Origin: Caballeronia terrestris
GTDB taxonomy: Bacteria; Pseudomonadota; Gammaproteobacteria; Burkholderiales; Burkholderiaceae
Length of the DNA stretch: 64,000 bases
Direction of reading: 5' to 3'
Assembly: GCF_001544515.1 (NCBI RefSeq)
Contig: NZ_FCOL02000009.1
Span: 124,001 to 188,000 of the forward strand
Shown: in pieces, positions 1 to 64,000 of the stretch
How positions within the stretch are numbered: the stretch's first letter is position 1
Layout of the letters: each line of letters starts with the position of its first letter
Notes under the pieces: generated by a model
The model's input: only the letters and a program-made list of their open reading frames with translations
What the model was told of the DNA's origin: nothing
Database searches by the model: none
Position numbers and translations under genes: made by a program

Positions 1-1
1 G

Positions 2-175
2 CTCCTGTGCCTCGTCGCCGTGATTCCCGCGACGCTCTTCTGGCGCCATACGGTGCATCTGTTCTGCTTCGTCGTCGTGTTCGCGGCGACTTACGTGTGG
101 CTATACATCAGCATCGTGCGCTTCAAGGTGCCGCGCTGGATGGTGTTTCGCCGAGCGCATCCGCTGAAGAAATAA
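2..175 (+). CDS. C-terminal part of a membrane protein (truncated by window start)
   Basis: The reading frame is open from base 2 to a TAA at 173-175 and gives 57 residues. Two hydrophobic stretches (LLCLVAVIPATLF and LFCFVVVFAATYVWLYISIV) are separated by a short polar turn, and the tail is basic (RFKVPRWMVFRRAHPLKK). This suggests the end of an integral inner-membrane protein with a cytoplasmic C-terminus. The family cannot be identified from this fragment. A strong hairpin begins at its stop codon. Confidence 0.6.
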   Translation, partial: LLCLVAVIPATLFWRHTVHLFCFVVVFAATYVWLYISIVRFKVPRWMVFRRAHPLKK

Positions 176-194
176 GGCCGGACTAGCCGGCCTT
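174..194. terminator. Bidirectional Rho-independent terminator
   Basis: Perfect 8-bp stem AAGGCCGG / CCGGCCTT with a 5-nt loop (ACTAG), flanked by T and A residues on the two strands. It lies between the converging membrane-protein gene and the hydrolase gene, so it can end both transcripts. Confidence 0.8.
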
Positions 195-204
195 TCGCGC
201 AGGT

Positions 205-1026
205 TTATGACTCGAGGAACGCCAGCAAGTCCGCGTTGACCTTGTCGGCCTCGACGGTGCACATGCCATGCTGGCCGCCCGGATACACCTTCAGCGTCGA
301 GCCCTTCACGATCTTCGACGCCAGTTCAGCCGCCGCGTGAATCGGCACGATCTGGTCGTCGTCGCCATGCAGGAAGAGCGTCGGGATGTCGAACTTCTTC
401 AGATCCTCGGTGTAATCGACCTCCGAGAACTGCTTGATGCATTCGTAATGCCCCTTGATGCCGCCGCGCATGCCCTCCAGCCAGAACAAATCGATGATGC
501 CCTGCGACACCTTCGCGCCGTCCCGATTGAAGCCATAGAACGGCATCGCCAGATCCTTGTAGAACTGCGAGCGATTGGCGGTGACGCCTGCGCGGATACC
601 ATCGAACACGTCGATCGGCAGGCCGCCGGGGTTCGCCTCGGTCTTGAGCATCAGCGGGGGGACCGCGCCGATCAGCACCGCTTTCGCGACGCGCTTCGTG
701 CCGTGACGACCGATGTAGTGCGCGACTTCCCCGCCGCCCGTCGAATGTCCGACGAGCGTCGCGCCGGTGATGTCGAGCGTGTCGAGGAGCGCGGCGAGGT
801 CGTCGGCGTAGGTGTCCATCTCGTTGCCTTCCGACGGCTGGCCCGAGCGTCCGTGGCCGCGCCGGTCATGCGCGATCACGCGATAGCCCTTCTGCGAAAG
901 GAACAGCATCTGCGGGTCCCACGCGTCGGAATCGAGCGGCCAGCCGTGCGAGAAGACCACCGGCTTGCCGCTGCCCCAGTCCTTGTAATAGATCTCGGTG
1001 CCGTCCGTCGTCTTGATCGTGCTCAT
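205..1026 (-). CDS. Alpha/beta hydrolase, non-heme chloroperoxidase type
   Basis: Predicted 273-residue alpha/beta hydrolase of the cofactor-free chloroperoxidase/arylesterase group. Visible motifs are the oxyanion strand [11 protein letters not shown], the nucleophile elbow GHSTGGGE (Ser), the acid in [12 protein letters not shown] and the catalytic His in GGQHGM near the C-terminus. Together these form the Ser-Asp-His triad. The start at 1026 (MSTIKTTDG) is chosen because AAGGAG lies about 9 nt upstream; an upstream extension to 1179 is arginine- and proline-rich and unlike the family. Family members perform ester hydrolysis or perhydrolysis in the cytoplasm; the natural substrate here is unknown. 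It appears monocistronic, facing the terminator at 174-194. Confidence 0.9.
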
Positions 1027-1216
1027 CTGCGAAGCTCCTTGGTTGTGCGGCGGCGGCTTTTTTCGGCCGCCGCCAAGGTCAGTGTGCTGTGCGTGTGTGA
1101 CGTGTGACGGTGCGGCGGAGGTGGCGCGCATTGTCGAGCGTTCGCGCGCAGGCCCGCTCGCGACGGGCACAGGCAGCATCGTCGCGCAAACCGGGGAAAG
1201 TTTCAGGGATGGGGGG

Positions 1217-1696
1217 TTACGACTTGTCGACGCTGAGCGCGTACCACACAGCGTAGCGCTTCTTCACCAGCGCTTCGACGCTCGAAACGCTCATGATCAA
1301 ATCGTCGACTGCCTTGACGGACGGCGGCGGCGCCGGCGACTCGTAGATCTTCTGGTTGCGCTGACGGGTCGCGTATTCGATCTCCGAGCGGTCGTCGAGA
1401 TCGAGGTCGGGCTTCAGATGGTCCAGCAAGGTGCCGATGACCTTGACGCGATGCCCGTCGCCACCGCCGGGCGCGAGTCCATACAGGTAGACGAAGCCGA
1501 CCGCCAGCGCATGCACGGCTTCATACGCGTTCGCGTAACGGACGAGCGGCGCGTGCCGGTCGTCTTTGGCGGCCTGCAGAAACGACGCCGTGTTGCGCCG
1601 GAACTGCACGGCGTTGTTCGCCGCAAAGGGCGTCTTGCGGACAAAGCCGGCATTAAGCATGTCCGAGAGGTGTTTAGTCAGCGGAAGAGGAAACAT
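1217..1696 (-). CDS. HEPN-like protein paired with a nucleotidyltransferase
   Basis: 159 residues from [10 protein letters not shown]. The middle of the protein ([20 protein letters not shown]) looks like the first helix pair of HEPN domains. A later RQRNQKIYE resembles the R-N-x-x-x-Y/H end of HEPN RNase motifs, but the usual histidine is not evident. The start at 1696 overlaps the upstream nucleotidyltransferase gene by 23 nt, implying translational coupling. HEPN/MNT pairs commonly act as toxin-antitoxin modules in which the MNT protein adenylylates the HEPN RNase. That function here is an inference from gene order. A longer N-terminus to 1768 is possible but would overlap the neighbour by 95 nt. 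Confidence 0.65.
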
Positions 1697-2240
1697 CGAG
1701 AATGATCTTTGGGCCGTGGTCGATGGATTCCAGCACCGGGTCCGACGCGCGCTTTTGCTCCCATTCATCCTCCGGATACACGCTCACGTGGACTTCGCGA
1801 CCGAGTTCCTTGCCCGCCGCATCGAGTTCATGCTGAACGCGGCCGAGACGCGCATCGCCGATGACCATCACGTCGATGTCGCTTGCCGGTCCCGCCGTGC
1901 CCGCCGCCATCGAGCCGAAGATGAACGCGTATTTCACCTTGTCGCGAAACGACGCCAGCGCGCGCTCGATCGGCTCCTTCAGGCCGAAACTCTTCACCGC
2001 GATCTGCCGCAGTTCGGGATACAACGGATGATCGGTGTTCGCCTGGTAGACGGCGCGACCCGCCGGAGGCTGGCGGATCACGTTGCCATCGACCAAACGC
2101 GCGACGAAATCCTGCGTCGAACTGCGTCCGCCGCCGCCCAGGGCGAACAGCTCGGATAGCGAGTAGCCGCGCTCCGGATTGAGGACGAGCGCGCCCAGGA
2201 TGCGCTGCTGTTTGGGGGTGAGTAGGAAGTCGGCGAGCAT
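1674..2240 (-). CDS. Winged-HTH nucleotidyltransferase (MNT) protein
   Basis: 188 residues. Residues 1-75 form a winged helix-turn-helix (LTPKQQRILGALVLN, YSLSELFALGG, STQDFVARLVDGNVI). Residues 95-160 carry a minimal nucleotidyltransferase fold with the signature GSMAAGTAGPASDIDVMVIG, whose GS and D-x-D bind metal and NTP. HTH-MNT fusions next to HEPN proteins are known in toxin-antitoxin-like modules, where the MNT part neutralises the HEPN partner and the HTH may autoregulate. Its 3' end overlaps the HEPN-like gene. An inverted repeat 68-109 bp upstream is a good candidate operator. Confidence 0.8.
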   Translation of the reverse strand: MLADFLLTPKQQRILGALVLNPERGYSLSELFALGGGGRSSTQDFVARLVDGNVIRQPPAGRAVYQANTDHPLYPELRQIAVKSFGLKEPIERALASFRDKVKYAFIFGSMAAGTAGPASDIDVMVIGDARLGRVQHELDAAGKELGREVHVSVYPEDEWEQKRASDPVLESIDHGPKIILDVSSSAD

Positions 2241-2307
2241 GGGGATACCGTTTCGCTGGTACGCACTCGAAAACCGGCACTTGGAAATTGGGCACTTCGA
2301 AAGCGGA

Positions 2308-2349
2308 AAGTACCGGAAACCGGTAACAATGTACCGCTTTCCGGTACTT
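2308..2349. promoter_or_regulatory. Nested inverted repeat, candidate operator of the HTH-MNT/HEPN pair
   Basis: A perfect 12-bp inverted repeat, AAGTACCGGAAA (2308-2319) and TTTCCGGTACTT (2338-2349), encloses two smaller palindromes, ACCGG-AAA-CCGGT (2312-2324) and GTACCG-CTTTC-CGGTAC (2331-2347). It lies just upstream of the HTH-MNT gene. No T-tract follows, so an operator is more likely than a terminator. Confidence 0.6.
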
Positions 2350-2374
2350 CGAGCAACGTCTTTTTAGTGCGCCG

Positions 2375-3463
2375 TCAAGCCACCGCCGCCCGTGGCATCC
2401 GTTTCGTCACCTCATGCGCGACCGCCAGATACCTCGCGGCCGTATCCGCGAGCGTCAGCCCGCCGAGCGGACGCACCGAACGCGGCTCGCGCAGCGCCGC
2501 CACGAGCGCGCTCGCGTACGCGGCGGTATCGTCGGGATCGCAGAGGTGGACGCCCGGGAAATCCGCGGCGAAGCTGAACGGCCGGATCGTGCTCGCGACC
2601 ACCGGCACGCCCGATGCCAGCGCCTCCAGAAACGCGATGCTGTGCCCTTCCGAACGCGACGGCATCGCGAAGACGCGCGACTCCAGCAGCAGGTCCGCCA
2701 CATCCGAGCGCGGCCCGTGCAGGCTAACCCGCGCCGACAACCCGAGCTTCGCGACGAGATCGCCCACGGCCGCGTGATACGCCGGGTCCTCGATCACGCC
2801 GCACAGCAAGAGCCGCGCCTCGGGCACCGTCTGGATCACGCGCTCGAACGCGTGCACCGTCGACAACTGGTTCTTCACCGACGTATACCGCCCGATCTGC
2901 ACGATCTGCGCGCCGCCATCGACACCGTCGATACCGGCGAGCGGCCGCCGCGCGAAACGCGCCATGTCGACGCCGTTCGGAATCAGCGTCATCGACGGAT
3001 GGCGGCCGACCGCGCCCACGTAATCGTCGATATTCGACGGCGACACCGCGATCACCGCCCGCGCGCGCCGCGACAGCATCCGCTCGACGCGCCGGAACAT
3101 GAGGCTCTCGAAGTCGTTCGTGGCGGAGTGCATCACATACACGACCGGCACGTTTAGCGGCAACGTGCGCGCGTAGAACGCGGGAATCGTCGCGTGCGCG
3201 AACAGCACGTCGGCACGGTAGCGCCTGACCGTCCGGTACAGGCTCCACAGCTTGCCGACACGCCCGTGCACGCGCTCCGGAAAAAGGCACTGCACGCCGT
3301 TCGCGACCAGTTCGGTCTGGAGCGCAACGAAATCGTCGTGTGGGGGCGTGAGCGCGGTCACGCCCACCGTCTCGCCGCCGCGCTGCTGATAGATCGCGAG
3401 GTCCTTCGCCAGCACTTCCGCGCCCGACAGGCGCGGAGCCAGAACGAGGTGCAGTATGCGCAT
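2375..3463 (-). CDS. Glycosyltransferase family 4
   Basis: 362-residue GT-B retaining glycosyltransferase. The N-terminal Rossmann half opens with MRILHLVLAPRLSGAE. The C-terminal donor-binding half has QIGRYTSVKNQ and the E-x7-E-like signature SRSEGHSIAFLEALASGVPVV (residues about 280-300), typical of nucleotide-sugar binding in GT4. Translation starts at 3463 as TGATG, overlapping the stop of the Wzx-like flippase gene by one base, so the two are co-expressed. It probably adds one sugar to the lipid-linked repeat unit on the cytoplasmic face. Donor and acceptor cannot be read from sequence. Confidence 0.88.
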   Translation of the reverse strand: MRILHLVLAPRLSGAEVLAKDLAIYQQRGGETVGVTALTPPHDDFVALQTELVANGVQCLFPERVHGRVGKLWSLYRTVRRYRADVLFAHATIPAFYARTLPLNVPVVYVMHSATNDFESLMFRRVERMLSRRARAVIAVSPSNIDDYVGAVGRHPSMTLIPNGVDMARFARRPLAGIDGVDGGAQIVQIGRYTSVKNQLSTVHAFERVIQTVPEARLLLCGVIEDPAYHAAVGDLVAKLGLSARVSLHGPRSDVADLLLESRVFAMPSRSEGHSIAFLEALASGVPVVASTIRPFSFAADFPGVHLCDPDDTAAYASALVAALREPRSVRPLGGLTLADTAARYLAVAHEVTKRMPRAAVA

Positions 3464-4713
3464 CACGCCTCCCTGACGGTTCGAAAGAGCATCCACCCCG
3501 CCGCCGACGCGAGCCCGACCGTCATCGCCCATGCGATGCCGGTGACGCCCCACAGGTGCGTCGCAACGGGCACGGTCACGCACAGCACGACCGCCTGGAT
3601 GATGGACGCGTGCGTCGCGACCTTCGGCAAGCCGACGGCGCGCAGCCACGACACCAGCACCGCGATCACCGCGCCGATCGCCATGTTGATCACGAAGATG
3701 CGAAAGAGCGGCACGGCGCTGAGCCACGCGGGCCCGAGCACGAACATGAAGAGCGGCTCCGCGACGAGCCGCAGTACGATCACGAGCGCCGCGAGGCCGA
3801 TCGCCGCAAGCACGAGATAACGCCTGAAAAGCCGCCGCGCGGACTCCACATCCCGTCGATGATGCTCGGAGAACGTCGGAAAGAGATACTGCGACATCGC
3901 GATGGCGGCATCGGCGAGCAGCATCTGCGCGAGCTTCGACGACATCTGGTAGGCGCCCAACTGAAGCGGCCCGAGCAGCTTGGCGACGATCACCTTGTCG
4001 AACTGATTCAGCAGAAGATTCACGACACTGCCCGCCCAGATCCAGCGGCTGAAATTCACGTAGTGCCCGATGCCGGAGAACGCGAGCCTTACAGGCGGAC
4101 GCGGCGACATCGTGGTCCAGGTGAGCGTGGTCTTGAGCAGTTCGCCCGCAAGCAGGCCGATCAGCACCGAGTACGCGCCCGCACCGGCCAGCGCGCAGGC
4201 GAGACCGACCGCGCAGTCGACGAACGCCGTCGATGTCTCGACGCCCGCGAGCTTCTGGAAGCCGCGCTGGCGCGTCACGATGAAATACGCGGGCGATGCG
4301 ATGCCGCGCAGAATCGGCAGGACGGCGGCGAGAAACAGGAGCCCGATCGATCCCGTCAGATGGAACTGGCTGCTCATGAACGGCGCGAGCGCGGCGAGCA
4401 GCACGCCGATCAGCACGCCGCGCGCCGCGAGTGTCGTCCAGACGGCACCGAGTTCGCCGTGCGTCGGCGCGTCGTGGCCCTGGACCACAGCCTGCGCGAG
4501 TCCCGTATCGGAGAGCGATTCGGCGATCGCGACCGCGAGCAGTGCCACGCTGACCGCGCCGATCGCCTCCGGCCCGAGAATCCGGCCGATGGCGAGAAAT
4601 TTGACCGCGACCAGCCCCCGTACCACTACCTGTTGCAGCAGTACCCAAAACGCCGCATCGTGATCGAATCGCGCGCGCGCCGGTAGAAACGAAAGCCGGA
4701 CAGATCTCACCAA
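3463..4713 (-). CDS. Wzx-like polysaccharide flippase (PST/MOP family)
   Basis: 416 residues with about 12 hydrophobic segments across the whole length, including LLQQVVVRGLVAVKFLAIGR near the N-terminus, where PST flippases have a conserved start with G-R-x-L-G-P-x-x-x-G (here GRILGPEAIG). It would move undecaprenyl-diphosphate-linked repeat units across the inner membrane. No ATG is near: TTG at 4713 or GTG at 4710 follow GGGGAA, so the exact start is uncertain. It is coupled to the downstream GT4 by a one-base stop/start overlap. It is separate from the main EPS operon but is the only flippase seen in the window. Confidence 0.85.
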   Translation of the reverse strand: MVRSVRLSFLPARARFDHDAAFWVLLQQVVVRGLVAVKFLAIGRILGPEAIGAVSVALLAVAIAESLSDTGLAQAVVQGHDAPTHGELGAVWTTLAARGVLIGVLLAALAPFMSSQFHLTGSIGLLFLAAVLPILRGIASPAYFIVTRQRGFQKLAGVETSTAFVDCAVGLACALAGAGAYSVLIGLLAGELLKTTLTWTTMSPRPPVRLAFSGIGHYVNFSRWIWAGSVVNLLLNQFDKVIVAKLLGPLQLGAYQMSSKLAQMLLADAAIAMSQYLFPTFSEHHRRDVESARRLFRRYLVLAAIGLAALVIVLRLVAEPLFMFVLGPAWLSAVPLFRIFVINMAIGAVIAVLVSWLRAVGLPKVATHASIIQAVVLCVTVPVATHLWGVTGIAWAMTVGLASAAGWMLFRTVREA

Positions 4714-5095
4714 GGTATTCCCCGCGCTGCTGGCTGTTGCAAACCGCGGTGCGGTGGCGTCTCGCGAGCGTTTTGAGCTCGTGGCGGCTACGGCACGCGT
4801 TCAAGGTGGCGACTAGGGGCGCAGCGATCGAGCGCCCGTGCTTTATCCCACGAAGTATGCAAAAGGTATCGTGGCAAAGACCACAATGGACGCCAACCCG
4901 TAGTCGAAATCGGCCCGAAACGTCATATCGTGTGGGCTTTGCCACTGTCTTTTGACGCCGGAAAACCACGCGACTTTGGCGCTTGTCGCACGCGCCACGG
5001 TGCTAGTGTTGGGTTTCGTCGGCTCAATGCCGCTTGCTGCGCGCCAAAACGCATGACGGCGCGCACCTCACACTTTTCCGACACGTTTTCGACGC
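4714..5095. other. Divergent intergenic region between flippase and glycosyltransferase genes
   Basis: 382 bp without a supportable gene. It should hold promoters for both diverging units, but no convincing -35/-10 pair was found on either strand. Confidence 0.5.
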
Positions 5096-6298
5096 ATGAT
5101 AAACGACACCGTCCTGATCATCGAGCCGAACTTCAGTGGCCATCGCTGGCGATACGCCGAATGGGCGGCGAACGCCTACATGGAAGCGGGTTATCGCTGC
5201 GTCATCGTGACGGAGCCTTCCAACGCGAGTCATCCGCTCGTCGCGCGGCTGCAGGCGGAGGACCGAGCGGAATTGCAGATAGCGCTCGTCGCGCCGCCGG
5301 AACGCAGCGGACGCCGGGGGCTGTCGTCGATCAGTTATGCGCGCTTTCATCAGGACTTTCGGCACGCGTATGACGTCGCGAGCCGCGGGCGCGGCGTCGC
5401 GCTGGTGGTCGTGCCTTACGTCGATTACTTTTTTCTCGCGCTGCCCTTCCTCGGCTCACCGTTCGGCGCGACGCCGTGGGTCGGCATCACGATGCGCTCG
5501 AATTTTCATCACGATCAGGTGGGCGTGAGGGCGCCGCGTCGTCCGCTCGTGAACGCCGCGAAGACGCAGCTCTTCATGCGCGCGATCCGCACACGCGGCC
5601 TGAAAACGCTCCTCACCATCGATCCGACGCTCGCCGGCTGGTGGACGGATATCGGGCATCGTGGTTTGAATGCGTCGGCGGCAGCTGCCGCGATCGAATA
5701 TCTCGCCGATCCGTTCCCCGATGCGCGCGCCGCCGAGCCTGAGCTCGCGAAGGCGCGTCTCGGACTTGGCAGCGGCAAGCACGTGCTCGTCTATGGCGCG
5801 ATCAACGACCGCAAGGGGATATTCGAGCTTGCCGCGGCGCTTGCCGCGCGGCCCGCGTCGAAGGAAGCGCCGACGCTCGTGATCGCGGGCGCGCAGGACG
5901 AGGAAGTGCGCGCTTCGCTCAAGGCGGCGACCTCGAAACTCGTGCCGGCGCCGGTCGTGCTCGACAGGTTCATCTCGATCGAAGCGGAGCTCGATCTCTT
6001 CTCCGCGTGCGATGTCGTGTGGCTCGGCTACAAGGGACACTACGGCATGAGCGGCGTGCTCGTGCAGGCGTATCGCTTCGGCAAGCCGGTGATCGCGACG
6101 GCGGATGGGCTCATCGGATGGTTCTGCAGGACGGGGGAACTGGGTCCGGTGGTCGATGACCTTTCGGTGGCATCGATCAATCGCGCGCTCGATGTGGTGC
6201 TCGCGGGTGTGCCCCATGCGACGCCGGGTGCACAGCATTTGCTCGAGCGTAATACGCTCAGTCAGTTCAAGAAGACGTTGCGGCAGGCGGTGATCTGA
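5096..6298 (+). CDS. Glycosyltransferase (GT4/GT-B type)
   Basis: 400 residues starting MINDTVLIIEPNFSGHRW, a GT-B N-terminal motif with a short GHR turn. The C-terminal half has VLVYGAINDRKGIFEL and ACDVVWLGYKGHYGMSGVLVQAYRFGKPVIAT, the donor-binding region typical of GT4-like enzymes, although the canonical first Glu of E-x7-E is replaced. It stands alone on the plus strand, ends at a very strong terminator and probably serves EPS repeat-unit assembly. Substrates are unknown. Confidence 0.8.
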   Translation: MINDTVLIIEPNFSGHRWRYAEWAANAYMEAGYRCVIVTEPSNASHPLVARLQAEDRAELQIALVAPPERSGRRGLSSISYARFHQDFRHAYDVASRGRGVALVVVPYVDYFFLALPFLGSPFGATPWVGITMRSNFHHDQVGVRAPRRPLVNAAKTQLFMRAIRTRGLKTLLTIDPTLAGWWTDIGHRGLNASAAAAAIEYLADPFPDARAAEPELAKARLGLGSGKHVLVYGAINDRKGIFELAAALAARPASKEAPTLVIAGAQDEEVRASLKAATSKLVPAPVVLDRFISIEAELDLFSACDVVWLGYKGHYGMSGVLVQAYRFGKPVIATADGLIGWFCRTGELGPVVDDLSVASINRALDVVLAGVPHATPGAQHLLERNTLSQFKKTLRQAVI

Positions 6299-6318
6299 AG
6301 GCTTCGGTGGCACGCTGA

Positions 6319-6358
6319 AAATGCAAAAAGCGGCGCACGTGCGCCGCTTTTTGCATTT
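6319..6358. terminator. Strong bidirectional terminator
   Basis: A 40-bp perfect palindrome with 20-bp arms centred between 6338 and 6339. Its core GCGGCGCAC/GTGCGCCGC is flanked by A5 and T5. It sits between two converging genes (glycosyltransferase, acyltransferase) and supplies a U-tract on both strands. Confidence 0.92.
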
Positions 6359-6376
6359 GGCGAAGAGCGACTTACA

Positions 6377-7540
6377 TCACGAAACATGCCCCGCCGCAGG
6401 CACTTCGATCGGACGCTTCCGCTTCGCCGGATACAGCGCATCGCGAATCCGGAGAAACGGAAACTCGACCGCGCGCGTCGTCACATACCCGACGATTGTC
6501 GCGATCGCGAACTGCGCCGCCATGATGGCGAACCAAGAAGGAATCGCTGGCAGCCCCATCGCCGATGCCTTGCGAATCAGGATGTCGCCGGGCGCGAGCG
6601 CGAGCGAATGCCACAAGTAAATGCCATACGAATAAAGCCCGATCCAGCCGACCCCGCGATAGATCCGCGATCCGCGAATCGATCCCGAGTATTCGAGCGT
6701 GAGCACGATGAGCGCGGTGAAGCCGATAGCCTGGATCGTATAGCCGATGCTCTGGTCGAGCGCGACGCTGCGCGTGCCGAACACGAGCCACGCGACGAGG
6801 AGCACGACCGTCGCGATCAGCGTCTTCTTGCGCACGGCGAGCCATTGGTATGCGGCGGGCTTCATCCAGTAGATCGCGGCGAGCATCACGCCGAAAAGCA
6901 GGCTGTCGATGCGGTACTGCGTATAGAAGAACGTCCCGTTCAAGTCGCCATTCGCGACCGCCGCGCTGCGCGCGACGAGCACGAGCATGCAGATCGCGAA
7001 AAGCACGCCGAGAATCGCGTTGGCTCTCAGCTTGAGCCTTGCGAAGCCGATCAGCAGCACAGGCAGGAACAGATAGAAATGCTCCTCGACGGCAAGACTC
7101 CACGTCTGCGCAATCGACGACCCGAAATAGTTCTGCATGTGCGTCAAGTTCTGCACGAGGAACGTGCTCGTCGGATGGCGTCCCGCAAATACATGAAAGA
7201 GGATCAGCACGTAGTACGCCGGCCAGATCTTGAACATCCGCCGGACGATGAAACGGCCCGCATCGATGCGTCCGTCCTGCGAGTATTGCTTCAACAACAA
7301 TCCGCCGACGAGAAAGCCCGAGAGCGTAAAGAACAGGTTCACGCCTTCGTGGCCGAAGCTCTTCAGCGGCATCTCGATCGCCGCGATGATTGCGCTGCCC
7401 GTCGGGTACGAATGGAAGTGATAGCCCATCACCGCGATGATGGCGATTCCGCGGATGAAATCGAGTTCGATCGAGCGGGCCGGTCCTGGTGCCGGTGCCT
7501 GCCTGGATGACTGAGTGCGTGAAGCGCCGAACCAGCCCAT
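6377..7540 (-). CDS. Acyltransferase family 3 (OafA/YrhL type) membrane O-acyltransferase
   Basis: 387 residues with about 10 transmembrane segments. Family-3 hallmarks are the N-terminal ELDFIRGIAIIAVMGYHFH (R-G-x-A-x-x-x-V with the catalytic His) and GVNLFFTLSGFLVGGLL (F-F-x-x-S-G-F). TWSLAVEEHFYLFLP is the conserved W-S-L-x-x-E-x-x-F motif. Such enzymes O-acetylate or O-acylate polysaccharide sugars, moving acyl groups across the inner membrane. The start at 7540 (MGWFGASRT) has GAGGGGGAA upstream; an extension to 7876 is arginine-rich and unlike the family. Convergent with the preceding glycosyltransferase gene. Confidence 0.9.
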   Translation of the reverse strand: MGWFGASRTQSSRQAPAPGPARSIELDFIRGIAIIAVMGYHFHSYPTGSAIIAAIEMPLKSFGHEGVNLFFTLSGFLVGGLLLKQYSQDGRIDAGRFIVRRMFKIWPAYYVLILFHVFAGRHPTSTFLVQNLTHMQNYFGSSIAQTWSLAVEEHFYLFLPVLLIGFARLKLRANAILGVLFAICMLVLVARSAAVANGDLNGTFFYTQYRIDSLLFGVMLAAIYWMKPAAYQWLAVRKKTLIATVVLLVAWLVFGTRSVALDQSIGYTIQAIGFTALIVLTLEYSGSIRGSRIYRGVGWIGLYSYGIYLWHSLALAPGDILIRKASAMGLPAIPSWFAIMAAQFAIATIVGYVTTRAVEFPFLRIRDALYPAKRKRPIEVPAAGHVS

Positions 7541-7987
7541 GCGTTCCCCCTCGTTGCGAAGGTCTCGTTGACCACGGTCCTCGTTGCGCTCGAAGCAGCG
7601 CTGTAAGGGACCTTTTACATGACGAACCCGCTGCTGTGGAGCGGACGCCACACGCGCCGGTTTTTCCCCGGCACGACGCACGCTCATACGAAATAAACGC
7701 GCGAAAATGCGCTTGTTGCGCGTCTTCTTCCGGCCTATGAATCTTCTGCCGGGAATGGCGTTTCGATCCGCCAACATCCGGTCGTTCGCCGACATCGGAT
7801 GCGCCGGGTGTCGGCGCTGCAACATTTCCCGCAGTGTGCTCCAGGCCCGCGAGACGATGCGTGGCGTGGCGCACATGGGAGTCTGTCGTTTCGCGCCGAA
7901 CGCTAGTTCTTAGGCGCCGCCGCGAAGGCGTGCACTTTATGCCGCTGCTATATTCGACTCACAAATACGGGGGTACCCGGAGAGGGC
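7541..7987. other. Intergenic region upstream of acyltransferase and polymerase genes
   Basis: About 450 bp without a supportable gene. It separates the leftward acyltransferase from the rightward polymerase gene. A TATATT at about 7950 could be a -10 element, but no matching -35 is visible. Confidence 0.4.
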
Positions 7988-8080
7988 CGTGACTGCCGGC
8001 GCGCGAGGCGCGACAATGGTCTTCAAGGGTATGCAGCGGCTTCGCAGTCGCCACGAAGAGCTTAAAGACCAGTAGTCACG
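7988..8080 (+). promoter_or_regulatory. Nested stem-loop leader upstream of the polymerase gene
   Basis: Three nested stems are visible in order. CGTGACT (7988-7994) pairs with AGTCACG (8074-8080). GGTCTTcAAG (8018-8027) pairs with CTTaAAGACC (8061-8070) with one mismatch. CTTCG (8040-8044) pairs with CGAAG (8054-8058). The structure ends 12 nt before the ATG of the Wzy-like gene, so it could gate the ribosome-binding site. No known riboswitch class was recognised. Confidence 0.5.
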
Positions 8081-8092
8081 AGCGAGATCGAC

Positions 8093-9580
8093 ATGCGCAA
8101 CAAGTACGCCCTGTTCTGGATGTGGATGTTCCTGTTCCCTCTCGCCCTCGACTTCAAGGGCGCGGAAACGGGCAGCAAGGTTCTGCAGGTTCTCCTCGTA
8201 CTTCCGGCCGTCGCGGGCGGCATCGCACTGTTGCTCATCGCGCCGCACTTCGCGCGCCGCTCGAAACTCCGCGAGTTCGTCACCGCCGCACTGCTCCTGA
8301 CGATCGTCGGCAGCGCGGTCACGCAGGTTCTGCAAGGCAACGACTTCGGCAACTACCTGCGCGTGCTGCTGCCCTTTCTCCTGATGCTGCTCGGCTACTT
8401 CGTCGCCTGCCATCCGTGGAATCAGGACCGCCTCGAACAGATCGAAAAGATCATGTTCTGGTCGATGGTCGTCTCGCTTTTCTTCAGCTTCGCCTACGGC
8501 ATGGCGACGGGCGGCAGCCTTGAGAACGTGCGCTTCCGGATCGTGTCGGTCACGTTCCTTTGCCTACAGGGGCTGCTGCTGCATGAATTCGTCGTCGCGA
8601 AACGGCTGACGAAGGTATCGGTCGTGCTCTTTCTCGTGACGATCGTCATCGAATTGCTGAGCGTGACGCGCAGTCTCCTCGTCGGCACGGTGCTGCTGTT
8701 CGCGTTCGCGACCTGGATCGCGTCGCCTTCGCTCAAGAGCCTGATCAAGTCGAGCGCGCGTGCCGTGATGATCGGCGTGCTGCTAGGCGGCATGACTCTC
8801 GCCGCCGCCGCGTTCTTCCCGACGGTCGCCGAACACTGGACGCAGCGCATCTTCTTTTCGTCCGCGACCGAATCGGGCCGCGATCCGACGACCGTCACGC
8901 GTCTCGCCGAAATGAAGGACCAGTACGACCAGACGACGTCGTCGACGGTATCGCTCCTCGCGGGCATGGGCTACGGTCACAACTACCACTACTCGCCCAC
9001 GTATCTGCCCGAACTCGCCGGCCAGATGAGCGCGAAGGATTTCTACGCAATCAAGGAATGGGCGGCCGGCCATAACTTCTGGGTCTATCAGTTCTTCGCG
9101 GGCGGCATCCTGTTCGGCATCGGGCTGCCGCTCGCCGTGCTGTTCGCACTCTGGCGCGGCTCGCAGGCGTATCGCGCATGGCGACGCAGCGCGCCAGACG
9201 TGCTGTATCTGCCGGTGCTCGGGCGCGCGCTGCTCGTGCTCGCCGCGCTGCCCGCGACGTCGGTGGGCGGCAATCCGCTCGGCAACCGTTTCTCGGGCCT
9301 CGTGTTCGGCGTGGCGCTCGGACTGCTGGTCGCGAGTTACGCACGCATCGCCCACGCGATGCGCCTTCGCGCCGCCAGCGACCCCGCGATGCAGCGCCAT
9401 CCGATATTCGGCCACGACCTCGGCCCCATGGACCCCGGCATGCGCCCGCACAATCCGCACGAACTACAGGACGATCCTGAGCTTCTCCCGCCGCATCCGG
9501 CGGCGGCACCGTCGCTCACGCATGATCATGGTCGTGAGAAGCCGCCTTCCGGCACGAGTACCCTCGCGCCGCTCGCCTGA
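8093..9580 (+). CDS. Wzy/O-antigen ligase-like polysaccharide polymerase
   Basis: 495 residues with 10 or more hydrophobic segments and a large periplasmic-type loop (about residues 255-330, with GYGHNYHYSPTYLPELAGQ and GHNFWVYQFFAGG). The H-N-x-x-x-x-x-x-x-G context is typical of WaaL/Wzy proteins. It would polymerise or ligate undecaprenyl-PP-linked repeat units on the periplasmic face. The C-terminal 70 residues are hydrophilic, rich in Pro and His, and likely disordered. It is followed by a GT4 gene 55 nt downstream, probably in one transcript, and preceded by a structured leader. Confidence 0.82.
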   Translation: MRNKYALFWMWMFLFPLALDFKGAETGSKVLQVLLVLPAVAGGIALLLIAPHFARRSKLREFVTAALLLTIVGSAVTQVLQGNDFGNYLRVLLPFLLMLLGYFVACHPWNQDRLEQIEKIMFWSMVVSLFFSFAYGMATGGSLENVRFRIVSVTFLCLQGLLLHEFVVAKRLTKVSVVLFLVTIVIELLSVTRSLLVGTVLLFAFATWIASPSLKSLIKSSARAVMIGVLLGGMTLAAAAFFPTVAEHWTQRIFFSSATESGRDPTTVTRLAEMKDQYDQTTSSTVSLLAGMGYGHNYHYSPTYLPELAGQMSAKDFYAIKEWAAGHNFWVYQFFAGGILFGIGLPLAVLFALWRGSQAYRAWRRSAPDVLYLPVLGRALLVLAALPATSVGGNPLGNRFSGLVFGVALGLLVASYARIAHAMRLRAASDPAMQRHPIFGHDLGPMDPGMRPHNPHELQDDPELLPPHPAAAPSLTHDHGREKPPSGTSTLAPLA

Positions 9581-9635
9581 CATAGCCTGACACGATGCAG
9601 CCCGCGCGACGCCTTGATGAGAGACTGACCGGCAA

Positions 9636-10847
9636 ATGCACATGAAGATCCTCCATCTGCTGTCGACCATCGACCCTCGCGCGGGCGGCCCCACCGAGGG
9701 CGTTCGCCAGAGCGGCCTCAGCCTGAAGTCGATGGGTCACGAAGTCGAAGTCGTGACCCTCGACGATCCCCAAACGCCCGCGCTCGCGGCGTTTCCGCTG
9801 ACGGTGCATGCGCTCGGTCCGTCGAAGGGCAACTACGGCTTGTGCCCGCGCCTCGTGCCGTGGCTGCGCGAACACGCGGCGCGCTTCGATGCGGTGATCG
9901 TCAACGGTCTTTGGCAGTACCACAGCTACGGGACGTGGAAGGCGCTGCGCGGTATCGGCGTGCCCTATTACGTGTTTCCGCACGGCATGCTCGATCCGTG
10001 GTTCAAGCGCACGTATCCGCTCAAGCATCTGAAGAAATGGCTCTACTGGCCGTGGGCCGAGTATCGCGTGCTGCGCGATGCCGAGCGCGTCCTCTTCACC
10101 GCCGAGGAAGAGCGCGTGCTGGCGCGGCAGTCGTTCAGGCTGTATCACGCGAACGAAGAAGTCGTCGCGTTCGGCACGAATCCGCCGCCGACCGACGCCC
10201 CCACACTGCGCGCGCATTTTCTCGCGCAGTATCCGCAGCTTGCGGACAAGCGCCTGATCCTCTTTCTCGGCCGCATTCATGAGAAGAAAGGTTGCGATCT
10301 GCTGATCGAGGCGTTCGCGTCCGTGCGCGATTTCGATCCGAAAGCGCACCTCGTGATGGCCGGCCCCGACGGCGGCGAATGGCAAGCGCAATTGCAGGCG
10401 CTCGCGGTCAATCTCGGTATCGCGGATCGCATCACGTGGAGCGGCATGCTCGCCGGCGACATGAAGTGGGGCGCGTTCCATGCGAGCGATGCGTTCGCGT
10501 TGCCGTCGCATCAGGAAAACTTCGGGATCGCGGTGGCGGAAGCGCTCGGATGCTCGCTGCCGGTGCTGATCTCCGACAAGGTCAACATCTGGCGCGAAGT
10601 GCAGACGGACGGCGCGGGGATCGTCGGGACGGATACGGTCGAGGGCGCGGCCGACATGCTGCGTTCCTGGCTGACGATGCCCCCCGCCGATGCCGCGAAG
10701 ATGCGCACGCAAGCGCTCGCGACTTTCACGAAGCGCTTCACGGTCGATGCAATGTCGCATGATCTTGTGCGCGTGTTGCGGCAATGCGCGTTAAATCGGG
10801 ACCTTGCGTACGCGGAGCGACCGCGGACCGCTTCGGTTGAGCGTTGA
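9636..10847 (+). CDS. Glycosyltransferase family 4
   Basis: 403 residues. GT-B fold with N-terminal KILHLLSTIDPRAGGPTEGVRQ, central LILFLGRIHEKKGCDLLIEAF and donor site SHQENFGIAVAEALGCSLPVLIS, where E-N-F-G-I-A-x-x-E-A is the standard E-x7-E of GT4. The start may be 9636 or the in-frame ATG at 9642. It probably shares a transcript with the Wzy-like gene. Its last codons and stop run into a seven-copy heptamer repeat, and a terminator follows. Confidence 0.9.
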   Translation: MHMKILHLLSTIDPRAGGPTEGVRQSGLSLKSMGHEVEVVTLDDPQTPALAAFPLTVHALGPSKGNYGLCPRLVPWLREHAARFDAVIVNGLWQYHSYGTWKALRGIGVPYYVFPHGMLDPWFKRTYPLKHLKKWLYWPWAEYRVLRDAERVLFTAEEERVLARQSFRLYHANEEVVAFGTNPPPTDAPTLRAHFLAQYPQLADKRLILFLGRIHEKKGCDLLIEAFASVRDFDPKAHLVMAGPDGGEWQAQLQALAVNLGIADRITWSGMLAGDMKWGAFHASDAFALPSHQENFGIAVAEALGCSLPVLISDKVNIWREVQTDGAGIVGTDTVEGAADMLRSWLTMPPADAAKMRTQALATFTKRFTVDAMSHDLVRVLRQCALNRDLAYAERPRTASVER

Positions 10848-10885
10848 GCGTTGAGCGTTGAGCGTTGAGCGTTGAGCGTTGAGCG
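10837..10885 (+). repeat. Seven tandem copies of TTGAGCG
   Basis: 49 bp of perfect 7-bp tandem repeats. The first two copies form the last codons and the TGA stop of the GT4 gene; the rest are in the 3' untranslated region before the terminator. Copy number can change without altering the stop, because the TGA is supplied by the second unit. Confidence 0.95.
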
Positions 10886-10896
10886 TCATTAAAGCG

Positions 10897-10920
10897 AAAA
10901 ACCCGCCGAGGCGGGTTTTT
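10897..10920. terminator. Rho-independent terminator (both strands)
   Basis: 10-bp stem AAAAACCCGC / GCGGGTTTTT with a CGAG loop, followed by Ts on the plus strand and preceded by As. It lies between the converging GT4 and GMC oxidoreductase genes. Confidence 0.9.
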
Positions 10921-10928
10921 CCTCGTTC

Positions 10929-12665
10929 TTACTTCTTCCCCATCTCCAGCGCCAGATCAGAAGGCATGTGCAGCGTCGATGCCGCGAACGGCAACGGCTC
11001 TTCCTGCTGCGGATGTTCACCGGCTGAGATAGCCGTCACCGTCGCGCCGGCGTCTGCGCTTTTCAACGCATACGCGATGTGCTCGGACAGACGCAGCGTC
11101 ATCGCGGCTATCGTGATGGTCGGAAAGTTCGCGCCTACCGTCGGAAACACCGAACTGCCGGCAATATAAAAGTTGCTCATGCCGTGCACCTTGCAGTTCC
11201 GGTCGACGACGCCTTCCTTCGGCGAATCGTGCATGCGTGTCGTGCCCATGTGATGCCACGTCCCTTCGAGCTGCGCGGGCCACGGCTTGCCTTCGAGCGG
11301 TTCATCGAGCTCCACATCGGCGACACCGCCGCGCTGCAGTTCTTCCGCGATCAGCGTGACCGTGCGATCGAACGTGCGCTTCACCAGCTCCGTCACCTGC
11401 CAGTCCACCTTCACGCGATTCAGGCCGAGGCTGTCCTTCTTGTCCGAGAGCGTCACGCGGCTGTCGCGGTTCGGCTCGGCTTCGACGATCGTCTGGATCT
11501 TCACCTCGGTGATGAGCGGACGCGGCTGCAACAGCCGCGCGAGACCGAAGCACGCGGTATCGACCGGATGCGCCATCATCTGCATCACGTCCGACGAGAA
11601 GTTCCAGCCCGGCTGGTCCTTGCCGAGCAGCGCCTGCTTGCAGCGGATCAGCGCTTCCGAGCCCTTCGTGTTTTCGCCGCGAAACACCGAGTAGAACCAC
11701 GAGCGCGCGTTGAGCAGCTTCTCGCGTTCGAGCACGTCCTTCGTCAACGCGAACTGCGACGAGATGAACGTCCCGTGCGCCGCGACGGCCGTGTTCTGGT
11801 AGTGATACTTGATGTCGTAGAGCTTGTTGCGCGCCCACTGCTTCTTGAAGTTCACCTTCGCCGACATGATGCGCGGATGGTCCATGAAGTAGCGGCCGAC
11901 GAGATCGTTGCCGTTGCCGAGACCCGCAGCCTGCACCTTGTTCGACGAGAGCAGCAGCCGCGCATTCTCGATGCCGCCCGTCGCCAGCACGAAGACCTTC
12001 GCCTTCATCGAAAAGCGTCGTCCTGAGAGCGTGCCGACCTCGATCTGCGTGACCTCTTTCGCCGCGCGATCGGTATCGATGTTCAGCGCGTTCGCATGCA
12101 AGAAAACGCGCACGTACCGCGCCTTTTCCAGATCCTCGCGATACTCCCTGCCGAAGCGCACCGGGGGGCTGAACTGCGAGATCGTGTCGCGCACCTTGCC
12201 GCTCGGGAACGGATGACGCCGCACATCGTTACGATGAATCGCCGCTTCCCAGTACGCCGGCTCGAAGTTGTTCTCGCCGAGCTTGAGCAGCGCATGCGTG
12301 CGGGCGTAGTACGGGCGCAGTTCGTCGAGGCCGAAGGGCCAGCCGCTGTCCTTCACCCAGTCGCGCTTGTCGAAGTCCCACGAATCGAGCGGACGGCACC
12401 AGCCGCCCCAGCAATTGCTGCTGCCGCCGAGATAGCGGCTGCGGCAGCCGTCGGCGAACTCATATGGCACGCCGACGTTTTCCCCGCGATACAGATCGCG
12501 CGTCTCCGAATCCGGCTTGAGTCCGCCGCTTTCGAGCATGCACGTGGCGATGCCCAGCTTTTCCATTTCGCGAGCGAGCGTGATCCCCGCCACCCCCGCG
12601 CCGATGATGCATACCGTGGTCTCTATGACTGCCCGATCTTCTACTCTTCGGCTGTCGATGAACAT
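10929..12665 (-). CDS. GMC family FAD-dependent oxidoreductase
   Basis: 578 residues. The N-terminal ADP-binding motif is VCIIGAGVAGITLAREM (G-x-G-x-x-G at about 21-26). The GGSSNCWGGWCRPL stretch is typical of flavoproteins of the gluconate/fructose dehydrogenase large-subunit branch. The C-terminal active site is TWHHMGTTRM (about residue 470), and the GMC signature SSVFPTVGANFPTITIAAMTLRLSEHI follows. It would oxidise a sugar or other alcohol. No cytochrome or small subunit is adjacent and no signal peptide is seen, so it may act in the cytoplasm on an EPS precursor. That role is inferred only from its location among EPS genes. Confidence 0.85.
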   Translation of the reverse strand: MFIDSRRVEDRAVIETTVCIIGAGVAGITLAREMEKLGIATCMLESGGLKPDSETRDLYRGENVGVPYEFADGCRSRYLGGSSNCWGGWCRPLDSWDFDKRDWVKDSGWPFGLDELRPYYARTHALLKLGENNFEPAYWEAAIHRNDVRRHPFPSGKVRDTISQFSPPVRFGREYREDLEKARYVRVFLHANALNIDTDRAAKEVTQIEVGTLSGRRFSMKAKVFVLATGGIENARLLLSSNKVQAAGLGNGNDLVGRYFMDHPRIMSAKVNFKKQWARNKLYDIKYHYQNTAVAAHGTFISSQFALTKDVLEREKLLNARSWFYSVFRGENTKGSEALIRCKQALLGKDQPGWNFSSDVMQMMAHPVDTACFGLARLLQPRPLITEVKIQTIVEAEPNRDSRVTLSDKKDSLGLNRVKVDWQVTELVKRTFDRTVTLIAEELQRGGVADVELDEPLEGKPWPAQLEGTWHHMGTTRMHDSPKEGVVDRNCKVHGMSNFYIAGSSVFPTVGANFPTITIAAMTLRLSEHIAYALKSADAGATVTAISAGEHPQQEEPLPFAASTLHMPSDLALEMGKK

Positions 12666-13099
12666 GCCCCGTGCTCCCTCTCTCTCGTGCTCAGCGATTC
12701 GCCCGGTTCATGACCGATTCCCTCGATCGAACCCGTCCGCTGTCGCGATCCACAATCGAAACGCCGACTCCCGCCACTGTCCCTTCGATACCGCTCGATG
12801 CGGCAGGACTCGTGCAGGATTCGAACGTCGTCATCGGTTCCCTGCGATGCATGCGATACAAGCGTGGCTTGCGCGCGGCAGCGAGAACCCACGTGCGTTG
12901 TCCCCCAAGAATATTCGGCCCAGAAGAAATGGCTGGTCCGCCAAACTGGCAGCCTGTGCAGCCAAGCTATTCGTCTCTTCCGTCACCCCGAAATGGCGAC
13001 AAGGATGCGCCCGTCCTTTGACCGCGGTTTGCATCCGTGATTGCTTGTTATGAACTGTGAGCCATGCACTTAAGCGATGCATTCAGGCGATGCAGCTTC
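12666..13099. other. Intergenic region upstream of the GMC gene
   Basis: 434 bp with no supportable gene. It probably carries the promoter of the leftward GMC gene; no clear element was identified. Confidence 0.4.
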
Positions 13100-13732
13100 T
13101 CAAGCGGTAAAGCGCTTCTTGATGAACCGCACCGGATTGCCGCCGTACACGCCTTCCGCTTCCAGCGAACGGTGCACGACCGACATCGGCGTGACGACGG
13201 CCGAGCGGCCGATCGTGACGCCCATCTGTACGACGCATTTCGACGTGATCCACACGCCGTCTTCGATGACGATCGGCGCGACCTTCAGGTCCATGTTGCC
13301 CGCCACGTCGTGCGAGCCCGTCGTGAGAAATACGCCTTGCGAGATGCAAACGTTCGAGCCGATCCGCAGCGTCGTCTGGTTGTAGATCCATGCATCGACA
13401 CCGAACCAGCAGTTGTCGCCGACTTCGAGATTCCACGGCGCCTTCACGCGGACCGGATGCGGCATGCGGCAGTTGCGCCCGATGCGTGCGCCGAATGCAC
13501 GCAGCAGCGCGACGCGCACGAACGAGACCGGGATTAGCTTGTTGTTGATGATGCACGCTTCAAGGAAGAACCACGCGAGTTCGGTAATGAAGCCGCGTTT
13601 GGCGACGAAGTTGCCGGGGCCGGCGAGCGACAGATCGATCACCTTGCCCGGCGCGCCGACGCTCGGACTCTGCGGCGCACTTTCGGTGCCGCCTGCGTGG
13701 CCGACGCAATCTTCCCCAATTGCCCTGTCCAT
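13100..13732 (-). CDS. WcaF-like left-handed beta-helix acetyltransferase
   Basis: 210 residues. The C-terminal half is built of hexapeptide repeats (IGRNCRMP, LEVGDNCWFGVDAWI, LRIGSNVCISQGVFLTTGSHD, IEDGVWITSKCVVQMGVTIGRSAVV) and ends GVYGGNPVRFIKKR, as in the WcaF/NodL/CysE superfamily. The catalytic His is in TTGSHD. It would use acetyl-CoA to O-acetylate an EPS sugar in the cytoplasm. The start at 13732 (MDRAIGED) is preceded by GGGATCGGG; a 41-residue extension to 13855 lacks family similarity. Together with the family-3 enzyme, it predicts an acylated polymer. Confidence 0.88.
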   Translation of the reverse strand: MDRAIGEDCVGHAGGTESAPQSPSVGAPGKVIDLSLAGPGNFVAKRGFITELAWFFLEACIINNKLIPVSFVRVALLRAFGARIGRNCRMPHPVRVKAPWNLEVGDNCWFGVDAWIYNQTTLRIGSNVCISQGVFLTTGSHDVAGNMDLKVAPIVIEDGVWITSKCVVQMGVTIGRSAVVTPMSVVHRSLEAEGVYGGNPVRFIKKRFTA

Positions 13733-14077
13733 TTGCCCGATCCCCGCGTGATTACCGTGCCCCGCGCCGCAGCGCGAATCATGCACTTGCGAATGCTCTC
13801 TATCACCGTACTTAAGGGACGTTTCTTGACGGGCAAGTCGCCTCTGATTGGTCACTTGAACCGACCTTTGGTGATCCGATTATCTGCGAAGCGTGCGCCA
13901 GCCCGCGTGCGCTACAGCACGAATGGCCGCACGGGAAAGACTTTTGGCGGTAGCAGCCGGGGACTCGGAATATGCTGTTTTCAGGGTCGCGCGCATCGTC
14001 TGACGTGAAAGCATCCCGGCGCTGAAACGGCCCGGCGACACCATCGATTCAAGCAAGCACGCACTGGAGAGCACCAC
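13733..14077. other. Divergent intergenic region
   Basis: 345 bp without a supportable gene, between the leftward acetyltransferase and the rightward small secreted protein. It contains GGCGGTAGC at about 13947, a partial ops-like match judged insufficient. Confidence 0.4.
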
Positions 14078-14497
14078 ATGGCACGCACGATTCGTTCGAC
14101 GTTTCATCCGCTGATCGCGGCGCTTTGCCTGCCTGCTGCACTGCTCTGCGCGCAGGGCGTGCAGGCGGCGCCGCTCGGCGATGGCGGCAACGCGGCGGAG
14201 CTCGACATGCTCGGCGGCCCGCGAACCTACGCGGACCCCTACGGCACGCCCACGAACGGCAAGCGTGGCGCGAATGCCAATGGGCAGACGACGCAACCCT
14301 CTACGCCGACCGAAAAGATGCTCGCGCAGCAGGACGGCATGGTGCCGCAAGGCGGCCGCGTGCAATTGCGGCCGCTTGCGCGCAACCGCGATGCGAAGCT
14401 GACGCCGGATGGCGCGGCGGCAGCGCTCTATCAATCGCCGGGCGGCAAGCCGGTTGCGCCCGCGAAGCCGAGGGAGATTTACAAGTCGCCCTGGTGA
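14078..14497 (+). CDS. Small secreted hypothetical protein
   Basis: 139 residues. The first 30 residues are a clear Sec signal peptide (MARTIRSTF, then a hydrophobic core ending CAQGVQA, with cleavage predicted before APLGDGG). The mature 109 residues are Gly-, Pro-, Gln- and Asn-rich with low predicted secondary structure, and the end is basic (KPREIYKSPW). GGAGAG precedes the start. The family is not recognised. Its setting between EPS genes suggests an exported accessory protein, but nothing in the sequence shows a function. Confidence 0.7.
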   Translation: MARTIRSTFHPLIAALCLPAALLCAQGVQAAPLGDGGNAAELDMLGGPRTYADPYGTPTNGKRGANANGQTTQPSTPTEKMLAQQDGMVPQGGRVQLRPLARNRDAKLTPDGAAAALYQSPGGKPVAPAKPREIYKSPW

Positions 14498-14569
14498 GGG
14501 AGTTGGGACATGCCGTTGCGTCAGGGGCACGATAGTGTGCTCGGCGGCTGGAACATCGTCATCGGAAAA

Positions 14570-14590
14570 GCGCTGGCCGACGGCCAGCGC
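14570..14590 (-). terminator. Terminator of the leftward EPS operon
   Basis: 9-bp GC-rich stem GCGCTGGCC / GGCCAGCGC with a 3-nt loop, followed on the minus strand by TTTTCC. It starts 9 nt after the stop of the wcaI-like gene, marking the end of the long leftward operon. Confidence 0.85.
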
Positions 14591-14598
14591 CCTGAACG

Positions 14599-15927
14599 TC
14601 AGTCCACCTTTTCCACACGCAGGATCACCGTCCGCTCGCTGACCTTGGCGAACGGACGCTCGCCGGCATCGACGGTCCGCGTATCGGCGGCATCCGTCGA
14701 AGGCTGAGTCTCGACGAGTTCCGTCAGCTTCTCTTCCAGCCGCGTGAATACCGCGAGCGGTGCCAGCCGCTCCTGCGCGAAGCGCCGCCCTTCCGCGCCG
14801 AAGTTCGCGCGCAACTCAGGATCGGCAACGAGCATCTCGATCGCCTCGGCAAGCCTGTCCACGTTCTCAGGCGGCACGACGACACCGCGCGTCGTCACGG
14901 CATCGAAGAGTTCGGTGCCGGGCTGCGCCATCGCGATCACCGCACGCGCGCTCGCAAACATGCCGGTCAGCTTCGAAGGCATCACGAGATCCGCGACATC
15001 ACCGCGTTGCGGCAGGACGTGCATGTCCGCGAGATTGAGCAGTTCGTTCAGGCGTTCGAGCGGCTGCAGGCACAGGAAGCGGACGTTGGGCAGCGTCGCG
15101 CAGCGTGTCTGCAATTGCGCTTTCGTCGCGCCGTTGCCGCAGAACACGAACACGATGTCCTCGCGATCGGCCATCCGCGCCGCCGTCTCGGCAAGCACTT
15201 CGAGCCCTTGCTTCGCGCCCATGTTGCCCGAATAGAGCACGACCATCGTATGCTCGCCGATGTTCAGCTCGCGACGAAACTCGCTGCGCCGATCGAGCGG
15301 AAAGATCGCCGTCGTATCGACCCAGTTCGGCAGGTGAAACGTTTTCGCGATCGCGACGCCTTTTTTCGCCGCGCGCCCGATCATCTTCTCCGAGATCGAC
15401 GAGACCACGTCGAAGCGCTGCATCAGCCAGCGCTCGACGGCGAGTGCCGCACGGCCCGCGCGTTCGTTCTTGAGAAGGCCCAGGTCGAAGGCGGCATCGA
15501 CTTCGAAGTCCTGGATGTGCAGCCACGACTGCGCTCCCGTGACGCGCGAAATCGCAAGCGCTGCGGGTGCGTTCAAAAGGCTCGGGGCGATGGTCATCAC
15601 GACCTGCGGACGCCAGCGCAGATGCGACATCATCGCCGGCAGCGAAGCCGCCGCGAACGAGGCGAGATGCAGGATCCGCTTGAGGCCGCTCGGACGCTTG
15701 GGCACCCACAAGGGCGCGCGCCAGAGCTGCACGCCGCGCAGCGTCTCGCGACATCCGCGCCAGCCCGAAAAGCCTTCCGCGACCTTCCATTCCGGGTAAT
15801 ACGGCGGCGCGCACACCACGCGCACGTCGTGACCGAGTGCGGCCAGCGCCTCGGCCATTTCAGCCGTGTATTTACCCGTTCCCGTTAACTCGGGCGCGTA
15901 GTTGAGCCCGTAGATAAGAATTTTCAT
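14599..15927 (-). CDS. wcaI: WcaI-type colanic acid glycosyltransferase (GT4)
   Basis: 442 residues. The opening MKILIYGLNYAPELTGTGKYT and the block VVCAPPYYPEWKV are characteristic of the WcaI family, a fucosyl- or hexosyltransferase in colanic-type polymers. The C-terminal half carries VVLYSGNMGAKQGLEVL and a GT4 donor site. The last 40 residues are an extra charged tail. The start at 15927 has GAGGGA upstream. It is the last gene before the operon terminator, 137 nt after the preceding GT4. With gmd and fcl in the same unit, transfer of fucose from GDP-fucose is plausible but unproved. Confidence 0.85.
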   Translation of the reverse strand: MKILIYGLNYAPELTGTGKYTAEMAEALAALGHDVRVVCAPPYYPEWKVAEGFSGWRGCRETLRGVQLWRAPLWVPKRPSGLKRILHLASFAAASLPAMMSHLRWRPQVVMTIAPSLLNAPAALAISRVTGAQSWLHIQDFEVDAAFDLGLLKNERAGRAALAVERWLMQRFDVVSSISEKMIGRAAKKGVAIAKTFHLPNWVDTTAIFPLDRRSEFRRELNIGEHTMVVLYSGNMGAKQGLEVLAETAARMADREDIVFVFCGNGATKAQLQTRCATLPNVRFLCLQPLERLNELLNLADMHVLPQRGDVADLVMPSKLTGMFASARAVIAMAQPGTELFDAVTTRGVVVPPENVDRLAEAIEMLVADPELRANFGAEGRRFAQERLAPLAVFTRLEEKLTELVETQPSTDAADTRTVDAGERPFAKVSERTVILRVEKVD

Positions 15928-16064
15928 ATGGTCCCTCGCCCGACTGTCGCGCCTTCTCCCGAGCATCGTGATGCGGGACGTTTCCGGCGCTCGCCCTGCG
16001 GACCGGTACCGCATCCGCATGGCCTTTCTGTGTTGCGGTGCCGCGTGTTCTCCTATAGAGGAAA

Positions 16065-17264
16065 TCAATGATTCAGCATCAGCGCGCAGCCCCGCGCGAT
16101 GTTCGCCGCAGCCGACGGCGGATCGAAGTGGTTGATCACGTCGACACAACGTCTCGCGACACTCTCGGTATCCGCGAATGCTTCGAGACCTTTGAGCATC
16201 GTGCGTTGCAGCGCCGGAACGTCGCCCGCGGGGAACGCGTAACCGCTGACGCCGTCGATCACGAGTTCCGGCACGCAGCCGCAGCTCTCGCTCACGATAA
16301 CCGGGCAGCCGTGGCTCAGCGCTTCGTTCGTGACGAGGCCCCACGGTTCGCTCACGCTCGGCAGCACCATGCAGGTGGCGCCGAAATATTCGCGCGAGAG
16401 CGGCGCATCCTGCAGGCTGCCGAGGAAATGCACCGAATCGGAGAGACCGATATCGACGGCTTTCTGCTTGAGCTGATCGCCCATCGGACCCGTGCCGACG
16501 ATACGCAGCGTCGCCGCGGGAATGAGTTGCTTCACGCCCGCGAATGCATCGAGCAGCGTGCCGATGCCCTTCTCTTCCGACAGCCGCCCGACGAACACGA
16601 ACACCGGCGCGCCGCCCTTGCGGTAATGCAGGCGGTCCGCAATCGCCGTCTCCGGCGAGAACGAGCGCGGCAGCGCCGCGGCCTGGCACGGAATGAAGAT
16701 CTTGTCCTGCTTCGCGCCGAGCGACATCAGGTACTCGCGGCTGCGCGTGCCGAACGCGAAGTAGCCATCGCACAGCGAGAAGAACACGCGCTTCGGAATC
16801 GAGGTCAGCATGCGGCGCGGCCGGTCGCGGCCGGTCGAATCGCAGAACACCGCGCGACGCTTGCCCGTCACGATGCACGCAATCATCATCGCCCAGTACT
16901 CGGGACGGTGATAACCCGGCAGCACGACGAGATCGGACTTGGCCTTCAGTACCTCCCACGTGAGGCGCGCCGTCATGCGCCAGGTGGGCACGTCTTCATA
17001 GCATCCGTTGTAGAGCTTCTTCATCGGATAGCGGTGAAACGAATAATCGACATCCGAGAAGCCGAGGCGGTCGTGCTCCGTATCGGCGATCTGCACCATC
17101 GAATAGCGGATCGAACCGGACCCCGAGATGTTGTGCAGCGCGGAGAGCACCGCGCCCTTGTGGCGAGACCAGACGACGTTATGAAAAATCGTGACCGACG
17201 AAGTCATTTTTTTGGCTTCCCTGGAAGTGGGACGCTTTACGTCCGCGTTCAGGTGCGTGCTCAT
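16065..17264 (-). CDS. Glycosyltransferase family 4
   Basis: 399 residues. GT-B enzyme with VFVFVGRLSEEKGIGTLLDAF at the start of the second domain and the donor motif PSVSEPWGLVTNEALSHGCPVIVSESCG (E-P-W-G-L-V-x-N-E-A), a common GT4 variant. It overlaps the fcl gene by 4 nt (ATGA), so translation is coupled to GDP-fucose synthesis. The first 19 residues before MTSSVTIFHN are polar; an in-frame ATG there is an alternative start. Substrates are unknown. Confidence 0.88.
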   Translation of the reverse strand: MSTHLNADVKRPTSREAKKMTSSVTIFHNVVWSRHKGAVLSALHNISGSGSIRYSMVQIADTEHDRLGFSDVDYSFHRYPMKKLYNGCYEDVPTWRMTARLTWEVLKAKSDLVVLPGYHRPEYWAMMIACIVTGKRRAVFCDSTGRDRPRRMLTSIPKRVFFSLCDGYFAFGTRSREYLMSLGAKQDKIFIPCQAAALPRSFSPETAIADRLHYRKGGAPVFVFVGRLSEEKGIGTLLDAFAGVKQLIPAATLRIVGTGPMGDQLKQKAVDIGLSDSVHFLGSLQDAPLSREYFGATCMVLPSVSEPWGLVTNEALSHGCPVIVSESCGCVPELVIDGVSGYAFPAGDVPALQRTMLKGLEAFADTESVARRCVDVINHFDPPSAAANIARGCALMLNH

Positions 17265-18217
17265 GCTGCGACCGCCGTCTGTGAAAGCCCTTCATACCGC
17301 GCGAGAAAGTCCGCATACGTTGCGGCGATGCCGTCTTCCAGTGCGATCGAAGCCTTCCAGCCCATCTGCTCCAGTTTCGATACGTCGAGCAGCTTGCGCG
17401 GCGTGCCGTCGGGTTTGCTCGCATCGAAGGCGAGTTCGCCCTCGAAGCCCACCACGCGGCACACGGTTTGCGCCAACTCGCGAATCGTCAGGTCCTCACC
17501 GACGCCGACGTTGAACACGCCCTCGGCGACGTTGCTTTCCATCATGAAGGTCGCGGCATCGGCGAGATCGTCGACGTGCAGGAACTCGCGGCACGGCGTG
17601 CCCGAGCCCCACACTTCGAGCACACCGTCGCCGCGCAGCTTCGCTTCATGCGCTTTACGGATCAGCGCGGGCAGCACGTGGCTGCTTTGCAGATCGTAGT
17701 TGTCGTTCGGGCCGTAGAGATTCGTCGGCATCAGCGACACGAACTTCGTGCCGTATTGCTGGTTGTAGGCCTCGCACATCTTCAGGCCCGCGATCTTCGC
17801 GATCGCATACGCCTCGTTGGTCGGCTCGAGCGCGGAGGTGAGCAGATATTCCTCCTTGATCGGCTGCGGGCAGGCCTTCGGATAGATGCACGACGAGCCG
17901 AAGAAAATCAGTTTCGGCACGTTCCAGCGCGACGCCGCGTGGATTACGTTCGTTTCGATCGCGAGGTTCTCGTAGATGAACGACGCAGGCATCGTCGAGT
18001 TTGCATAGATGCCCCCGACGCGCGCCGCCGCGAGGAACACCACATCGATTTGCTCTTCCTCGAAGAACAGGTTGACGCCGCCCTGATCGGTCAGGTCGAG
18101 ATGCGCACGCGTGCGCGTCACGATGTTGCGGTAGCCCGCGCTGGCGAGCCGCCGCACCAGCGCGGACCCGACCATCCCCCGATGCCCCGCCACGAAGATG
18201 CGTGCGTTCTTGTCCAT
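17261..18217 (-). CDS. fcl: GDP-L-fucose synthase
   Basis: 318-residue short-chain dehydrogenase of the GDP-4-keto-6-deoxymannose 3,5-epimerase/4-reductase family. NADP-binding IFVAGHRGMVGSALVRRL (G-x-x-G-x-x-G), catalytic FFGSSCIYPK (Ser) and YAIAKIAGLKMCEAYN (Y-x-x-x-K) are all present. Length matches the family. It converts the Gmd product to GDP-L-fucose in the cytoplasm. It lies 3 nt downstream of gmd and overlaps the next GT4 gene by 4 nt. Confidence 0.96.
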   Translation of the reverse strand: MDKNARIFVAGHRGMVGSALVRRLASAGYRNIVTRTRAHLDLTDQGGVNLFFEEEQIDVVFLAAARVGGIYANSTMPASFIYENLAIETNVIHAASRWNVPKLIFFGSSCIYPKACPQPIKEEYLLTSALEPTNEAYAIAKIAGLKMCEAYNQQYGTKFVSLMPTNLYGPNDNYDLQSSHVLPALIRKAHEAKLRGDGVLEVWGSGTPCREFLHVDDLADAATFMMESNVAEGVFNVGVGEDLTIRELAQTVCRVVGFEGELAFDASKPDGTPRKLLDVSKLEQMGWKASIALEDGIAATYADFLARYEGLSQTAVAA

Positions 18218-18220
18218 GGT

Positions 18221-19339
18221 TCACTCGTGATGTTCGAGAGCCTTGAAGCCTGCCAGCGTGACGAGCGCGTCGCGCCGTGCGATCTGGAAGTCCGAGCGAA
18301 CCATTTCTTTCACGAGCGACGAGAACGACGTCTCCGGCTTCCAGCCGAGCTTCTCGTGCGCCTTCGTCGGATCTCCGAGGAGCGTCTCGACCTCGGTCGG
18401 GCGGAAGTAGCGCGGATCGACGCGCACGATCACCTGGCCCTGCGCGAGCTTCGTTTCGCGGCCTTCGACGCGATCCACGATGCCCACTTCATCCACGCCT
18501 TCGCCTTCGAAGCGCACGTGAACGCCGAGTTCAAGAGCCGCCTGCTGAACGAAGTCGCGCACGCTGTACTGCACGCCTGTGGCGATCACGAAGTCTTCCG
18601 GCTTCTCCTGCTGCAGCATCATCCATTGCATCTCGACGTAGTCGCGCGCATGGCCCCAGTCGCGCAGCGCTGACAGGTTGCCGAGATACAGGTCGTCCTG
18701 CATGCCCACCGCGATGCGTGCGATCGCGCGCGTGATCTTGCGCGTGACGAACGTCTCGCCGCGCACCGGCGACTCGTGGTTGAACAGGATGCCGTTGCAC
18801 GCGTACATGCCATACGCTTCGCGATAGTTCACCGTGATCCAGTACGCATACAGCTTCGCAACCGCATACGGGCTGCGCGGATAGAACGGCGTGGTTTCGC
18901 GCTGCGGGATTTCCTGCACGAGACCGTAGAGTTCCGACGTCGATGCCTGATAAAAGCGCGTCTTCTTTTCGAGTCCCAGGATGCGGATCGCTTCGAGGAT
19001 GCGCAGCGTGCCGATGCCGTCGGCATTCGCCGTGTACTCCGGTTCTTCGAACGACACCGCTACGTGGCTCTGCGCCGCGAGGTTGTAGATTTCGTCGGGC
19101 ATCACGCGCTGGACGATGCGCAGGAGGCTCGTCGAATCGGTCAGGTCGCCGTGGTGCAGGAAGAGCCGTTGGTCCGGATCATGCGGATCGCGATACAGAT
19201 GGTCGATGCGGTCGGTGTTGAAAAGCGAACTGCGGCGCTTGATGCCGTGTACCTCGTAGCCCTTTGCGAGCAGCAACTCAGCGAGATACGATCCATCCTG
19301 CCCCGTGATGCCGGTGATCAAAGCCACTTTGCGGTTCAT
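18221..19339 (-). CDS. gmd: GDP-mannose 4,6-dehydratase
   Basis: 372 residues. NADP-binding [19 protein letters not shown], catalytic region [11 protein letters not shown] (T, E) with [25 protein letters not shown] (Y-x-x-x-K), and [16 protein letters not shown] are signature Gmd sequences. It converts GDP-D-mannose to GDP-4-keto-6-deoxymannose. Full length, encoded between wzc and fcl. The substrate comes from ManC encoded upstream in the same unit. A hairpin in the wzc-gmd gap (19371-19391) may adjust expression. Confidence 0.97.
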
Positions 19340-19370
19340 TGTCTACCTCGCCTGTTTGCCATGCCGAGAA

Positions 19371-19391
19371 GGCGCGTGCCGGACACGCGCC
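19371..19391 (-). other. Intra-operon hairpin between wzc and gmd
   Basis: Perfect 8-bp stem GGCGCGTG / CACGCGCC with a 5-nt loop, followed on the minus strand by TTCTCGG rather than a T-run. It may be an mRNA stability or attenuation element. Confidence 0.55.
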
Positions 19392-19413
19392 GAACTTGTG
19401 TCCGCCAGCATCG

Positions 19414-21648
19414 TTATTCGGAGATGCTTTCGTATCCGTAATAGCCTGCGTAGGTACTGCCCATCAGCATCTTCGATTGCGGGACGTCGGTGAGGAGGAC
19501 GCCCTTCATGTTCACGCCGCCGTGATGGAGGCGCTTCATCGTTTCGCCGATTTCCTGCACTTGATTCTTGCCGTGACGCACGACGAGCAAGCTCGTGCCG
19601 GCATGCTTGCCGATGACGGTGGCATCAGTGACCGCGAGGACAGGCGGCGTGTCGACGATGACGAGGTCGTAAAGGTGTTTGAGTTCGTCGAGTACTTCTC
19701 CAAGGCGGTCGCTCATCAGGAGTTCGGACGGGTGCGACGGCAGCGAGCCCTTCGTAATCAGGTCGACGCCCGGCAGCACGTCGCGCAGGATCGCGCTCGA
19801 TACGTCCGCGCCCATCAGCACGTCAGAGAGGCCCGGCGAATGACGCACGCCGAAATGCGAGTGGATGTCGCCACGGCGCATGTCGCCGTCGATCAGGAGC
19901 ACGCGCTTGCGGGTCGATGCGACGAGCGTCGCGAGGTTCACCGACAGGAACGACTTGCCGGCTTCGGGACGCGAGCCCGTCAGCATCACGACGTTGTTGC
20001 GCGCGTCTTCCAGTTGCAGTTGCAGCGACGTGCGCAGCCCGCGAATGCCTTCGACCGCTGCATCTTCCGGCGCTTGCGCGGCGAGCACGTGCAGCCCTTC
20101 GGTGCGCTGGCCGACCTTGCGTTGCAGGCGCAGTTGCGTATTGCTGCGCGGCACGATCGCGAAGACGCGCACGCCCAGTTGCCGCTCGATGTCTTCCGGA
20201 CGCTCGACGCCGCCATACAGCGCCTTGCGAACGAACGCCACCAGGATGCCGAGCACGAGGCCGACACCCGCGCTGATCAGGATCACGATCAGGCGCTTCG
20301 GACGCACGGGATCGTCGGCCGCTTCGGCGAAGTCGACGACGCGCACGTTGCCCGTCTGCCCTGCCTTCGCGATGCGCAGTTGTTGCGCGCTGTTGAGCAG
20401 GTTCGTATAGAGCTCGGTGTTGACCCGCACGTCGCGCAGGAGGCGCAGCGCGGTCTGCTCGGTATCGGGCAGCACGGACACGCTCTTGCCGAGACGCGTC
20501 TGCGCACCGGCGAGCGACGCGATCTGCGCATCGAGCGCCTGCACCGAAGGATGGTTCGCCGTGAAGCGCAGCGACAGTTCGGCGCGTTGCTGTTGCAGAT
20601 CGCTCAGCTTCGTCTTGTTATCGACGATCTGTTGCAGCAGCAGACGGCTTTCCTCGCTGAGATCCACCGTGCCCTGGCGATTGCGGAACGTGTTGTAGCG
20701 CTGTTCGGCTGCGTCGAGCTGTTTGCGCAGTTCGGGCAGTTGCTGGTCGAGGAACGCGAGGGTGCGCTCGGCTTCGAGCGAACGCTTCTCGATGTCCTGC
20801 TGCGTGAAGCGGCGCGCGATGCTGTTCACGATTGCCGCGGCCTGCTTGCTGTCGCCGCCTTCGAGGCTCACGCTGATGATGCCCGACTGCAGCGCGGTTT
20901 CCGTCACCGTGAGGCGCTTTTGCAGCGCGTCGATGGTGCCGAGCGTCGAGAAGCGTTGCAGCTCGAATTGCGAGCCGGGCGCGCCGACGAGCTTCTCGAC
21001 CTTCAGCTTCACGGGACCTATCGAGCTCGTGCCCGACACTTCCTGGCCGACCTTGCCAGTCAGGATCGCGATGCCGTTCGGATCGTTCAGCACGTAGGTG
21101 CCGTTTTCTCCGGCGACGAGCGTGAAAGTCTTTTCGTACTGCTCCTTCGGTGTATCGAAGAGCGGCACTTGGATCTGCTCGCTGCCCCATGCGAAGCGCG
21201 ACATGTAGCCCGCCGGGATCGGCTTGTCGAAAGCTGCGAACGCGCTCGCAACGAGGCCACCGACAAACGGGAAGTAGCGCGGCGTGGCGATGATGTCGAG
21301 GTGCATGCGGCGCACTGCGTCTTCGACGACGAGGCGCGAGCGAAGGAGTTCGATCTGCGCAGCGGTGGTCGACTTGGCGTCGAACATCTGCGAGACGGTC
21401 TGGACTGCGTTGGCGTTTGCGTTGTTGTTGTTATTGCCGCCGGCGTTGCTTTCTTCCGTTTGAATCAGGGCGTCCGCGCGATACGTCGGAGGCGCGAGGA
21501 ACGCGTAGGCCGCGCCCAATGCGATGACCGCCAACATGACAACCGTTACCAGCTTCCAGTTGCCGAGCACGGCAGCCAGATAGTCCGATAACCGTAACTC
21601 GTCCCCCGACGATACATCCGAATATCGTGTATCAAAGTTCATGGCCAT
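19414..21648 (-). CDS. wzc: Wzc-like polysaccharide co-polymerase and bacterial tyrosine kinase
   Basis: 744 residues from MAMNFDTRYS. The Wzz domain is bounded by two transmembrane segments (about residues 32-52 and 425-445) with coiled-coil-rich periplasmic sequence between. The cytoplasmic BY-kinase domain has Walker A GSRPEAGKSFLSV (about residue 558), Walker A' VLLIDGDMRRG and Walker B LVIVDTPPVLAV. A Tyr-rich C-terminal tail (STYAGYYGYESISE) is the autophosphorylation cluster. It controls chain length and export together with Wza. An ATG at 21648 and a GTG at 21660 are both possible starts. Hairpins flank the gene on both sides within the operon. Confidence 0.94.
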   Translation of the reverse strand: MAMNFDTRYSDVSSGDELRLSDYLAAVLGNWKLVTVVMLAVIALGAAYAFLAPPTYRADALIQTEESNAGGNNNNNANANAVQTVSQMFDAKSTTAAQIELLRSRLVVEDAVRRMHLDIIATPRYFPFVGGLVASAFAAFDKPIPAGYMSRFAWGSEQIQVPLFDTPKEQYEKTFTLVAGENGTYVLNDPNGIAILTGKVGQEVSGTSSIGPVKLKVEKLVGAPGSQFELQRFSTLGTIDALQKRLTVTETALQSGIISVSLEGGDSKQAAAIVNSIARRFTQQDIEKRSLEAERTLAFLDQQLPELRKQLDAAEQRYNTFRNRQGTVDLSEESRLLLQQIVDNKTKLSDLQQQRAELSLRFTANHPSVQALDAQIASLAGAQTRLGKSVSVLPDTEQTALRLLRDVRVNTELYTNLLNSAQQLRIAKAGQTGNVRVVDFAEAADDPVRPKRLIVILISAGVGLVLGILVAFVRKALYGGVERPEDIERQLGVRVFAIVPRSNTQLRLQRKVGQRTEGLHVLAAQAPEDAAVEGIRGLRTSLQLQLEDARNNVVMLTGSRPEAGKSFLSVNLATLVASTRKRVLLIDGDMRRGDIHSHFGVRHSPGLSDVLMGADVSSAILRDVLPGVDLITKGSLPSHPSELLMSDRLGEVLDELKHLYDLVIVDTPPVLAVTDATVIGKHAGTSLLVVRHGKNQVQEIGETMKRLHHGGVNMKGVLLTDVPQSKMLMGSTYAGYYGYESISE

Positions 21649-21661
21649 GGTGTCGCTCACT

Positions 21662-21685
21662 CGTTCTGAACTACGTTCTGAACTG
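21662..21685. repeat. Two tandem 12-bp repeats upstream of wzc
   Basis: CGTTCTGAACTA followed by CGTTCTGAACTG, differing only in the last base, in the wza-wzc gap. If translation began further upstream the repeat would encode RSSE twice. Confidence 0.8.
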
Positions 21686-21694
21686 CGCATTGGG

Positions 21695-21719
21695 CGGCGC
21701 GCGCGAAATGCGCGCGCCG
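21695..21719 (-). other. Intra-operon hairpin between wza and wzc
   Basis: Perfect 10-bp stem CGGCGCGCGC / GCGCGCGCCG with loop GAAAT. It lies 11 nt after the wza stop on the minus strand and no T-tract follows. It could stabilise the wza message or reduce read-through into wzc. Confidence 0.65.
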
Positions 21720-21729
21720 TGCGAACGGC

Positions 21730-22917
21730 TTACTTCGTGACGATGGCTGCGGTCAAACCAGCATTGATTGCCGGCAACAGCAGGTTAAGCACGCGGCTGA
21801 ATCGGACCAGGCCGCTGTTATCGATATAAACGACATCCTTCGGTTGCAGCTCGAAGTTGTTGGCGAGCAGCATCGAAACCGGCGAGCGCGCATCCAGGCG
21901 ATAGATCTCCGGCTTGTCGCTCTGGCCGTTGCGGATCACGTACGTTTCCTTCGGATTCGACGTTTCCTGGTTCAAGCTGCCTGCCTGCGAGATCGCGTCG
22001 GAAAGCGTGAGCTTGCCGTTCTTCATCGGGATCACGGTGGCGGGTTTGTTCACTTCGCCCATCACGTAGATGCCGTTCTCTTCGCGCGAATCGATACGCA
22101 GCGAGTCGCCCGGCTTCAGCACGATGTCCGAGGGGCTGCGGCCCTTCTGCGTCATGGCCGCCATGTTGATCGTGTATGTGGCGCCATCGCGCAGCAGCGT
22201 GACGCGGCTCTGGTCGGCGCTCGGCGCGAAGCCGCCCGCACGGCCGATCGCTTCGGTCAGCGTCATCGGGATGTCGTTGAAGGTCTGCGAGCCCGGTGCG
22301 CGCACGTCGCCGTCGATGTAGACCTGCGACGAACGGAACGATGCGACACGCACCGTGATCTGCGGCTTCACAAACACCTTCGACAGTTCCTTGTACAGCT
22401 CGCGCTGCACTTGTTCCGCGGTCTTGCCGGCGACGTGCAGCGGCTTCGTCACGTACGGGAACTGCAGGTTGCCGTCCGCATCGACGACGAAACCAGGTGC
22501 GGCATCCGCCGTGCGCGTGTTCGGGTTCGGCTGGCCGAGCGCGGCTACGAGTTCAGGGTGATCCCACACCGTGATCTGCAGCACGTCGCCCACGCCGAGC
22601 GCGTAGGAACCCGCTTTGCCGAAGAGGCTCGCGAGCGGATCGGGACCGGTCGACGCCGGCTGCGCACGCATCTTGCGCACGAGCGACAGATCGATCGGCG
22701 TGATCGGGATGTTGACTTCGGTCGCCGGATCGCCGGCGTCGTTGCTGGTTTCAACCAGCGTCGGCGGCGACGTCATGCGCATGCCCGGCGCCAGGCCGCA
22801 GCCTGCGAAGAGCGCGCACAGCGTTGCTGCGGCGGCGAGTGTGCCGAGCCGGAATCCGGACGTGCCACGGTTGTTGTTGGTCAGCGACGTGGTACTTGGT
22901 TGTTTTTGAATGAGCAT
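21730..22917 (-). CDS. wza: Wza-like outer-membrane polysaccharide export lipoprotein
   Basis: 395 residues. A type II signal peptide ends in the lipobox LFAGC, putting the acylated Cys at residue 40. The polysaccharide export (poly_export) domain follows (YALGVGDVLQITVWDHPEL), then SLBB repeats (QVYIDGDVRAPGSQTFNDIPMTL, GIYVMGEVNKPATVIPMKNGKLTLSDAI). The C-terminal helix (LVRFSRVLNLLLPAINAGL) fits the alpha-barrel pore of Wza. GGGGACG precedes the start. It forms the export channel with Wzc; the gene lies 15 nt after wcaJ. Confidence 0.94.
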   Translation of the reverse strand: MLIQKQPSTTSLTNNNRGTSGFRLGTLAAAATLCALFAGCGLAPGMRMTSPPTLVETSNDAGDPATEVNIPITPIDLSLVRKMRAQPASTGPDPLASLFGKAGSYALGVGDVLQITVWDHPELVAALGQPNPNTRTADAAPGFVVDADGNLQFPYVTKPLHVAGKTAEQVQRELYKELSKVFVKPQITVRVASFRSSQVYIDGDVRAPGSQTFNDIPMTLTEAIGRAGGFAPSADQSRVTLLRDGATYTINMAAMTQKGRSPSDIVLKPGDSLRIDSREENGIYVMGEVNKPATVIPMKNGKLTLSDAISQAGSLNQETSNPKETYVIRNGQSDKPEIYRLDARSPVSMLLANNFELQPKDVVYIDNSGLVRFSRVLNLLLPAINAGLTAAIVTK

Positions 22918-22932
22918 TGGTCGTCCCCTGCA

Positions 22933-24312
22933 TCAGTAAGCGTTGGTGTGGCGTAATCCCTTAAAGATCGTTGCGGCGATGATTCTCATGTCGAGGCCGA
23001 ACGACCAGTTCCCGAGGTAATACAAATCGTGTGCGACGCGTCCCTCCATTTTTTCGATGCGATCCGTTTCGCCGCGAAAGCCATTGATCTGTGCCCAGCC
23101 GGTAATGCCAGGTTTGATCCGATAACGATGGATGTATCCCGATACCACCTTCTGGTACAGATCATCGTGCTCCAGCGCGTGCGGACGCGGACCAACGACG
23201 GACATGTCACCCCGCAGCACGTTGAAGAATTGCGGCAGTTCGTCGAGGCTCGTGCGGCGCAAAAATGCCCCCACACGTGTGACACGCGGATCATTGCGCG
23301 TTGCCTGGCGAACCACGCCGGCCTGCTCGGTATGCACTCGCATCGAGCGGAACTTGTAGATCTGGAAGACGCGGCCATCCGCGCCCTTACGGCGCTGCTT
23401 GAAGAACACCGGTCCGCGCGAGGTGAGCTTGATCGCGAGCGCGATGCAGATCAGGATCGGCGAGACGGCAAGCAGCGCGCAGGCCGCGAACACGCGGTCG
23501 AAGAGTTCCTTTTGCAGCAGAGCGCTCGGCGAGAGCGGCGATGCCACCAGGTTGATCGCCGTTTCGCCCAGCAAATCCGTTACGCCGGATTCGAAGAGCG
23601 CAAGGCTCCGCACATCGGGGATGAAGCGCACGTTCACCAGGTCGTCGCGGAATTCGTTGACGTACTTGAGGATCGTGCGTTCATGCGAGAGCGGCAGCGC
23701 GAGCCAGACTTCGTTCACGTTCTGCGTGCGCACGAAATTCACGAACGAGACGATGTCTTCGAAGACCGGCACGCGGGTGTTGATCGGGCCGGCTTCGGGC
23801 GTCGCGTTGCACACGGCCGAGGCGCGGAAGCCCGAGGCGGGCGAGCGGTCGATCTTGCGAATGATCGACTCGCAGTGCCGTCCGCAGCCCACGACCGCGA
23901 CCGAATGCAGGTTCATGCCGGCGTTGCGCATCCGGGCGAGGACCGCATGCGTGGCGAGGCGCCCGGCGATCAGCAAGCCGCCCGACATCGCCGTCCAGTA
24001 CGCGAACCACAGCCGCGACACGTAGTCGAGCCGGTGCAGCGAAAACATCAGCACGAGTGCGCACGCCTGCACGATGAGCCACGCGAGCGACACCTGGCTC
24101 GCGAGCACGATCTTCGAGCGTCCGCGCCACGATTCGTACACGCCGAACGACGGAAACAGCGCGAGCGAGAACGCGGCCGCGAACGCGACGAACGCCACGT
24201 AGAAGCGATGTGCCTCGATGTTGTCGAAACGAATCTGCGACGCGATAGCAGCGCCGCAGATGATCATTGCGACGTCGAATATCCGCGCCAGTAGTCCCTG
24301 TAAATCGCGCAT
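22933..24312 (-). CDS. wcaJ: Undecaprenyl-phosphate sugar-1-phosphate transferase, WcaJ type
   Basis: 459 residues. Four N-terminal membrane segments, a CoA-binding-like central domain (VAVVGCGRHCESIIRKI), a further membrane helix (FDRVFAACALLAVSPILICIAL) and a catalytic sugar-transferase domain. Conserved motifs are GPVFFKQRRKGADGRVFQIYKFRSM, RVGAFLRRTSLDELPQFFNVLRGDMSVVGPRPH and KPGITGWAQINGFRGET. It loads the first sugar phosphate (usually glucose in this group) onto undecaprenyl phosphate to start the EPS repeat. The gene is between manC and wza in the same operon. Confidence 0.95.
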   Translation of the reverse strand: MRDLQGLLARIFDVAMIICGAAIASQIRFDNIEAHRFYVAFVAFAAAFSLALFPSFGVYESWRGRSKIVLASQVSLAWLIVQACALVLMFSLHRLDYVSRLWFAYWTAMSGGLLIAGRLATHAVLARMRNAGMNLHSVAVVGCGRHCESIIRKIDRSPASGFRASAVCNATPEAGPINTRVPVFEDIVSFVNFVRTQNVNEVWLALPLSHERTILKYVNEFRDDLVNVRFIPDVRSLALFESGVTDLLGETAINLVASPLSPSALLQKELFDRVFAACALLAVSPILICIALAIKLTSRGPVFFKQRRKGADGRVFQIYKFRSMRVHTEQAGVVRQATRNDPRVTRVGAFLRRTSLDELPQFFNVLRGDMSVVGPRPHALEHDDLYQKVVSGYIHRYRIKPGITGWAQINGFRGETDRIEKMEGRVAHDLYYLGNWSFGLDMRIIAATIFKGLRHTNAY

Positions 24313-24417
24313 CCTGATTCTCCCCGTCCTGCTTTTCCGATGACGAACCGCAAACCGCCGCTTCCTCCGTGTCCCTGCCGTGCTGCGTGTCCCGTCTTTT
24401 TTGTGTGTTCAGCTACT

Positions 24418-25956
24418 TCAGCTACGGCCGTATGTATCGTCGAAGCGAACGATGTCGTCTTCGCCGAGATACGAGCCCGACTGCACTTCGATGATTTCGA
24501 GCGGCACCTTGCCCGGGTTTTCAAGCCGATGCGTCACGCCGAGCGGGATGTACGTCGATTCGTTCTCGCTCAGGAGGAACTGCTCCTCGCCGCGCGTGAC
24601 GAGCGCCGTGCCGCACACGACGGTCCAGTGTTCCGCGCGGTGGTGATGCATCTGCAGCGAGAGGCGCGCGCCCGGCGTCACCACGATGCGCTTCACCTGG
24701 AAGCGGTCGCCGTGATCGATCGAGTCGTAGAAACCCCACGGCCGGCGCACCTTGCGATGCGCTTCCGCTTCCGGCGCATGCTCTTCGCGGATGCGTGCGA
24801 CGAGACCCTTGATGTCCTGCACGCGCGAGCGGTCGCAGACGAGCACCGCATCGTCCGTTTCCACCACGATGATGTTGGTCGTACCCACGCACGCGACGAG
24901 GCGTCCGCCTTCCGAGCGCGCATAGCTCGACGTCGCGCCTTCGAACACGACGCGGCCCGCGGCCACGTTGCCCGATTCGTCCTTCTCCATCGCGTCCCAG
25001 ACGGCGTCCCACGAACCCAGGTCCGACCAGCCCGCGACGAGCGGCACCACGACGCCCGCGCAAGGCGCATTCGCCGTGCCGACGTGCTCCATCACCGCGT
25101 AGTCGATCGAATCGGACGGCGAGCGGCCGAATGCGTCTGCATCGGGGCGCAGATAGGCGCCGTCGGTGCGTCCTTCCTTCACGGCCGCGACGCACGCTGC
25201 ATGCATCTCCGGCTGGAGGCGTTCGAGCGCCGCGAGCCACACGCTCGCGCGCACCACGAAAATGCCGCTGTTCCACCAGTACGTGCCGGCGGCGACGTAT
25301 TGCGCCGCGAGTTCGGCGGCCGGCTTCTCGACGAAGCGGTCGATCTGATGCGCGCCTGCGTCCAGCGCGCCGCCCAGGTGGATATAGCCGAAGCCGGTGT
25401 CCGGGCGCGTCGGCGGGATGCCGAGCGTTGCGATGGCACCCGCTTCGGCATGCTGCGCGGCGATGTCGATCGCGCGGTGGAGCGCGTCGATGTCGGCGAT
25501 CGAATGATCGGCCGGCATCGCGACGATGATTGCGTCGTGGCCATCGGCGCAGGCGAGCGCTGCGGCCAGCGTCAGCGCGGGCGCCGTGTCGCGCCGGGCG
25601 GGCTCGACGATGATGCGCGCCGCAACGCCACTCGAGCGCACTTGCTCTTCAGTGGTGAATCGATGTTCCTCGCCGCATACGATGATGGGCTCGGCCGCGA
25701 CCTGCCAGTCGCCGGGAAAGCCCTTCATGCGGGAGACGGTTGCCTGGAGCAGCGAGTCGGGACCGACCACGCCGATCAGTTGCTTCGGAAACTGCTCGCG
25801 TGACATCGGCCACAGACGCGTGCCGGAGCCACCGGCAAGGATCACGGGCACGAGCGAGCGGCATGGCTCGGCCAATCTGGCCGAGCCTGCTGCGTCCACC
25901 CCCACCCCACCCTCGTAACCGGTTGCGTCCTTGGCCTGCGTATCGTGTTTCGTCAT
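24418..25956 (-). CDS. manC: Bifunctional mannose-1-phosphate guanylyltransferase / mannose-6-phosphate isomerase
   Basis: 512 residues. The N-terminal nucleotidyltransferase has VILAGGSGTRLWPMSREQFPKQL and the sugar-binding FVEKP. The C-terminal cupin isomerase domain has LQMHHHRAEHWTVVCGTA and STYIPLGVTHRLENPGK. Type II PMI/GMP enzymes (AlgA/XanB/BceA) make GDP-mannose from mannose-6-phosphate. In this operon GDP-mannose feeds Gmd-Fcl and mannosyltransferases. The first 30 residues are a variable extension. First structural gene after the AraC-type regulator, with a 142-bp hairpin-rich gap. Confidence 0.96.
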   Translation of the reverse strand: MTKHDTQAKDATGYEGGVGVDAAGSARLAEPCRSLVPVILAGGSGTRLWPMSREQFPKQLIGVVGPDSLLQATVSRMKGFPGDWQVAAEPIIVCGEEHRFTTEEQVRSSGVAARIIVEPARRDTAPALTLAAALACADGHDAIIVAMPADHSIADIDALHRAIDIAAQHAEAGAIATLGIPPTRPDTGFGYIHLGGALDAGAHQIDRFVEKPAAELAAQYVAAGTYWWNSGIFVVRASVWLAALERLQPEMHAACVAAVKEGRTDGAYLRPDADAFGRSPSDSIDYAVMEHVGTANAPCAGVVVPLVAGWSDLGSWDAVWDAMEKDESGNVAAGRVVFEGATSSYARSEGGRLVACVGTTNIIVVETDDAVLVCDRSRVQDIKGLVARIREEHAPEAEAHRKVRRPWGFYDSIDHGDRFQVKRIVVTPGARLSLQMHHHRAEHWTVVCGTALVTRGEEQFLLSENESTYIPLGVTHRLENPGKVPLEIIEVQSGSYLGEDDIVRFDDTYGRS

Positions 25957-26098
25957 CGTCGGGCTCCTGCCTGCTGGATGTTGCGTTGCGCGGAAAAAGT
26001 CTCCGCCTGAATACCGCTCGAAACGGTGTGCCGCCGGGCGCGTTTCGCTCCCGGCCGGCGAAAATAAATTGCCTTAAGCCGCCTTGCCTTGAGCGGCC
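25957..26098 (-). promoter_or_regulatory. Hairpin-rich leader between the regulator gene and manC
   Basis: In transcription order the gap holds GCCGC...GCGGC, then an AT-rich stretch at about 26060-26073. CCGGG/CCCGG and GCGGA/TCCGC stem candidates follow. It may combine a weak terminator for the regulator gene with a promoter and leader for the EPS operon. No clear -35/-10 pair was seen. Confidence 0.4.
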
Positions 26099-27103
26099 TC
26101 AGCCGTTCGAATCGCGCCTGCTCTGCATCCGGTACTCGGTCGGAGAGATCAGAAGGCGCTTGCGAAAAATCTTGGCGAGCCGGTCGCCGTTGCCCATGCC
26201 GCTCCTGCGGGCGATCTTGTCGACGGGCAGCTCCGAATCCGTCAGGAGCGCGCACGTCACGGCAAGCCGCGCCTGCAGCAGATAGTCGGACGGCGTGATG
26301 CCCATCTCGATCTTGAAGCGGCGCAGGAAGTTGCGTTCGCTCATCGCCGCGACCTGCGCGGCATCGACCACCGAGATCGGCCGCTCGCAGTTGTCCTGCA
26401 GCCAGCGCGCCGCCGCCCGGATCTTGTCGCCGGCGGTCGCCGCGCCACTGTCGCCGAGCAGCGACACCAGCTTCGCGGCGGACCCCGGCATCAGCCGTTC
26501 GGCCACGCCACGCGATACGTCCAGTCCCAGGTCGCGCTTCACGATCAGGAGCGCGCCCTTCATCGATTCATAGCGGTCGCCCGCTTCGCTCGCCTGCTCG
26601 TCGCGCACGACGTGGATCATCGTCGACGACCCGTAGCGCGCATGGGTTTCGTGCGCGTTGCCAATACCCGCCGCGTCCAGCACCTTACGGCCTTCGGAGA
26701 TCGACTTGACGACCGTCGTCTTCGAATGAACTCGGCGCACCCATTCGATGATGCGTTCGTCGCCGGCCGCGTCGTCGGCGCCCTTGCCGCCCGCCACGAA
26801 GAGCGCGTCGAAGCCGCCGTAATGGCGCGCATCGAGCCCGTCGGTCCAGACCCTGACCGAGGACGAGCACGCCACGTTGCCGCCTTCGACCGAGAGGAAG
26901 CGCACGTCATAGGTGCACTCGGCCCGGCCCTTCGCCGACGACAGCTCGTTCGCCATGTGGAAGACCTCGGCGACGATGCCGGCGCCCAGGAGCGAAAAGC
27001 CGTCGTACAGCAGGATTGCGATGCGTCTCACCTCGGACTGCGAGCTTCTGGTCGAAGTGGGTATCCACCCCATGACCGCGGGTTCGAGATTTGCGTAAGG
27101 CAT
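26099..27103 (-). CDS. GlxA-family AraC-type transcriptional regulator
   Basis: 334 residues. The N-terminal DJ-1/PfpI (GATase1-like) domain has RRIAILLYDGFSLLGAGIVAEVFHMAN and DALFVAGGKGADD. A catalytic Cys at the nucleophile elbow is not apparent, as usual in GlxA regulators. The C-terminal AraC domain has two helix-turn-helix units (ISVVDAAQVAAMSERNFLRRFKIEMG and LPVDKIARRSGMGNGDRLAKIFRKR, ending ISPTEYR). The start at 27103 is chosen for AGAGG six nt upstream. Directly upstream of manC in the same direction, it is a likely regulator of the EPS operon. A paralogue lies at 32573-33613. Confidence 0.9.
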   Translation of the reverse strand: MPYANLEPAVMGWIPTSTRSSQSEVRRIAILLYDGFSLLGAGIVAEVFHMANELSSAKGRAECTYDVRFLSVEGGNVACSSSVRVWTDGLDARHYGGFDALFVAGGKGADDAAGDERIIEWVRRVHSKTTVVKSISEGRKVLDAAGIGNAHETHARYGSSTMIHVVRDEQASEAGDRYESMKGALLIVKRDLGLDVSRGVAERLMPGSAAKLVSLLGDSGAATAGDKIRAAARWLQDNCERPISVVDAAQVAAMSERNFLRRFKIEMGITPSDYLLQARLAVTCALLTDSELPVDKIARRSGMGNGDRLAKIFRKRLLISPTEYRMQSRRDSNG

Positions 27104-28433
27104 GGTCATCCTCTGCAGCTTGCGTAATCCACGACCTGTGGAACGCTCGCTGCCATTGCGGTGCATCATCGTCGTAGCCGATTTGACGGAGGCTGCGCGT
27201 GACCGATGGAAGCGAGATGTTGGCGGAATTGGTCCGCTGGCTTGAATCATAAACAGACAAACTTTTTTACGCTTGCGATTTTCGCGCTGAAGCCGGGAAA
27301 TCTGTTCTGCTATGAGGCGGAACGCACATTGAAATGCTTCCCCGAATTCAGCGACCTGCCACAAGCCGGCATTGCGCAAAAAGCAAACGCAATCTCCGCC
27401 CGAATGGTTAGAGCAGTTTCCAGTCCGGTTGCGTTTTCTGGCGGCTTGGCTTCGGAGAATCCCTTGTCGGACAAGGCTCTCCAAGCCCCATCAGGGTTTG
27501 TGGGCTAGCGCACGCAGAACTTCAGACGTTAGAAACTGATTCATCCGTGAAACATTGAAATGTCCAATCGATTCGGCTCCTTTCTTTTGATTCAACATTT
27601 TTGCTACCTTTGTTACCGATCTGAATCAACTTTGACAGGCAATTTATTGACGCCGCAATTGCCAGAGGGCGATTAAATAATAATCGGTTGTCATTTTAAA
27701 ATCGGAGTGGCAGAGGGGTCGGAATTAATCGGGGGATAGCGTATGCCGCTTTTATATGTGTGAATAACACGTCCGATTTGTATGAATGCATATGCTGCCC
27801 TGCACCACTGCCGCACGGCCTCCTCGTCCCCTATACGCGGTTCGTTTGTCTACGGATGCGTCCGCCAATCATTAGCTATTTGACGCACTGCGTGAGCGCC
27901 ATCCGCTTTGGCGCATTTCATATGATTCGTGACAAAGGGTCATAGCGAGCGTGCCGAGCGAGCCATTAATCTCCCGATGAATGATGTAACGGGGACATGT
28001 TGCGATGCGGCATTTTTTACTGGTTCTCGTCGAACAGACCGGCAAGATGCGATCACCCGGTCCAGACCATCGGACCATGTTTCACTCCTGATACTCGCTG
28101 GATTTTTGGTGGATCAGGCGCCTGGCGGATGCCCGAGGCGCGACCCGCGAAGGCTGTCCCGGTCCGCCAACCTTCAGCGCAACGGCTAGCCGCCCCGAAA
28201 CGCCTGACTTATGCTGGATTGGCCGTGTGAAGTGCGTTTGCAGGTGGTGCCCCGGTTGACCGGGTGGGGTCCGGACGCATCGGCCGAGGCGCTATGGGCA
28301 ACAGGCCTCGGACAAAAACGTGACGTACCGCACAGTTCGCGAAAGCGTCGCAAAAACGTTTCATTTTGGTAGCACGGCGCCGAGAAGCGCCTGCCGGACC
28401 GTCGCCGTGTCGTGAATTCCACTTGCGGACGCT
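27104..28433. promoter_or_regulatory. Long AT-rich divergent regulatory region
   Basis: 1.33 kb with no supportable gene. The part from about 27530 to 27780 is visibly AT-rich compared with its surroundings. It contains TTGACA (27632-27637), TTGACG (27647-27652) and TTGATTCAA/GAATCAA motifs, as expected of silencer-bound or multi-regulator promoters. It separates the leftward regulator/EPS operon from the rightward glycosidase gene and probably drives both. Confidence 0.55.
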
Positions 28434-30680
28434 ATGAAACCCCCCTCTCGCCGCCGTCGAACGTGCTCACCGAATGTCGCAAAAACGCAACAGTACCGCG
28501 CGATCTCGCTCTTGATCGCGGCGGTCTTGATGCAGGGTTGCGACCGGGCGTCGTCGGATGAGAAGGCGGCGGCTCCCGCGCCCGCGTCGGGATCGATGGT
28601 GATCGAGGGCACGACGTGGCTCCCGTGCGCGCGCGAAGGCGCGACCTGCGCGCTGCGCGGCACGGCGCGCGTGATGTACGGCACGGCGAGCCAGCACGTC
28701 GTCAAGGAATTCACGGACGAGGTCGTCTGCGACAACACCGCCTTCGACGACCCCTCCCCAGGCGCCGACAAGCGCTGCTGGTACGCGAGCCCGGCGGTAT
28801 CGCCGGCGCGGCCGGGGGCGCGGCCGGCATCGATGGCGCCCGTCGCCGATGCGGACACGCGGCCAAGCGCGCCGCCCGCCGTGCCACAACTCGACTGCAA
28901 GGCGCCGGGCGCGCCGGGCCCCGCGACCGAATCGGGCGATCCGATCGAAGCCGATACCCCCGGCAGCGACGGCACGCGCATGTTCGCGCGCGGCGCGCCG
29001 GTGCGCATCGCGTTCACGGCGCGCCCCACCGCCGCCGATGCGCTCGTCTGGCAGATCCGCGACGCCTGGAACACCGTGCGCGCGAGCGGCCGCTTCCCCG
29101 TCGCGGCGCGCGCGGGCACCTACACGCTGTCTTGCACGACGCAGACGGCGGGCTACTTCGCGATCTCGGCGAGTTTCGCGTCGAAAAAAATCGCGCTGAT
29201 GGCGCGCGGCACGCGGCCCGCCGGCATCGCGACGTTCGGCGTGCTGCCCGACGTGTCGGCCGCGCTCCCCGCCGTGGCCTACGCGCATCCGGACCAGCAT
29301 CGCTTCGGCGGACAGGGCGCCGCGTATCTGAAGCCCGGCGAGTCGTGCTGTTCCGGCGACGGTTATCGGCCGCTCTATCCGAACCTTGGCCTCACGTGGG
29401 TCAACGACAACCGAAACTGGTACATGACCGAGCCGAAGGGCCCGAACATGTTCAACGCCGCCGCCGATAACCTCACGCCGTTCTTCAAGCCCGGCGATCT
29501 GTTGCGGCTGATCCAGCTCGACGGCATCCCCGGCTGGGCGAGCCCCACGCACGAGCGGACGCACAGCTACGCGCCCGCGTCGCTGGATCAATACCGCGCG
29601 TATCTGCGGCGCGTCGGCGAGGAATCGAACGCGGTGCGCAAGCGCTACTTTCCGCAGCAGACGAACAATTACTATCAGGTGACCTGGGAACCGGACTACG
29701 AGGGCGGCCTGCCCTGGCGCGATTCCGACGCGAATCTCGTCGCGATGTTCAAGGCGACCCACGAATCGATCCACGCGACCGACCCGAACGCCGTCGTCAT
29801 GGGTCTCACGCTCTCGCAGCTTTCGACCAACACGACGTGGCTGAAGCGCCTCGCGCCGCTCGGCATCGGCAAGTATCTGGATGGCGTGAGCGCGCACGGG
29901 TATTACGACATCGGCACCTCGCCGTCGCATCCGCCCGAGCGTTTCGCCGACAGCGGCGATCCGGCCAAGACGCTCCCCGGCGCGATGCGCGAACTGCGCC
30001 GAACGATGACCGACGTCGTCAAGCCGGGCGCGAAGCTCTTCGTCACCGAGACGGGCGTGAGCTACGACATCGGCAGCAAGTACGGCCCGAACACGCCGAA
30101 CGCGAACGTGCTGTACGCGCAGGGCGCGGTAGTCGCGCGCACGCATCTGATCCTGCTCGGCGAAGGCGCGGACGTGAGCTTCGTGTTCTATTCCGCCGAT
30201 CCACCGGAAGTGGGCTACGGCGTGTTCTTCGATCTGGTGAACGCGCAAGGCGGATTCGGCCAGACGCAGATCAGCCCGAAGCCGGCGGCGATGAGCGTCG
30301 CGGCGATGACGCGTCTCATCGACGGGACGACGACGCTCGGGGCCGTGAACGGCACGCCGAAGGGCGTTTATGCGTATGCGTTCCAGCGGCTGAACGGCGG
30401 GAAGGTCGTGACGGCGCTGTGGACGCACCGGAATGCGGTATGGCCGGGCGCGGGCGGCTTCAGCTCGACGTACACGGCGAACTACAGCCTGACCGTCGAT
30501 GCACCGGACAAGTCCGGCAACGTGACCGTGTTCGACATGATGGGGAACGCGACCACGATGCCGTACAGGAACGGACGCGTGGCGCTGGCGCTCACCGAGT
30601 CGCCGGTATACGTCGTTTCCGACAATGCGCAGTTCATGCGATCCAATGTGGCGACGCCCGCAGGATACGTCGCACAGTAG
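28434..30680 (+). CDS. GH39/PslG-like glycoside hydrolase lipoprotein
   Basis: 748 residues. The N-terminus has a hydrophobic segment ending in the lipobox LMQGC (Cys 36), so it is probably a lipoprotein. About 200 residues of Pro/Ala-rich and beta-rich sequence precede a TIM-barrel domain. Candidate clan GH-A catalytic residues are the Glu in QVTWEPDYEGG (about 417, acid/base) and the Glu in LFVTETGVSY (about 538, nucleophile). EPS loci often carry such periplasmic hydrolases (PslG in Pseudomonas) that trim or release polymer. The GH39 label is tentative, since no alignment was run. No strong Shine-Dalgarno sequence is seen before the ATG. Confidence 0.75.
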   Translation: MKPPSRRRRTCSPNVAKTQQYRAISLLIAAVLMQGCDRASSDEKAAAPAPASGSMVIEGTTWLPCAREGATCALRGTARVMYGTASQHVVKEFTDEVVCDNTAFDDPSPGADKRCWYASPAVSPARPGARPASMAPVADADTRPSAPPAVPQLDCKAPGAPGPATESGDPIEADTPGSDGTRMFARGAPVRIAFTARPTAADALVWQIRDAWNTVRASGRFPVAARAGTYTLSCTTQTAGYFAISASFASKKIALMARGTRPAGIATFGVLPDVSAALPAVAYAHPDQHRFGGQGAAYLKPGESCCSGDGYRPLYPNLGLTWVNDNRNWYMTEPKGPNMFNAAADNLTPFFKPGDLLRLIQLDGIPGWASPTHERTHSYAPASLDQYRAYLRRVGEESNAVRKRYFPQQTNNYYQVTWEPDYEGGLPWRDSDANLVAMFKATHESIHATDPNAVVMGLTLSQLSTNTTWLKRLAPLGIGKYLDGVSAHGYYDIGTSPSHPPERFADSGDPAKTLPGAMRELRRTMTDVVKPGAKLFVTETGVSYDIGSKYGPNTPNANVLYAQGAVVARTHLILLGEGADVSFVFYSADPPEVGYGVFFDLVNAQGGFGQTQISPKPAAMSVAAMTRLIDGTTTLGAVNGTPKGVYAYAFQRLNGGKVVTALWTHRNAVWPGAGGFSSTYTANYSLTVDAPDKSGNVTVFDMMGNATTMPYRNGRVALALTESPVYVVSDNAQFMRSNVATPAGYVAQ

Positions 30681-30910
30681 CTTCTTAAGCGCATAAAACA
30701 CGACTTTGCGCACGCAAGAAACCTGTCTCGCCAAAGCGATCTTTCGGCGTATTTCGCCAGTGCCCGGCACGGGTGTTCGCTTTCGACGCGCGTTACACTC
30801 GATTCACCCGATCGCGGCGTCGGGACACACAACATACGCAAGAAGGCGCGGCCAAAGCAGCACCGGGGAGGCCGACGCCTGGGCACACACATAATTACAG
30901 CGGAGCAAAG

Positions 30911-31363
30911 ATGCTTAGCGAGACGGATTTTCTGGACGTCGTCCGGCTCACGCCACTCGTCTCGATCGACCTGATCGTCACCGACGGCACGCGGCGAGTA
31001 CTCGTGGGACAGCGGCGCAATCGCCCCGCTCAGGGCACGTGGTTCGTGCCGGGCGGGCGCATCAAGAAGGACGAATCGATCGACGCGGCGTTCACGCGCA
31101 TCGTCAACGACGAACTCGGTGTGGCGAGCGTAGAGCGGTCGTCGTCACGGCTTTACGGCGTGTTCGAGCACCGCTACGGCGACAATTTCGCGGGCGCGCC
31201 CGGCATCTCGACGCACTACATCGTGCTCGCCTACGCGATGAACCTTTCCGGCACCGTGCCGATCGGTCGCTTCGACCAGCACAGCGAGTACGCCTGGCTG
31301 CTGCCCGACGAACTGCTCGGGCGCGAAGACGTTCACGAGAACACGAAGGCGTATTTCCGCTAG
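30911..31363 (+). CDS. gmm: GDP-mannose mannosyl hydrolase (Nudix)
   Basis: 150 residues. The modified Nudix box GGRIKKDESIDAAFTRIVNDELG lacks the usual R-E-x-x-E-E core, which is diagnostic of GDP-mannose hydrolases (Gmm/WcaH). LVGQRRNRPAQGTWFVPGG precedes it, and HYIVLAY is the strand after it. It hydrolyses GDP-mannose or GDP-fucose to the sugar and GDP by substitution at C1. This may balance nucleotide-sugar pools for EPS synthesis. GGAG lies 8 nt before the ATG. It converges on galU, with stops 5 nt apart. Confidence 0.92.
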   Translation: MLSETDFLDVVRLTPLVSIDLIVTDGTRRVLVGQRRNRPAQGTWFVPGGRIKKDESIDAAFTRIVNDELGVASVERSSSRLYGVFEHRYGDNFAGAPGISTHYIVLAYAMNLSGTVPIGRFDQHSEYAWLLPDELLGREDVHENTKAYFR

Positions 31364-31368
31364 GCGAC

Positions 31369-32331
31369 TTAAGCGATCGCTTCCGACAAATCGTCGTCGT
31401 TGGCGGCGTGCGCGGCCACGCTGCCCGCTTCCACCGCCGCCGCGTTCTCCGCCGCAAAACGCGCCGCGAAATGCTCGCGCAGATACGCGTCGAACTGTGT
31501 CGCCACTTCCGGGTGGCGAAGCGCAAATTCGACTGTCGCCTTCAGATAGCCGAGCTTGCTGCCGCAATCGAACCGCTTGCCCTTGAAGCGATGCGCGAGC
31601 ACCTGTTCGTGCGCGAGCAGCGACTGGATCGCGTCGGTCAACTGGATCTCGCCGCCCGCGCCGGGCTTTTGCTTGCGCAGATGCTCGAAGATGCGCGGCA
31701 TCAGCACATAGCGCCCGACCACGCCGAGATTCGACGGCGCCGCTTCGGGCTCCGGCTTTTCGACCACGCGCGAAAGCTTGAAGAGGCCATCGGCCCAAGG
31801 CTTTCCGTCGATCACGCCATACGAGCGCGAATCGTTCGGATTGATCTCCTCGACACCGATCACCGACGAATGATAGTGATCGAACACCTCGACCATCTGC
31901 GCGAGTACCGGCGGCTGACCATCGATGAGATCGTCGGCGAGCATCACGGCGAACGGCTCCTCGCCGATCATCCGTTCCGCGCACAGCACGGCGTGCCCGA
32001 GCCCCAGCGGCTCGGCTTGGCGCACGTAGAAGCAGTCGACGTGACTCGGCTTGATGCTGCGCACGAGGTCGAGCAGCGCCTGCTTGCCGCGCGCCTGCAG
32101 CTCGGCTTCGACTTCGTACGATTTGTCGAAGTGATCCTCGATCGCGCGCTTGCCGCGGCCCGTGACGAAGATCATCTCCGTAATCCCGGCGGCGATCGCT
32201 TCCTCAACCGCGTACTGGATCAGCGGCTTGTCGACGATCGGCAGCATCTCCTTCGGACTCGCCTTCGTCGCGGGCAGGAACCGCGTGCCGAGACCCGCGA
32301 CCGGAAATACTGCCTTCTTCACCTTGAGCAT
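31369..32331 (-). CDS. galU: UTP-glucose-1-phosphate uridylyltransferase
   Basis: 320 residues. GalU hallmarks are [66 protein letters not shown] and the C-terminal [21 protein letters not shown]. It makes UDP-glucose, the precursor for EPS priming and many glycans. The start at 32331 ([10 protein letters not shown]) has GGGTGA nearby; upstream residues to 32403 are not family-like. The C-terminus carries about 25 extra Ala-rich residues. Confidence 0.96.
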
Positions 32332-32572
32332 CTGATCACCCCGTCGATTGTGTCGCGGCCTTCGCATGCGAGGCGGCACGAGGATTATGCGACGCGCCGG
32401 CAAACAATAATTCGTCTGACCACTGGAACGGCCAGCTTATTACTCGAATATCGAAACCATCTGCCAACACCTCGTCATTTTCCGACTAGCGTGGCGGCGT
32501 CAGTGACTCGCCGCGTATAGTGCGTCGCATACGGATGACTTCCCGATAAGCGGTTCGCGCTGGAGACTGTCG

Positions 32573-33613
32573 ATGGGATACGGGAATGGTATGGGGCGGC
32601 TGCAGGTCGTGCGCTCGCCCGAATCCGATGCTGCGCCGCGTGACATGGCCAAGCGCATCGGAATTCTGATTTTCGAAGATTTCTCACTGGTCGAGGTCAG
32701 TTCGATCTCGGAAGTGTTTTCCCTCGCCAACCAGATTCGCAAACCGGCCGCGAACGGCACGGCAAGCGCCGATGCGCCGAACTACTCGCTCCTGTTTCTT
32801 TCGAGCGATGGCGGCAGCGTCGCGAGCAGCTGCTCGATGCGCATCTGGACCGAGAGCCTCGAAAACCGCTGGATGAACGACTGCGACGCGCTCTTCATCG
32901 CGGGCGGTCAAGGCGCGCAGCACGCGCGGCACGACAGCGTGTTGAGGAAGCGCCTCGGACGCGTCGCGCCGAAGATTCCGTTCGTCAAGGCGATCGGCGA
33001 AGGGTCGCAGATTCTCGCCGCCGCCAATCTCACGCTGCAAAACCGCTCGCTCGATTTCGCCGAGGAGCCTGCGGCTGCGTCCGCGCTCGCGAACTCGCTC
33101 GTCATCGCCGAACAGACGCTGACGCTCGACGATCCCAAGGGCCCGATCGCGGCCGCCCTCTCGATCATCAAGCGCGACTACGGCGCGGCGGTCGCGCGCG
33201 AAGTGTCGGAGCGCTCGATTCCGGGCGCGTGGCAAAAGCTCGCGACCGTCCTCGACGATACCGACAGCGGCGGCGTGCGCCAGAAGATCGACGCGGCCGC
33301 GCGCTGGATCCGCGAGAACTACGTGCGGCCGATCACGATCGCCGATGCGGCGCGCGTCGCCGCGATGAGCGAGCGCAATTTCCTGCGCCGCTTCAAGGCG
33401 CAGATCGGGTTGACGCCGTCGGAATATCTGCTGCGCGCGCGGCTCGACGCAAGCTGCATGCTGCTCGCCGCGACCGACCTGCCGGTGGACAAGATCGCGC
33501 GGCGCTGCGGCGCGGGCAGCGGCGACGGCCTCGCGAAGATCTTCCGCAAGCGCCTCTCGATCTCGCCGACCGAATACCGGCTCGCGGGACGACGCAAGCT
33601 CGACGCGCCATGA
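32573..33613 (+). CDS. GlxA-family AraC-type transcriptional regulator (second paralogue)
   Basis: 346 residues. The N-terminal PfpI-like domain has KRIGILIFEDFSLVEVSSISEVFSLAN and DALFIAGGQGAQHA. The C-terminal AraC domain has ITIADAARVAAMSERNFLRRFKAQIGLTPSEYLLRARL and LPVDKIARRCGAGSGDGLAKIFRKR. The DNA-binding half is nearly the same as in the regulator at 26099-27103, while the sensor half has diverged. This suggests a duplicated regulator pair with shared targets. GGAG lies 9 nt before the ATG. A PAP2 gene follows 23 nt later. Confidence 0.9.
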   Translation: MGYGNGMGRLQVVRSPESDAAPRDMAKRIGILIFEDFSLVEVSSISEVFSLANQIRKPAANGTASADAPNYSLLFLSSDGGSVASSCSMRIWTESLENRWMNDCDALFIAGGQGAQHARHDSVLRKRLGRVAPKIPFVKAIGEGSQILAAANLTLQNRSLDFAEEPAAASALANSLVIAEQTLTLDDPKGPIAAALSIIKRDYGAAVAREVSERSIPGAWQKLATVLDDTDSGGVRQKIDAAARWIRENYVRPITIADAARVAAMSERNFLRRFKAQIGLTPSEYLLRARLDASCMLLAATDLPVDKIARRCGAGSGDGLAKIFRKRLSISPTEYRLAGRRKLDAP

Positions 33614-33636
33614 CGAGCACACGCTGACGGGATCGC

Positions 33637-34218
33637 ATGCTTCATACGACCTGGCTCTCCAACCTGGGCGATGCCGGCCTCCTCCTGCCGCTCGCGCTCG
33701 CGTGCGCGGTCTGGTTGCGCGTGACCGGCAAGCATCTTGCGCTGCGTTGGCTGCTGTCGCTCGCGGCGGGCATGGCGCTCGTCGGCGTCACGAAGTTTCT
33801 TTATGCGGGCTGCGGGCTCGAATTCGAATCGGTGCAGTTTCGCGTGATCAGTGGACACACGATGCTCGCGGCATCGGTCTGGACCGTGTCGCTCGCGCTG
33901 CTCGCGTCGGGCGCGCGTGCCGGGTGGCATCGCCTGGGCGCGGTGTGCGGTCTGGTGCTCGCGGCGGCGATCGGCGTGTGCCGGATTGTCGAGGATGCGC
34001 ACACCCCCATCGAGGTGCTCGCCGGCTGGTTGCTCGGCGGCGCGATCGCGCTGCTGTTTCTGCAGCGGCTTTTCAGCGAGCCGCGCCGCATGCCGCGCGC
34101 GCTGTTCGCGGGGCTCGGGCTGCTCGCGGTATCGTCGATCGCTTACGGGCATCGCGCGCCGTTCCAGGCGATGTTCATCCACTACTCGCCGTGGCTTTGT
34201 CAGCGGCTCGGCTTCTGA
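33637..34218 (+). CDS. PAP2-family membrane phosphatase
   Basis: 193 residues with five or six hydrophobic segments. PAP2 motifs C2 (ISGHTMLAAS, catalytic His) and C3 (CRIVEDAHTPIEVLAGWLLG, R-x5-H-x3-E/D) are present; motif C1 is weak (VGVTKFLYAG). Such enzymes dephosphorylate lipid pyrophosphates or phospho-sugar lipids. In mycobacteria a PAP2 protein (Rv3807c) sits beside the DPA prenyltransferase. Here the DPA operon is 2.4 kb away, so a link is possible but unproved. Probably co-transcribed with the upstream regulator. Confidence 0.8.
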   Translation: MLHTTWLSNLGDAGLLLPLALACAVWLRVTGKHLALRWLLSLAAGMALVGVTKFLYAGCGLEFESVQFRVISGHTMLAASVWTVSLALLASGARAGWHRLGAVCGLVLAAAIGVCRIVEDAHTPIEVLAGWLLGGAIALLFLQRLFSEPRRMPRALFAGLGLLAVSSIAYGHRAPFQAMFIHYSPWLCQRLGF

Positions 34219-34224
34219 AGAACG

Positions 34225-35154
34225 TCAGCGTGACTCGCTGCACGCCTTGTCGGCCTGCAAGGAAGGCAGGCGCGCATACAACGCCGCCAGCCAGTCGATG
34301 AACACACGCACCCGCCGCGGCTGATGGCGGTTCGCCGCATACAGAATCGACACCACGCGCGGATACGACGGATACGCCTTCAGTACTTCCCGCAATGCGC
34401 CGCTCTTCAGATGCTGTTCGAGTGTGTAACTCGATCCCTGGATCAAGCCGAGCCCTTCGAGTCCGCAAGCAAAGTACGAATCGGCATCGTTGACGGCGAC
34501 GAGGTTGCGCATCGCGATCACGCGCGTCTCGCCACCGGACACGAACTCCCAGTTGCGCACGCGACTATTGTTCAGCACGTAGCCGACGGCGAGGTGATTA
34601 TCCAGATCGTCGGGCGTCTGGGGCTCGCCGTACTTCTCGATATACCCCGGCGACGCGCACGTGATCTGCGAGTAGCATCCGATGCGCTTCGCGACGAGCG
34701 TCTCGTCGACGACCGCTCCCACGCGCACGACGCAGTCGAGCCCTTCTTCCACGAGATCGACCTGCCGGTCGGTGAGATTCAGCTCGACGGTGATGTCGGG
34801 ATAGCTCGCGAGAAAATCGGGCAGCGCCGGGATGAGCGTGCTCTTCGCCATCAGCGCGGGGAGGCTCACGCGCACTTTGCCCTTCGGCGTGGTCTTCGAT
34901 TGCGAGACCGCCGACTCCATGTCGTCCACTTCGCCGAGCACGCGCACGCAGCGCTCGTAGTAGGTCTCGCCGTCTTCCGTGATGCTGATGCTGCGCGTCG
35001 TGCGGTTGATGAGCCGCGCGCCCAGATGCGCTTCGAGTGCCTGCACGGTGCGCGAGACGCTGGCGGGCGGCAGGCGCAGCGCGTCGGCGGCGCGGGAGAA
35101 ACTGCCCGCTTCGACGACGCGCGCAAACACTTTCATCGCGAGAAACCGGTCCAT
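34225..35154 (-). CDS. LysR-family transcriptional regulator
   Basis: 309 residues. The N-terminal LysR winged helix is MDRFLAMKVFARVVEAGSFSRAADALRLPPASVSRTVQALEAHLGARLINRTTRSISITEDG. The effector domain follows from about residue 90 and is of the type annotated as CrgA-like (LPRDDL/SGALREVL region). The start at 35154 matches the family; an extension to 35223 does not. Converges on the PAP2 gene with 6 nt between stops. No target is evident from context. Confidence 0.93.
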   Translation of the reverse strand: MDRFLAMKVFARVVEAGSFSRAADALRLPPASVSRTVQALEAHLGARLINRTTRSISITEDGETYYERCVRVLGEVDDMESAVSQSKTTPKGKVRVSLPALMAKSTLIPALPDFLASYPDITVELNLTDRQVDLVEEGLDCVVRVGAVVDETLVAKRIGCYSQITCASPGYIEKYGEPQTPDDLDNHLAVGYVLNNSRVRNWEFVSGGETRVIAMRNLVAVNDADSYFACGLEGLGLIQGSSYTLEQHLKSGALREVLKAYPSYPRVVSILYAANRHQPRRVRVFIDWLAALYARLPSLQADKACSESR

Positions 35155-35256
35155 GCGTGAGTTCCGTTGTTGGCGCGCGCGAGCGTCGCGGGCTGGCGCG
35201 CAATGGTTATGGTCGGGAATCAACGACGATAGTACGACGCTTCCATTTAGCCTGCG

Positions 35257-36282
35257 TCAGGGCGCCAGGCTGAAATCGCGTGAAAGCAGCGTTGTATAGG
35301 CGCGTTCGAGTGCCTGAAGATCGGTCGAGCGTGCGCTCGCCTGGATGCCGTCGAGGCCCGGCAGCGGCACGCTCACCGCGTGGCAGTTTGCGTAGTCGCG
35401 GGCTCGCATCGACGGCGGGATCGTCGTGAAGAAGCCGGTTGTCGGTACGTCGAAGCCGGCTGCGACGTGCAGCGCGGCCGTGTCGGACGTGACGACGTAC
35501 CGCGCGTGCTTGATCCACGCGAGGAAATCGGCCGTATCGGGCGCGAGTGATGCGACGTCGGTGTAGTGCGGGTGATCGACCTTGGCGAAGCCTGCAACCG
35601 GTACGCCGAACTCGCGCCATAGACGATCGACGAGTCGCGCATGCATCGATGGCGGGATGCTTCGGACAGGCGTGGTCGCGTTGGGGCAGAAGAGCACATA
35701 GCTGCCTTGTTCGCTCTCAGGCAGCGGCAGTGTCTCCAACCAGCGATTGCGCTTATCGTCAGAAGGAATATCCGACGGCGCCACGCCGAGCGCCCACAAA
35801 AAGAAGTCGATCATCGGCAGCGTGGCGAACGCGGGCCAGAAGAGATGATTGCCGATGTCGATTTTCAGGTCGCCTTGCGGGAGCGAATCGAGCGCGACGG
35901 GCAGGTCGACCATCGTCCCCAACGCCGGCGCGGCCAGTTCATAGAGACGCTGAACGTAGCGCGGCGCACGCGCCGGCCGATACAGCGTGATGCCGAGCGA
36001 CGGATGGCGCTTCCTGATCGCGAAAAGCGCGGTAAGTCCGATGATCGAATCGCCGAGCGTCACGCCCATGCCGTTGATGACATGTAGGTTGCGTTGCGAG
36101 GCGTAATCACAAGCGAAAGCGGCGATTCCCGCGTTGAGGACCGCCGGAAGTGGTCGAAAACCGGAAGTGAGCGCATCGGCGACTTCAAGGTCGTAAGGCG
36201 CGACGATCTCGCCATCCGCCGACAAAAGCGAACCCGCGTGCGTCAACGCGGAAACTTCATCGAGCGTATTGGGCTGTGCCAT
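35257..36282 (-). CDS. Glycosyltransferase family 9 (heptosyltransferase-like)
   Basis: 341 residues. GT-B fold with NGMGVTLGDSIIGLTALFAIRKRHPSLGITLY at the N-terminal side and the ADP-heptose-type donor region VTSDTAALHVAAGFDVPTTGFFTTIPP (normally S-N-D-S-G-x-x-H-x-A-A). The Asp-Thr-Ala change from the usual D-S/T-G is notable. GT9 enzymes transfer heptose or related sugars onto LPS core or surface glycans. It is divergent from the DPA operon and co-directional with the LysR gene 102 nt downstream. Translation could also begin at 36315. Confidence 0.8.
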   Translation of the reverse strand: MAQPNTLDEVSALTHAGSLLSADGEIVAPYDLEVADALTSGFRPLPAVLNAGIAAFACDYASQRNLHVINGMGVTLGDSIIGLTALFAIRKRHPSLGITLYRPARAPRYVQRLYELAAPALGTMVDLPVALDSLPQGDLKIDIGNHLFWPAFATLPMIDFFLWALGVAPSDIPSDDKRNRWLETLPLPESEQGSYVLFCPNATTPVRSIPPSMHARLVDRLWREFGVPVAGFAKVDHPHYTDVASLAPDTADFLAWIKHARYVVTSDTAALHVAAGFDVPTTGFFTTIPPSMRARDYANCHAVSVPLPGLDGIQASARSTDLQALERAYTTLLSRDFSLAP

Positions 36283-36618
36283 CTCGTTTAAGCCGAATCG
36301 GCAAATTTGTCGCATCGAACGGGCAATTATGCTCCCGGAACGGTAAATCAGCGTGAAAAGCCCTTCGATTTGCGCCCTTCCGCCGAAACCGCGCGCGATT
36401 TTTAATGACGCGAAATTTGATCGCTTACGGTGCATGAGTGTCGCGGGAGTTTCGTATGTTGGTTGACATACGGCCCAGTTCGCTTCTTTGTGTCCAACCG
36501 CACCCAGGGAGCCAATTCGCACAGCCACAATGGCCCGTGCTTTCCTAAGCGCAATTAAACGCACACGCCCGTACGATTTTCAGTCCGATCTCATTCTTCA
36601 CACTTAACGGCGGATCGA
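36283..36618. promoter_or_regulatory. Divergent promoter region before the first DPA operon
   Basis: 336 bp with no gene. CGTATGT-TGGTTG-ACATACG (36455-36474) is a 7-bp inverted repeat. It contains TTGACA (36465-36470) pointing toward the DPA operon, but the expected -10 is poor. Operator/-35 overlap is possible. Confidence 0.4.
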
Positions 36619-38040
36619 ATGAGCAAACCCATCGTCGTCGATCTGGACGGCACGCTGATTCACTCCGACGTTCTTGTCGAGAGCGGCTTTGCCTTCCTGA
36701 AGTCCACGCCGCTGCGCTTCTATCAGCCGTTCCAATGGCTCGCGAACGGCGGCAAGTCCGCGCTCAAGACGCGGCTCGCGGAGAACGCCGACATCGACGT
36801 CACCGTGCTGCCCTACGACAAGCAGGTGATCGACTGGCTGAGCCACGAGCGCGCCGCCGGGCGCACGCTCGCGCTCGCGACCGCGAGCCACGAAAGCTTC
36901 GCGCGCCGCATCGCCGAGCATCTCGGCATCTTCGACAAGGTGTTCGCCACCAACGAGCATACGAACCTGTCGGCTAACGCCAAGCGCGATACGCTTGTCG
37001 CGGAGTACGGTGAGAAAGGCTTCGACTACGTCGGCAACTCGCATGACGATGTGTCCGTGTGGCAGTCGGCGGATCGCGCGTATGTGGTGAATCCGCATTC
37101 GGGCGTCGAGCGCGCGGCGCGCAAGCAGGGCAACGTTGAACGCGTGTTCGAGAACCGGCCGCCGTCGCTGAAGGTGTGGGCCAAGTCGCTACGTCTGCAT
37201 CAGTGGCTGAAGAATGTGCTGATCTTCGTGCCGCTGCTCGCGGGGCATCACGTCGCGGAATTGCCACTCGTCGTGATGGCGCTGATCGCGTTTCTTGCGT
37301 TCGGGCTCTGCGCGTCGAGCGTGTATCTGCTCAACGATCTCGTCGATCTCGACGACGACCGGCATCATCCCGTCAAGCGCAATCGGCCGCTCGCGTCCGG
37401 CGCGATGCCGCTGATATGGGGCGTGCTGCTCTTCCCGATACTGCTGATCGCGGCGTTCACGCTCGCCGGAGTTTTCCTGCCGTGGCGTTTTTGCGCCGTG
37501 CTGGCCGGGTACTACGTGGTGACGCTCGCCTATTCGCTCGCGTTCAAGAAGCAAGTGATGATCGACGTAGTGCTTCTGGCGGCGCTCTATACGGCGCGTA
37601 TCATCGCAGGCGCGGCGGCGATCAGCGTCAACCTGACGTTCTGGCTGCTCGCGTTCTCGATGTTCCTTTTCCTGAGCCTCGCGCTCGTCAAGCGCTACGC
37701 GGAGATTCATCTGATGCAGAAGGAAGGCCGCACCTCGGCACGCGGACGCGGTTATCTCGCAAGCGACCTGCCGCTGCTCGCCTCGCTCGGGGCGTCGTCC
37801 GGCTACTTGTCGGTGATGGTGCTCGCGCTCTACGTGCAGGATGTGAACACGGCGAGACTCTACAGCCATCCGCATGCGATCTGGCTCGTGTGTCCGCTGC
37901 TGCTCTACTGGATCAGCCGGACGTGGATCATCACACATCGCGGCAACATGAAGGACGATCCGATCGTGTTCGCCGCCCGCGACGTGACGAGCCTCATCGT
38001 GGTTGCGTTGTGCGGCGTCGTTTTCTGGTTGGCGACCTGA
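36619..38040 (+). CDS. HAD phosphatase-UbiA prenyltransferase fusion (decaprenyl-phosphate phosphoribosyltransferase type), copy 1
   Basis: 473 residues in two domains. Residues 1-180 are a HAD phosphatase with DLDGTLI (D-x-D nucleophile), LATASHESF, AKRD and GNSHDDVSV. Residues about 190-473 are a UbiA-type membrane prenyltransferase with the Mg-binding SVYLLNDLVDLDDDRHHP (N-D-x-x-D) and RTSARGRGYLASDLP. The mycobacterial homologue of the second domain (Rv3806c) attaches phosphoribose from PRPP to decaprenyl phosphate. The fused HAD domain could remove the 5-phosphate. It starts a tight operon with dprE1, dprE2 and a gtrA gene. A diverged copy is at 61410-62834. Confidence 0.88.
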   Translation: MSKPIVVDLDGTLIHSDVLVESGFAFLKSTPLRFYQPFQWLANGGKSALKTRLAENADIDVTVLPYDKQVIDWLSHERAAGRTLALATASHESFARRIAEHLGIFDKVFATNEHTNLSANAKRDTLVAEYGEKGFDYVGNSHDDVSVWQSADRAYVVNPHSGVERAARKQGNVERVFENRPPSLKVWAKSLRLHQWLKNVLIFVPLLAGHHVAELPLVVMALIAFLAFGLCASSVYLLNDLVDLDDDRHHPVKRNRPLASGAMPLIWGVLLFPILLIAAFTLAGVFLPWRFCAVLAGYYVVTLAYSLAFKKQVMIDVVLLAALYTARIIAGAAAISVNLTFWLLAFSMFLFLSLALVKRYAEIHLMQKEGRTSARGRGYLASDLPLLASLGASSGYLSVMVLALYVQDVNTARLYSHPHAIWLVCPLLLYWISRTWIITHRGNMKDDPIVFAARDVTSLIVVALCGVVFWLAT

Positions 38041-38043
38041 TCG

Positions 38044-39360
38044 ATGGCAGCACTGCTTTCGTGGGGCCGCTACCCGAATTTTCCTCAAGAGCCGCATCCG
38101 ATTCCCTGGCGCGACATGGCCGCGCGAAACTGGCACCGCGTGCATGCCGAGCACGGCACGACGCTCGCGTTCGGCAACGGCCGCAGCTACGGCGACAGTT
38201 GCCTCGCGGCATCGGGACACGTCGTGCAGACGCTGCCGCTCGACAGGATCATCGAAGCCGACTGGACGACCGGCGTGTTGCGCGCCGAGCCGGGCATCAC
38301 GCTCGAGCAGATTCTGCAGGTCGCGATTCCGCGCGGCTGGATGCTGCCCGTCACGCCGGGAACCAAGTACGCGACGCTCGGCGGCGCCATCGCGAACGAC
38401 GTCCACGGCAAGAACCATCACGTGCGCGGTACATTCGGCCGGCACGTACGCGCGTTCGCGCTCGCGCGCAGCGACGGCAGCCAGAGCGAATGCACGCCGT
38501 CGTTCAATGAGGAACTCTTCGGCGCGACGATTGGCGGCCTCGGGCTGACTGGCCTGATCCTCTGGGCCGAAATTCAGTTGATGCCGATCCGTTCGAGTTC
38601 CATCGACGTGACGAGCATCCGCTTCGCCAACGTCGACGAGTTTTTCGAGCTCGCCACGCAACTCGACGCCGAGCATGAATACAGCGTCGCGTGGGTCGAT
38701 TGCCTGAGCCGCGGCGCAGCGCTCGGGCGCGGCATTTTCATGGTGGGCGATCACGCGAAGCACGGGCCCCTCGAAGTCGCGCGGCGCCGCAAGCGAACGA
38801 TGCCGCTGACGCCGCCGGTCTCGCTCGTCAACAACCTCACGCTGCGCGCATTCAACGAGCTTTACTACCGGCGGCAACGCAAGCCGTCGGTGCAGTCGCG
38901 GGTCGGCTACGACGGCTATTTCTATCCGCTCGACAGCCTGCTCGAATGGAACCGCATCTACGGGCGGCCGGGCTTTCAACAATATCAGTGCGTGGTGCCC
39001 GCCGCCACCGCGCGCGATTCGACGCGCGCGATCCTGGAGCGGATCTCGGCGAGCGGCACGGGATCGTTCCTCGCCGTGCTCAAGCGCTGCGGCGATGTGA
39101 AGTCGCCGGGGCTGCTGTCGTTTCCGATCGAAGGGACGTCGCTCGCGCTCGATTTTCCGCAGCAGGAATTGCGCAACGGGCCGCTCTTCAAACAACTCGA
39201 CGCGATCGTCCGCGAAGCCGGTGGGCGACTCTATCCGGCGAAGGACGCGCACATGAACGCCGCCGATTTTCGCGCGGCTTATCCTCAGTGGCAGCAACTC
39301 GAGTCGCTGCGCGACCCGGCGATGCTGTCGCGCTTTTGGGAACGCATGATCCAGTCATGA
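38044..39360 (+). CDS. dprE1: Decaprenylphosphoryl-beta-D-ribose 2'-oxidase (DprE1-like), copy 1
   Basis: 438 residues of the FAD-linked oxidase family. FAD-binding motifs are FGNGRSYGDSCLAASG (about 43-58) and TPGTKYATLGGAIANDVHGKNHH. The substrate domain ends RLYPAKDAHM, whose Lys (about 398) aligns with the catalytic Lys418 of Mycobacterium tuberculosis DprE1. The position of its drug-targeted Cys387 (NICVDFP) is Ala here (SLALDFP). The enzyme oxidises C2 of polyprenyl-phosphoryl ribose. ATG is 3 nt after the HAD-UbiA stop, and the 3' end overlaps dprE2 by 4 nt. Confidence 0.9.
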   Translation: MAALLSWGRYPNFPQEPHPIPWRDMAARNWHRVHAEHGTTLAFGNGRSYGDSCLAASGHVVQTLPLDRIIEADWTTGVLRAEPGITLEQILQVAIPRGWMLPVTPGTKYATLGGAIANDVHGKNHHVRGTFGRHVRAFALARSDGSQSECTPSFNEELFGATIGGLGLTGLILWAEIQLMPIRSSSIDVTSIRFANVDEFFELATQLDAEHEYSVAWVDCLSRGAALGRGIFMVGDHAKHGPLEVARRRKRTMPLTPPVSLVNNLTLRAFNELYYRRQRKPSVQSRVGYDGYFYPLDSLLEWNRIYGRPGFQQYQCVVPAATARDSTRAILERISASGTGSFLAVLKRCGDVKSPGLLSFPIEGTSLALDFPQQELRNGPLFKQLDAIVREAGGRLYPAKDAHMNAADFRAAYPQWQQLESLRDPAMLSRFWERMIQS

Positions 39361-40094
39361 AGAATATCGTCATCGTGGGCGCCACATCCGCCATCGCCAT
39401 CGCATGCGCCCGCCAGTGGGCGGAGCAAGGCGCGCGCTTTTTCCTCGTCGCGCGCAACGGGGAGCGGCTCGAACAGGTCGCCGCAGATCTGAGCGCGCGC
39501 GGCGCCGTCGCCACCTGCCATCACCTCGACATCGACAAGCTCGACGAGCATGCGTCGATCGTCCAGCGCAGCGTCGCGGAATTGCAGTCGATCGACATTC
39601 TGCTCGTCGCGCCCGGCACGCTGCCGGACCAGCAGGCGTGCCAGAACGATGCGGCGGTCGCCGTGCGTGAGTTCAATACGAATGCGGTATCGGTGATCGC
39701 GCTGCTGACGGTCTACGCGAACGTGCTGGAGGCGCAGCGGCATGGCGTGCTGGCGGTAATTTCGTCGGTGGCGGGGGATCGCGGGCGGCCGTCGAATTAT
39801 CTTTATGGCAGCGCGAAGGCTGCACTGTCGGCGTTTCTCGAAGGATTGCGCGCGCGGCTGTTCAAGGTGAACGTGCATGTGCTGACGATCAAGCCGGGCT
39901 TCGTCGCTACCCCGATGACGGCTGGCTTGCCGCTGCCGGGGCCGCTCGTTGCGACCGCGGAGAAGGTCGCGCAGGACATCGTCAAGGCGATCGACAAGAA
40001 AACGAACGTCGTTTATACCCCGTGGTTCTGGTGGGGCATCATGTCGATCATCCGCAACGTGCCGCAGTTCCTGTTCAAGCGGGCGTCGCTATGA
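39357..40094 (+). CDS. dprE2: Decaprenylphosphoryl-2-keto-ribose reductase (DprE2-like SDR)
   Basis: 245-residue short-chain dehydrogenase. NADH-binding IVGATSAIAIACARQWAEQGA at the N-terminus (the G-x-x-S-x-I variant of DprE2 rather than G-x-x-x-G-x-G), catalytic VISSVAG (Ser) and YLYGSAKAALSAFLEG (Y-x-x-x-K). The C-terminal tail is basic and hydrophobic (WWGIMSIIRNVPQFLFKRASL), suiting a lipid-linked substrate. It would reduce the keto intermediate from DprE1 to the D-arabinose donor. ATGA overlaps on both sides (dprE1 and gtrA) show translational coupling. Confidence 0.9.
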   Translation: MKNIVIVGATSAIAIACARQWAEQGARFFLVARNGERLEQVAADLSARGAVATCHHLDIDKLDEHASIVQRSVAELQSIDILLVAPGTLPDQQACQNDAAVAVREFNTNAVSVIALLTVYANVLEAQRHGVLAVISSVAGDRGRPSNYLYGSAKAALSAFLEGLRARLFKVNVHVLTIKPGFVATPMTAGLPLPGPLVATAEKVAQDIVKAIDKKTNVVYTPWFWWGIMSIIRNVPQFLFKRASL

Positions 40095-40519
40095 GTCAAG
40101 TTCAACCGATGCCGCCTTCGATGACGCGCTCGCGACTCGTCGTTCTCTATTCGATCTTCGCCGCGATTTCGATCGCCGCGAATCTCGGCTCGCAGAAGCT
40201 CTTCGTGATGGCCGCGCATATCCCATATGCGGTGGCGATTTCGGTGTTGGTCGGGACGGCCGTGGGGCTAGCCGTCAAGTTCTTCCTCGACAAGTTCTGG
40301 ATCTTCCGCTTCGAGCATCGCGATATCGCGCACGGGATACAGAGCTTCATCCTCTATACCGCGATGGGCGGCGCGACGACGCTGATTTTCTGGGGCTTCG
40401 AATTCGGCGCCGACCATGTGTTCGGCACGGAAGCCGCGCGGCTTACCGGGGGCGGCGTGGGGCTCGTGATCGGATATATCGCCAAGTATTGGCTGGACAA
40501 GAAATTTGTTTTCGCTTGA
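40091..40519 (+). CDS. GtrA-family membrane protein
   Basis: 142 residues with four hydrophobic segments (LVVLYSIFAAISIAANLG, YAVAISVLVGTAVGLAVKFFLDKFWIF, FILYTAMGGATTLIFWGF, GGGVGLVIGYIAKYWLDKKFVF). The repeated K-F/Y-x-L-D-K-x-[FW]-x-F pattern is typical of GtrA proteins. In mycobacteria the GtrA protein Rv3789 is encoded next to dprE1/dprE2 and acts in DPA-dependent arabinosylation. This gene overlaps dprE2 by 4 nt and ends the operon. Flipping or presentation of the lipid-linked arabinose is the likely role. Confidence 0.88.
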   Translation: MSQVQPMPPSMTRSRLVVLYSIFAAISIAANLGSQKLFVMAAHIPYAVAISVLVGTAVGLAVKFFLDKFWIFRFEHRDIAHGIQSFILYTAMGGATTLIFWGFEFGADHVFGTEAARLTGGGVGLVIGYIAKYWLDKKFVFA

Positions 40520-40531
40520 ACGGCGCGGCGC

Positions 40532-42418
40532 TCAACCGCCGCCAATCGCTTGCTTCACCGAAGGCACACTCTGCAAGCTGGGCGGCACCGCCGTCTGGTA
40601 CTCCGGTACCCATCTACGCAAATCCCGCCGCACTTCCTCATCCGGCAGCACGCGATGCTGCATCAGCCACGGCAGCAATTCATCGAGAAAGTGATCCGGC
40701 ACTTCACGCGCCCGCGCGATCCGCAGTTTCGGATGCGGCGTGCGCGTGGTCGTTTCATCGTCGGCGAGGAGTTCTTCGTATAACTTCTCGCCCGGCCGCA
40801 GCCCCGTGAACACGATCCGGATCTGCTCTTCCGAAAAGCCATAAAGGCGAATCAGATCGCGCGCCAGATCGACGATCTTCACCGGCTGCCCCATGTCGAG
40901 GATGAAGATCTCGCCGCCATGCCCCATGCTCGACGCCTGCAGAACCAACTGCGCCGCCTCGGGAATCGTCATGAAGAAACGCGTGATCTCGGGATGCGTA
41001 ACCGTCACCGGCCCGCCCTTCGCGATCTGCTGCTGGAACTTCGGAATCACGCTGCCCGCGCTGCCGAGCACGTTGCCGAAGCGCACCGTCTCGAACTGCG
41101 TGCGCGGCGCCGATTGCTGGAGCGCCTGACACGCCATCTCCGCGAGGCGCTTGCTGGCGCCCATCACGTTGGTTGGGTTGACGGCCTTGTCGGTGGAAAT
41201 CAGCACGAAATGGCGCACGTCGTGGCGAATGGCCGCGCGCGCGACGCGCAGCGTGCCGAGCACGTTGTTGCGCACTGCCTGCCACGCGTTCTGCTCTTCC
41301 ATCAGCGGCACGTGCTTGTACGCGGCCGCGTGGAAGACGATATGCGGCGTGAAGCGCGACATCGTCTGGTCGAGCAGCAGAGAATCCTTCGCGTCGCCGA
41401 TCACCGGGATCACCGACAGCCCTGAAAACTTCTCGTGCAACTCTTCGGTGAGCCGGTACATCGCGAATTCGCTTTGATCGTAGGCGATCAACTGCGCCGG
41501 CGAAAATCGCAGGATCTGGCGACACAGTTCGGAACCGATCGCCCCCCCCGCACCCGTCACCATCACGACGCGGCCGTGCAGCAGCGCCTCGACATGCGGC
41601 ATGTCGATTTTAACCGGCTCGCGGCCGAGCAAATCTTCCAGGTCGATCTGGCGCACGCGGGAGAGGAACGCCTGGCCCTGCGTGAGCGGCGTGAGCGCCG
41701 GCAAAACCATCGCCTTGACGCCCGCGCGCACGCAAAGCGTCGCGACGCGCCGTTGCGCCTCCACCGATGCCGACGGAATCGCGATGATCGCGTAATCGGT
41801 TTTCAGTTGATCGGCCCAGTGCGGCAGCTCGCTGATCGAGCCGAGCACCTTGTGTCCGAGGACTTCTCGGCCGCGCTTGGCGGGATCGTCGTCCAAGAGG
41901 CCGACGAGACGCCATTCGCTCGAACGCGCCAGTTCGCGCACGAGGCTCGCCGCCGCGTTACCGGCGCCGAGCAGAATCACGGGCTTACCCTGCCCGACCA
42001 GGCCGCCGTACAAGTAGAACTCCTTCGTCGCGCGATAAAGCGCGCGCGCGCCGCCCATCGCGAGGAACAGCAGGATCGGCCCGACGATGAGAACCGAGCG
42101 GGGAATGATGGGGATCGGCTGCGCCATGACCGCGCCGACCATCACGATCAGCGCGCCCGCGCCGACCGCCTTCGAGATACGCATCAGGTCGGGCAGGCTC
42201 GCGAAGACCCACATGCCGCGATAGAGACCGAATACGCGAAATAGGATGCCGTAGACGGGGAGCACCCAGAGGAGCGCGTGCAGCGCGCTGGACTGGAAGT
42301 GAGGCGGCACCGTGCCGTTGAAGCGGATCAGATAGGCCGCGATCCACGTCCCCGCGACCGCGACGAGGTCGAATGCGAACGCGCCGCCCGATAGCCATGA
42401 AGCTTTGAATCGATTCAT
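40532..42418 (-). CDS. wbpM: WbpM/FlaA1-type nucleotide-sugar 4,6-dehydratase (membrane form)
   Basis: 628 residues. Four N-terminal membrane helices, a first Rossmann domain (PVILLGAGNAAASLVREL) and a second, catalytic one (VVMVTGAGGAIGSELCRQI). The active-site region LISTDKAVNPTNVMGASKRLAEM has Met in place of the usual Tyr of Y-x-x-x-K, diagnostic for this group. It converts UDP-GlcNAc to the 4-keto-6-deoxy sugar leading to QuiNAc or FucNAc in O-antigens. The start at 42418 follows the family; the sequence upstream is not similar. The gene is convergent with the DPA operon (12 nt between stops). Confidence 0.92.
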   Translation of the reverse strand: MNRFKASWLSGGAFAFDLVAVAGTWIAAYLIRFNGTVPPHFQSSALHALLWVLPVYGILFRVFGLYRGMWVFASLPDLMRISKAVGAGALIVMVGAVMAQPIPIIPRSVLIVGPILLFLAMGGARALYRATKEFYLYGGLVGQGKPVILLGAGNAAASLVRELARSSEWRLVGLLDDDPAKRGREVLGHKVLGSISELPHWADQLKTDYAIIAIPSASVEAQRRVATLCVRAGVKAMVLPALTPLTQGQAFLSRVRQIDLEDLLGREPVKIDMPHVEALLHGRVVMVTGAGGAIGSELCRQILRFSPAQLIAYDQSEFAMYRLTEELHEKFSGLSVIPVIGDAKDSLLLDQTMSRFTPHIVFHAAAYKHVPLMEEQNAWQAVRNNVLGTLRVARAAIRHDVRHFVLISTDKAVNPTNVMGASKRLAEMACQALQQSAPRTQFETVRFGNVLGSAGSVIPKFQQQIAKGGPVTVTHPEITRFFMTIPEAAQLVLQASSMGHGGEIFILDMGQPVKIVDLARDLIRLYGFSEEQIRIVFTGLRPGEKLYEELLADDETTTRTPHPKLRIARAREVPDHFLDELLPWLMQHRVLPDEEVRRDLRRWVPEYQTAVPPSLQSVPSVKQAIGGG

Positions 42419-42429
42419 CCGCGTGGACC

Positions 42430-43464
42430 TCAAGGTTGTTCGGAAGGACGGGACTGATGACGCCGCCAGGAAACATCGACGACCGCCCCCGCTGCCGCGA
42501 CCACAATTGCCCACCCTGCCACCGCGCACCACTGTCCGAGTGGCGAGAAGCCTAATGCTAGATTAGCAAGCAGTATGCCGACAAGCATCAGCAAATACCA
42601 CGCCAACGCGGTGCGCGCGTGGCCCATGCCGAAACGCACCATCCGCTGATAGTAATGCTCGCGGTGCGCCTGCCAAAACTTTTCCCCGCGTGCGAGGCGC
42701 CTCAACAACGTCACCGATGCATCGGCGATGAAGGGCGCGAACACGAGTGCCGGGAACCACACCGGCCAAGTGCCCTTCAACCAGCCCCAATAGCCGAGGG
42801 CCCCAGCCAGAAAGCCTAAGGGTATTGACCCCGAATCGCCAAGAAAAATCCGGGCCGGATGGAAATTGAAGAGCAGAAAACCCGCCGCCGCGCCCGCGAC
42901 GGCCGCGCTGGCAAGGCCGAGATCGATCTGCGGAACGGGTCCGGCGAGCGCCGCCGCCGCGTAGCCGCCGAAGCCGAACAGCGCCATGCCGCCCGCGAGG
43001 CCGTCGGCTCCGTCCATGAAGTTATAGAGATTTACGAGCCACAACATCAGGAATCCGACCGCCGCCAGCGCCCACCACGGCACCGGCGCAGGATTTAGCA
43101 CGATCAGCACGGCGACTGCCAGCAAATGCGCGGCGAAGCGGACTCTGGCCGGGAGGCCGCGGCGGTCGTCGATCTGCGAGACCGCGGAGAGAAAGGCGGC
43201 GCCCGCGACGGCCAGCCACATCGACGGCGCGACGATCAGCATCGCGAGAACCGCGACCGGCACGATGCCCCAGCCGCCGATGCGCGGCGTCGGGCGCGTA
43301 TGCAGCGAACGGTCGTTCGGGATATCAGTAGCGAGGCGCCATGCGAGGCCGGTCTTGAGCAGCACGGCCAGGATGAGCGCAGAAGCGACGAGCGCGAGCG
43401 CCGCGACGACAGCGGCGGAGGTCCACGGTGAATCGATCAGGAACAGCAACGGCGGGCGGGTCAT
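42430..43464 (-). CDS. wbpL: WbpL/WecA-type polyprenyl-phosphate N-acetylaminosugar-1-phosphate transferase
   Basis: 344 residues with about 10 membrane segments. MraY/WecA motifs are SQIDDRRGLPARVRF (D-D), NLYNFMDGADGLAGG (N-x-x-N-x-x-D-G), IFLGDSGSIPLGF and AHREHYYQRMVRFG (H-x-x-H-Y-Y-Q). The enzyme starts an O-antigen-type repeat by moving an N-acetyl-aminosugar phosphate to the lipid carrier. The start at 43464 has CTGGGAA upstream. It is encoded between wbpM and a wbpV-like gene, the usual order in Pseudomonas and Burkholderia O-antigen loci. This is a second initiating transferase, distinct from WcaJ. Confidence 0.92.
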   Translation of the reverse strand: MTRPPLLFLIDSPWTSAAVVAALALVASALILAVLLKTGLAWRLATDIPNDRSLHTRPTPRIGGWGIVPVAVLAMLIVAPSMWLAVAGAAFLSAVSQIDDRRGLPARVRFAAHLLAVAVLIVLNPAPVPWWALAAVGFLMLWLVNLYNFMDGADGLAGGMALFGFGGYAAAALAGPVPQIDLGLASAAVAGAAAGFLLFNFHPARIFLGDSGSIPLGFLAGALGYWGWLKGTWPVWFPALVFAPFIADASVTLLRRLARGEKFWQAHREHYYQRMVRFGMGHARTALAWYLLMLVGILLANLALGFSPLGQWCAVAGWAIVVAAAGAVVDVSWRRHQSRPSEQP

Positions 43465-43522
43465 TTCCCAGTATTTGTATGGTGGATGATCGTGTCGGCT
43501 GGGCCGATCTTTAGCTTGTTTG

Positions 43523-44482
43523 CTAGCGCGTGCCCCGGCGCGTCGCGAGGAACCAGCGCGCCGTGGCGGCAAGTCCCGCGTCGAGCGAATCCGGAGGGCG
43601 CCAGCCTAGCACATCTCGAATATACGTCGAATCGACACGAAGGCTGCCTGTAAGGCGATCGATCTGCGCGGTCTTGCCGGTTAGCCGGCCGGCGAATTTC
43701 AGGATATCGACCGGCATGGGCATTAGGCGCGCCGGCCTGCCGAGATGGCGGCCGAGGCTGCGCGCAAGGTCGGCGACGCTTGGGTCGTCGCCGTCGGTGA
43801 CGTGGAAGGTTTGGCCGGCCGCGCGCGGATGCGTCGCAGCGAGGGCGAGCGCGTTTGCCAGGTTGTCGACGTAGCAGAGGCTTCGTCGCGCTGTGACGGA
43901 GCCGATCGGCAGCGGGATGCCCTTCGCGATCGCGTTCATCAGGCTCAGGAAGTTAGCGCGCACGTCCGGGCCGTAGACGAGCGGCGGACGCACGATCACG
44001 ATTTCGAGGCCCGTGCGGGCGCCGAATTCCAGTAGTTTCACTTCGGCTTCGGCTTTTGAGACGCCGTAGGGGTCGGGCGGGCGGCGCTCATCGGTTTCCT
44101 TTAGCGGGCGGCCGGGGTCCAGTTCGGCGACCGCCTTGATGCTGCTCACGTAGACGAAGCGCGTGGCGCCGGCACGGACGGCGGCATCGGCGGCTCGCAG
44201 CGAGCCTTCGACGTTTGTCGCGCGGAAGGCGGCGAGCGGGTCGGTGTCGACGTCGCGCATTACGTGGACGCGGGCCGCGGGGTGGATTACGGCTTGGACG
44301 TCGGCGAAGGTTTCACGGGTGATGGCGTCAAGCGATGCGATGCGTTTTGTTTCGACGCCGGGTTCGCAGGTCGTGTTCGGGCGAGCGATGGCGGTGACCG
44401 GCGTGCCCTGCTCCATCAGCATGCGCGTCAGCGCCCTTCCGACGAAACCGTTCGCGCCCGTGATCGCAATGCGGCCGGTCAT
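43523..44482 (-). CDS. wbpV: WbpV/WreQ-like NAD-dependent sugar epimerase/reductase
   Basis: 319-residue extended SDR. NAD-binding IAITGANGFVGRALTRML, catalytic FVYVSSIKAV (Ser), DPYGVSKAEAEVKLLE (Y-x-x-x-K) and the sugar-nucleotide region VYGPDVRANFLSLM. Neighbours WbpM and WbpL suggest it acts on the 4-keto intermediate or epimerises the 6-deoxy-HexNAc, giving UDP-QuiNAc or UDP-FucNAc. Which one cannot be told by eye. ATG at 44482 overlaps the upstream GT2 stop by 4 nt and has GGAAG 8 nt before it; a GTG at 44488 is an alternative. Confidence 0.85.
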   Translation of the reverse strand: MTGRIAITGANGFVGRALTRMLMEQGTPVTAIARPNTTCEPGVETKRIASLDAITRETFADVQAVIHPAARVHVMRDVDTDPLAAFRATNVEGSLRAADAAVRAGATRFVYVSSIKAVAELDPGRPLKETDERRPPDPYGVSKAEAEVKLLEFGARTGLEIVIVRPPLVYGPDVRANFLSLMNAIAKGIPLPIGSVTARRSLCYVDNLANALALAATHPRAAGQTFHVTDGDDPSVADLARSLGRHLGRPARLMPMPVDILKFAGRLTGKTAQIDRLTGSLRVDSTYIRDVLGWRPPDSLDAGLAATARWFLATRRGTR

Positions 44483-45432
44483 AGCCACTTCCAGCCGAAA
44501 CGGTTGAAAAACCTGTACGCGGAGGTCACGAAAAGCTTGATGTGCGTCCAGCCTTTGCGTGCAGCATCGCCGCCGTGGTGCAACACGCGCACCGATGGAA
44601 CGTACGCGACGCGCGCGATTTCGTGCGTGCGCAGGCTCAGGTCGTAGTCCTCGAAATAGAGGAAGTAGCGCGGGTCGAAGCCACCGAGCTTTTTCAGGAC
44701 GTCGGTGCGGAAAAGCATGAAGCAGCCGCTGACGATGGGTGGGTCCCAGACTACCTCTTCGTCGCCGATTACGTCGCGCATTTCGTAGCGGGCGAGACGG
44801 TTCGCGAATGGGGCGCGCAGGCGCGAAGGGAGGAAGCCGCGGGCGAAGAGGTCGAAGACGGTGGGGTAGCGGCGGCAGAGGAATTGCTGGCTGCCGTCGT
44901 CTTCGAGAATCAGCGGGGAAAGGACACCGACTTCGGGGTGCGCGTCCATGAAGGCGATTGCTTGAACGAGCGCGTCGCTTTCCAGTTCGATGTCCGGGTT
45001 TAGGATCAGGTGGTAGCGGCTCGATGTGCGATCGATGGCGAGATTGTGGCCTCGGCCGTAGCCGACGTTGCCCTGGCCTTCGATGACGTTCGTTTGCAGC
45101 CGGGCTTCGTTGGTGAGCTGCGACCAGTCGATGCGTTCATCCGTGCCGTTGTTGATGAGGTACAGCGGCGCGGACGTGGCTTGATTCGACTTTAGGAAGC
45201 GATCCAGCGCAGTGTCGAGCGTATGCAACGTACGCTCCAGCATCGCACGATGCGGCCGGTAGACGACGAGAGATACGCTTATCAATCGAGCTGAGCCTGC
45301 GTTGACGGATTGTGGGTTCAACTGCATCCTTGAAGACGGAATTTCTGGGCTTGCCGCGGTCGTTGTCTGGACGACGAAAGCCGACATTTTCGCTGAAATG
45401 AACCGCTCGTAGCAAACAATTAGAGGGTTCAT
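44479..45432 (-). CDS. Glycosyltransferase family 2 (rhamnosyltransferase-like)
   Basis: Up to 317 residues. GT-A fold of the WbbL type: ISVSLVVYRPHRAMLERTL, GNVGYGRGHNLAI, HLILNPDIELESDAL (the D-x-E/D donor-metal site) and GCFMLFRTDVLKKLGGFDPRYFLYFEDYDLSLR (E-D-x-D-L). It probably adds rhamnose or a similar sugar to the O-antigen repeat. The start is uncertain: ATGs at 45432, 45387 and 45327 are possible. The family-like sequence begins only after MQLNPQSVNAG, so 45327 may be the true start. Last gene before the low-coding island. Confidence 0.85.
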   Translation of the reverse strand: MNPLIVCYERFISAKMSAFVVQTTTAASPEIPSSRMQLNPQSVNAGSARLISVSLVVYRPHRAMLERTLHTLDTALDRFLKSNQATSAPLYLINNGTDERIDWSQLTNEARLQTNVIEGQGNVGYGRGHNLAIDRTSSRYHLILNPDIELESDALVQAIAFMDAHPEVGVLSPLILEDDGSQQFLCRRYPTVFDLFARGFLPSRLRAPFANRLARYEMRDVIGDEEVVWDPPIVSGCFMLFRTDVLKKLGGFDPRYFLYFEDYDLSLRTHEIARVAYVPSVRVLHHGGDAARKGWTHIKLFVTSAYRFFNRFGWKWL

Positions 45433-46690
45433 GCCGACGCGGTAAGTCGTCGCCGCAAAAGACGGCGTGAGAATCCGCGTGATATTCCATTTCGCGCTTG
45501 TCTCCAGGCGTTGCTCGAGATCGCCGAGCTCTACCTCAGACGAGCGCTTAGAATCGTGACAAGCCGCGATTGCCCTATTGAGACATCGGACTAACGCATG
45601 GACTTCCGCTCGATCGTGCCAGAAGCGATCGCCGCGGCTGGGACATCATGTGAAACGAAGGACGTGCGTCTAGCGGCGCGTATGAAGAAAAGCAGGAAAT
45701 TTCGGAAAATGCACTCATCCGGCGGTTCAACTGGCGCGGAGAGCAGCTTTACGCGGAAGCAACTGATGTAGTGCAATATTCGCAAGTGTGGCGGAGCGGA
45801 TCTCGCTGATCTTGCGTCATTAGGCGCTGGACTGAAGCCAGGTCGGTAGATTCCCCGCTATTCTCTTCTTGCTTTAAGCCAAGCGTTCAAACGGTGGCAT
45901 AATAAAGAGGTTATTGGGGCATTGAGGAAACGGCCCCACCTAGATAGCAACACAGCCGTAGTTAATCGCGTTGAACAGAAACAGTCAGTTCTTCCACCGG
46001 AATAATGAGGTCGGACCAAGCCATTATGCGCTTCTCTGTGCAATCGATGCCTGATGCGCTCGAAAACTAGATAGAGGGGAGTCGGTAAGCACGTTGAGAG
46101 GCAATGCACGCGTGCAATCGTGGAAGCACGAGCAAACAGCTTCCCCGACTTTGCACACTCCACCCCGCACACAAATTCACCATTTAGAAAAAGAGTACAG
46201 CGCCGATCTATTGACGCGCTTGGGCGAGGCCGCTACCCTCCTCGACGCCAGCGGAGCCTGAGTGCTACCGAACACGCGCCTGTTATGGCTGCGAGCCTTC
46301 AACGAAAACAAGCAGTGACTGAGGATACGTCCGCGCGGACGCTTATTACATATCCCCTCGGATTCGTCTCGGCCAAAAGATATTGCTAACGTCACCGGTA
46401 ATGGCAGATGCCACAATTCCAGCGCCGCATTCCTATGAGGTGCGGTTCCACCAACCGACTAATCGATCGACAAGCCCTCGTCATCGCGCAACTAATCCGG
46501 TGGGTAGTCAATTGGAGTCAACAAATAACCCACTTCAGCGCGGAATTGGTGTCGGCGTGATTGGAATGCGCCACAGAAACGGATCCGTCAACGTCACGGA
46601 TACGAGCCGCAACAGTTTATTAATCAAACCAACTTACAGCCATGATCCCGCCGATAGCATCCGGACGTCCAGCGGCAACTTCATCGCGCA
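45433..46690. other. Gene-poor start of the accessory island
   Basis: 1.26 kb with no gene I can support. Base composition becomes less GC-rich than in the flanking operons. A 57-codon plus-strand frame at 45598-45771 (begins MDFRSIVPEAIAAAG) could be a decayed fragment. Nothing else is recognisable. Confidence 0.4.
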
Positions 46691-47657
46691 CTACCTCGCT
46701 AGCCGTGCGATCTGCGACTTGACGTGTAACCATATCGACAACTGACGATCGAGATACTTTCGAAACTTTGTGTCGTCGTTTCGTGCACGGCGAGTAAAAG
46801 TATGCGCTGTTGCATGCCGCCAATGGCCGAAAACAAGCACCGTATCGTTTCGCTTTAGCGGACACAACCAATTCGGTTGATTGGTCCATACCGTGGCGCA
46901 AGTGCGCTCTCCTACCGTCGAGTCAAGAGCATATGACTGCGCCGATGACGGCTCGAAGTTCAAAACATACAGCAAGCGCCCATGAGTTTCTATGGTCTCA
47001 ACGTTAGACACTCGGCCCACAAGGGCGATGGGAAAAGAGGCCGCAGTCTGAACTAGCCAACGATAAGCCGCAAGGAACCGCTCTTCTTCGTAATAGAAGT
47101 CTGCCCAATTCACCGACATCCCATTGAAGACGAATTCTAGACGGTCTCGAAGAAAGAGATTGCTCGAGCACAACGCGCCCAATTGAATAACACGCTTAGC
47201 CGCATTGATGTATGCCGACAGGAAACAGCGAGAGTCGCTTGAAAAAAACGCGCCGTCGCTTCTTCCCGCCTTTTCTACTTCGCGAAAAATCGCTGAACGA
47301 GTTATGAGTTAGACGAATGTCGAAATTACGCATATCATCAATCGCAAGGAGGCGAAAACGATATTGGCCTCGTTCGAGGGCTTGCAATAGACCAAGCGAA
47401 CGACGAGCGATGACTTTGAGTTGCTCCTCGACGTTGAACATGCAGCGCTCGTTATGCGCCGCGTTCGGAAGCAAGCGGAAATATGCCTTGACTAGGTAGG
47501 TCCTTCCTCTACATTCGCGTGCGTGCTGCGGAACGTAGCTCACAGGCGTACCGCAATACATACATCTCAACGACGGAGCCACGGGAAGAAAGTCGATCGT
47601 CTCGGCAGAGACTTCTTGTCCGTCCATTGTTGCAGCTACCCACATCTTTGCAGCCAT
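46691..47657 (-). pseudogene. Zinc-finger protein gene split by a frameshift in a T7 run
   Basis: The first part starts at 47657 (MAAKMWVAATMDGQ) with GGAGG upstream and has zinc-ligand-like CMYC, HAREC and HNERC spacings, vaguely like CoiA-type N-termini. It hits a stop at 47196. Shifting frame by +1 at the seven-T homopolymer on the minus strand (47242-47248) restores a continuous protein. That reads SSDSRCFLSAYINAAKRVIQLG, then LEFVFNGMSVNWADFYYEEERFLAAYRWLV, to 46691. The restored product would be about 320 residues. A one-base insertion, a sequencing error or transcriptional slippage could explain it. The family is not recognised. Confidence 0.6.
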
Positions 47658-48524
47658 CTCCTTCCCTCCTTTTTTGTTTGCGCGGCTTTGACTATCGGGA
47701 CCACTTGACCAAACCCTCAATCTCTTACCCAAATGTGTTTGCTCCGGCGCGAGGCAATTGGGTCTCAAAAACCATGCGCACCACGAGGCGCTCATCTGAA
47801 CGACTTTCAGGGTAGGAGAAGTCGCCGGCGAGGCCGCGACGGCGAGGCCGCGACGGAGAGATTTGCCTATCAACCTTGAAAAGATATGCTCCAAGCCTTG
47901 CGCTTTTCTTCTCCGCGCGATACTGACTGTCACGATAGGCGTCGGCTCACGGCTGCACGGCTCCGATATCCTTGCCGGTCATCAGGGTGGCAGTTACACA
48001 CGCAACATGCGCATGCCGCTTTTTCAACAACGACGATATGATGTCTCGGGTACCGGGCGTGCATCCGCTCTCGAAAGTCGAACTGCCTGGAGTTTTCTAT
48101 CCATCCTTCCCGTCGGCCACACAAGCGTAGGTGACTGCGGCGTTGAGTGACTCGCCTCGCCGACGCGCGATCAACGAAGAAATGGCACCATCAAAAGGCG
48201 TCGCGTCGGCCGATTGCCCACGGCGCGGCAGCGTCCCAAAGGTCGAGGTGTCGAAAGACTATCCGCTTGAGGGAGGGCCCTTCTGCCAACGCGGGCCAGG
48301 ACGCGAATACGGTGCGCGCAGTAAGCGGATATGAGCGAGTGCCCAGACGAGTGAACCCGCTAGTTGGCCACAGCCACTCGTCAATTGATGTTTTGTGCAA
48401 ACCACGCCAGCCGGCGTGGTTTGCACGATCAACGTCTTTCAGCGCGGACACTGGTTTGGCATCGACCAGATGGCCGGATTCAACGCCGAATCGAGCCAAT
48501 AGAGGCAACGTTCTCGATGCGCAA
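47658..48524. other. Non-coding stretch with a short tandem repeat
   Basis: No supportable gene. It contains two exact tandem copies of a 14-bp unit, GGCGAGGCCGCGAC (47827-47854). Otherwise nothing is recognised. Confidence 0.4.
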
Positions 48525-48998
48525 TCATGTCGATTCGTGGTCACCTGCAAAGCACAGGTGTCCGGTGACAAACAGAGCGACAGATGCGGCGCAGAGCAAC
48601 ACTGTTTCGACGATCGCGCGTGTGTCCCAGTTCTTGGTCGACTGAACGAGGTAGCACGCGCCGATCACCGAGAAGGCGCTCAGCATGTGGGCAAAGCGCC
48701 GGTTCAGGCGCCGTTGAGCGGCATTGGGTGATGCGACAGACTGCAGCCCCCTGACCAAACGTTCCGCAAAGCCAAGCCTCGAGCCCAGGACAAGCTCGGC
48801 TTCCGGCGTGCCTTCCACGCGATAGGTGACGCCGTCTACCGTAACGCTAGTCGACGTGCGGCGCTCGCTCCGCTCGAGCTCGGCAAGCAACGCAGTCAAG
48901 CGCGGCGGCAGAATAAGCCGGGATGATGCCCGAACGACAACGCGGTCCGTCAAGATCAACCCGCACGCATAGCGAACTTCCAGTACGGCAATTTTCAT
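48525..48998 (-). CDS. Small two-helix membrane protein, hypothetical
   Basis: 157 residues, preceded by a near-perfect AAGGAGG. The N-terminal 95 residues are soluble and mixed alpha/beta (MKIAVLEVRYACGLILTDRVVVRASSRLILPPRL). A basic stretch (NAAQRRLNRRFAHML) precedes two hydrophobic segments (SAFSVIGACYLVQ and IVETVLLCAASVALFVTGHLCFA). It is probably a tail-anchored or two-pass inner-membrane protein. The family is not recognised. It stands alone in the island, its good ribosome-binding site being the main support. Confidence 0.65.
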   Translation of the reverse strand: MKIAVLEVRYACGLILTDRVVVRASSRLILPPRLTALLAELERSERRTSTSVTVDGVTYRVEGTPEAELVLGSRLGFAERLVRGLQSVASPNAAQRRLNRRFAHMLSAFSVIGACYLVQSTKNWDTRAIVETVLLCAASVALFVTGHLCFAGDHEST

Positions 48999-49694
48999 AA
49001 AGCCTCCTTGGCTGAGAAAGTAGCGGCTTTCGGCGATGTGCCGAAAGCAAGACTACGGTGGTGAAATAGAACAGCGGTGAATACGGCGGGACGCATTGCT
49101 GGTCACGCAGTGGGGGCCGGCGTGGTGCCGAGATGCTGAGAACGGATCGACGAGCAACGTCCGGCGACCACGGGTACGCGGGCGTCGCCGTCTAGCAGAT
49201 ATCGGTGTCCGTGCGAGCCAAAGCGTTTTGTCCCTGACGAAGCCGCGCTTGTCTTGCACGAAAACACGAAGGACGACCCGGCTTGAAGACCAGTGCTTGA
49301 ATACAACGATGAACAACGATGGCCTGTCGCTCAGTGAGCTCGCCTGCGACCCGGTACAGCGATCTCCCTGAGGGGCCGGTATCGAAGAAGTGGCACGCGC
49401 ACGTCAGCCGTGCGTTGCTAGATCGATGCGTAGATACGCGGTGGGTCGAACTAATATAAAGCGCCCATCGGACGGTTTTGCGCTGGAAAGCTTCGAAAAA
49501 ACGCCGTCTTTTCAGTTTCATCGCAGATGTCGATGTCACAGTGCGGGTGGCTCGAGCGGCAGTTGTCGTTCGGGGGCTATACGGCTAGGTTGGCCCGACG
49601 CCGTGCCGCACACAACAGTCGAGGATTCACTCGGGTTTTCACGTGACGGCCGCAGCGCTGCGATACAACGAAACAGCGACTGCGGGCGGCGATA
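48999..49694. other. Region without a convincing gene
   Basis: About 700 bp. Several overlapping open frames exist on the minus strand, for example one beginning MFIVVFKHWSSSRVVLRVFV at 49316, but none has both a ribosome-binding site and family-like sequence. Confidence 0.4.
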
Positions 49695-50354
49695 TCACGG
49701 GCGCGAGCGCCTGTGTGAGCAAGACCAGTCGATATGCGAAGCGAGGGTATCCGCATCCAAATAGCGCCGATGCGTTGTGCGAAAACGGTTCAACCTCGTG
49801 CGCAAGAAGTAGTGCAAGTCCGGCAACGTCAAGATGCCATCAGGCACAGTCGGATGAAGACTGCAGCCCGCTTCGCCGAAAACGGCGATACTCTCGACCG
49901 GACATTCCTGTTGAGATAGCACCAAGCGCAAGTGCCGCACGGCCGGCTTCGCTCGACGCAGCGGCGACGTATGAACCGTCACGCCGCCGAGGTCGTCGAC
50001 GACGGCGAGTTCATCTTCGCTGGTCCACGGCTTGACGAGGCCCGTCCAGTCGAACCGGTTCACGACGAAGACGCCAAACGGCGTGATTGCGAGGCAATCA
50101 ACCAGCGTTATTGGGTTCTTGGTGCCCGGTGCGTGTTCGAGTTCGATTGCAGGGCGCAGATGCACCCGGCCATCGCACGCACGCTCAAAGATGGGCACAA
50201 TGCGCATTAGCAACGCGCGGCTCACGCGTTGACGGTTGCCCGCCCCGTTGGTCGCTTCTGTGCTGCGGGAATGGCTGAAACTATTGTCAGCGGCGGAGGT
50301 CGTCTCATTCAACAGATCGTGTGTCGACATTGCGTCTTGATCGTGCTTTTTCAT
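49695..50354 (-). CDS. NERD-like domain protein (paralogue A)
   Basis: 219 residues. A variable polar N-terminus of about 55 residues is followed by a NERD-like core: ITLVDCLAITPFGVFVVNRFDW, PAVRHLRLVLSQQECPVESIAVFGEAGC and LPDLHYFLRTRL. Nuclease-related (NERD) domains normally show D-x-x-x-V...G-V-F-V-I-E-x-K; here the Asp is kept but the Glu-x-Lys is replaced by N-R-F. Catalysis may therefore be lost. GAGGG lies 6 nt before the ATG. A diverged paralogue lies at 55409-56065 with the same core order. Confidence 0.7.
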   Translation of the reverse strand: MKKHDQDAMSTHDLLNETTSAADNSFSHSRSTEATNGAGNRQRVSRALLMRIVPIFERACDGRVHLRPAIELEHAPGTKNPITLVDCLAITPFGVFVVNRFDWTGLVKPWTSEDELAVVDDLGGVTVHTSPLRRAKPAVRHLRLVLSQQECPVESIAVFGEAGCSLHPTVPDGILTLPDLHYFLRTRLNRFRTTHRRYLDADTLASHIDWSCSHRRSRP

Positions 50355-50555
50355 TCTGTCCCTCGGCTCTTGTTAATAGAATGGACTTTCAAGGAAGCTC
50401 ATCGCTCGCCGCTTGCGAGCTCATCTGCAAGTTAGGCCGCCTACCGCCGGACCACGTCTACTGGCGCAGCTCGACCGGGCATCATTTAGTGACGCGAGCG
50501 GTAATAGGCGAACATGAAGATGCGTAGGTGCGCTAGGAAGCACCGCCGGGGGAAC

Positions 50556-50987
50556 CTACGCGCACTGACACTCATGCGGCTCACTCTCCAGCAGCAACCT
50601 TCGCAATGCCTTGATGCGTTGCTGCTGAGCCGGAATGAGGCAAGTCTTCCGCTCGATTCGCTCTAGCCGTATGAGCCAATAGGACTGAGGCAGGTACGCA
50701 GGTATAGACGGGCCATGAGCACCAGCGACGTGACGAATCACCGCTTCAAGATGTCGGATTTCCGCATCCGCGCACCGAGCGGGCAGTTGCACCGTCGGGG
50801 ACTGCTCGTTGAGGGCAGGCGGACTTTTCGATCGCGCTAGGTCTTGCCGGAGGGAATGCTTGGGCGCTGCACGCACTGGCGTGAGAGTGCGTTCGCGTTC
50901 GGACGTGTGTTCACTCGAACCGCGAATATGGGTGGGTCTCGCTCGTTGCGGGGAATGCGCGTGGCACAAACGTTTCTGTATTGGCAT
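50556..50987 (-). CDS. Hypothetical protein, helical C-terminal half
   Basis: 143 residues. The first 70 are basic and low-complexity and may be untranslated. The C-terminal half (CADAEIRHLEAVIRHVAG, YWLIRLERIERKTCLIPAQQQRIKALRRLLLES) is a plausible amphipathic helical protein. No good ribosome-binding site is seen before the ATG at 50987, so the real start may be internal. No family recognised. It ends in Cys-x-Cys-Ala. Confidence 0.45.
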   Translation of the reverse strand: MPIQKRLCHAHSPQRARPTHIRGSSEHTSERERTLTPVRAAPKHSLRQDLARSKSPPALNEQSPTVQLPARCADAEIRHLEAVIRHVAGAHGPSIPAYLPQSYWLIRLERIERKTCLIPAQQQRIKALRRLLLESEPHECQCA

Positions 50988-51784
50988 GTCTGCAATGATC
51001 TGGTTCGGACAAATCCAGCATGCCTGCTACATCAAGAAGTCAAGGCGACGCCTTGGCTAGGCGACAGCCGGTCGCAGAAGTCGAAGTGACGTGTGCCAAG
51101 CGCGGGTGCACACAGCAGAAAGCTCTCGCCTTATGGATCGATCGTCGAAATGACGCGAAATAAGGAGGCCGCGCCATGGCAAGGGTCCCTTAAGCCTACG
51201 AGGAAAGTCGGCCGCGCTTAGCGGTTCGCCGGCGTGGACGATGTTGCTTCGAAAAACTGCTCAACGCATTTCTCGCTTGCCGAACGTTCCAAAGAATTAG
51301 ATACGCAATACCTTGCTCGGAAGGTATGGATCCTTCCTTCCATCGTCCCCCGACATGATAGGCTGCGATAGACAACCGCCACGCCATCACTACGTCGTTA
51401 GGGTCACTACATGCTTAGACTGCGCACGGACAGTTCGGCACGGTGATAGGCGCCCGAGAGGATGATGATAGAGCGCAATATCAGAGGGTGGTTGTCGAGT
51501 CTCATGAATCCTCGCGCCTTCGCCTGCCGATATCGAGCTACAACGGCAGGCAGTGAGCGGGGGATGCGACGAATTTGTCGGGCAACACACCGATCTCGCG
51601 AACGATCCGAACGCAAGCGAAGATGGACGCACATTCGTCAGCCGCGATATCGAGGGCGAGTACGGCCGTGACCGCCCTTGTGCCTTTGCGACAGCGACGG
51701 CGCGCGAAGTCCCCTAGGCCCCTAGGCCAGTTGACGTGAGTCCGGTCCAGGGAAAGAGTCTAGCGTCGGAGCACGGCGGATGGA
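50988..51784. other. Region without a convincing gene
   Basis: About 800 bp. Short overlapping frames at 51196-51634 on the minus strand have no ribosome-binding site or family resemblance. CCCCTAGG occurs twice in tandem at about 51713-51729. Confidence 0.4.
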
Positions 51785-52786
51785 TCAGGATTGACGCGGC
51801 CGGAATGTACCGGGCAGGCGGTCCAGACGCGGCATAATGGGGCGCGGCGTGCCGAATATTTCGCGCATCAACTCGACGTACTCCACGTCTGTAACCCGCT
51901 TCTTCAGAACCTTGCTGATTGCCTGCTCGATCTCACGGCGGTATCTGAGAAGCAATATTGGATCTTTACATTCGATAACAAGCCGATTCGGACCTCGTCC
52001 CTTCTTTATCCGGATACGCCTGAAGGAGCTCGCCGGCCGAATATTTTCGTCGTTTAGTTCCGACAAGATGTTGTCGGCAGTGCGCCCGCCAACATCGTAC
52101 ATAGAGTCCTTATATCGCGCCCGTAAAAGTAGTTCGTCGAGGCCGAGTTCGCGCTTGAGCGCGAGCAGTTTTCGCCCGACGGAAAACGTGAACTCCTTCT
52201 CACGAAATAGATGGCGGATTGAATCTGGCAGCTCCCGGATGGCAACGGCGTCGCTGATATTTCGTCGCGATATACTCAGTGCCTTCGCGCATGCACTGAA
52301 ACTGTCCCATTCTCCTTGAGTCACACCCAAGTGATATCGATCAGAAATGTTTTTGGGAAGATCTAGCGCGCGGGACACGATCTTCTCTGGATCTTGTCCA
52401 GACCATCGCAGCATTTTCTTTGACTCCAGCGCTTGACCTTTGACGATACTTAACACTGTCTTTTTCGAGTGCTTTGCGCCGGAAGCCCCACTTCGCTCGA
52501 TGCGGCCTAGTACCGTGCTAAGGCCATCGCGACGGATCGTGTGGCGAATAACGCGGACCGTATGGCTGCTGATGTCGATGTGATCTTCGAACAAGTCAAG
52601 AATCTTCTCAGGTAGTTCGTGGAGCTGCATCGCCAATGACAAGTCACCTTGACTGACGCCCAGAGCATTCAATGCATCCAGTTGCGTAGTCCATTTTCCT
52701 TCAGCGAGTCCTTGGTGATAGAGCTGCGAGAGTCGCCAGCAACTACGACGGCTGATCAATCGATAAGGCCTTTTGGAATTGCTCAT
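51785..52786 (-). CDS. ParB-like DNA-binding protein with duplicated HTH modules
   Basis: 333 residues. Two similar modules occur. One is at about 15-75 (LSQLYHQGLAEGKWTTQLDALNALGVSQGDLSLAMQLHELPEKILDLF). The other is at about 160-215 (RYHLGVTQGEWDSFSACAKALSISRRNISDAVAIRELPDSIRHLF). Both have the ParB/KorB-type order W-x-x...A-x-x-L-x-[IV]-S-x-x-x-[LI]-S-x-A-x-x-[LI]-x-E-L-P. The C-terminus has a basic beta-rich part (RRIRIKKGRGPNRLVIECKD). No ParB CTPase motif (GERR box) is visible. AAGGAG lies 8 nt before the ATG. Two inverted repeats lie about 100-170 bp upstream. Role in partition or regulation is inferred. Confidence 0.7.
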   Translation of the reverse strand: MSNSKRPYRLISRRSCWRLSQLYHQGLAEGKWTTQLDALNALGVSQGDLSLAMQLHELPEKILDLFEDHIDISSHTVRVIRHTIRRDGLSTVLGRIERSGASGAKHSKKTVLSIVKGQALESKKMLRWSGQDPEKIVSRALDLPKNISDRYHLGVTQGEWDSFSACAKALSISRRNISDAVAIRELPDSIRHLFREKEFTFSVGRKLLALKRELGLDELLLRARYKDSMYDVGGRTADNILSELNDENIRPASSFRRIRIKKGRGPNRLVIECKDPILLLRYRREIEQAISKVLKKRVTDVEYVELMREIFGTPRPIMPRLDRLPGTFRPRQS

Positions 52787-53089
52787 TATGGTCTCCTTCA
52801 AATCGAGCGACCGGATCATTGCATACTGGCAGGATGAATGGGCAACTATTTTTTCCAATTACAGTTGGAATCTCATAATCAAACACGAAAGGCGTATGAA
52901 AACATGCGTCTTTCGCTTTGGCACGGTGAAAAGAGGTATAAAAACCCCTCTTTTCGCTTATGTCAGTCAGTCACTGCACTGCCAATAGCCCCACGCGGAT
53001 CGACCGGACGGCAAGCGTTCGTATTAGCTTGCGGGTGCAACCGATCGGCATGACGCATGCCGGGCGGCGACAATGGTTTTGTCCGGTCG
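52787..53089. other. Intergenic region upstream of the ParB-like gene
   Basis: 303 bp holding the twin inverted repeats and an AT-rich stretch. TCCAA-TTACAG-TTGGA (52854-52869) is an extra small inverted repeat. No gene seen. Confidence 0.5.
52887..52955. promoter_or_regulatory. Two related inverted repeats upstream of the ParB-like gene
   Basis: IR1: GAAAGGCGTATG (52887-52898) opposite CATGCGTCTTTC (52903-52914), 10 of 12 pairs. IR2: GAAAAGAGG (52928-52936) opposite CCTCTTTTC (52947-52955), perfect. Both are followed by GCTT and share the layout GAAA...G-TAT-AAAA...TCTTTTCGCTT. Their centres are 41 bp apart, about four helical turns. They are candidate operators or binding sites of the adjacent protein. 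Confidence 0.6.
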
Positions 53090-54794
53090 TGTTGCCTCAC
53101 GAAGGAATGTTACCCGACGGATTGTTGTCGTTTCGTTTTCCTTCCGCCTTTCTTTCTTGGGTTGCCGGGCGCGCAGCGCCCGGCCCCTCCTGTCTTCAAC
53201 TTCTCCAGAGGAGTTCACGCTTCAGCCGATGCTTCAGTAGCCTTGCGCTGGCTCCCCAAGACCATTTCCCTCACGTGTTCGGCGCGCCATGCTCTGACCC
53301 GGCGCTGCAGTGTCCGTAACTGTGCCTTGTTTGCGTATGCGTCCGGTATCATCGTCGCCAGCCGATCCATTAATTGCTTGGCCGGAACAGTGGGTTCGGC
53401 GACGAGCCACCCTTCAATAACCGGCCACGCGTCGGCAAACGGATCTACCCGACTTCTCCACCAGTGCTTTGCTTTGGGCTACTTCCGGTGCGTCGGACGT
53501 GCTTCGCCATCTCTCCATGCCGCAGTGAGGCTCGTGAGGAACACGGCAATGTCTGATTCTTCCGCTGGCGCTGCTTCAGCACGTATGCCCTGGGCCGCGA
53601 ACTCGCTCAATATTTGCTGAGCCATTCGCACCTCCTGCAGTAGCCGCACAGGGTCAAGACCTTCGAACTGTGCCTTCAGTTTCTCCTTGATAGCGGAGTC
53701 GATGCTGTCGTGCGCCAGAAGCCGATCGCATGGTGTGGCTGACGTCAGGTAGACCTTGTGCACGCGCGCGCCGTCGCGCGACTTTGATTTCAGCTTGAAT
53801 GAGGGCTGGAAGTAGTTAGTGTAGAGCCGTGATGACGCGTACAGCTGCGCCAGTGCGTTTCTGGCGTCGGTACCGCTCAGACGACCGTAACCGCAGGCGC
53901 CGCACGACGGAGCCGTTCTTCTGCTTCACCCAGGCCTGGTCGTTCTTCCTGTAGGCTCTCGAGCGCGTCTGAACCAGACCGCGGCCCTTGCAGTAGTCAA
54001 GGACGCTTTGATTCATGAATGCACTGTCGTTGTCCGAGTCAACGCCAAGCATCGCGAATGGCAGATCGGCGGCTACTTTTTCAAATCCTTCGATCACGAG
54101 CATCTGGTTACGGAACCGCATGGCCGCACATTCTGTCCAGCCGCTGGCGATGTCCGTCAACGTGAGAGTGTGGACGAACTCCCCCCTCTGATTTCACCCC
54201 GCTACAGTGCTCGACCATGTCAATCTCGAAGAAGCCCGGTGGCGGATCGCGCCAGTCGGCGAAGGTGCGCACCGGGATGCTGCGTCGTATGGCTGAGCGC
54301 ACACCCGTGCGCCGTTTGCGCTGCCCATCAATGTGCGCACGCGCATTGGCCAGCATGCGATCGATGGTCGCCGCGCTGACCTGAAGCAGTTTGGCCTTGA
54401 TGACCGGATCCAGGTCGAGATGACCGTGCCGCTCCATGGCATCAACCAGCTTCGGGATTAGCGCCTTCAGTCGCTTGCCGCAAACCCGGTCGGCTGCTTC
54501 CCACAACACCGTCAGCGCCAGACGTACCGCCTCGTCGTACAACCGGTTGCGCTCGTACGTTCCCCTTGCCGCACCGGGCTTTTCCCGTAGCAGCCGGATG
54601 GCGTGCTTGCGGTGATACCCGGTCAGCGCCACGAACTCGTCGAGAATCTTGATCCGGTCACTGAACGTCGCGCTGCCATACCGCAATTGCAGTGCTGCGA
54701 CCAACTCCTTGCGTGTCGTCATGCTGATTCGCCTCGTCACCTCGCGCCGCTCCTGCCGGACAATCCGGCTGGTAGCAAACTACGTGAGGCAACA
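53090..54794. mobile_element. Degenerate insertion sequence with terminal inverted repeats
   Basis: About 1.7 kb, bounded by TGTTGCCTCACG (53090-53101) and its exact complement (54783-54794), with partial similarity extending inward to TACC. GGTCG just outside the left end and GGTCA just outside the right end may be a decayed 5-bp target duplication. It contains one transposase gene, now broken. The family is an integrase-core (rve) type with an N-terminal HTH, ISNCY/IS481-like; exact family not determined. Confidence 0.75.
53215..54722 (-). pseudogene. Broken transposase, DDE integrase-core type
   Basis: It starts MTTRKELVAALQLRYG (54722). The HTH region (LTGYHRKHAIRLLREKPG) and the linker GFFEIDMVEHCSG with the first Asp are in one frame. 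A frameshift at the G6 run (54181-54186) moves to FVHTLTLTDIASGWTEC and LGVDSDNDSAFMN (second Asp). A second shift near 53895 moves to GYGRLSGTDARNALAQLY and TNYFQPSFKLKSKSRDGA. An in-frame TAG at 53479-53481 then interrupts HRK*PKAKHWWRSRVDPFADAW, and the tail runs to a stop at 53215. Two frameshifts and one nonsense codon make it non-functional. Confidence 0.85.
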
Positions 54795-55408
54795 GGTCAG
54801 CACGAGTTGCAATTCAGATGAGTCAATGCGCCGGCCAAGATGAATGTCGGTAAACCGGACGTCCTGCTTGACGCTGTCCAGCATGCCGCTTGCGCTCGCC
54901 TACGAGTCGCGTTACCCTCACTCAACTGCAGTTCTCTCAAGGCACGCTTCCATCCTAGCGTCGCCGTCACAGCCCCCCTTGCTTTCCTCGTTGCACCCCC
55001 ATTCTTTGTGTTGTACCGCTAGACCCGGGCCGAAAGACTTCATCCTGATAATTCCACTTAGTTCGCGCTCCCACGGAACCCAGGTCCTTGATTCTAAACG
55101 GATATCAACTAAATATTGCGAAATCAGCTTGGTGCAGCCAGTTGCTCAAAAATCGCATCGGCGGCTTACAAAATGCTTCCTCACACGCATGTTGCCGCGT
55201 AACGTTCTTAGTTAGTCGGGATGCCATGACGAGCCACCAACTGCGCCGTGTCGTGACGGACGACATCGTCAGCGGCGAGACCTAGCGAATCTCCGAGTTC
55301 ATGCAATGGTCGGAGAGTCGGCCGGTGCTCGAGACTGCGCCGATGTAAGCACCGACTCGGCCAACCATTGCGCGCGCGGCGCTCGTCAGGCGCGAAGCCG
55401 TTACATGC
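54795..55408. other. Region without a supportable gene
   Basis: About 610 bp after the insertion sequence. Contains GATAATTCC at about 55046, also found in the palindrome at 57199-57218. Otherwise nothing recognised. Confidence 0.4.
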
Positions 55409-56065
55409 CTACGCCTCAGCCACTTCCTCGTCCCAATCACGACACCCCTGCCGGATGCGCGCACTGATTTGGTTGACATCGAAGAAGGACCACTGCACTC
55501 CAACGAACGGGGCATACCTTTGTCGCAGGAACTGATCGAGTTCGTGCAGTTTCATAATTGAAGGGGGAAGGTCGAAATCGATCTTGCAAGCGTCGTCGGT
55601 TGTGATGGCGATGGCCTCGACAGGGCATTTAAGGTCCGCCAAAAGCGCGGATAGGAAATGCACGACTGGCCCGGCTTGCCAAAGAGGACATCGAATTGCG
55701 TGCGCCGTGTCGGACTCGGTGACAAGCAGCTCATTTGCGTTTGTTGTCAAGCTTAGGGTACCAACCGACCGAATGTGCGTGACGACAAAGACGCCGAAGC
55801 GAGTAACAGCCAGGCAGTCCGCGCCTGCCGCCCCGCCGGAGAATCCCAGACTGGTCTGAACCATCATGTGTTCGTGCAACGCATAGTGGTTCAATAGCAA
55901 CGGAGCGAAAATTGCGCGAAGCTTGCGCGAGAACTCGGCGTATTCGCGCCGGCGTTGCCTAAGCGAAGGCTCCTTTTGGTAACCCTTGGGGTACCCGAGG
56001 TACGCCTGCGTTGGAAAAAAGGCGGTAGGCTGCGTTTGAGCGTGCGAGCGGGATCGTCTTGACAT
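55409..56065 (-). CDS. NERD-like domain protein (paralogue B)
   Basis: 218 residues, GGAGC about 6 nt before the ATG at 56065. Core: AGADCLAVTRFGVFVVTHIRSVGTLSL, PVVHFLSALLADLKCPVEAIAITTDDACKI, KLHELDQFLRQRYAPF. It follows the same order as the protein at 49695-50354, with shared DCLA[IV]T-x-FGVFVV and [LE]-KCPVE-[AS]-IA. The Glu-x-Lys of active NERD nucleases is replaced by T-H-I, so activity is doubtful. The N-terminal 60 residues are basic and may bind nucleic acid. Function unknown. Confidence 0.72.
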   Translation of the reverse strand: MSRRSRSHAQTQPTAFFPTQAYLGYPKGYQKEPSLRQRRREYAEFSRKLRAIFAPLLLNHYALHEHMMVQTSLGFSGGAAGADCLAVTRFGVFVVTHIRSVGTLSLTTNANELLVTESDTAHAIRCPLWQAGPVVHFLSALLADLKCPVEAIAITTDDACKIDFDLPPSIMKLHELDQFLRQRYAPFVGVQWSFFDVNQISARIRQGCRDWDEEVAEA

Positions 56066-56633
56066 TGCAAAGCTCCAGGTCTGCGGTGATCACTAGCTTT
56101 CGATTTATCGTTTCGGGTGCTGCAGAAACAATCTTAGGTTCGACGCCGCGCATCCGAAGTTCGAAAAGGTCACGATTTCGATAGCTCTTTCAATAAAATG
56201 GAAGAAACATCGCTCGTCAGGCATTGCGTGGCGCTTGAAACGCCGCGACGCTGTATGTAGGTGCAGTGCGAAACGGGTTTGCAAAGCGCAAACATGACGT
56301 CGAACGCGTAGCAAATCATCGGCGAAGCGAGTGAATTGCTGGCGTCAACCAAATGAGTTCGCCCCATCCGATTAAGCCAGGCTACGTTTTGTCACGTAGG
56401 CTGGCTCACGCGTGTATAGCCGTATGTCGTTGCTGCTTTACGCTGCTGAACTTGCGGGGACCCGCTCATTGGATCGCCGCGGTGTGTTCCGGTCGTAACG
56501 CTGCTCGAGAAGCGCTATTGAGACCTGCGAGAGCATCGGCTGCAATTGGCTGCCGCATACGTCCGCGCGTGGGGAACCTGCAAGGCGACTGACGAAAAGC
56601 TATACGTTTCCGTGCGTCATTCCCCGAAAGGGC

Positions 56634-56649
56634 CGCTATCCGGATAGCG
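56634..56649. repeat. Perfect 16-bp palindrome CGCTATCCGGATAGCG
   Basis: Exact self-complementary 16-mer. A 15/16 copy (CGCTATCCGGATAACG) is at 58046-58061. The two flank a small gene in the island. Confidence 0.75.
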
Positions 56650-57198
56650 TTGACCGAGAGATCACGTGCGGGTTCGTGCGTTTGCAAGCGCTGTCTTCGA
56701 TCGAGTCGACGCCGAAATTGCGCGGCACACTGCATCTCGCCCGGGCTCGGGCGAAGGCGGAATAGCTACCGGCGCGCTTAGCGCATGCCTTTCGCGCGGA
56801 CGCAAAACTTCTGGTGAGACTCGCTTGCTAGATGGAGGCAATACGCGAGCGGTCCAGCGAGTCACGGACCAGAGAATAATCGGCCGCTCGGAAAAACGAA
56901 CAATGCCCAGGCGCGTATATCGGTCAACAAGGAAGGGAAACAGGTCCGGTGACGAATTACTGGAAGCGCCGAAATTGTGCCCGAGTCGGCGGAGGCGTCT
57001 ATCGCAGGCTTTCTGGATGAAAGCGGTGAACACCGAAGTAGTGCGTGCTAGGAACGCCGGCCCGCGTCTGGCACGACCCGGTTGTCAGCCAAGCTCTCGG
57101 TTAAGAGACAACGAAGCATGCGTCACCCGCGGTGACGTGACGAACAGGCGGCGTGGTGACGTATCGGAGAAGCGCGCACGCGCTCCGGACACACCCGT

Positions 57199-57218
57199 GG
57201 AATTATCATGATAATTCC
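57199..57218. repeat. Perfect 20-bp palindrome GGAATTATCATGATAATTCC
   Basis: Exact 20-mer inverted repeat with no loop, AT-rich in a GC-rich setting. About 10 bp further on, GAAAG...CTTTC elements recall the repeats upstream of the ParB-like gene. Candidate protein-binding site. Confidence 0.75.
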
Positions 57219-57475
57219 CTTTTCGTAGAAAGAGCGCGAAAAAGGTATCGCTTTCTGCCTGATACATTTACACAAACCTTTCGAACGAAGCGGAAAAGCC
57301 GCACACAGTCCGGACACCAACAGCGCGAGATAGCACCGACCGCTCTTTGCAATGATCGGCGACGGCGACGTGCGCCGGCCTCGTGCGACAACTTCTGATT
57401 AGTTAGTTCGGTGTTGTCATAGGCGGACTCGGGCCGAACTTCACAGAAAACAGCTACATGACGTCGTGCCGTACT

Positions 57476-57700
57476 CTACGCAGCTTTCATCACGTCAATT
57501 CCACCGCCGATTGGCGCTACCAACACGTGGTAAGCCAAGTCCGGAGAAGAGTTGATAATTGCCTCATAGGTGGAATGACGGCGAGTGGGAACGCTGTCGG
57601 GAGTTTCGGGTTCGAAACGGATGGCGTTTCGGGCGTCCCGCGGGATTTTGAGGAGGCCTCGCTCTTTCCGCGAAGTCGCTGGCGCGGCCGGACTACTCAT
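57476..57700 (-). CDS. Small hypothetical protein
   Basis: 74 residues, MSSPAAPATSRKERGLLKIPRD at the start and HVLVAPIGGGIDVMKAA at the end. AAGGA sits 8 nt before the ATG at 57700, the main support. A basic first half and a mixed second half give no recognised family. It lies between the two CGCTATCCGGATA palindromes. Confidence 0.45.
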   Translation of the reverse strand: MSSPAAPATSRKERGLLKIPRDARNAIRFEPETPDSVPTRRHSTYEAIINSSPDLAYHVLVAPIGGGIDVMKAA

Positions 57701-58045
57701 GTAACATTCCTTAGCAGTACGACGGCCGAGTAGTGGACGGCTTGGCCGGGAGTCGGCCTCGGGCACGTTCCCCGCTTCACGAACTCGCGTCGGTTCGTCC
57801 AATTGCGGACAAATGCGTTGGCTGGATACAAGCAGCCTCGATGAGGTCACGCTTTGCGCTGCGGAAGTCGCGGTATCTCAAAGCATCGCGACTGCGCTTG
57901 TCTAGGTCTGGTACCGAGGAATTTTCTTAGCCAGGATAGCGCAAGGTAGACTATACCTTCGCGGCCGGTGCGTTTCGTTTTCTCCGGCCTCCTAGCTTGG
58001 TGCAGGGCGAGCAGCGCGGACCTGCAGTTGTTTGGCCGCGAGCAA

Positions 58046-58061
58046 CGCTATCCGGATAACG
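58046..58061. repeat. Second copy of the 16-bp palindrome (one mismatch)
   Basis: CGCTATCCGGATAACG, differing from the palindrome at 56634-56649 at one base. Confidence 0.7.
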
Positions 58062-58125
58062 TCCCTCGACGTTCCGGGGCCAAGACAACCGCTTGATTCT
58101 CCTGGTAAATTAGCCTGTTACAAAA

Positions 58126-58160
58126 CGTGCCGAATATTCACACCCCCCTTATTCGGCACG
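58126..58160. terminator. Terminator-like inverted repeat
   Basis: 11-bp perfect arms CGTGCCGAATA (58126-58136) and TATTCGGCACG (58150-58160) with a 13-nt loop containing C6, followed by CTTTTC. The large loop makes termination less certain. Confidence 0.55.
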
Positions 58161-58549
58161 CTTTTCACATCGTGGAATGATGCAATCGAGTGCGGAATAG
58201 TCGGTTGCGAGTCAAAGGAACAGGCCGTGCAGGACAACTACGACCGGCGCAAACGACACGCTGTAAGAGACGCACTTGCACGGCGTCGTCCGAGACGAGC
58301 ATGACCATGCGATCGCTTGAGCACGGAGCTCATCGAAATCCGCGACGAGTGCGGTGGTGCCACTTCCTGCGACTACCGCCGCAAGACGACGCGTGACGCG
58401 GGTTGACCCAAGGATGCGGCTTCTTGCTTGCTTGCGCAGAGGACTGTGATGTCCGTTCATCGTGACCACCGTCGACCATCAACAGCATCTTAGGCCCGGA
58501 AGCCGTCGCCATCCGACGACTGCAACGTCGTCGGATAACGACGGCAAAC

Positions 58550-59830
58550 CTATTCGGCAAGCAGTGAAAGCTGGTCCGGTGCGGCGTTGTTGATCGTCTG
58601 AGCCAACGGTGGACCTTCGAGGACCTCGTTAGGCGCGGACGTTGGTGATGCTTCGGTCTCGGCGGGGTTTGCAGGCGTTACAGTTGGCAACGGGCCGCCT
58701 TTTGCAAGTATCCGATAAAGCGCCTGCCTTGAGATTTTTAGGCTCTTTGCCGCCTCTGATTTGACGCCGTTCGCCGCATCAAGAGCCGCGATCGCCTGCT
58801 CGAAGGTCACCACAGGTCGCGACAGGCGCTCGGCCGTGGCGAACGTCGATATGTAGGCCGTCGCCTTCGCCGCCAAGCTATGTCCAGCAGCTTCGACCAA
58901 CTGTTGCATCGCCCTTTGATGGAGTTCCGGGTCGGGCCGATGATCGGGCAGTTTTATCGGCGCGGGCACACCGGTTATGTCCTCGTACATCTTCTGGAGG
59001 TAAGCGTGGCGCAGTCCGTGCACCGTGACGCCCAACCCGCCACGCGTTATGCCCTCTTTCTGTAGGACGTGATAGAAATGCCGGTACCACCTTTTGAGCG
59101 ACCATGGCTCCGGAATCATTGAGCCGGTGCGCGGGTTCGCGAGCCGGGCTGCGCGGATGAGGACTTCGTATTGCCACTCAGCATCGATCGGCACGAGCCG
59201 GGGCCTGCCGCCCTTCGTACCATCGATCACGTGCAAGTGGCCCGAGACGCGCAGGCATTGCAGTGGACGCAGGAGCATGCTTTCTTGGGCGCGCAACCCG
59301 AACGTCGCTTGCAATTCGACTTGAATGGCGACCCACCGATCCTGCACGCAAAGCCGGGAGATCACTTGGTTGACGTCAACGTTAGCCGCTTCCCAGGACT
59401 TATCTTCCTGCGCCACATAATAGCGGCGATAACCGTCGGGCCGCTTGATGTAGTCATCGACGGTGCCCACGAGCTGGTGCTTTTTCATCCATGCTGCGAG
59501 CGTGCGCCAGTAGGTCAGCTTGTTCTCGACTGTGCCGGGCGCCTGGTCATTTTCCTCGACCCAAAGCTTGACGAGGTAGGCGATGTGTTTCTCGGAGAGG
59601 TTCCAGGGCGACTGCAGCGCGAAGCCGCCCTTTCGTAGTTCGCGAAAGCCGGCAATGAGATGCCGCACGCGGTAGCTCTGTGTCTTGATGGAGATTGCGT
59701 TCGACGTCACGCGCGTCGTGCTATGGGGTTTCGATAGGTGGCGGTTAAAAAGTTCGGCGAGCTCTTTGGTGAGCCGCTGAGGAAGCCCCGCGTTGTCCAA
59801 CAGGGTTGAGAAGTTGAATTGGATCTTCAT
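58550..59830 (-). CDS. Tyrosine recombinase/integrase with C-terminal Fis-like HTH
   Basis: 426 residues. An N-terminal SAM-like DNA-binding region (about 1-140) precedes the catalytic domain with Arg in TFGLRAQESMLL (about 180), HGLRHAYLQ (H-x-x-R, about 271), AGHS (His) and the nucleophile Tyr in AKATAYIS (about 325). After the catalytic part, residues about 345-380 (FEQAIAALDAANGVKSEAAKSLKISRQALYRIL) form a Fis-type helix-turn-helix, an unusual extra domain. The last 45 residues are Pro-rich. It would integrate or excise the island; attachment sites were not found. Confidence 0.85.
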   Translation of the reverse strand: MKIQFNFSTLLDNAGLPQRLTKELAELFNRHLSKPHSTTRVTSNAISIKTQSYRVRHLIAGFRELRKGGFALQSPWNLSEKHIAYLVKLWVEENDQAPGTVENKLTYWRTLAAWMKKHQLVGTVDDYIKRPDGYRRYYVAQEDKSWEAANVDVNQVISRLCVQDRWVAIQVELQATFGLRAQESMLLRPLQCLRVSGHLHVIDGTKGGRPRLVPIDAEWQYEVLIRAARLANPRTGSMIPEPWSLKRWYRHFYHVLQKEGITRGGLGVTVHGLRHAYLQKMYEDITGVPAPIKLPDHRPDPELHQRAMQQLVEAAGHSLAAKATAYISTFATAERLSRPVVTFEQAIAALDAANGVKSEAAKSLKISRQALYRILAKGGPLPTVTPANPAETEASPTSAPNEVLEGPPLAQTINNAAPDQLSLLAE

Positions 59831-60087
59831 GGCCGTCGCATCAAAGGCGACGTTCTCACCTATCAGAAGAACGTCCCGGGTTGTTGGAATACTGCACGCT
59901 TTGCTTTCCGGGATCTTAGAGATCAGATTTTCGATTCACCCGGCGCAGGGAAGCACTGCCGCCTGATGATCCATGCGCCGGATGAATCCGATGCACGGCT
60001 ACCTGACCGCAGGCGTTAGCCTGTCGAGCCAAGCAATTCCTTTTGCGCTTTTTGGTATCGGCAGCGCGAGCCGACAGAATGGGATAT

Positions 60088-60436
60088 AGAAATCCGCACG
60101 CAGGGTGCAAGTGATTTCCCGTCTTGCGAGCTTGTTCATCACGGTCGCCTCGATTTGGAACCGCGCGAGTCAGGCTTGGCGAGAGTCGCCTTCGACGAAA
60201 GGCATAGGTGACGTTCGCACTGTCCGTGCGAAGTTGTTCTCAGACGATGCGAAACTGCGTTTCGCTTGAAAAGCCAGTGCCGATGCGGTTTTTGGAGAAC
60301 TCAGTTTCCCGCATAGTGCACAGCGCTGAATCGCAGGGTCACTGCGGATGAAGATCGTGGCGTCCGTCGGACACACGGCAAGAGAAAGATGGAGCGCATT
60401 GCACTCGGGTCGATGCGTTGGAACGCGGATAGGTAA
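60088..60436. repeat. 350-bp imperfect direct repeat, copy 1
   Basis: Begins AGAAATCCGCAC and ends ACGCGGATAGGTAA; shares long blocks with copy 2. It contains the hairpin TTCGCAC-TGTCC-GTGCGAA (60214-60232) and AACTCAGTTTCCCGCAT. On the minus strand a short frame gives ENNFARTVRTS in both copies. Confidence 0.8.
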
Positions 60437-60626
60437 CTAGCATGATGCGCTTTATCGCGATCGAATGTGGGCGGAAAGCTCGCGATTTTCATACCTCTTT
60501 CGAGACTTAAGCCGCGCTCGCCGCAACAATCGCCTGCAGGCCCGCTGGCGACACTGGCGGAGCCGCTTGCATGGTTGCGCGCAAACCTGTCAACAGTTGT
60601 AATCAGAGTCTTCGTTCGGGCGATAA

Positions 60627-60973
60627 AGAAATCCGCACCCATGGTGCAAGTGATTCCCGTCTTGGGAGCTTGCTCATCGTGGTCGCTCCGAGCGGGACCG
60701 CGTGAGTCAAGCTTGGCTAGATTGCCGTAGACGATATGAAGGCGGACGTTCGCACTGTCCGTGCGAAGTTGTTTTCAGTTGATGGAGTTTTGCGAATCGG
60801 GCCAAGAGTCAGCGGCCATGCGGTTCTTCTGGAACTCAGTTTCCCGCATGAGGCGACTAACTTGATTGGCAGCGCCGCTGCCGCTTCAGGAAGAGTGCAC
60901 CCGTCGGGTGCCTGGCTGTAAACGTATGGAGTGCGCTGCACTCGGTCGATGCGTCAGTGACGCGGATAGGTAA
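60627..60973. repeat. 350-bp imperfect direct repeat, copy 2
   Basis: Same order of blocks as copy 1: AGAAATCCGCAC, GGTGCAAGTGAT, hairpin TTCGCAC-TGTCC-GTGCGAA (60749-60767), AACTCAGTTTCCCGCAT and ACGCGGATAGGTAA. Differences are scattered, with small indels. Confidence 0.8.
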
Positions 60974-61285
60974 TAGGATACTAGCGTCTTCTAAGCAGGC
61001 AGACGGATGCAAAGCTCGCTATTTCAGGGCGTCTCTTGTTTTTCTTCTTTCAACTTGCCTACAGAGCTCTGCGAAAACGCACCTTTTCTCGGTGGCCGGG
61101 CGGCTGGGGACAGCGCGAGCATCGGAGTGCGCCAGACCAACGCTATTCGTGGCTCCCACTGACCCAGCTAATCGACGCCCTTAAGGGACTCTCGATTTGA
61201 TACAATGGATCATATTTGGCAGCAAATATAGCCGCAAATGCGATAACTTCGTGCAAAAATTCGCATCTTCTGCCTTCGGCCGAAT

Positions 61286-61314
61286 TTGTACCCGGTGCTG
61301 AGCGATAGTAAAGT
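61286..61314 (+). promoter_or_regulatory. Sigma-70-like promoter of the second DPA operon
   Basis: TTGTAC (61286-61291), a 17-bp spacer and TAAAGT (61309-61314), about 95 bp before the HAD-UbiA ATG. A good match by spacing and key bases. Confidence 0.5.
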
Positions 61315-61409
61315 AGCGTCCGCAACAAATATAAAGCGCATCAATAGCGCCATCGCCGAGGCGTTTGTGCCCTCCCTCCGTTTCGAACCCGAATCTCGTG
61401 ACTAGTTGA

Positions 61410-62834
61410 ATGTGCAGCAAACCCATTGTCGTCGACCTGGACGGTACGTTGATTCGCTCGGATGTCCTTGTCGAGAGCGGTTTCGCGTTCCTTAAATCCT
61501 CGCCGCATCGCTTTTACGAACCGCTCGGCTGGCTCGCGCGCGGCGGCAAGCCCGCGCTCAAGTCGCGGCTTGCAGAACGGGCGCATATCGACGTGAGCGT
61601 GCTGCCGTACGACGGCGAATTGATCGCCTGGCTGCGCGAGGCGCGCGCCGCCGGCCGCACCCTCGTCCTCGCGACCGCGAGCCACGAGCGCTTCGCGGCT
61701 GCCATCGCGGCGCATCTCGGCATCTTCGATCGCGTGTTCGCCACCAACGAGCGGATCAACCTGTCCGCGGGGCGCAAGCGCGACGCGCTGGTCGAGGCCT
61801 ACGGCGAGAAGGGTTTCGACTACGTCGGCAACTCGCACGACGATGTTTCCGTCTGGGCGGCGGCCGATCGCGCCTACGTCGTCAATCCACATGCAGGCGT
61901 GGAGCGCGCCGCGCGCAAGCAGGACAACGTCGAGCGCGTGTTCGAGAACCGGCCGCCATCGCTCAGGGTCTGGGCGAAGTCGCTGCGGCTGCATCAGTGG
62001 CTGAAGAACCTGCTCATCTTCGTGCCGCTGCTCGCGGGGCACTTCGTCAACCAGCTTCCGCTCGTCGTGCTCGCGCTGATTGCCTTCGTGACCTTCGGCA
62101 TGTGCGCATCGAGCGTGTATCTGCTGAACGACTTGCTCGATCTCGAAGACGACCGTCATCACCCGGTCAAGCGCCGGCGCCCTCTCGCGTCCGGCGCGAT
62201 GCCGCTGACCTGGGGCCTCGCACTCTTTCCAGTGCTGCTGGTCGCGGCGTTCGCAATTGCCTGCACATTTTTGCCGTGGGCCTTCGTCGCGGTGCTCGCA
62301 GGCTATTACATCCTGACGCTCGCGTATTCGATGGTGCTCAAGCGCCGCGTGATGGTCGATGTCGTTACGCTCGCCGGGCTCTATACGGTCCGCATCATCG
62401 CGGGAACGGCGGCTATCGGCGCGCATCTCACGTTCTGGCTGCTCGCGTTTTCGATGTTCATCTTCCTGAGTCTCGCGTTCGTGAAGCGCTACGCGGAACT
62501 GCATTCGATGAAAGAGCGCGGGCTCGTCAAGACGCGCGGCCGCGGCTACGTGGCGAGCGATCTGCCGCTTGTGTCGTCGCTTGGTTCCGCTTCGGGATAT
62601 CTCGCGATTCTGGTGCTCGCGATGTATATCCAGGATAGCCGCACCGCTGTGCTGTACCGCAATCCCGAGTTCATCTGGCTCGTCTGCCCGATGCTGCTCT
62701 ACTGGGTCAGCCGCACATGGATCATCGCGCATCGCGGGCTGATGCACGACGACCCGATCGTCTTCGCCGCGCGCGACCGCGTGAGCATCGCGATCGTGGT
62801 GTTATGCGGGATCGTCTTCTGGGCGGCGACCTAG
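61410..62834 (+). CDS. HAD phosphatase-UbiA prenyltransferase fusion, copy 2
   Basis: 474 residues from MCSKPIVVDLDGTLIRSD. It has the same domains as the protein at 36619-38040: HAD motifs DLDGTLI, LATASHERF, RKRD and GNSHDDVSV, then the UbiA domain with SVYLLNDLLDLEDDRHHP and TRGRGYVASDLP. By eye about three quarters of residues match copy 1, and all visible catalytic residues are kept. Similarity between the two loci stops at the start codon, since the upstream sequences are unrelated. It is followed after 3 nt by a second dprE1, as in copy 1. Confidence 0.88.
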   Translation: MCSKPIVVDLDGTLIRSDVLVESGFAFLKSSPHRFYEPLGWLARGGKPALKSRLAERAHIDVSVLPYDGELIAWLREARAAGRTLVLATASHERFAAAIAAHLGIFDRVFATNERINLSAGRKRDALVEAYGEKGFDYVGNSHDDVSVWAAADRAYVVNPHAGVERAARKQDNVERVFENRPPSLRVWAKSLRLHQWLKNLLIFVPLLAGHFVNQLPLVVLALIAFVTFGMCASSVYLLNDLLDLEDDRHHPVKRRRPLASGAMPLTWGLALFPVLLVAAFAIACTFLPWAFVAVLAGYYILTLAYSMVLKRRVMVDVVTLAGLYTVRIIAGTAAIGAHLTFWLLAFSMFIFLSLAFVKRYAELHSMKERGLVKTRGRGYVASDLPLVSSLGSASGYLAILVLAMYIQDSRTAVLYRNPEFIWLVCPMLLYWVSRTWIIAHRGLMHDDPIVFAARDRVSIAIVVLCGIVFWAAT

Positions 62835-62837
62835 ACA

Positions 62838-64000
62838 ATGGCGACCGTCCTATCCTGGGGCCGGTATCCCCGTGCGCCACAAGAGGCACATGTCGTTGCC
62901 TGGCGGGATGCCGTTTCGCCGGTGTGGTGCGACGCGCTCGCCGGCAACTTCACCACGCTACCGTTCGGCAATGGCCGCAGCTACGGGGACAGTTGTCTCG
63001 CGGCGTCGGGACAGGTCATTCAGACGCTGGCGCTCGACCGGCTGATCGCGGTCGACTGGGAAACCGGCGTGTTGCGCGCGGAACCGGGCGTCACGCTCGA
63101 ACAGATTCTCGACGTCGCGATTCCACGCGGCTGGATGCTGCCGGTCACGCCGGGCACCAAGTACGCGACGCTCGGCGGCGCCATCGCGAACGACGTCCAC
63201 GGGAAAAATCACCACGTGCGCGGCACGTTCGGCCGGCACGTCCGGCGCTTCATGCTTGTCCGCAGCGACGGCACGCGGATGGAATGCGCGCCGGATCAGC
63301 ACGCCGATTTTTTCAGCGCGACGATCGGCGGCCTCGGGCTGACCGGGTTGATCGTGTGGGCCGAGATTCAGTTGATGCCGGTCCAGTCGAGCATGATCGA
63401 CGTCAGGAGCATTCGCTTCGCCAATCTCGACGAGTTTTTCACGCTCTCCGAAGAACTCGATCCGCTGCATGAATACAGCGTTGCCTGGGTCGATTGCCAA
63501 AGCCGGGGAAGCGCGCTGGGGCGCGGCATTCTGATGGTCGGCGATCACGCGCCCGACGGCGGGCTCGAAGTCGCCGCCAGCAAGAAGCGTTCGGTGCCAT
63601 TCACGCTGCCAGTGCCGATTTTCAATCGCGCGACCTTGCGCGTCGGCAACGAGCTGTACTATCGCCGCCAGAAAGAGACCGAGGTGCGCACGCGCACCGG
63701 TTACGACGCGTATTTCTACCCGCTCGACAGCGTGCTGCACTGGAACCGTATCTATGGACGCGCGGGCTTTCAGCAGTATCAATGCGTGGTGCCGGCGGCG
63801 GTTTCGCGCGACGCGATCCGCGCTATCCTCGATGCGATCGCGAAAAGCGGCGGCGGCTCGTTTCTCGCGGTGCTCAAGCGCTGCGGCGCGATCCGCTCGC
63901 CGGGACTGATGTCGTTTCCGCTCGAAGGCGCGTCGCTCGCGCTGGATTTTCCGCAGCGCGACGCGCTGAACGCGCGGCTTTTCGCCCAACTCGACACGAT
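62838..64000 (+). CDS. dprE1: DprE1-like oxidase, copy 2 (runs off the window)
   Basis: 387 residues visible of about 440. FAD motifs FGNGRSYGDSCLAASG and TPGTKYATLGGAIANDVHGKNHH are intact. The residue aligned with mycobacterial Cys387 is Ala (SLALDFP), as in copy 1. The catalytic Lys region lies beyond the window. The N-terminal 40 residues differ most from copy 1, while the FAD domain is nearly the same. It starts 3 nt after the HAD-UbiA stop. Whether dprE2 and gtrA follow cannot be seen. Confidence 0.88.
   Translation, partial: MATVLSWGRYPRAPQEAHVVAWRDAVSPVWCDALAGNFTTLPFGNGRSYGDSCLAASGQVIQTLALDRLIAVDWETGVLRAEPGVTLEQILDVAIPRGWMLPVTPGTKYATLGGAIANDVHGKNHHVRGTFGRHVRRFMLVRSDGTRMECAPDQHADFFSATIGGLGLTGLIVWAEIQLMPVQSSMIDVRSIRFANLDEFFTLSEELDPLHEYSVAWVDCQSRGSALGRGILMVGDHAPDGGLEVAASKKRSVPFTLPVPIFNRATLRVGNELYYRRQKETEVRTRTGYDAYFYPLDSVLHWNRIYGRAGFQQYQCVVPAAVSRDAIRAILDAIAKSGGGSFLAVLKRCGAIRSPGLMSFPLEGASLALDFPQRDALNARLFAQLDT

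Follow-up and report, generated by a model that had tools for sequence, protein, structure and literature searches.

What does a set of genes for a lipid-linked D-arabinose donor (DPA), best known from mycobacteria, do in the Gram-negative Caballeronia terrestris, and which surface structure would receive the sugar? We examined a window of 64,000 nucleotides (contig NZ_FCOL02000009.1, positions 124,001 to 188,000; all coordinates below are numbered from its first letter). Operon 1, at 36619-40519, holds four open genes on the forward strand, for HAD-UbiA, DprE1, DprE2 and GtrA (Table 1); the last three carry the numbers Rv3790, Rv3791 and Rv3789 in mycobacteria. Three nucleotides (38041-38043) separate UbiA from DprE1, and ATGA overlaps join DprE1 to DprE2 (at 39357) and DprE2 to GtrA (at 40091), so that the sequence, its reading frames and the protein profiles bear out the tightly coupled operon described in an earlier note. 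Every Pfam score exceeds its cut-off (UbiA 70 bits, HAD 33, FAD_binding_4 62, adh_short 120, GtrA 29), as do the NCBIfam scores for UbiA (PRK08238, 676 bits, cut-off 351) and GtrA (gtrA_1, 166 bits, cut-off 50). The arrangement is not due to chance, because four genes are adjacent through three coupled junctions, the order UbiA-DprE1-DprE2 is kept in relatives, and dN/dS across both operons of the locus (see below), scorable for 11 of 12 gene pairs, lies at 0.05-0.28, indicating purifying selection. A promoter scan of 36200-36700 found none.

Table 1. Predicted features of the locus, in window numbering; positions above 64000 lie outside the window.
Feature	Position	Strand	Evidence or remark
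GT9 glycosyltransferase	35257..36564	-	Glyco_transf_9
Operon 1 HAD-UbiA, polyprenyl-phosphate phosphoribosyltransferase with N-terminal phosphatase, 473 aa	36619..38040	+	Pfam UbiA and HAD, PRK08238, PDB 8j8j, motifs
Operon 1 DprE1-type FAD oxidase, 438 aa	38044..39360	+	FAD_binding_4, PDB DprE1 matches, motifs
Operon 1 DprE2-type SDR reductase, 245 aa	39357..40094	+	adh_short, PDB DprE2 match, S136/Y150/K154
Operon 1 GtrA, small membrane protein, proposed flippase, 142 aa	40091..40519	+	gtrA_1
WbpM-like UDP-sugar 4,6-dehydratase	40532..42532	-	Polysacc_synt_2 401 bits
WbpL/WecA-like initiating glycosyl-phosphate transferase	42430..43572	-	Glycos_transf_4 96 bits
WbpV-like SDR epimerase/reductase	43523..44488	-	Epimerase 126 bits
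GT2 glycosyltransferase	44479..45432	-	Glycos_transf_2 24.9 bits (cut-off 23.3); synteny, adjoins DPA genes in relatives
Lower-GC stretch between GT2 and operon 2 (rough bounds)	45500..61400		GC 0.53-0.60; almost everywhere else 0.61-0.68
Integrase within this stretch	58550-59830		Integrase_1 48 bits
Operon 2 HAD-UbiA, 474 aa	61410..62834	+	PRK08238 684 bits; 76% identical to operon 1 UbiA
Operon 2 DprE1	62838..64000, extends to 64154	+	73% identical to operon 1 DprE1
Operon 2 DprE2	64151-64891
GT-C-like gene after operon 2 DprE2	64888-66606
Second membrane protein, cut off, followed by IS66 end	from 66718

The earlier note had allowed that best alignments might place these proteins in subfamilies outside DPA synthesis. 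In the PDB, HAD-UbiA is best matched by the DPPR synthase 8j8j (3.7e-29), the nine best sequences for DprE1 of operon 1 are all DprE1 (top 7e-73, the next other family at 1e-6), and DprE2 is best matched by DprE2 (1.4e-27, next 2.3e-16); other FAD oxidase or SDR subfamilies were rejected on this wide margin. GtrA has no PDB match. A pattern search found DLDGT (HAD) and KRYAE in the operon 1 HAD-UbiA, and DprE1 carries DVHGKNHH and AKDA; the catalytic motifs of DprE2 are kept as well. NDxxDxxxD and RxxE (residues per PMC11127046) are present in the UbiA translations of both operons. Counting against the donor reading, DprE1 and DprE2 fall under the NCBIfam equivalog cut-offs (369 against 500 bits for NF053785, 180 against 250 for NF053786), and are therefore not filed as equivalog members. 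The description "mycobacterial-type" calls for caution in view of these scores and of UbiA, which has its own HAD phosphatase domain as in the published Citrobacter enzyme.

A second DPA operon, overlooked previously, begins in the same window with the same 3-nt gap between UbiA and DprE1. A recent duplication of operon 1 was rejected as its origin, the protein identities being 72-78% and the nearest relatives different. Near 62200, within its UbiA gene, nucleotide identity to a relative locus (L039) drops from 96-99% to 80-84%, marking a recombination breakpoint; judged by sequence, operon 2 is a mosaic terminating at an IS66 element. Its DprE1 groups with Paraburkholderia-type loci through weak tree nodes (support 0.31-0.70).

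We consider it likely that both operons make polyprenyl-phospho-D-arabinofuranose and that the O-antigen is the acceptor. Gene content, homology, catalytic motifs, synteny and genome-wide co-occurrence were established directly, while the reactions are taken from published relatives. UbiA would transfer ribose-5-phosphate from PRPP to undecaprenyl phosphate, its HAD domain would remove the 5′-phosphate, oxidation by DprE1 and then reduction by DprE2 at C2 would turn ribose into arabinose, and GtrA may act as the flippase. The biochemistry of the HAD-UbiA relative ORF15 supports the donor reading, and Araf-containing pentofuranose systems have DprE1/E2 homologues (PMC11127046). The genes might instead serve ribofuranose modification (polyprenyl-P-Ribf), with another role for the oxidase and SDR: HAD-UbiA proteins of a related type, without accompanying DprE genes, are common in the genus, and in two loci (L052, L056) the O-antigen block has beside it a UbiA sharing 74% identity with the operon 1 protein but no DprE1/E2; L042 has an extra copy of this kind. 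We regard the ribofuranose reading as very improbable, since DprE1 and DprE2 have the solved DprE1-DprE2 pair as their best matches and are coupled with UbiA in one operon, twice, and since the main UbiA type lacking DprE genes branches as a clade of its own among the tree entries listed.

Synteny bears on the acceptor. A GT2-WbpV-WbpL-WbpM block sits between the two DPA operons; DPA genes adjoin this block in 13 of the 16 DprE1-bearing Caballeronia genomes (in one, G057, WbpM lies past the contig end), and the same block stands beside them in 10/14 DPA-bearing stretches of a further comparison. The O-antigen association suggested in the earlier note is thereby supported in Caballeronia relatives, and O-antigen arabinosylation with it. 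The GT9 gene is found directly behind WbpM, within 50 bases, in all 11 relative loci that hold both; here operon 1 separates the two, and the true GT9 start is probably inside the open reading frame. The lower-GC stretch, with its integrase, ParB-HTH and NERD proteins, is probably mobile. The same donor could also serve some other envelope glycan or a protein, for example a type IV pilin, as with TfpW in Pseudomonas paraeruginosa. Excerpts of PMC12369383 and PMC11841053 document pilins carrying D-Araf in that species, and this genome carries further GT-C-like genes elsewhere, beside a second GtrA (contig C116). We think such an acceptor unlikely: in Caballeronia and in Paraburkholderia-type loci alike, DPA and O-antigen genes lie in synteny, and no pilin was among the neighbors given a family name. 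At the level of search listings, the literature yielded no D-Araf O-antigen structure for Caballeronia, Paraburkholderia, Burkholderia or Stenotrophomonas, and a word search of a Caballeronia insecticola Tn-seq paper (PMC10809759) gave no mention of UbiA or O-antigen.

Which enzyme would use the donor? Taken to the letter, the statement that the window shows no GT-C is correct; operon 2, however, includes a GT-C-like gene whose start lies 0.9 kb beyond the last letter of the window. It encodes 572 aa with about 10 hydrophobic segments, the first of them followed by an invariant D44xW, and its C-terminus is soluble. The family has no match in Pfam, NCBIfam or, by profile search to E 1, the PDB, and its alignments to GT87 proteins (hhalign probability 5%, E 0.008, 74 columns) and to a mixed WsfD-like/C116 alignment (profile probability 0.5%, E 0.13) are not convincing; phages gave no match to the protein. 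DprE1 is present in 19 of 22 genomes carrying the family versus 51/376 others, and DPA genes in 17/20 named GT-C-like loci. Within these comparisons (Pfam, NCBIfam, the PDB, GT87 and WsfD-like proteins), the GT-C-like family, with its link to DPA genes, is new and unclassified, and the membrane protein probably attaches arabinose to the cell surface. Given a GT-C fold and activity, it would transfer D-Araf unmodified in this strain, with the O-antigen as putative acceptor. Only four of the 16 DprE1-bearing Caballeronia genomes hold the gene, one as a fragment, so the remaining ones must use another transferase. Two gtrA_1 genes were found in the assembly by NF037976, including the window GtrA, which PF04138 missed in the whole-genome search; the window GtrA is of a different subfamily from the one accompanying the GT-C-like gene elsewhere, which counts against the favored reading.

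In relatives, an FAD oxidoreductase/SDR pair nearly always accompanies the GT-C-like gene, so the product of the latter may ordinarily use a donor other than plain D-Araf. The FAD oxidoreductase occurs with DprE1 in 34/34 genomes (three distant paralogues set aside). The 70 DprE1-bearing genomes of the family divide into 18 with both GT-C and FAD genes, 10 with FAD only, 41 with neither, and one, the present genome, with GT-C only. The pattern suggests a further donor-modifying step. It is a rather doubtful proposition that the GT-C uses such a modified pentose donor and that operon 2, in this genome without the FAD gene, is a decaying remnant, leaving only operon 1 and another GT-C active; its donor part overlaps with our favored reading. 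The co-occurrence to which this genome is the one exception speaks for it, as does the IS66 end after operon 2, but UbiA, DprE1 and DprE2 of operon 2 and the GT-C-like gene are all intact, scored pairs are under the purifying selection given above (0.18 for GT-C, from one of two pairs, the other being saturated), and the Citrobacter GT-C ORF12 (family GT136) is promiscuous for pentose (PMC11127046). Tentatively, we entertain the idea that the GT-C-like proteins form an unclassified family of glycosyltransferases whose donors derive from DPA. The SDR and FAD enzymes, which in the usual setting stand with UbiA-DprE1-DprE2 and GtrA, would be a second oxidation-reduction pair after DprE1/E2, converting lipid-linked D-arabinose to another pentose, and this genome, with GT-C kept and the FAD gene absent, would have reverted naturally to plain arabinose. 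If true, a bacterial lipid-linked pentose pathway would reach beyond arabinose. Possible products of the pair are lyxose for a C3 epimer and L-xylose for a C4 epimer; L-xylose had 0 occurrences among the matches listed in a literature search. "Multiple candidate epimerases or GT-Cs" in Xanthomonas and Bacillus have been reported as unexplained (PMC11127046), and the linkage of FAD/SDR and GT-C to DPA genes opens the way to a concrete enzymatic test.

The DPA locus appears to be a variant of the published three-component pentofuranose systems. Like those of Citrobacter youngae O1/O2 (Kelly et al. 2024, PMC11127046), it has HAD N-terminal to UbiA, epimerase(s) and an O-antigen locus, and is predicted to share PRPP as source, a lipid-linked pentofuranose and a periplasmic GT-C. 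It differs in having GtrA, a proposed flippase, rather than the MATE protein, a DprE1/E2 pair where O2 has a single SDR, a donor operon present twice in the locus (to which relatives add the FAD/SDR pair), and a GT-C-like protein that matched no family in the comparisons above. P. paraeruginosa PA7 (PSPA7_6245-6251 with TfpW), in excerpts of PMC12369383, likewise has Gram-negative D-Araf donor genes with a GT-C as user, whereas its target is pilin; the P. aeruginosa UbiA lacks a HAD domain and requires a separate phosphatase (PMC11127046). The mycobacterial system, with Rv3806c as its UbiA, shares the UbiA, DprE1, DprE2 and small-transporter steps to DPA (PMC11127046), but is without HAD fusion (Rv3807c is separate) and has a decaprenyl carrier and cell-wall arabinan; the DprE1 and DprE2 of this window also score under the NCBIfam equivalog cut-offs, as given above.

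DprE1 homologues (E <= 1e-40) were found in 54 of 398 sampled Pseudomonadota genomes (43/212 genera), and DprE1 in 70 of 398 genomes of the family, this genome being counted in both samples. The earlier view that Gram-negative uses are few is not supported by these counts, and rarity of DPA genes in Gram-negatives was rejected; in Burkholderiaceae, D-arabinose donor genes are a well-established component of the loci for surface glycans. The GT-C-like family becomes a candidate transferase for testing, and FAD/SDR a conserved enzyme pair bound to DPA genes. Plasmid matches to UbiA comprise 84 records, of which three (H4, H5, H17) were examined; H5 is without DprE genes beside UbiA. DprE1 is a tuberculosis drug target; the operon 1 protein reads LALDFP where the best PDB match, 21gq, has NICVDFP, and such natural homologues with Ala for Cys may be useful in comparison with that target.

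The four-gene operon claimed in the earlier note (operon 1) was found where it had been placed by sequence and ORF reading, with its 3-nt gap and two ATGA overlaps, and Pfam and NCBIfam searches bore out its family names; DprE1 (369 of 500 bits) and DprE2 (180 of 250 bits) did not reach the NCBI equivalog cut-offs. The top PDB matches of its oxidase and reductase were DprE1 (7e-73; next other family 1e-6) and DprE2 (1.4e-27; next 2.3e-16), from entries that we take to be of M. tuberculosis. Among all solved structures, the sole matches of its UbiA were decaprenyl-phosphate phosphoribosyltransferase (DPPR synthase; 8j8j, 3.7e-29, and 8j8k), the source organism of 8j8j being M. tuberculosis (PMC11127046). 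The best alignments thus fall in the DPA subfamilies and not in others.

A UbiA search of the C. terrestris assembly found a second HAD-UbiA inside the same window, at the head of a second operon of DPA genes (UbiA, DprE1 and DprE2, the set for the polyprenyl-phospho-D-arabinose donor). Beyond the window end this operon 2 continues with DprE2 (ATGA overlap with DprE1), a 572-aa membrane protein, here called GT-C-like, whose GTG start codon shares bases with the stop codon of DprE2 (GTGA), and the first part of another membrane protein. The latter (L006:6718-7402 in the fetched locus) has a WAEDG stretch and is cut short close to the end of the contig, where the C-terminal end of an IS66 transposase (PF13817) lies. 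Operon 1 is therefore a four-gene set with GtrA and without a transferase, whereas operon 2 has the GT-C-like gene and no GtrA. Their proteins are 72-78% identical, and purifying selection acts on both operons, with dN/dS at 0.05-0.28 in 11 of 12 pairs and saturation in the remaining one, a GT-C pair. Pattern search found HAD DLDGT, KRYAE, DprE1 DVHGKNHH and AKDA, and SDR Ser-Tyr-Lys in both. Both DprE1 proteins read LALDFP at the site of NICVDFP in the best PDB match, the Cys of which is presumably where benzothiazinones attack the M. tuberculosis enzyme. The N, D, D, D and R, E residues probed in ORF15 (PMC11127046) are present in both UbiA translations.

Sequence comparison shows operon 2 to be a mosaic. 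Over the first 800 bases it is 96-99% identical to the Caballeronia genome G001 (locus L039), dropping to 80-84% and then 68-88%. In trees its UbiA clusters with G001 (support 0.98), and the loci with which its DprE1 and DprE2 group, at weak support (0.31-0.70 and 0.63-0.88), are mainly of Paraburkholderia type. Its GT-C is 59% identical to that of Paraburkholderia acidicola, 57% to P. fungorum and 42-43% to a Caballeronia copy (L054). Ahead of operon 2 lie two diverged copies of one stretch (window 60083-60314 and 60622-60849), about 538 nt apart, with pieces of 37, 38 and 105 nt that are 77-89% identical.

In fetched stretches, DPA genes lie beside the O-antigen block GT2-WbpV-WbpL-WbpM (window 40532-45432, minus strand) in 13 of 16 DprE1-bearing Caballeronia genomes, our own included, a count that takes in G057, whose contig stops short of WbpM. 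In G035 the block is about 20 kb from the full cassette, with UbiA and DprE2 fragments at the usual DPA place (L055:5202-5944); the DPA contig of G001 is just 9.5 kb, and G015 has no O-antigen block in 20 kb. Operon 2 occupies the usual place, parted from GT2 by a 16-kb lower-GC stretch. Operon 1 is at an unusual one, between WbpM and GT9 (35257-36564, minus strand), genes that are at most 50 bases apart in all 11 relative loci holding both. Elsewhere, window 16000-26000 is a likely exopolysaccharide cluster; judged by motifs in their translations, its proteins look like GDP-mannose dehydratase, Wzc and ManC.

Features of the two operons and of related loci (plain coordinates are those of the window)
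Feature	Position	Strand	Basis or remark
HAD-UbiA (operon 1)	36619-38040	+	ORFs, Pfam, NCBIfam
DprE1 (operon 1)	38044-39360	+	ORFs, Pfam, NCBIfam
DprE2 (operon 1)	39357-40094	+	ORFs, Pfam, NCBIfam
GtrA (operon 1)	40091-40519	+	ORFs, Pfam, NCBIfam
Lower-GC stretch	45500-61400		integrase, ParB-HTH, NERD-domain proteins; between GT2 and operon 2
HAD-UbiA (operon 2)	61410-62834		3-nt gap to DprE1, as in operon 1
DprE1 (operon 2)	62838-64154		runs beyond window end
SDR (about 315 aa)-FAD (PRK07233)-GtrA triad	L105:11798-14458, L054:10452-13133		near DPA genes
SDR-FAD-GtrA triad, further loci	L104, L107, L125-L135, L152, L153		near DPA genes
DprE-less UbiA copies	L042:5985-7400, L052:12742-14157, L056:5643-7058		74% to operon 1

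The GT-C-like protein has no Pfam or NCBIfam match, and a profile from 18 named relatives has no PDB match; in profile comparison the probability was 5% against GT87 and 0.5% against WsfD-like proteins. Family-mean hydropathy predicts roughly ten membrane segments and a soluble C-terminal part, and places D44 about ten residues past the first segment. P41, D44, W46, Q67, H71-R72 and R345-Y346, with others, are invariant in an alignment of 16 members, our own included. PMC11127046 gives GT-C enzymes a general plan of this kind, in which a catalytic Asp lies close to the first helix, and notes an R-Y pair (R349, Y350) in its GT136 founder. The likeness of the putative GT-C here to that plan and pair is a lead and not a membership test. 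A separate 8.9-kb contig of our genome (C116, locus L156) has membrane proteins of 627 and 659 aa either side of a second gtrA_1 gene; both contain LPDDAAFFLRYA, neither has a Pfam or NCBIfam match, and no donor genes adjoin. These two proteins may also use the DPA donor.

Among 398 genomes of the family, GT-C was found in 22 and DprE1 in 70, with both in 19 of the 22 (Fisher p 5e-13, which overstates independence since the sampled genomes are related). The GT-C genomes without DprE1 (G110, G119, G192) all have distant members, and 51 DprE1 genomes have no GT-C of this family. It occurs in four of the 16 DprE1-bearing Caballeronia genomes, as a fragment in G001. WsfD-like proteins of two loci (L041 and L044; 76 and 79 bits, just under the NCBI cut-off of 80) could be stand-ins. 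DPA genes are near 17 of 20 named GT-C loci, the other three being on contigs of 3.9-5.9 kb, and in 14 of 19 further stretches; among these 14, L124 and L139 are the same places as the named loci L104 and L108. Of the five stretches that lack them, three are second GT-C copies, with DprE1 elsewhere in the genome (G226, G392, G368).

Where GT-C and DPA genes occur together, in 36 loci, 31 also have an SDR, an FAD oxidoreductase and GtrA (28 of 33 distinct places, the duplicates being L043/L107, L104/L124 and L108/L139). In L105 the FAD protein belongs to PRK07233 (565 bits, cut-off 252). Five loci do not have the triad: our own (L006, at the contig end), L112 (14 kb), and three on contigs of 4.8-6.4 kb. 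The FAD gene (at least 67% identity) is in 28 of the 398 family genomes, all with DprE1; three matches at 28-32% were left out as paralogues, two in DprE1 genomes and one (G367) without DprE1. Nine of the 28 are listed with one internal stop, and both ORF-called ones (L039, L043) have an open 427-aa frame. Outside the family it occurs in six of 51 DprE1 genomes (48-78% identity) and in none of 109 genomes without DprE1, taken in handle order. In five of the six it is 1.8-4.1 kb from DprE1, and in G543 on a different contig. The whole cassette is also on a Rhodobacteraceae plasmid; a plasmid of Burkholderia stagnalis carries it without GT-C of the operon 2 family. The FAD gene is absent from 45 of the 51 DprE1 genomes outside the family, so it is added to the DPA pathway and not part of it. 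A whole-genome search of our own genome found no such gene (best 27 bits).

DPA donor genes are already known in Gram-negatives from the P. paraeruginosa pilin arabinan (PMC12369383, PMC11841053), and Araf systems there have been described (PMC11127046). The same paper reports more elaborate systems in Xanthomonas and Bacillus, with several epimerases or GT-Cs, and leaves open what these mean. The earlier view that Gram-negative uses are few did not hold, the donor genes being common (54 of 398 genomes in a separate Pseudomonadota sample). What we report is a real and well-supported new variation on DPA systems: twin operons around one O-antigen locus, a GT-C-like family that is apparently unclassified and goes with DPA genes, and an FAD/SDR pair that appears bound to them. 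We found no publication on these three in a search that missed most subscription literature, and the PMC11127046 supplement may show such clusters.

From published biochemistry of relatives, UbiA would most likely convert PRPP to polyprenyl-P-ribose-5-P, the HAD domain would remove the phosphate, and DprE1 and DprE2 would epimerise C2. GtrA would then flip the lipid-linked sugar, and GT-C would transfer arabinose to the O-antigen in the periplasm. Where relatives have the FAD/SDR pair, the sugar transferred may be a further modified pentose; our guess would be a D-arabinose epimer, at C3 (lyxose) or C4 (L-xylose). L-xylose occurs in xanthomonad O-antigens; it had no mention among the matches listed in the literature search.

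In L052 and L056 a UbiA with 74% identity to the operon 1 protein adjoins the O-antigen block without DprE1 or DprE2; one extra copy of this kind, with neither gene directly behind it, is in L042. These copies count against a strict link of operon 1-type UbiA to arabinose. A second HAD-UbiA type (45-50% identity), with no adjoining DprE1, is common in Caballeronia (L057-L070, and the second UbiA of L056). The genes after it in L063 encode an EamA/SMR-like protein of 120 aa, which scores below the Pfam cut-offs, and a GT87 protein (108 bits); this gene content suggests a ribofuranose system whose flippase is of the SMR type.
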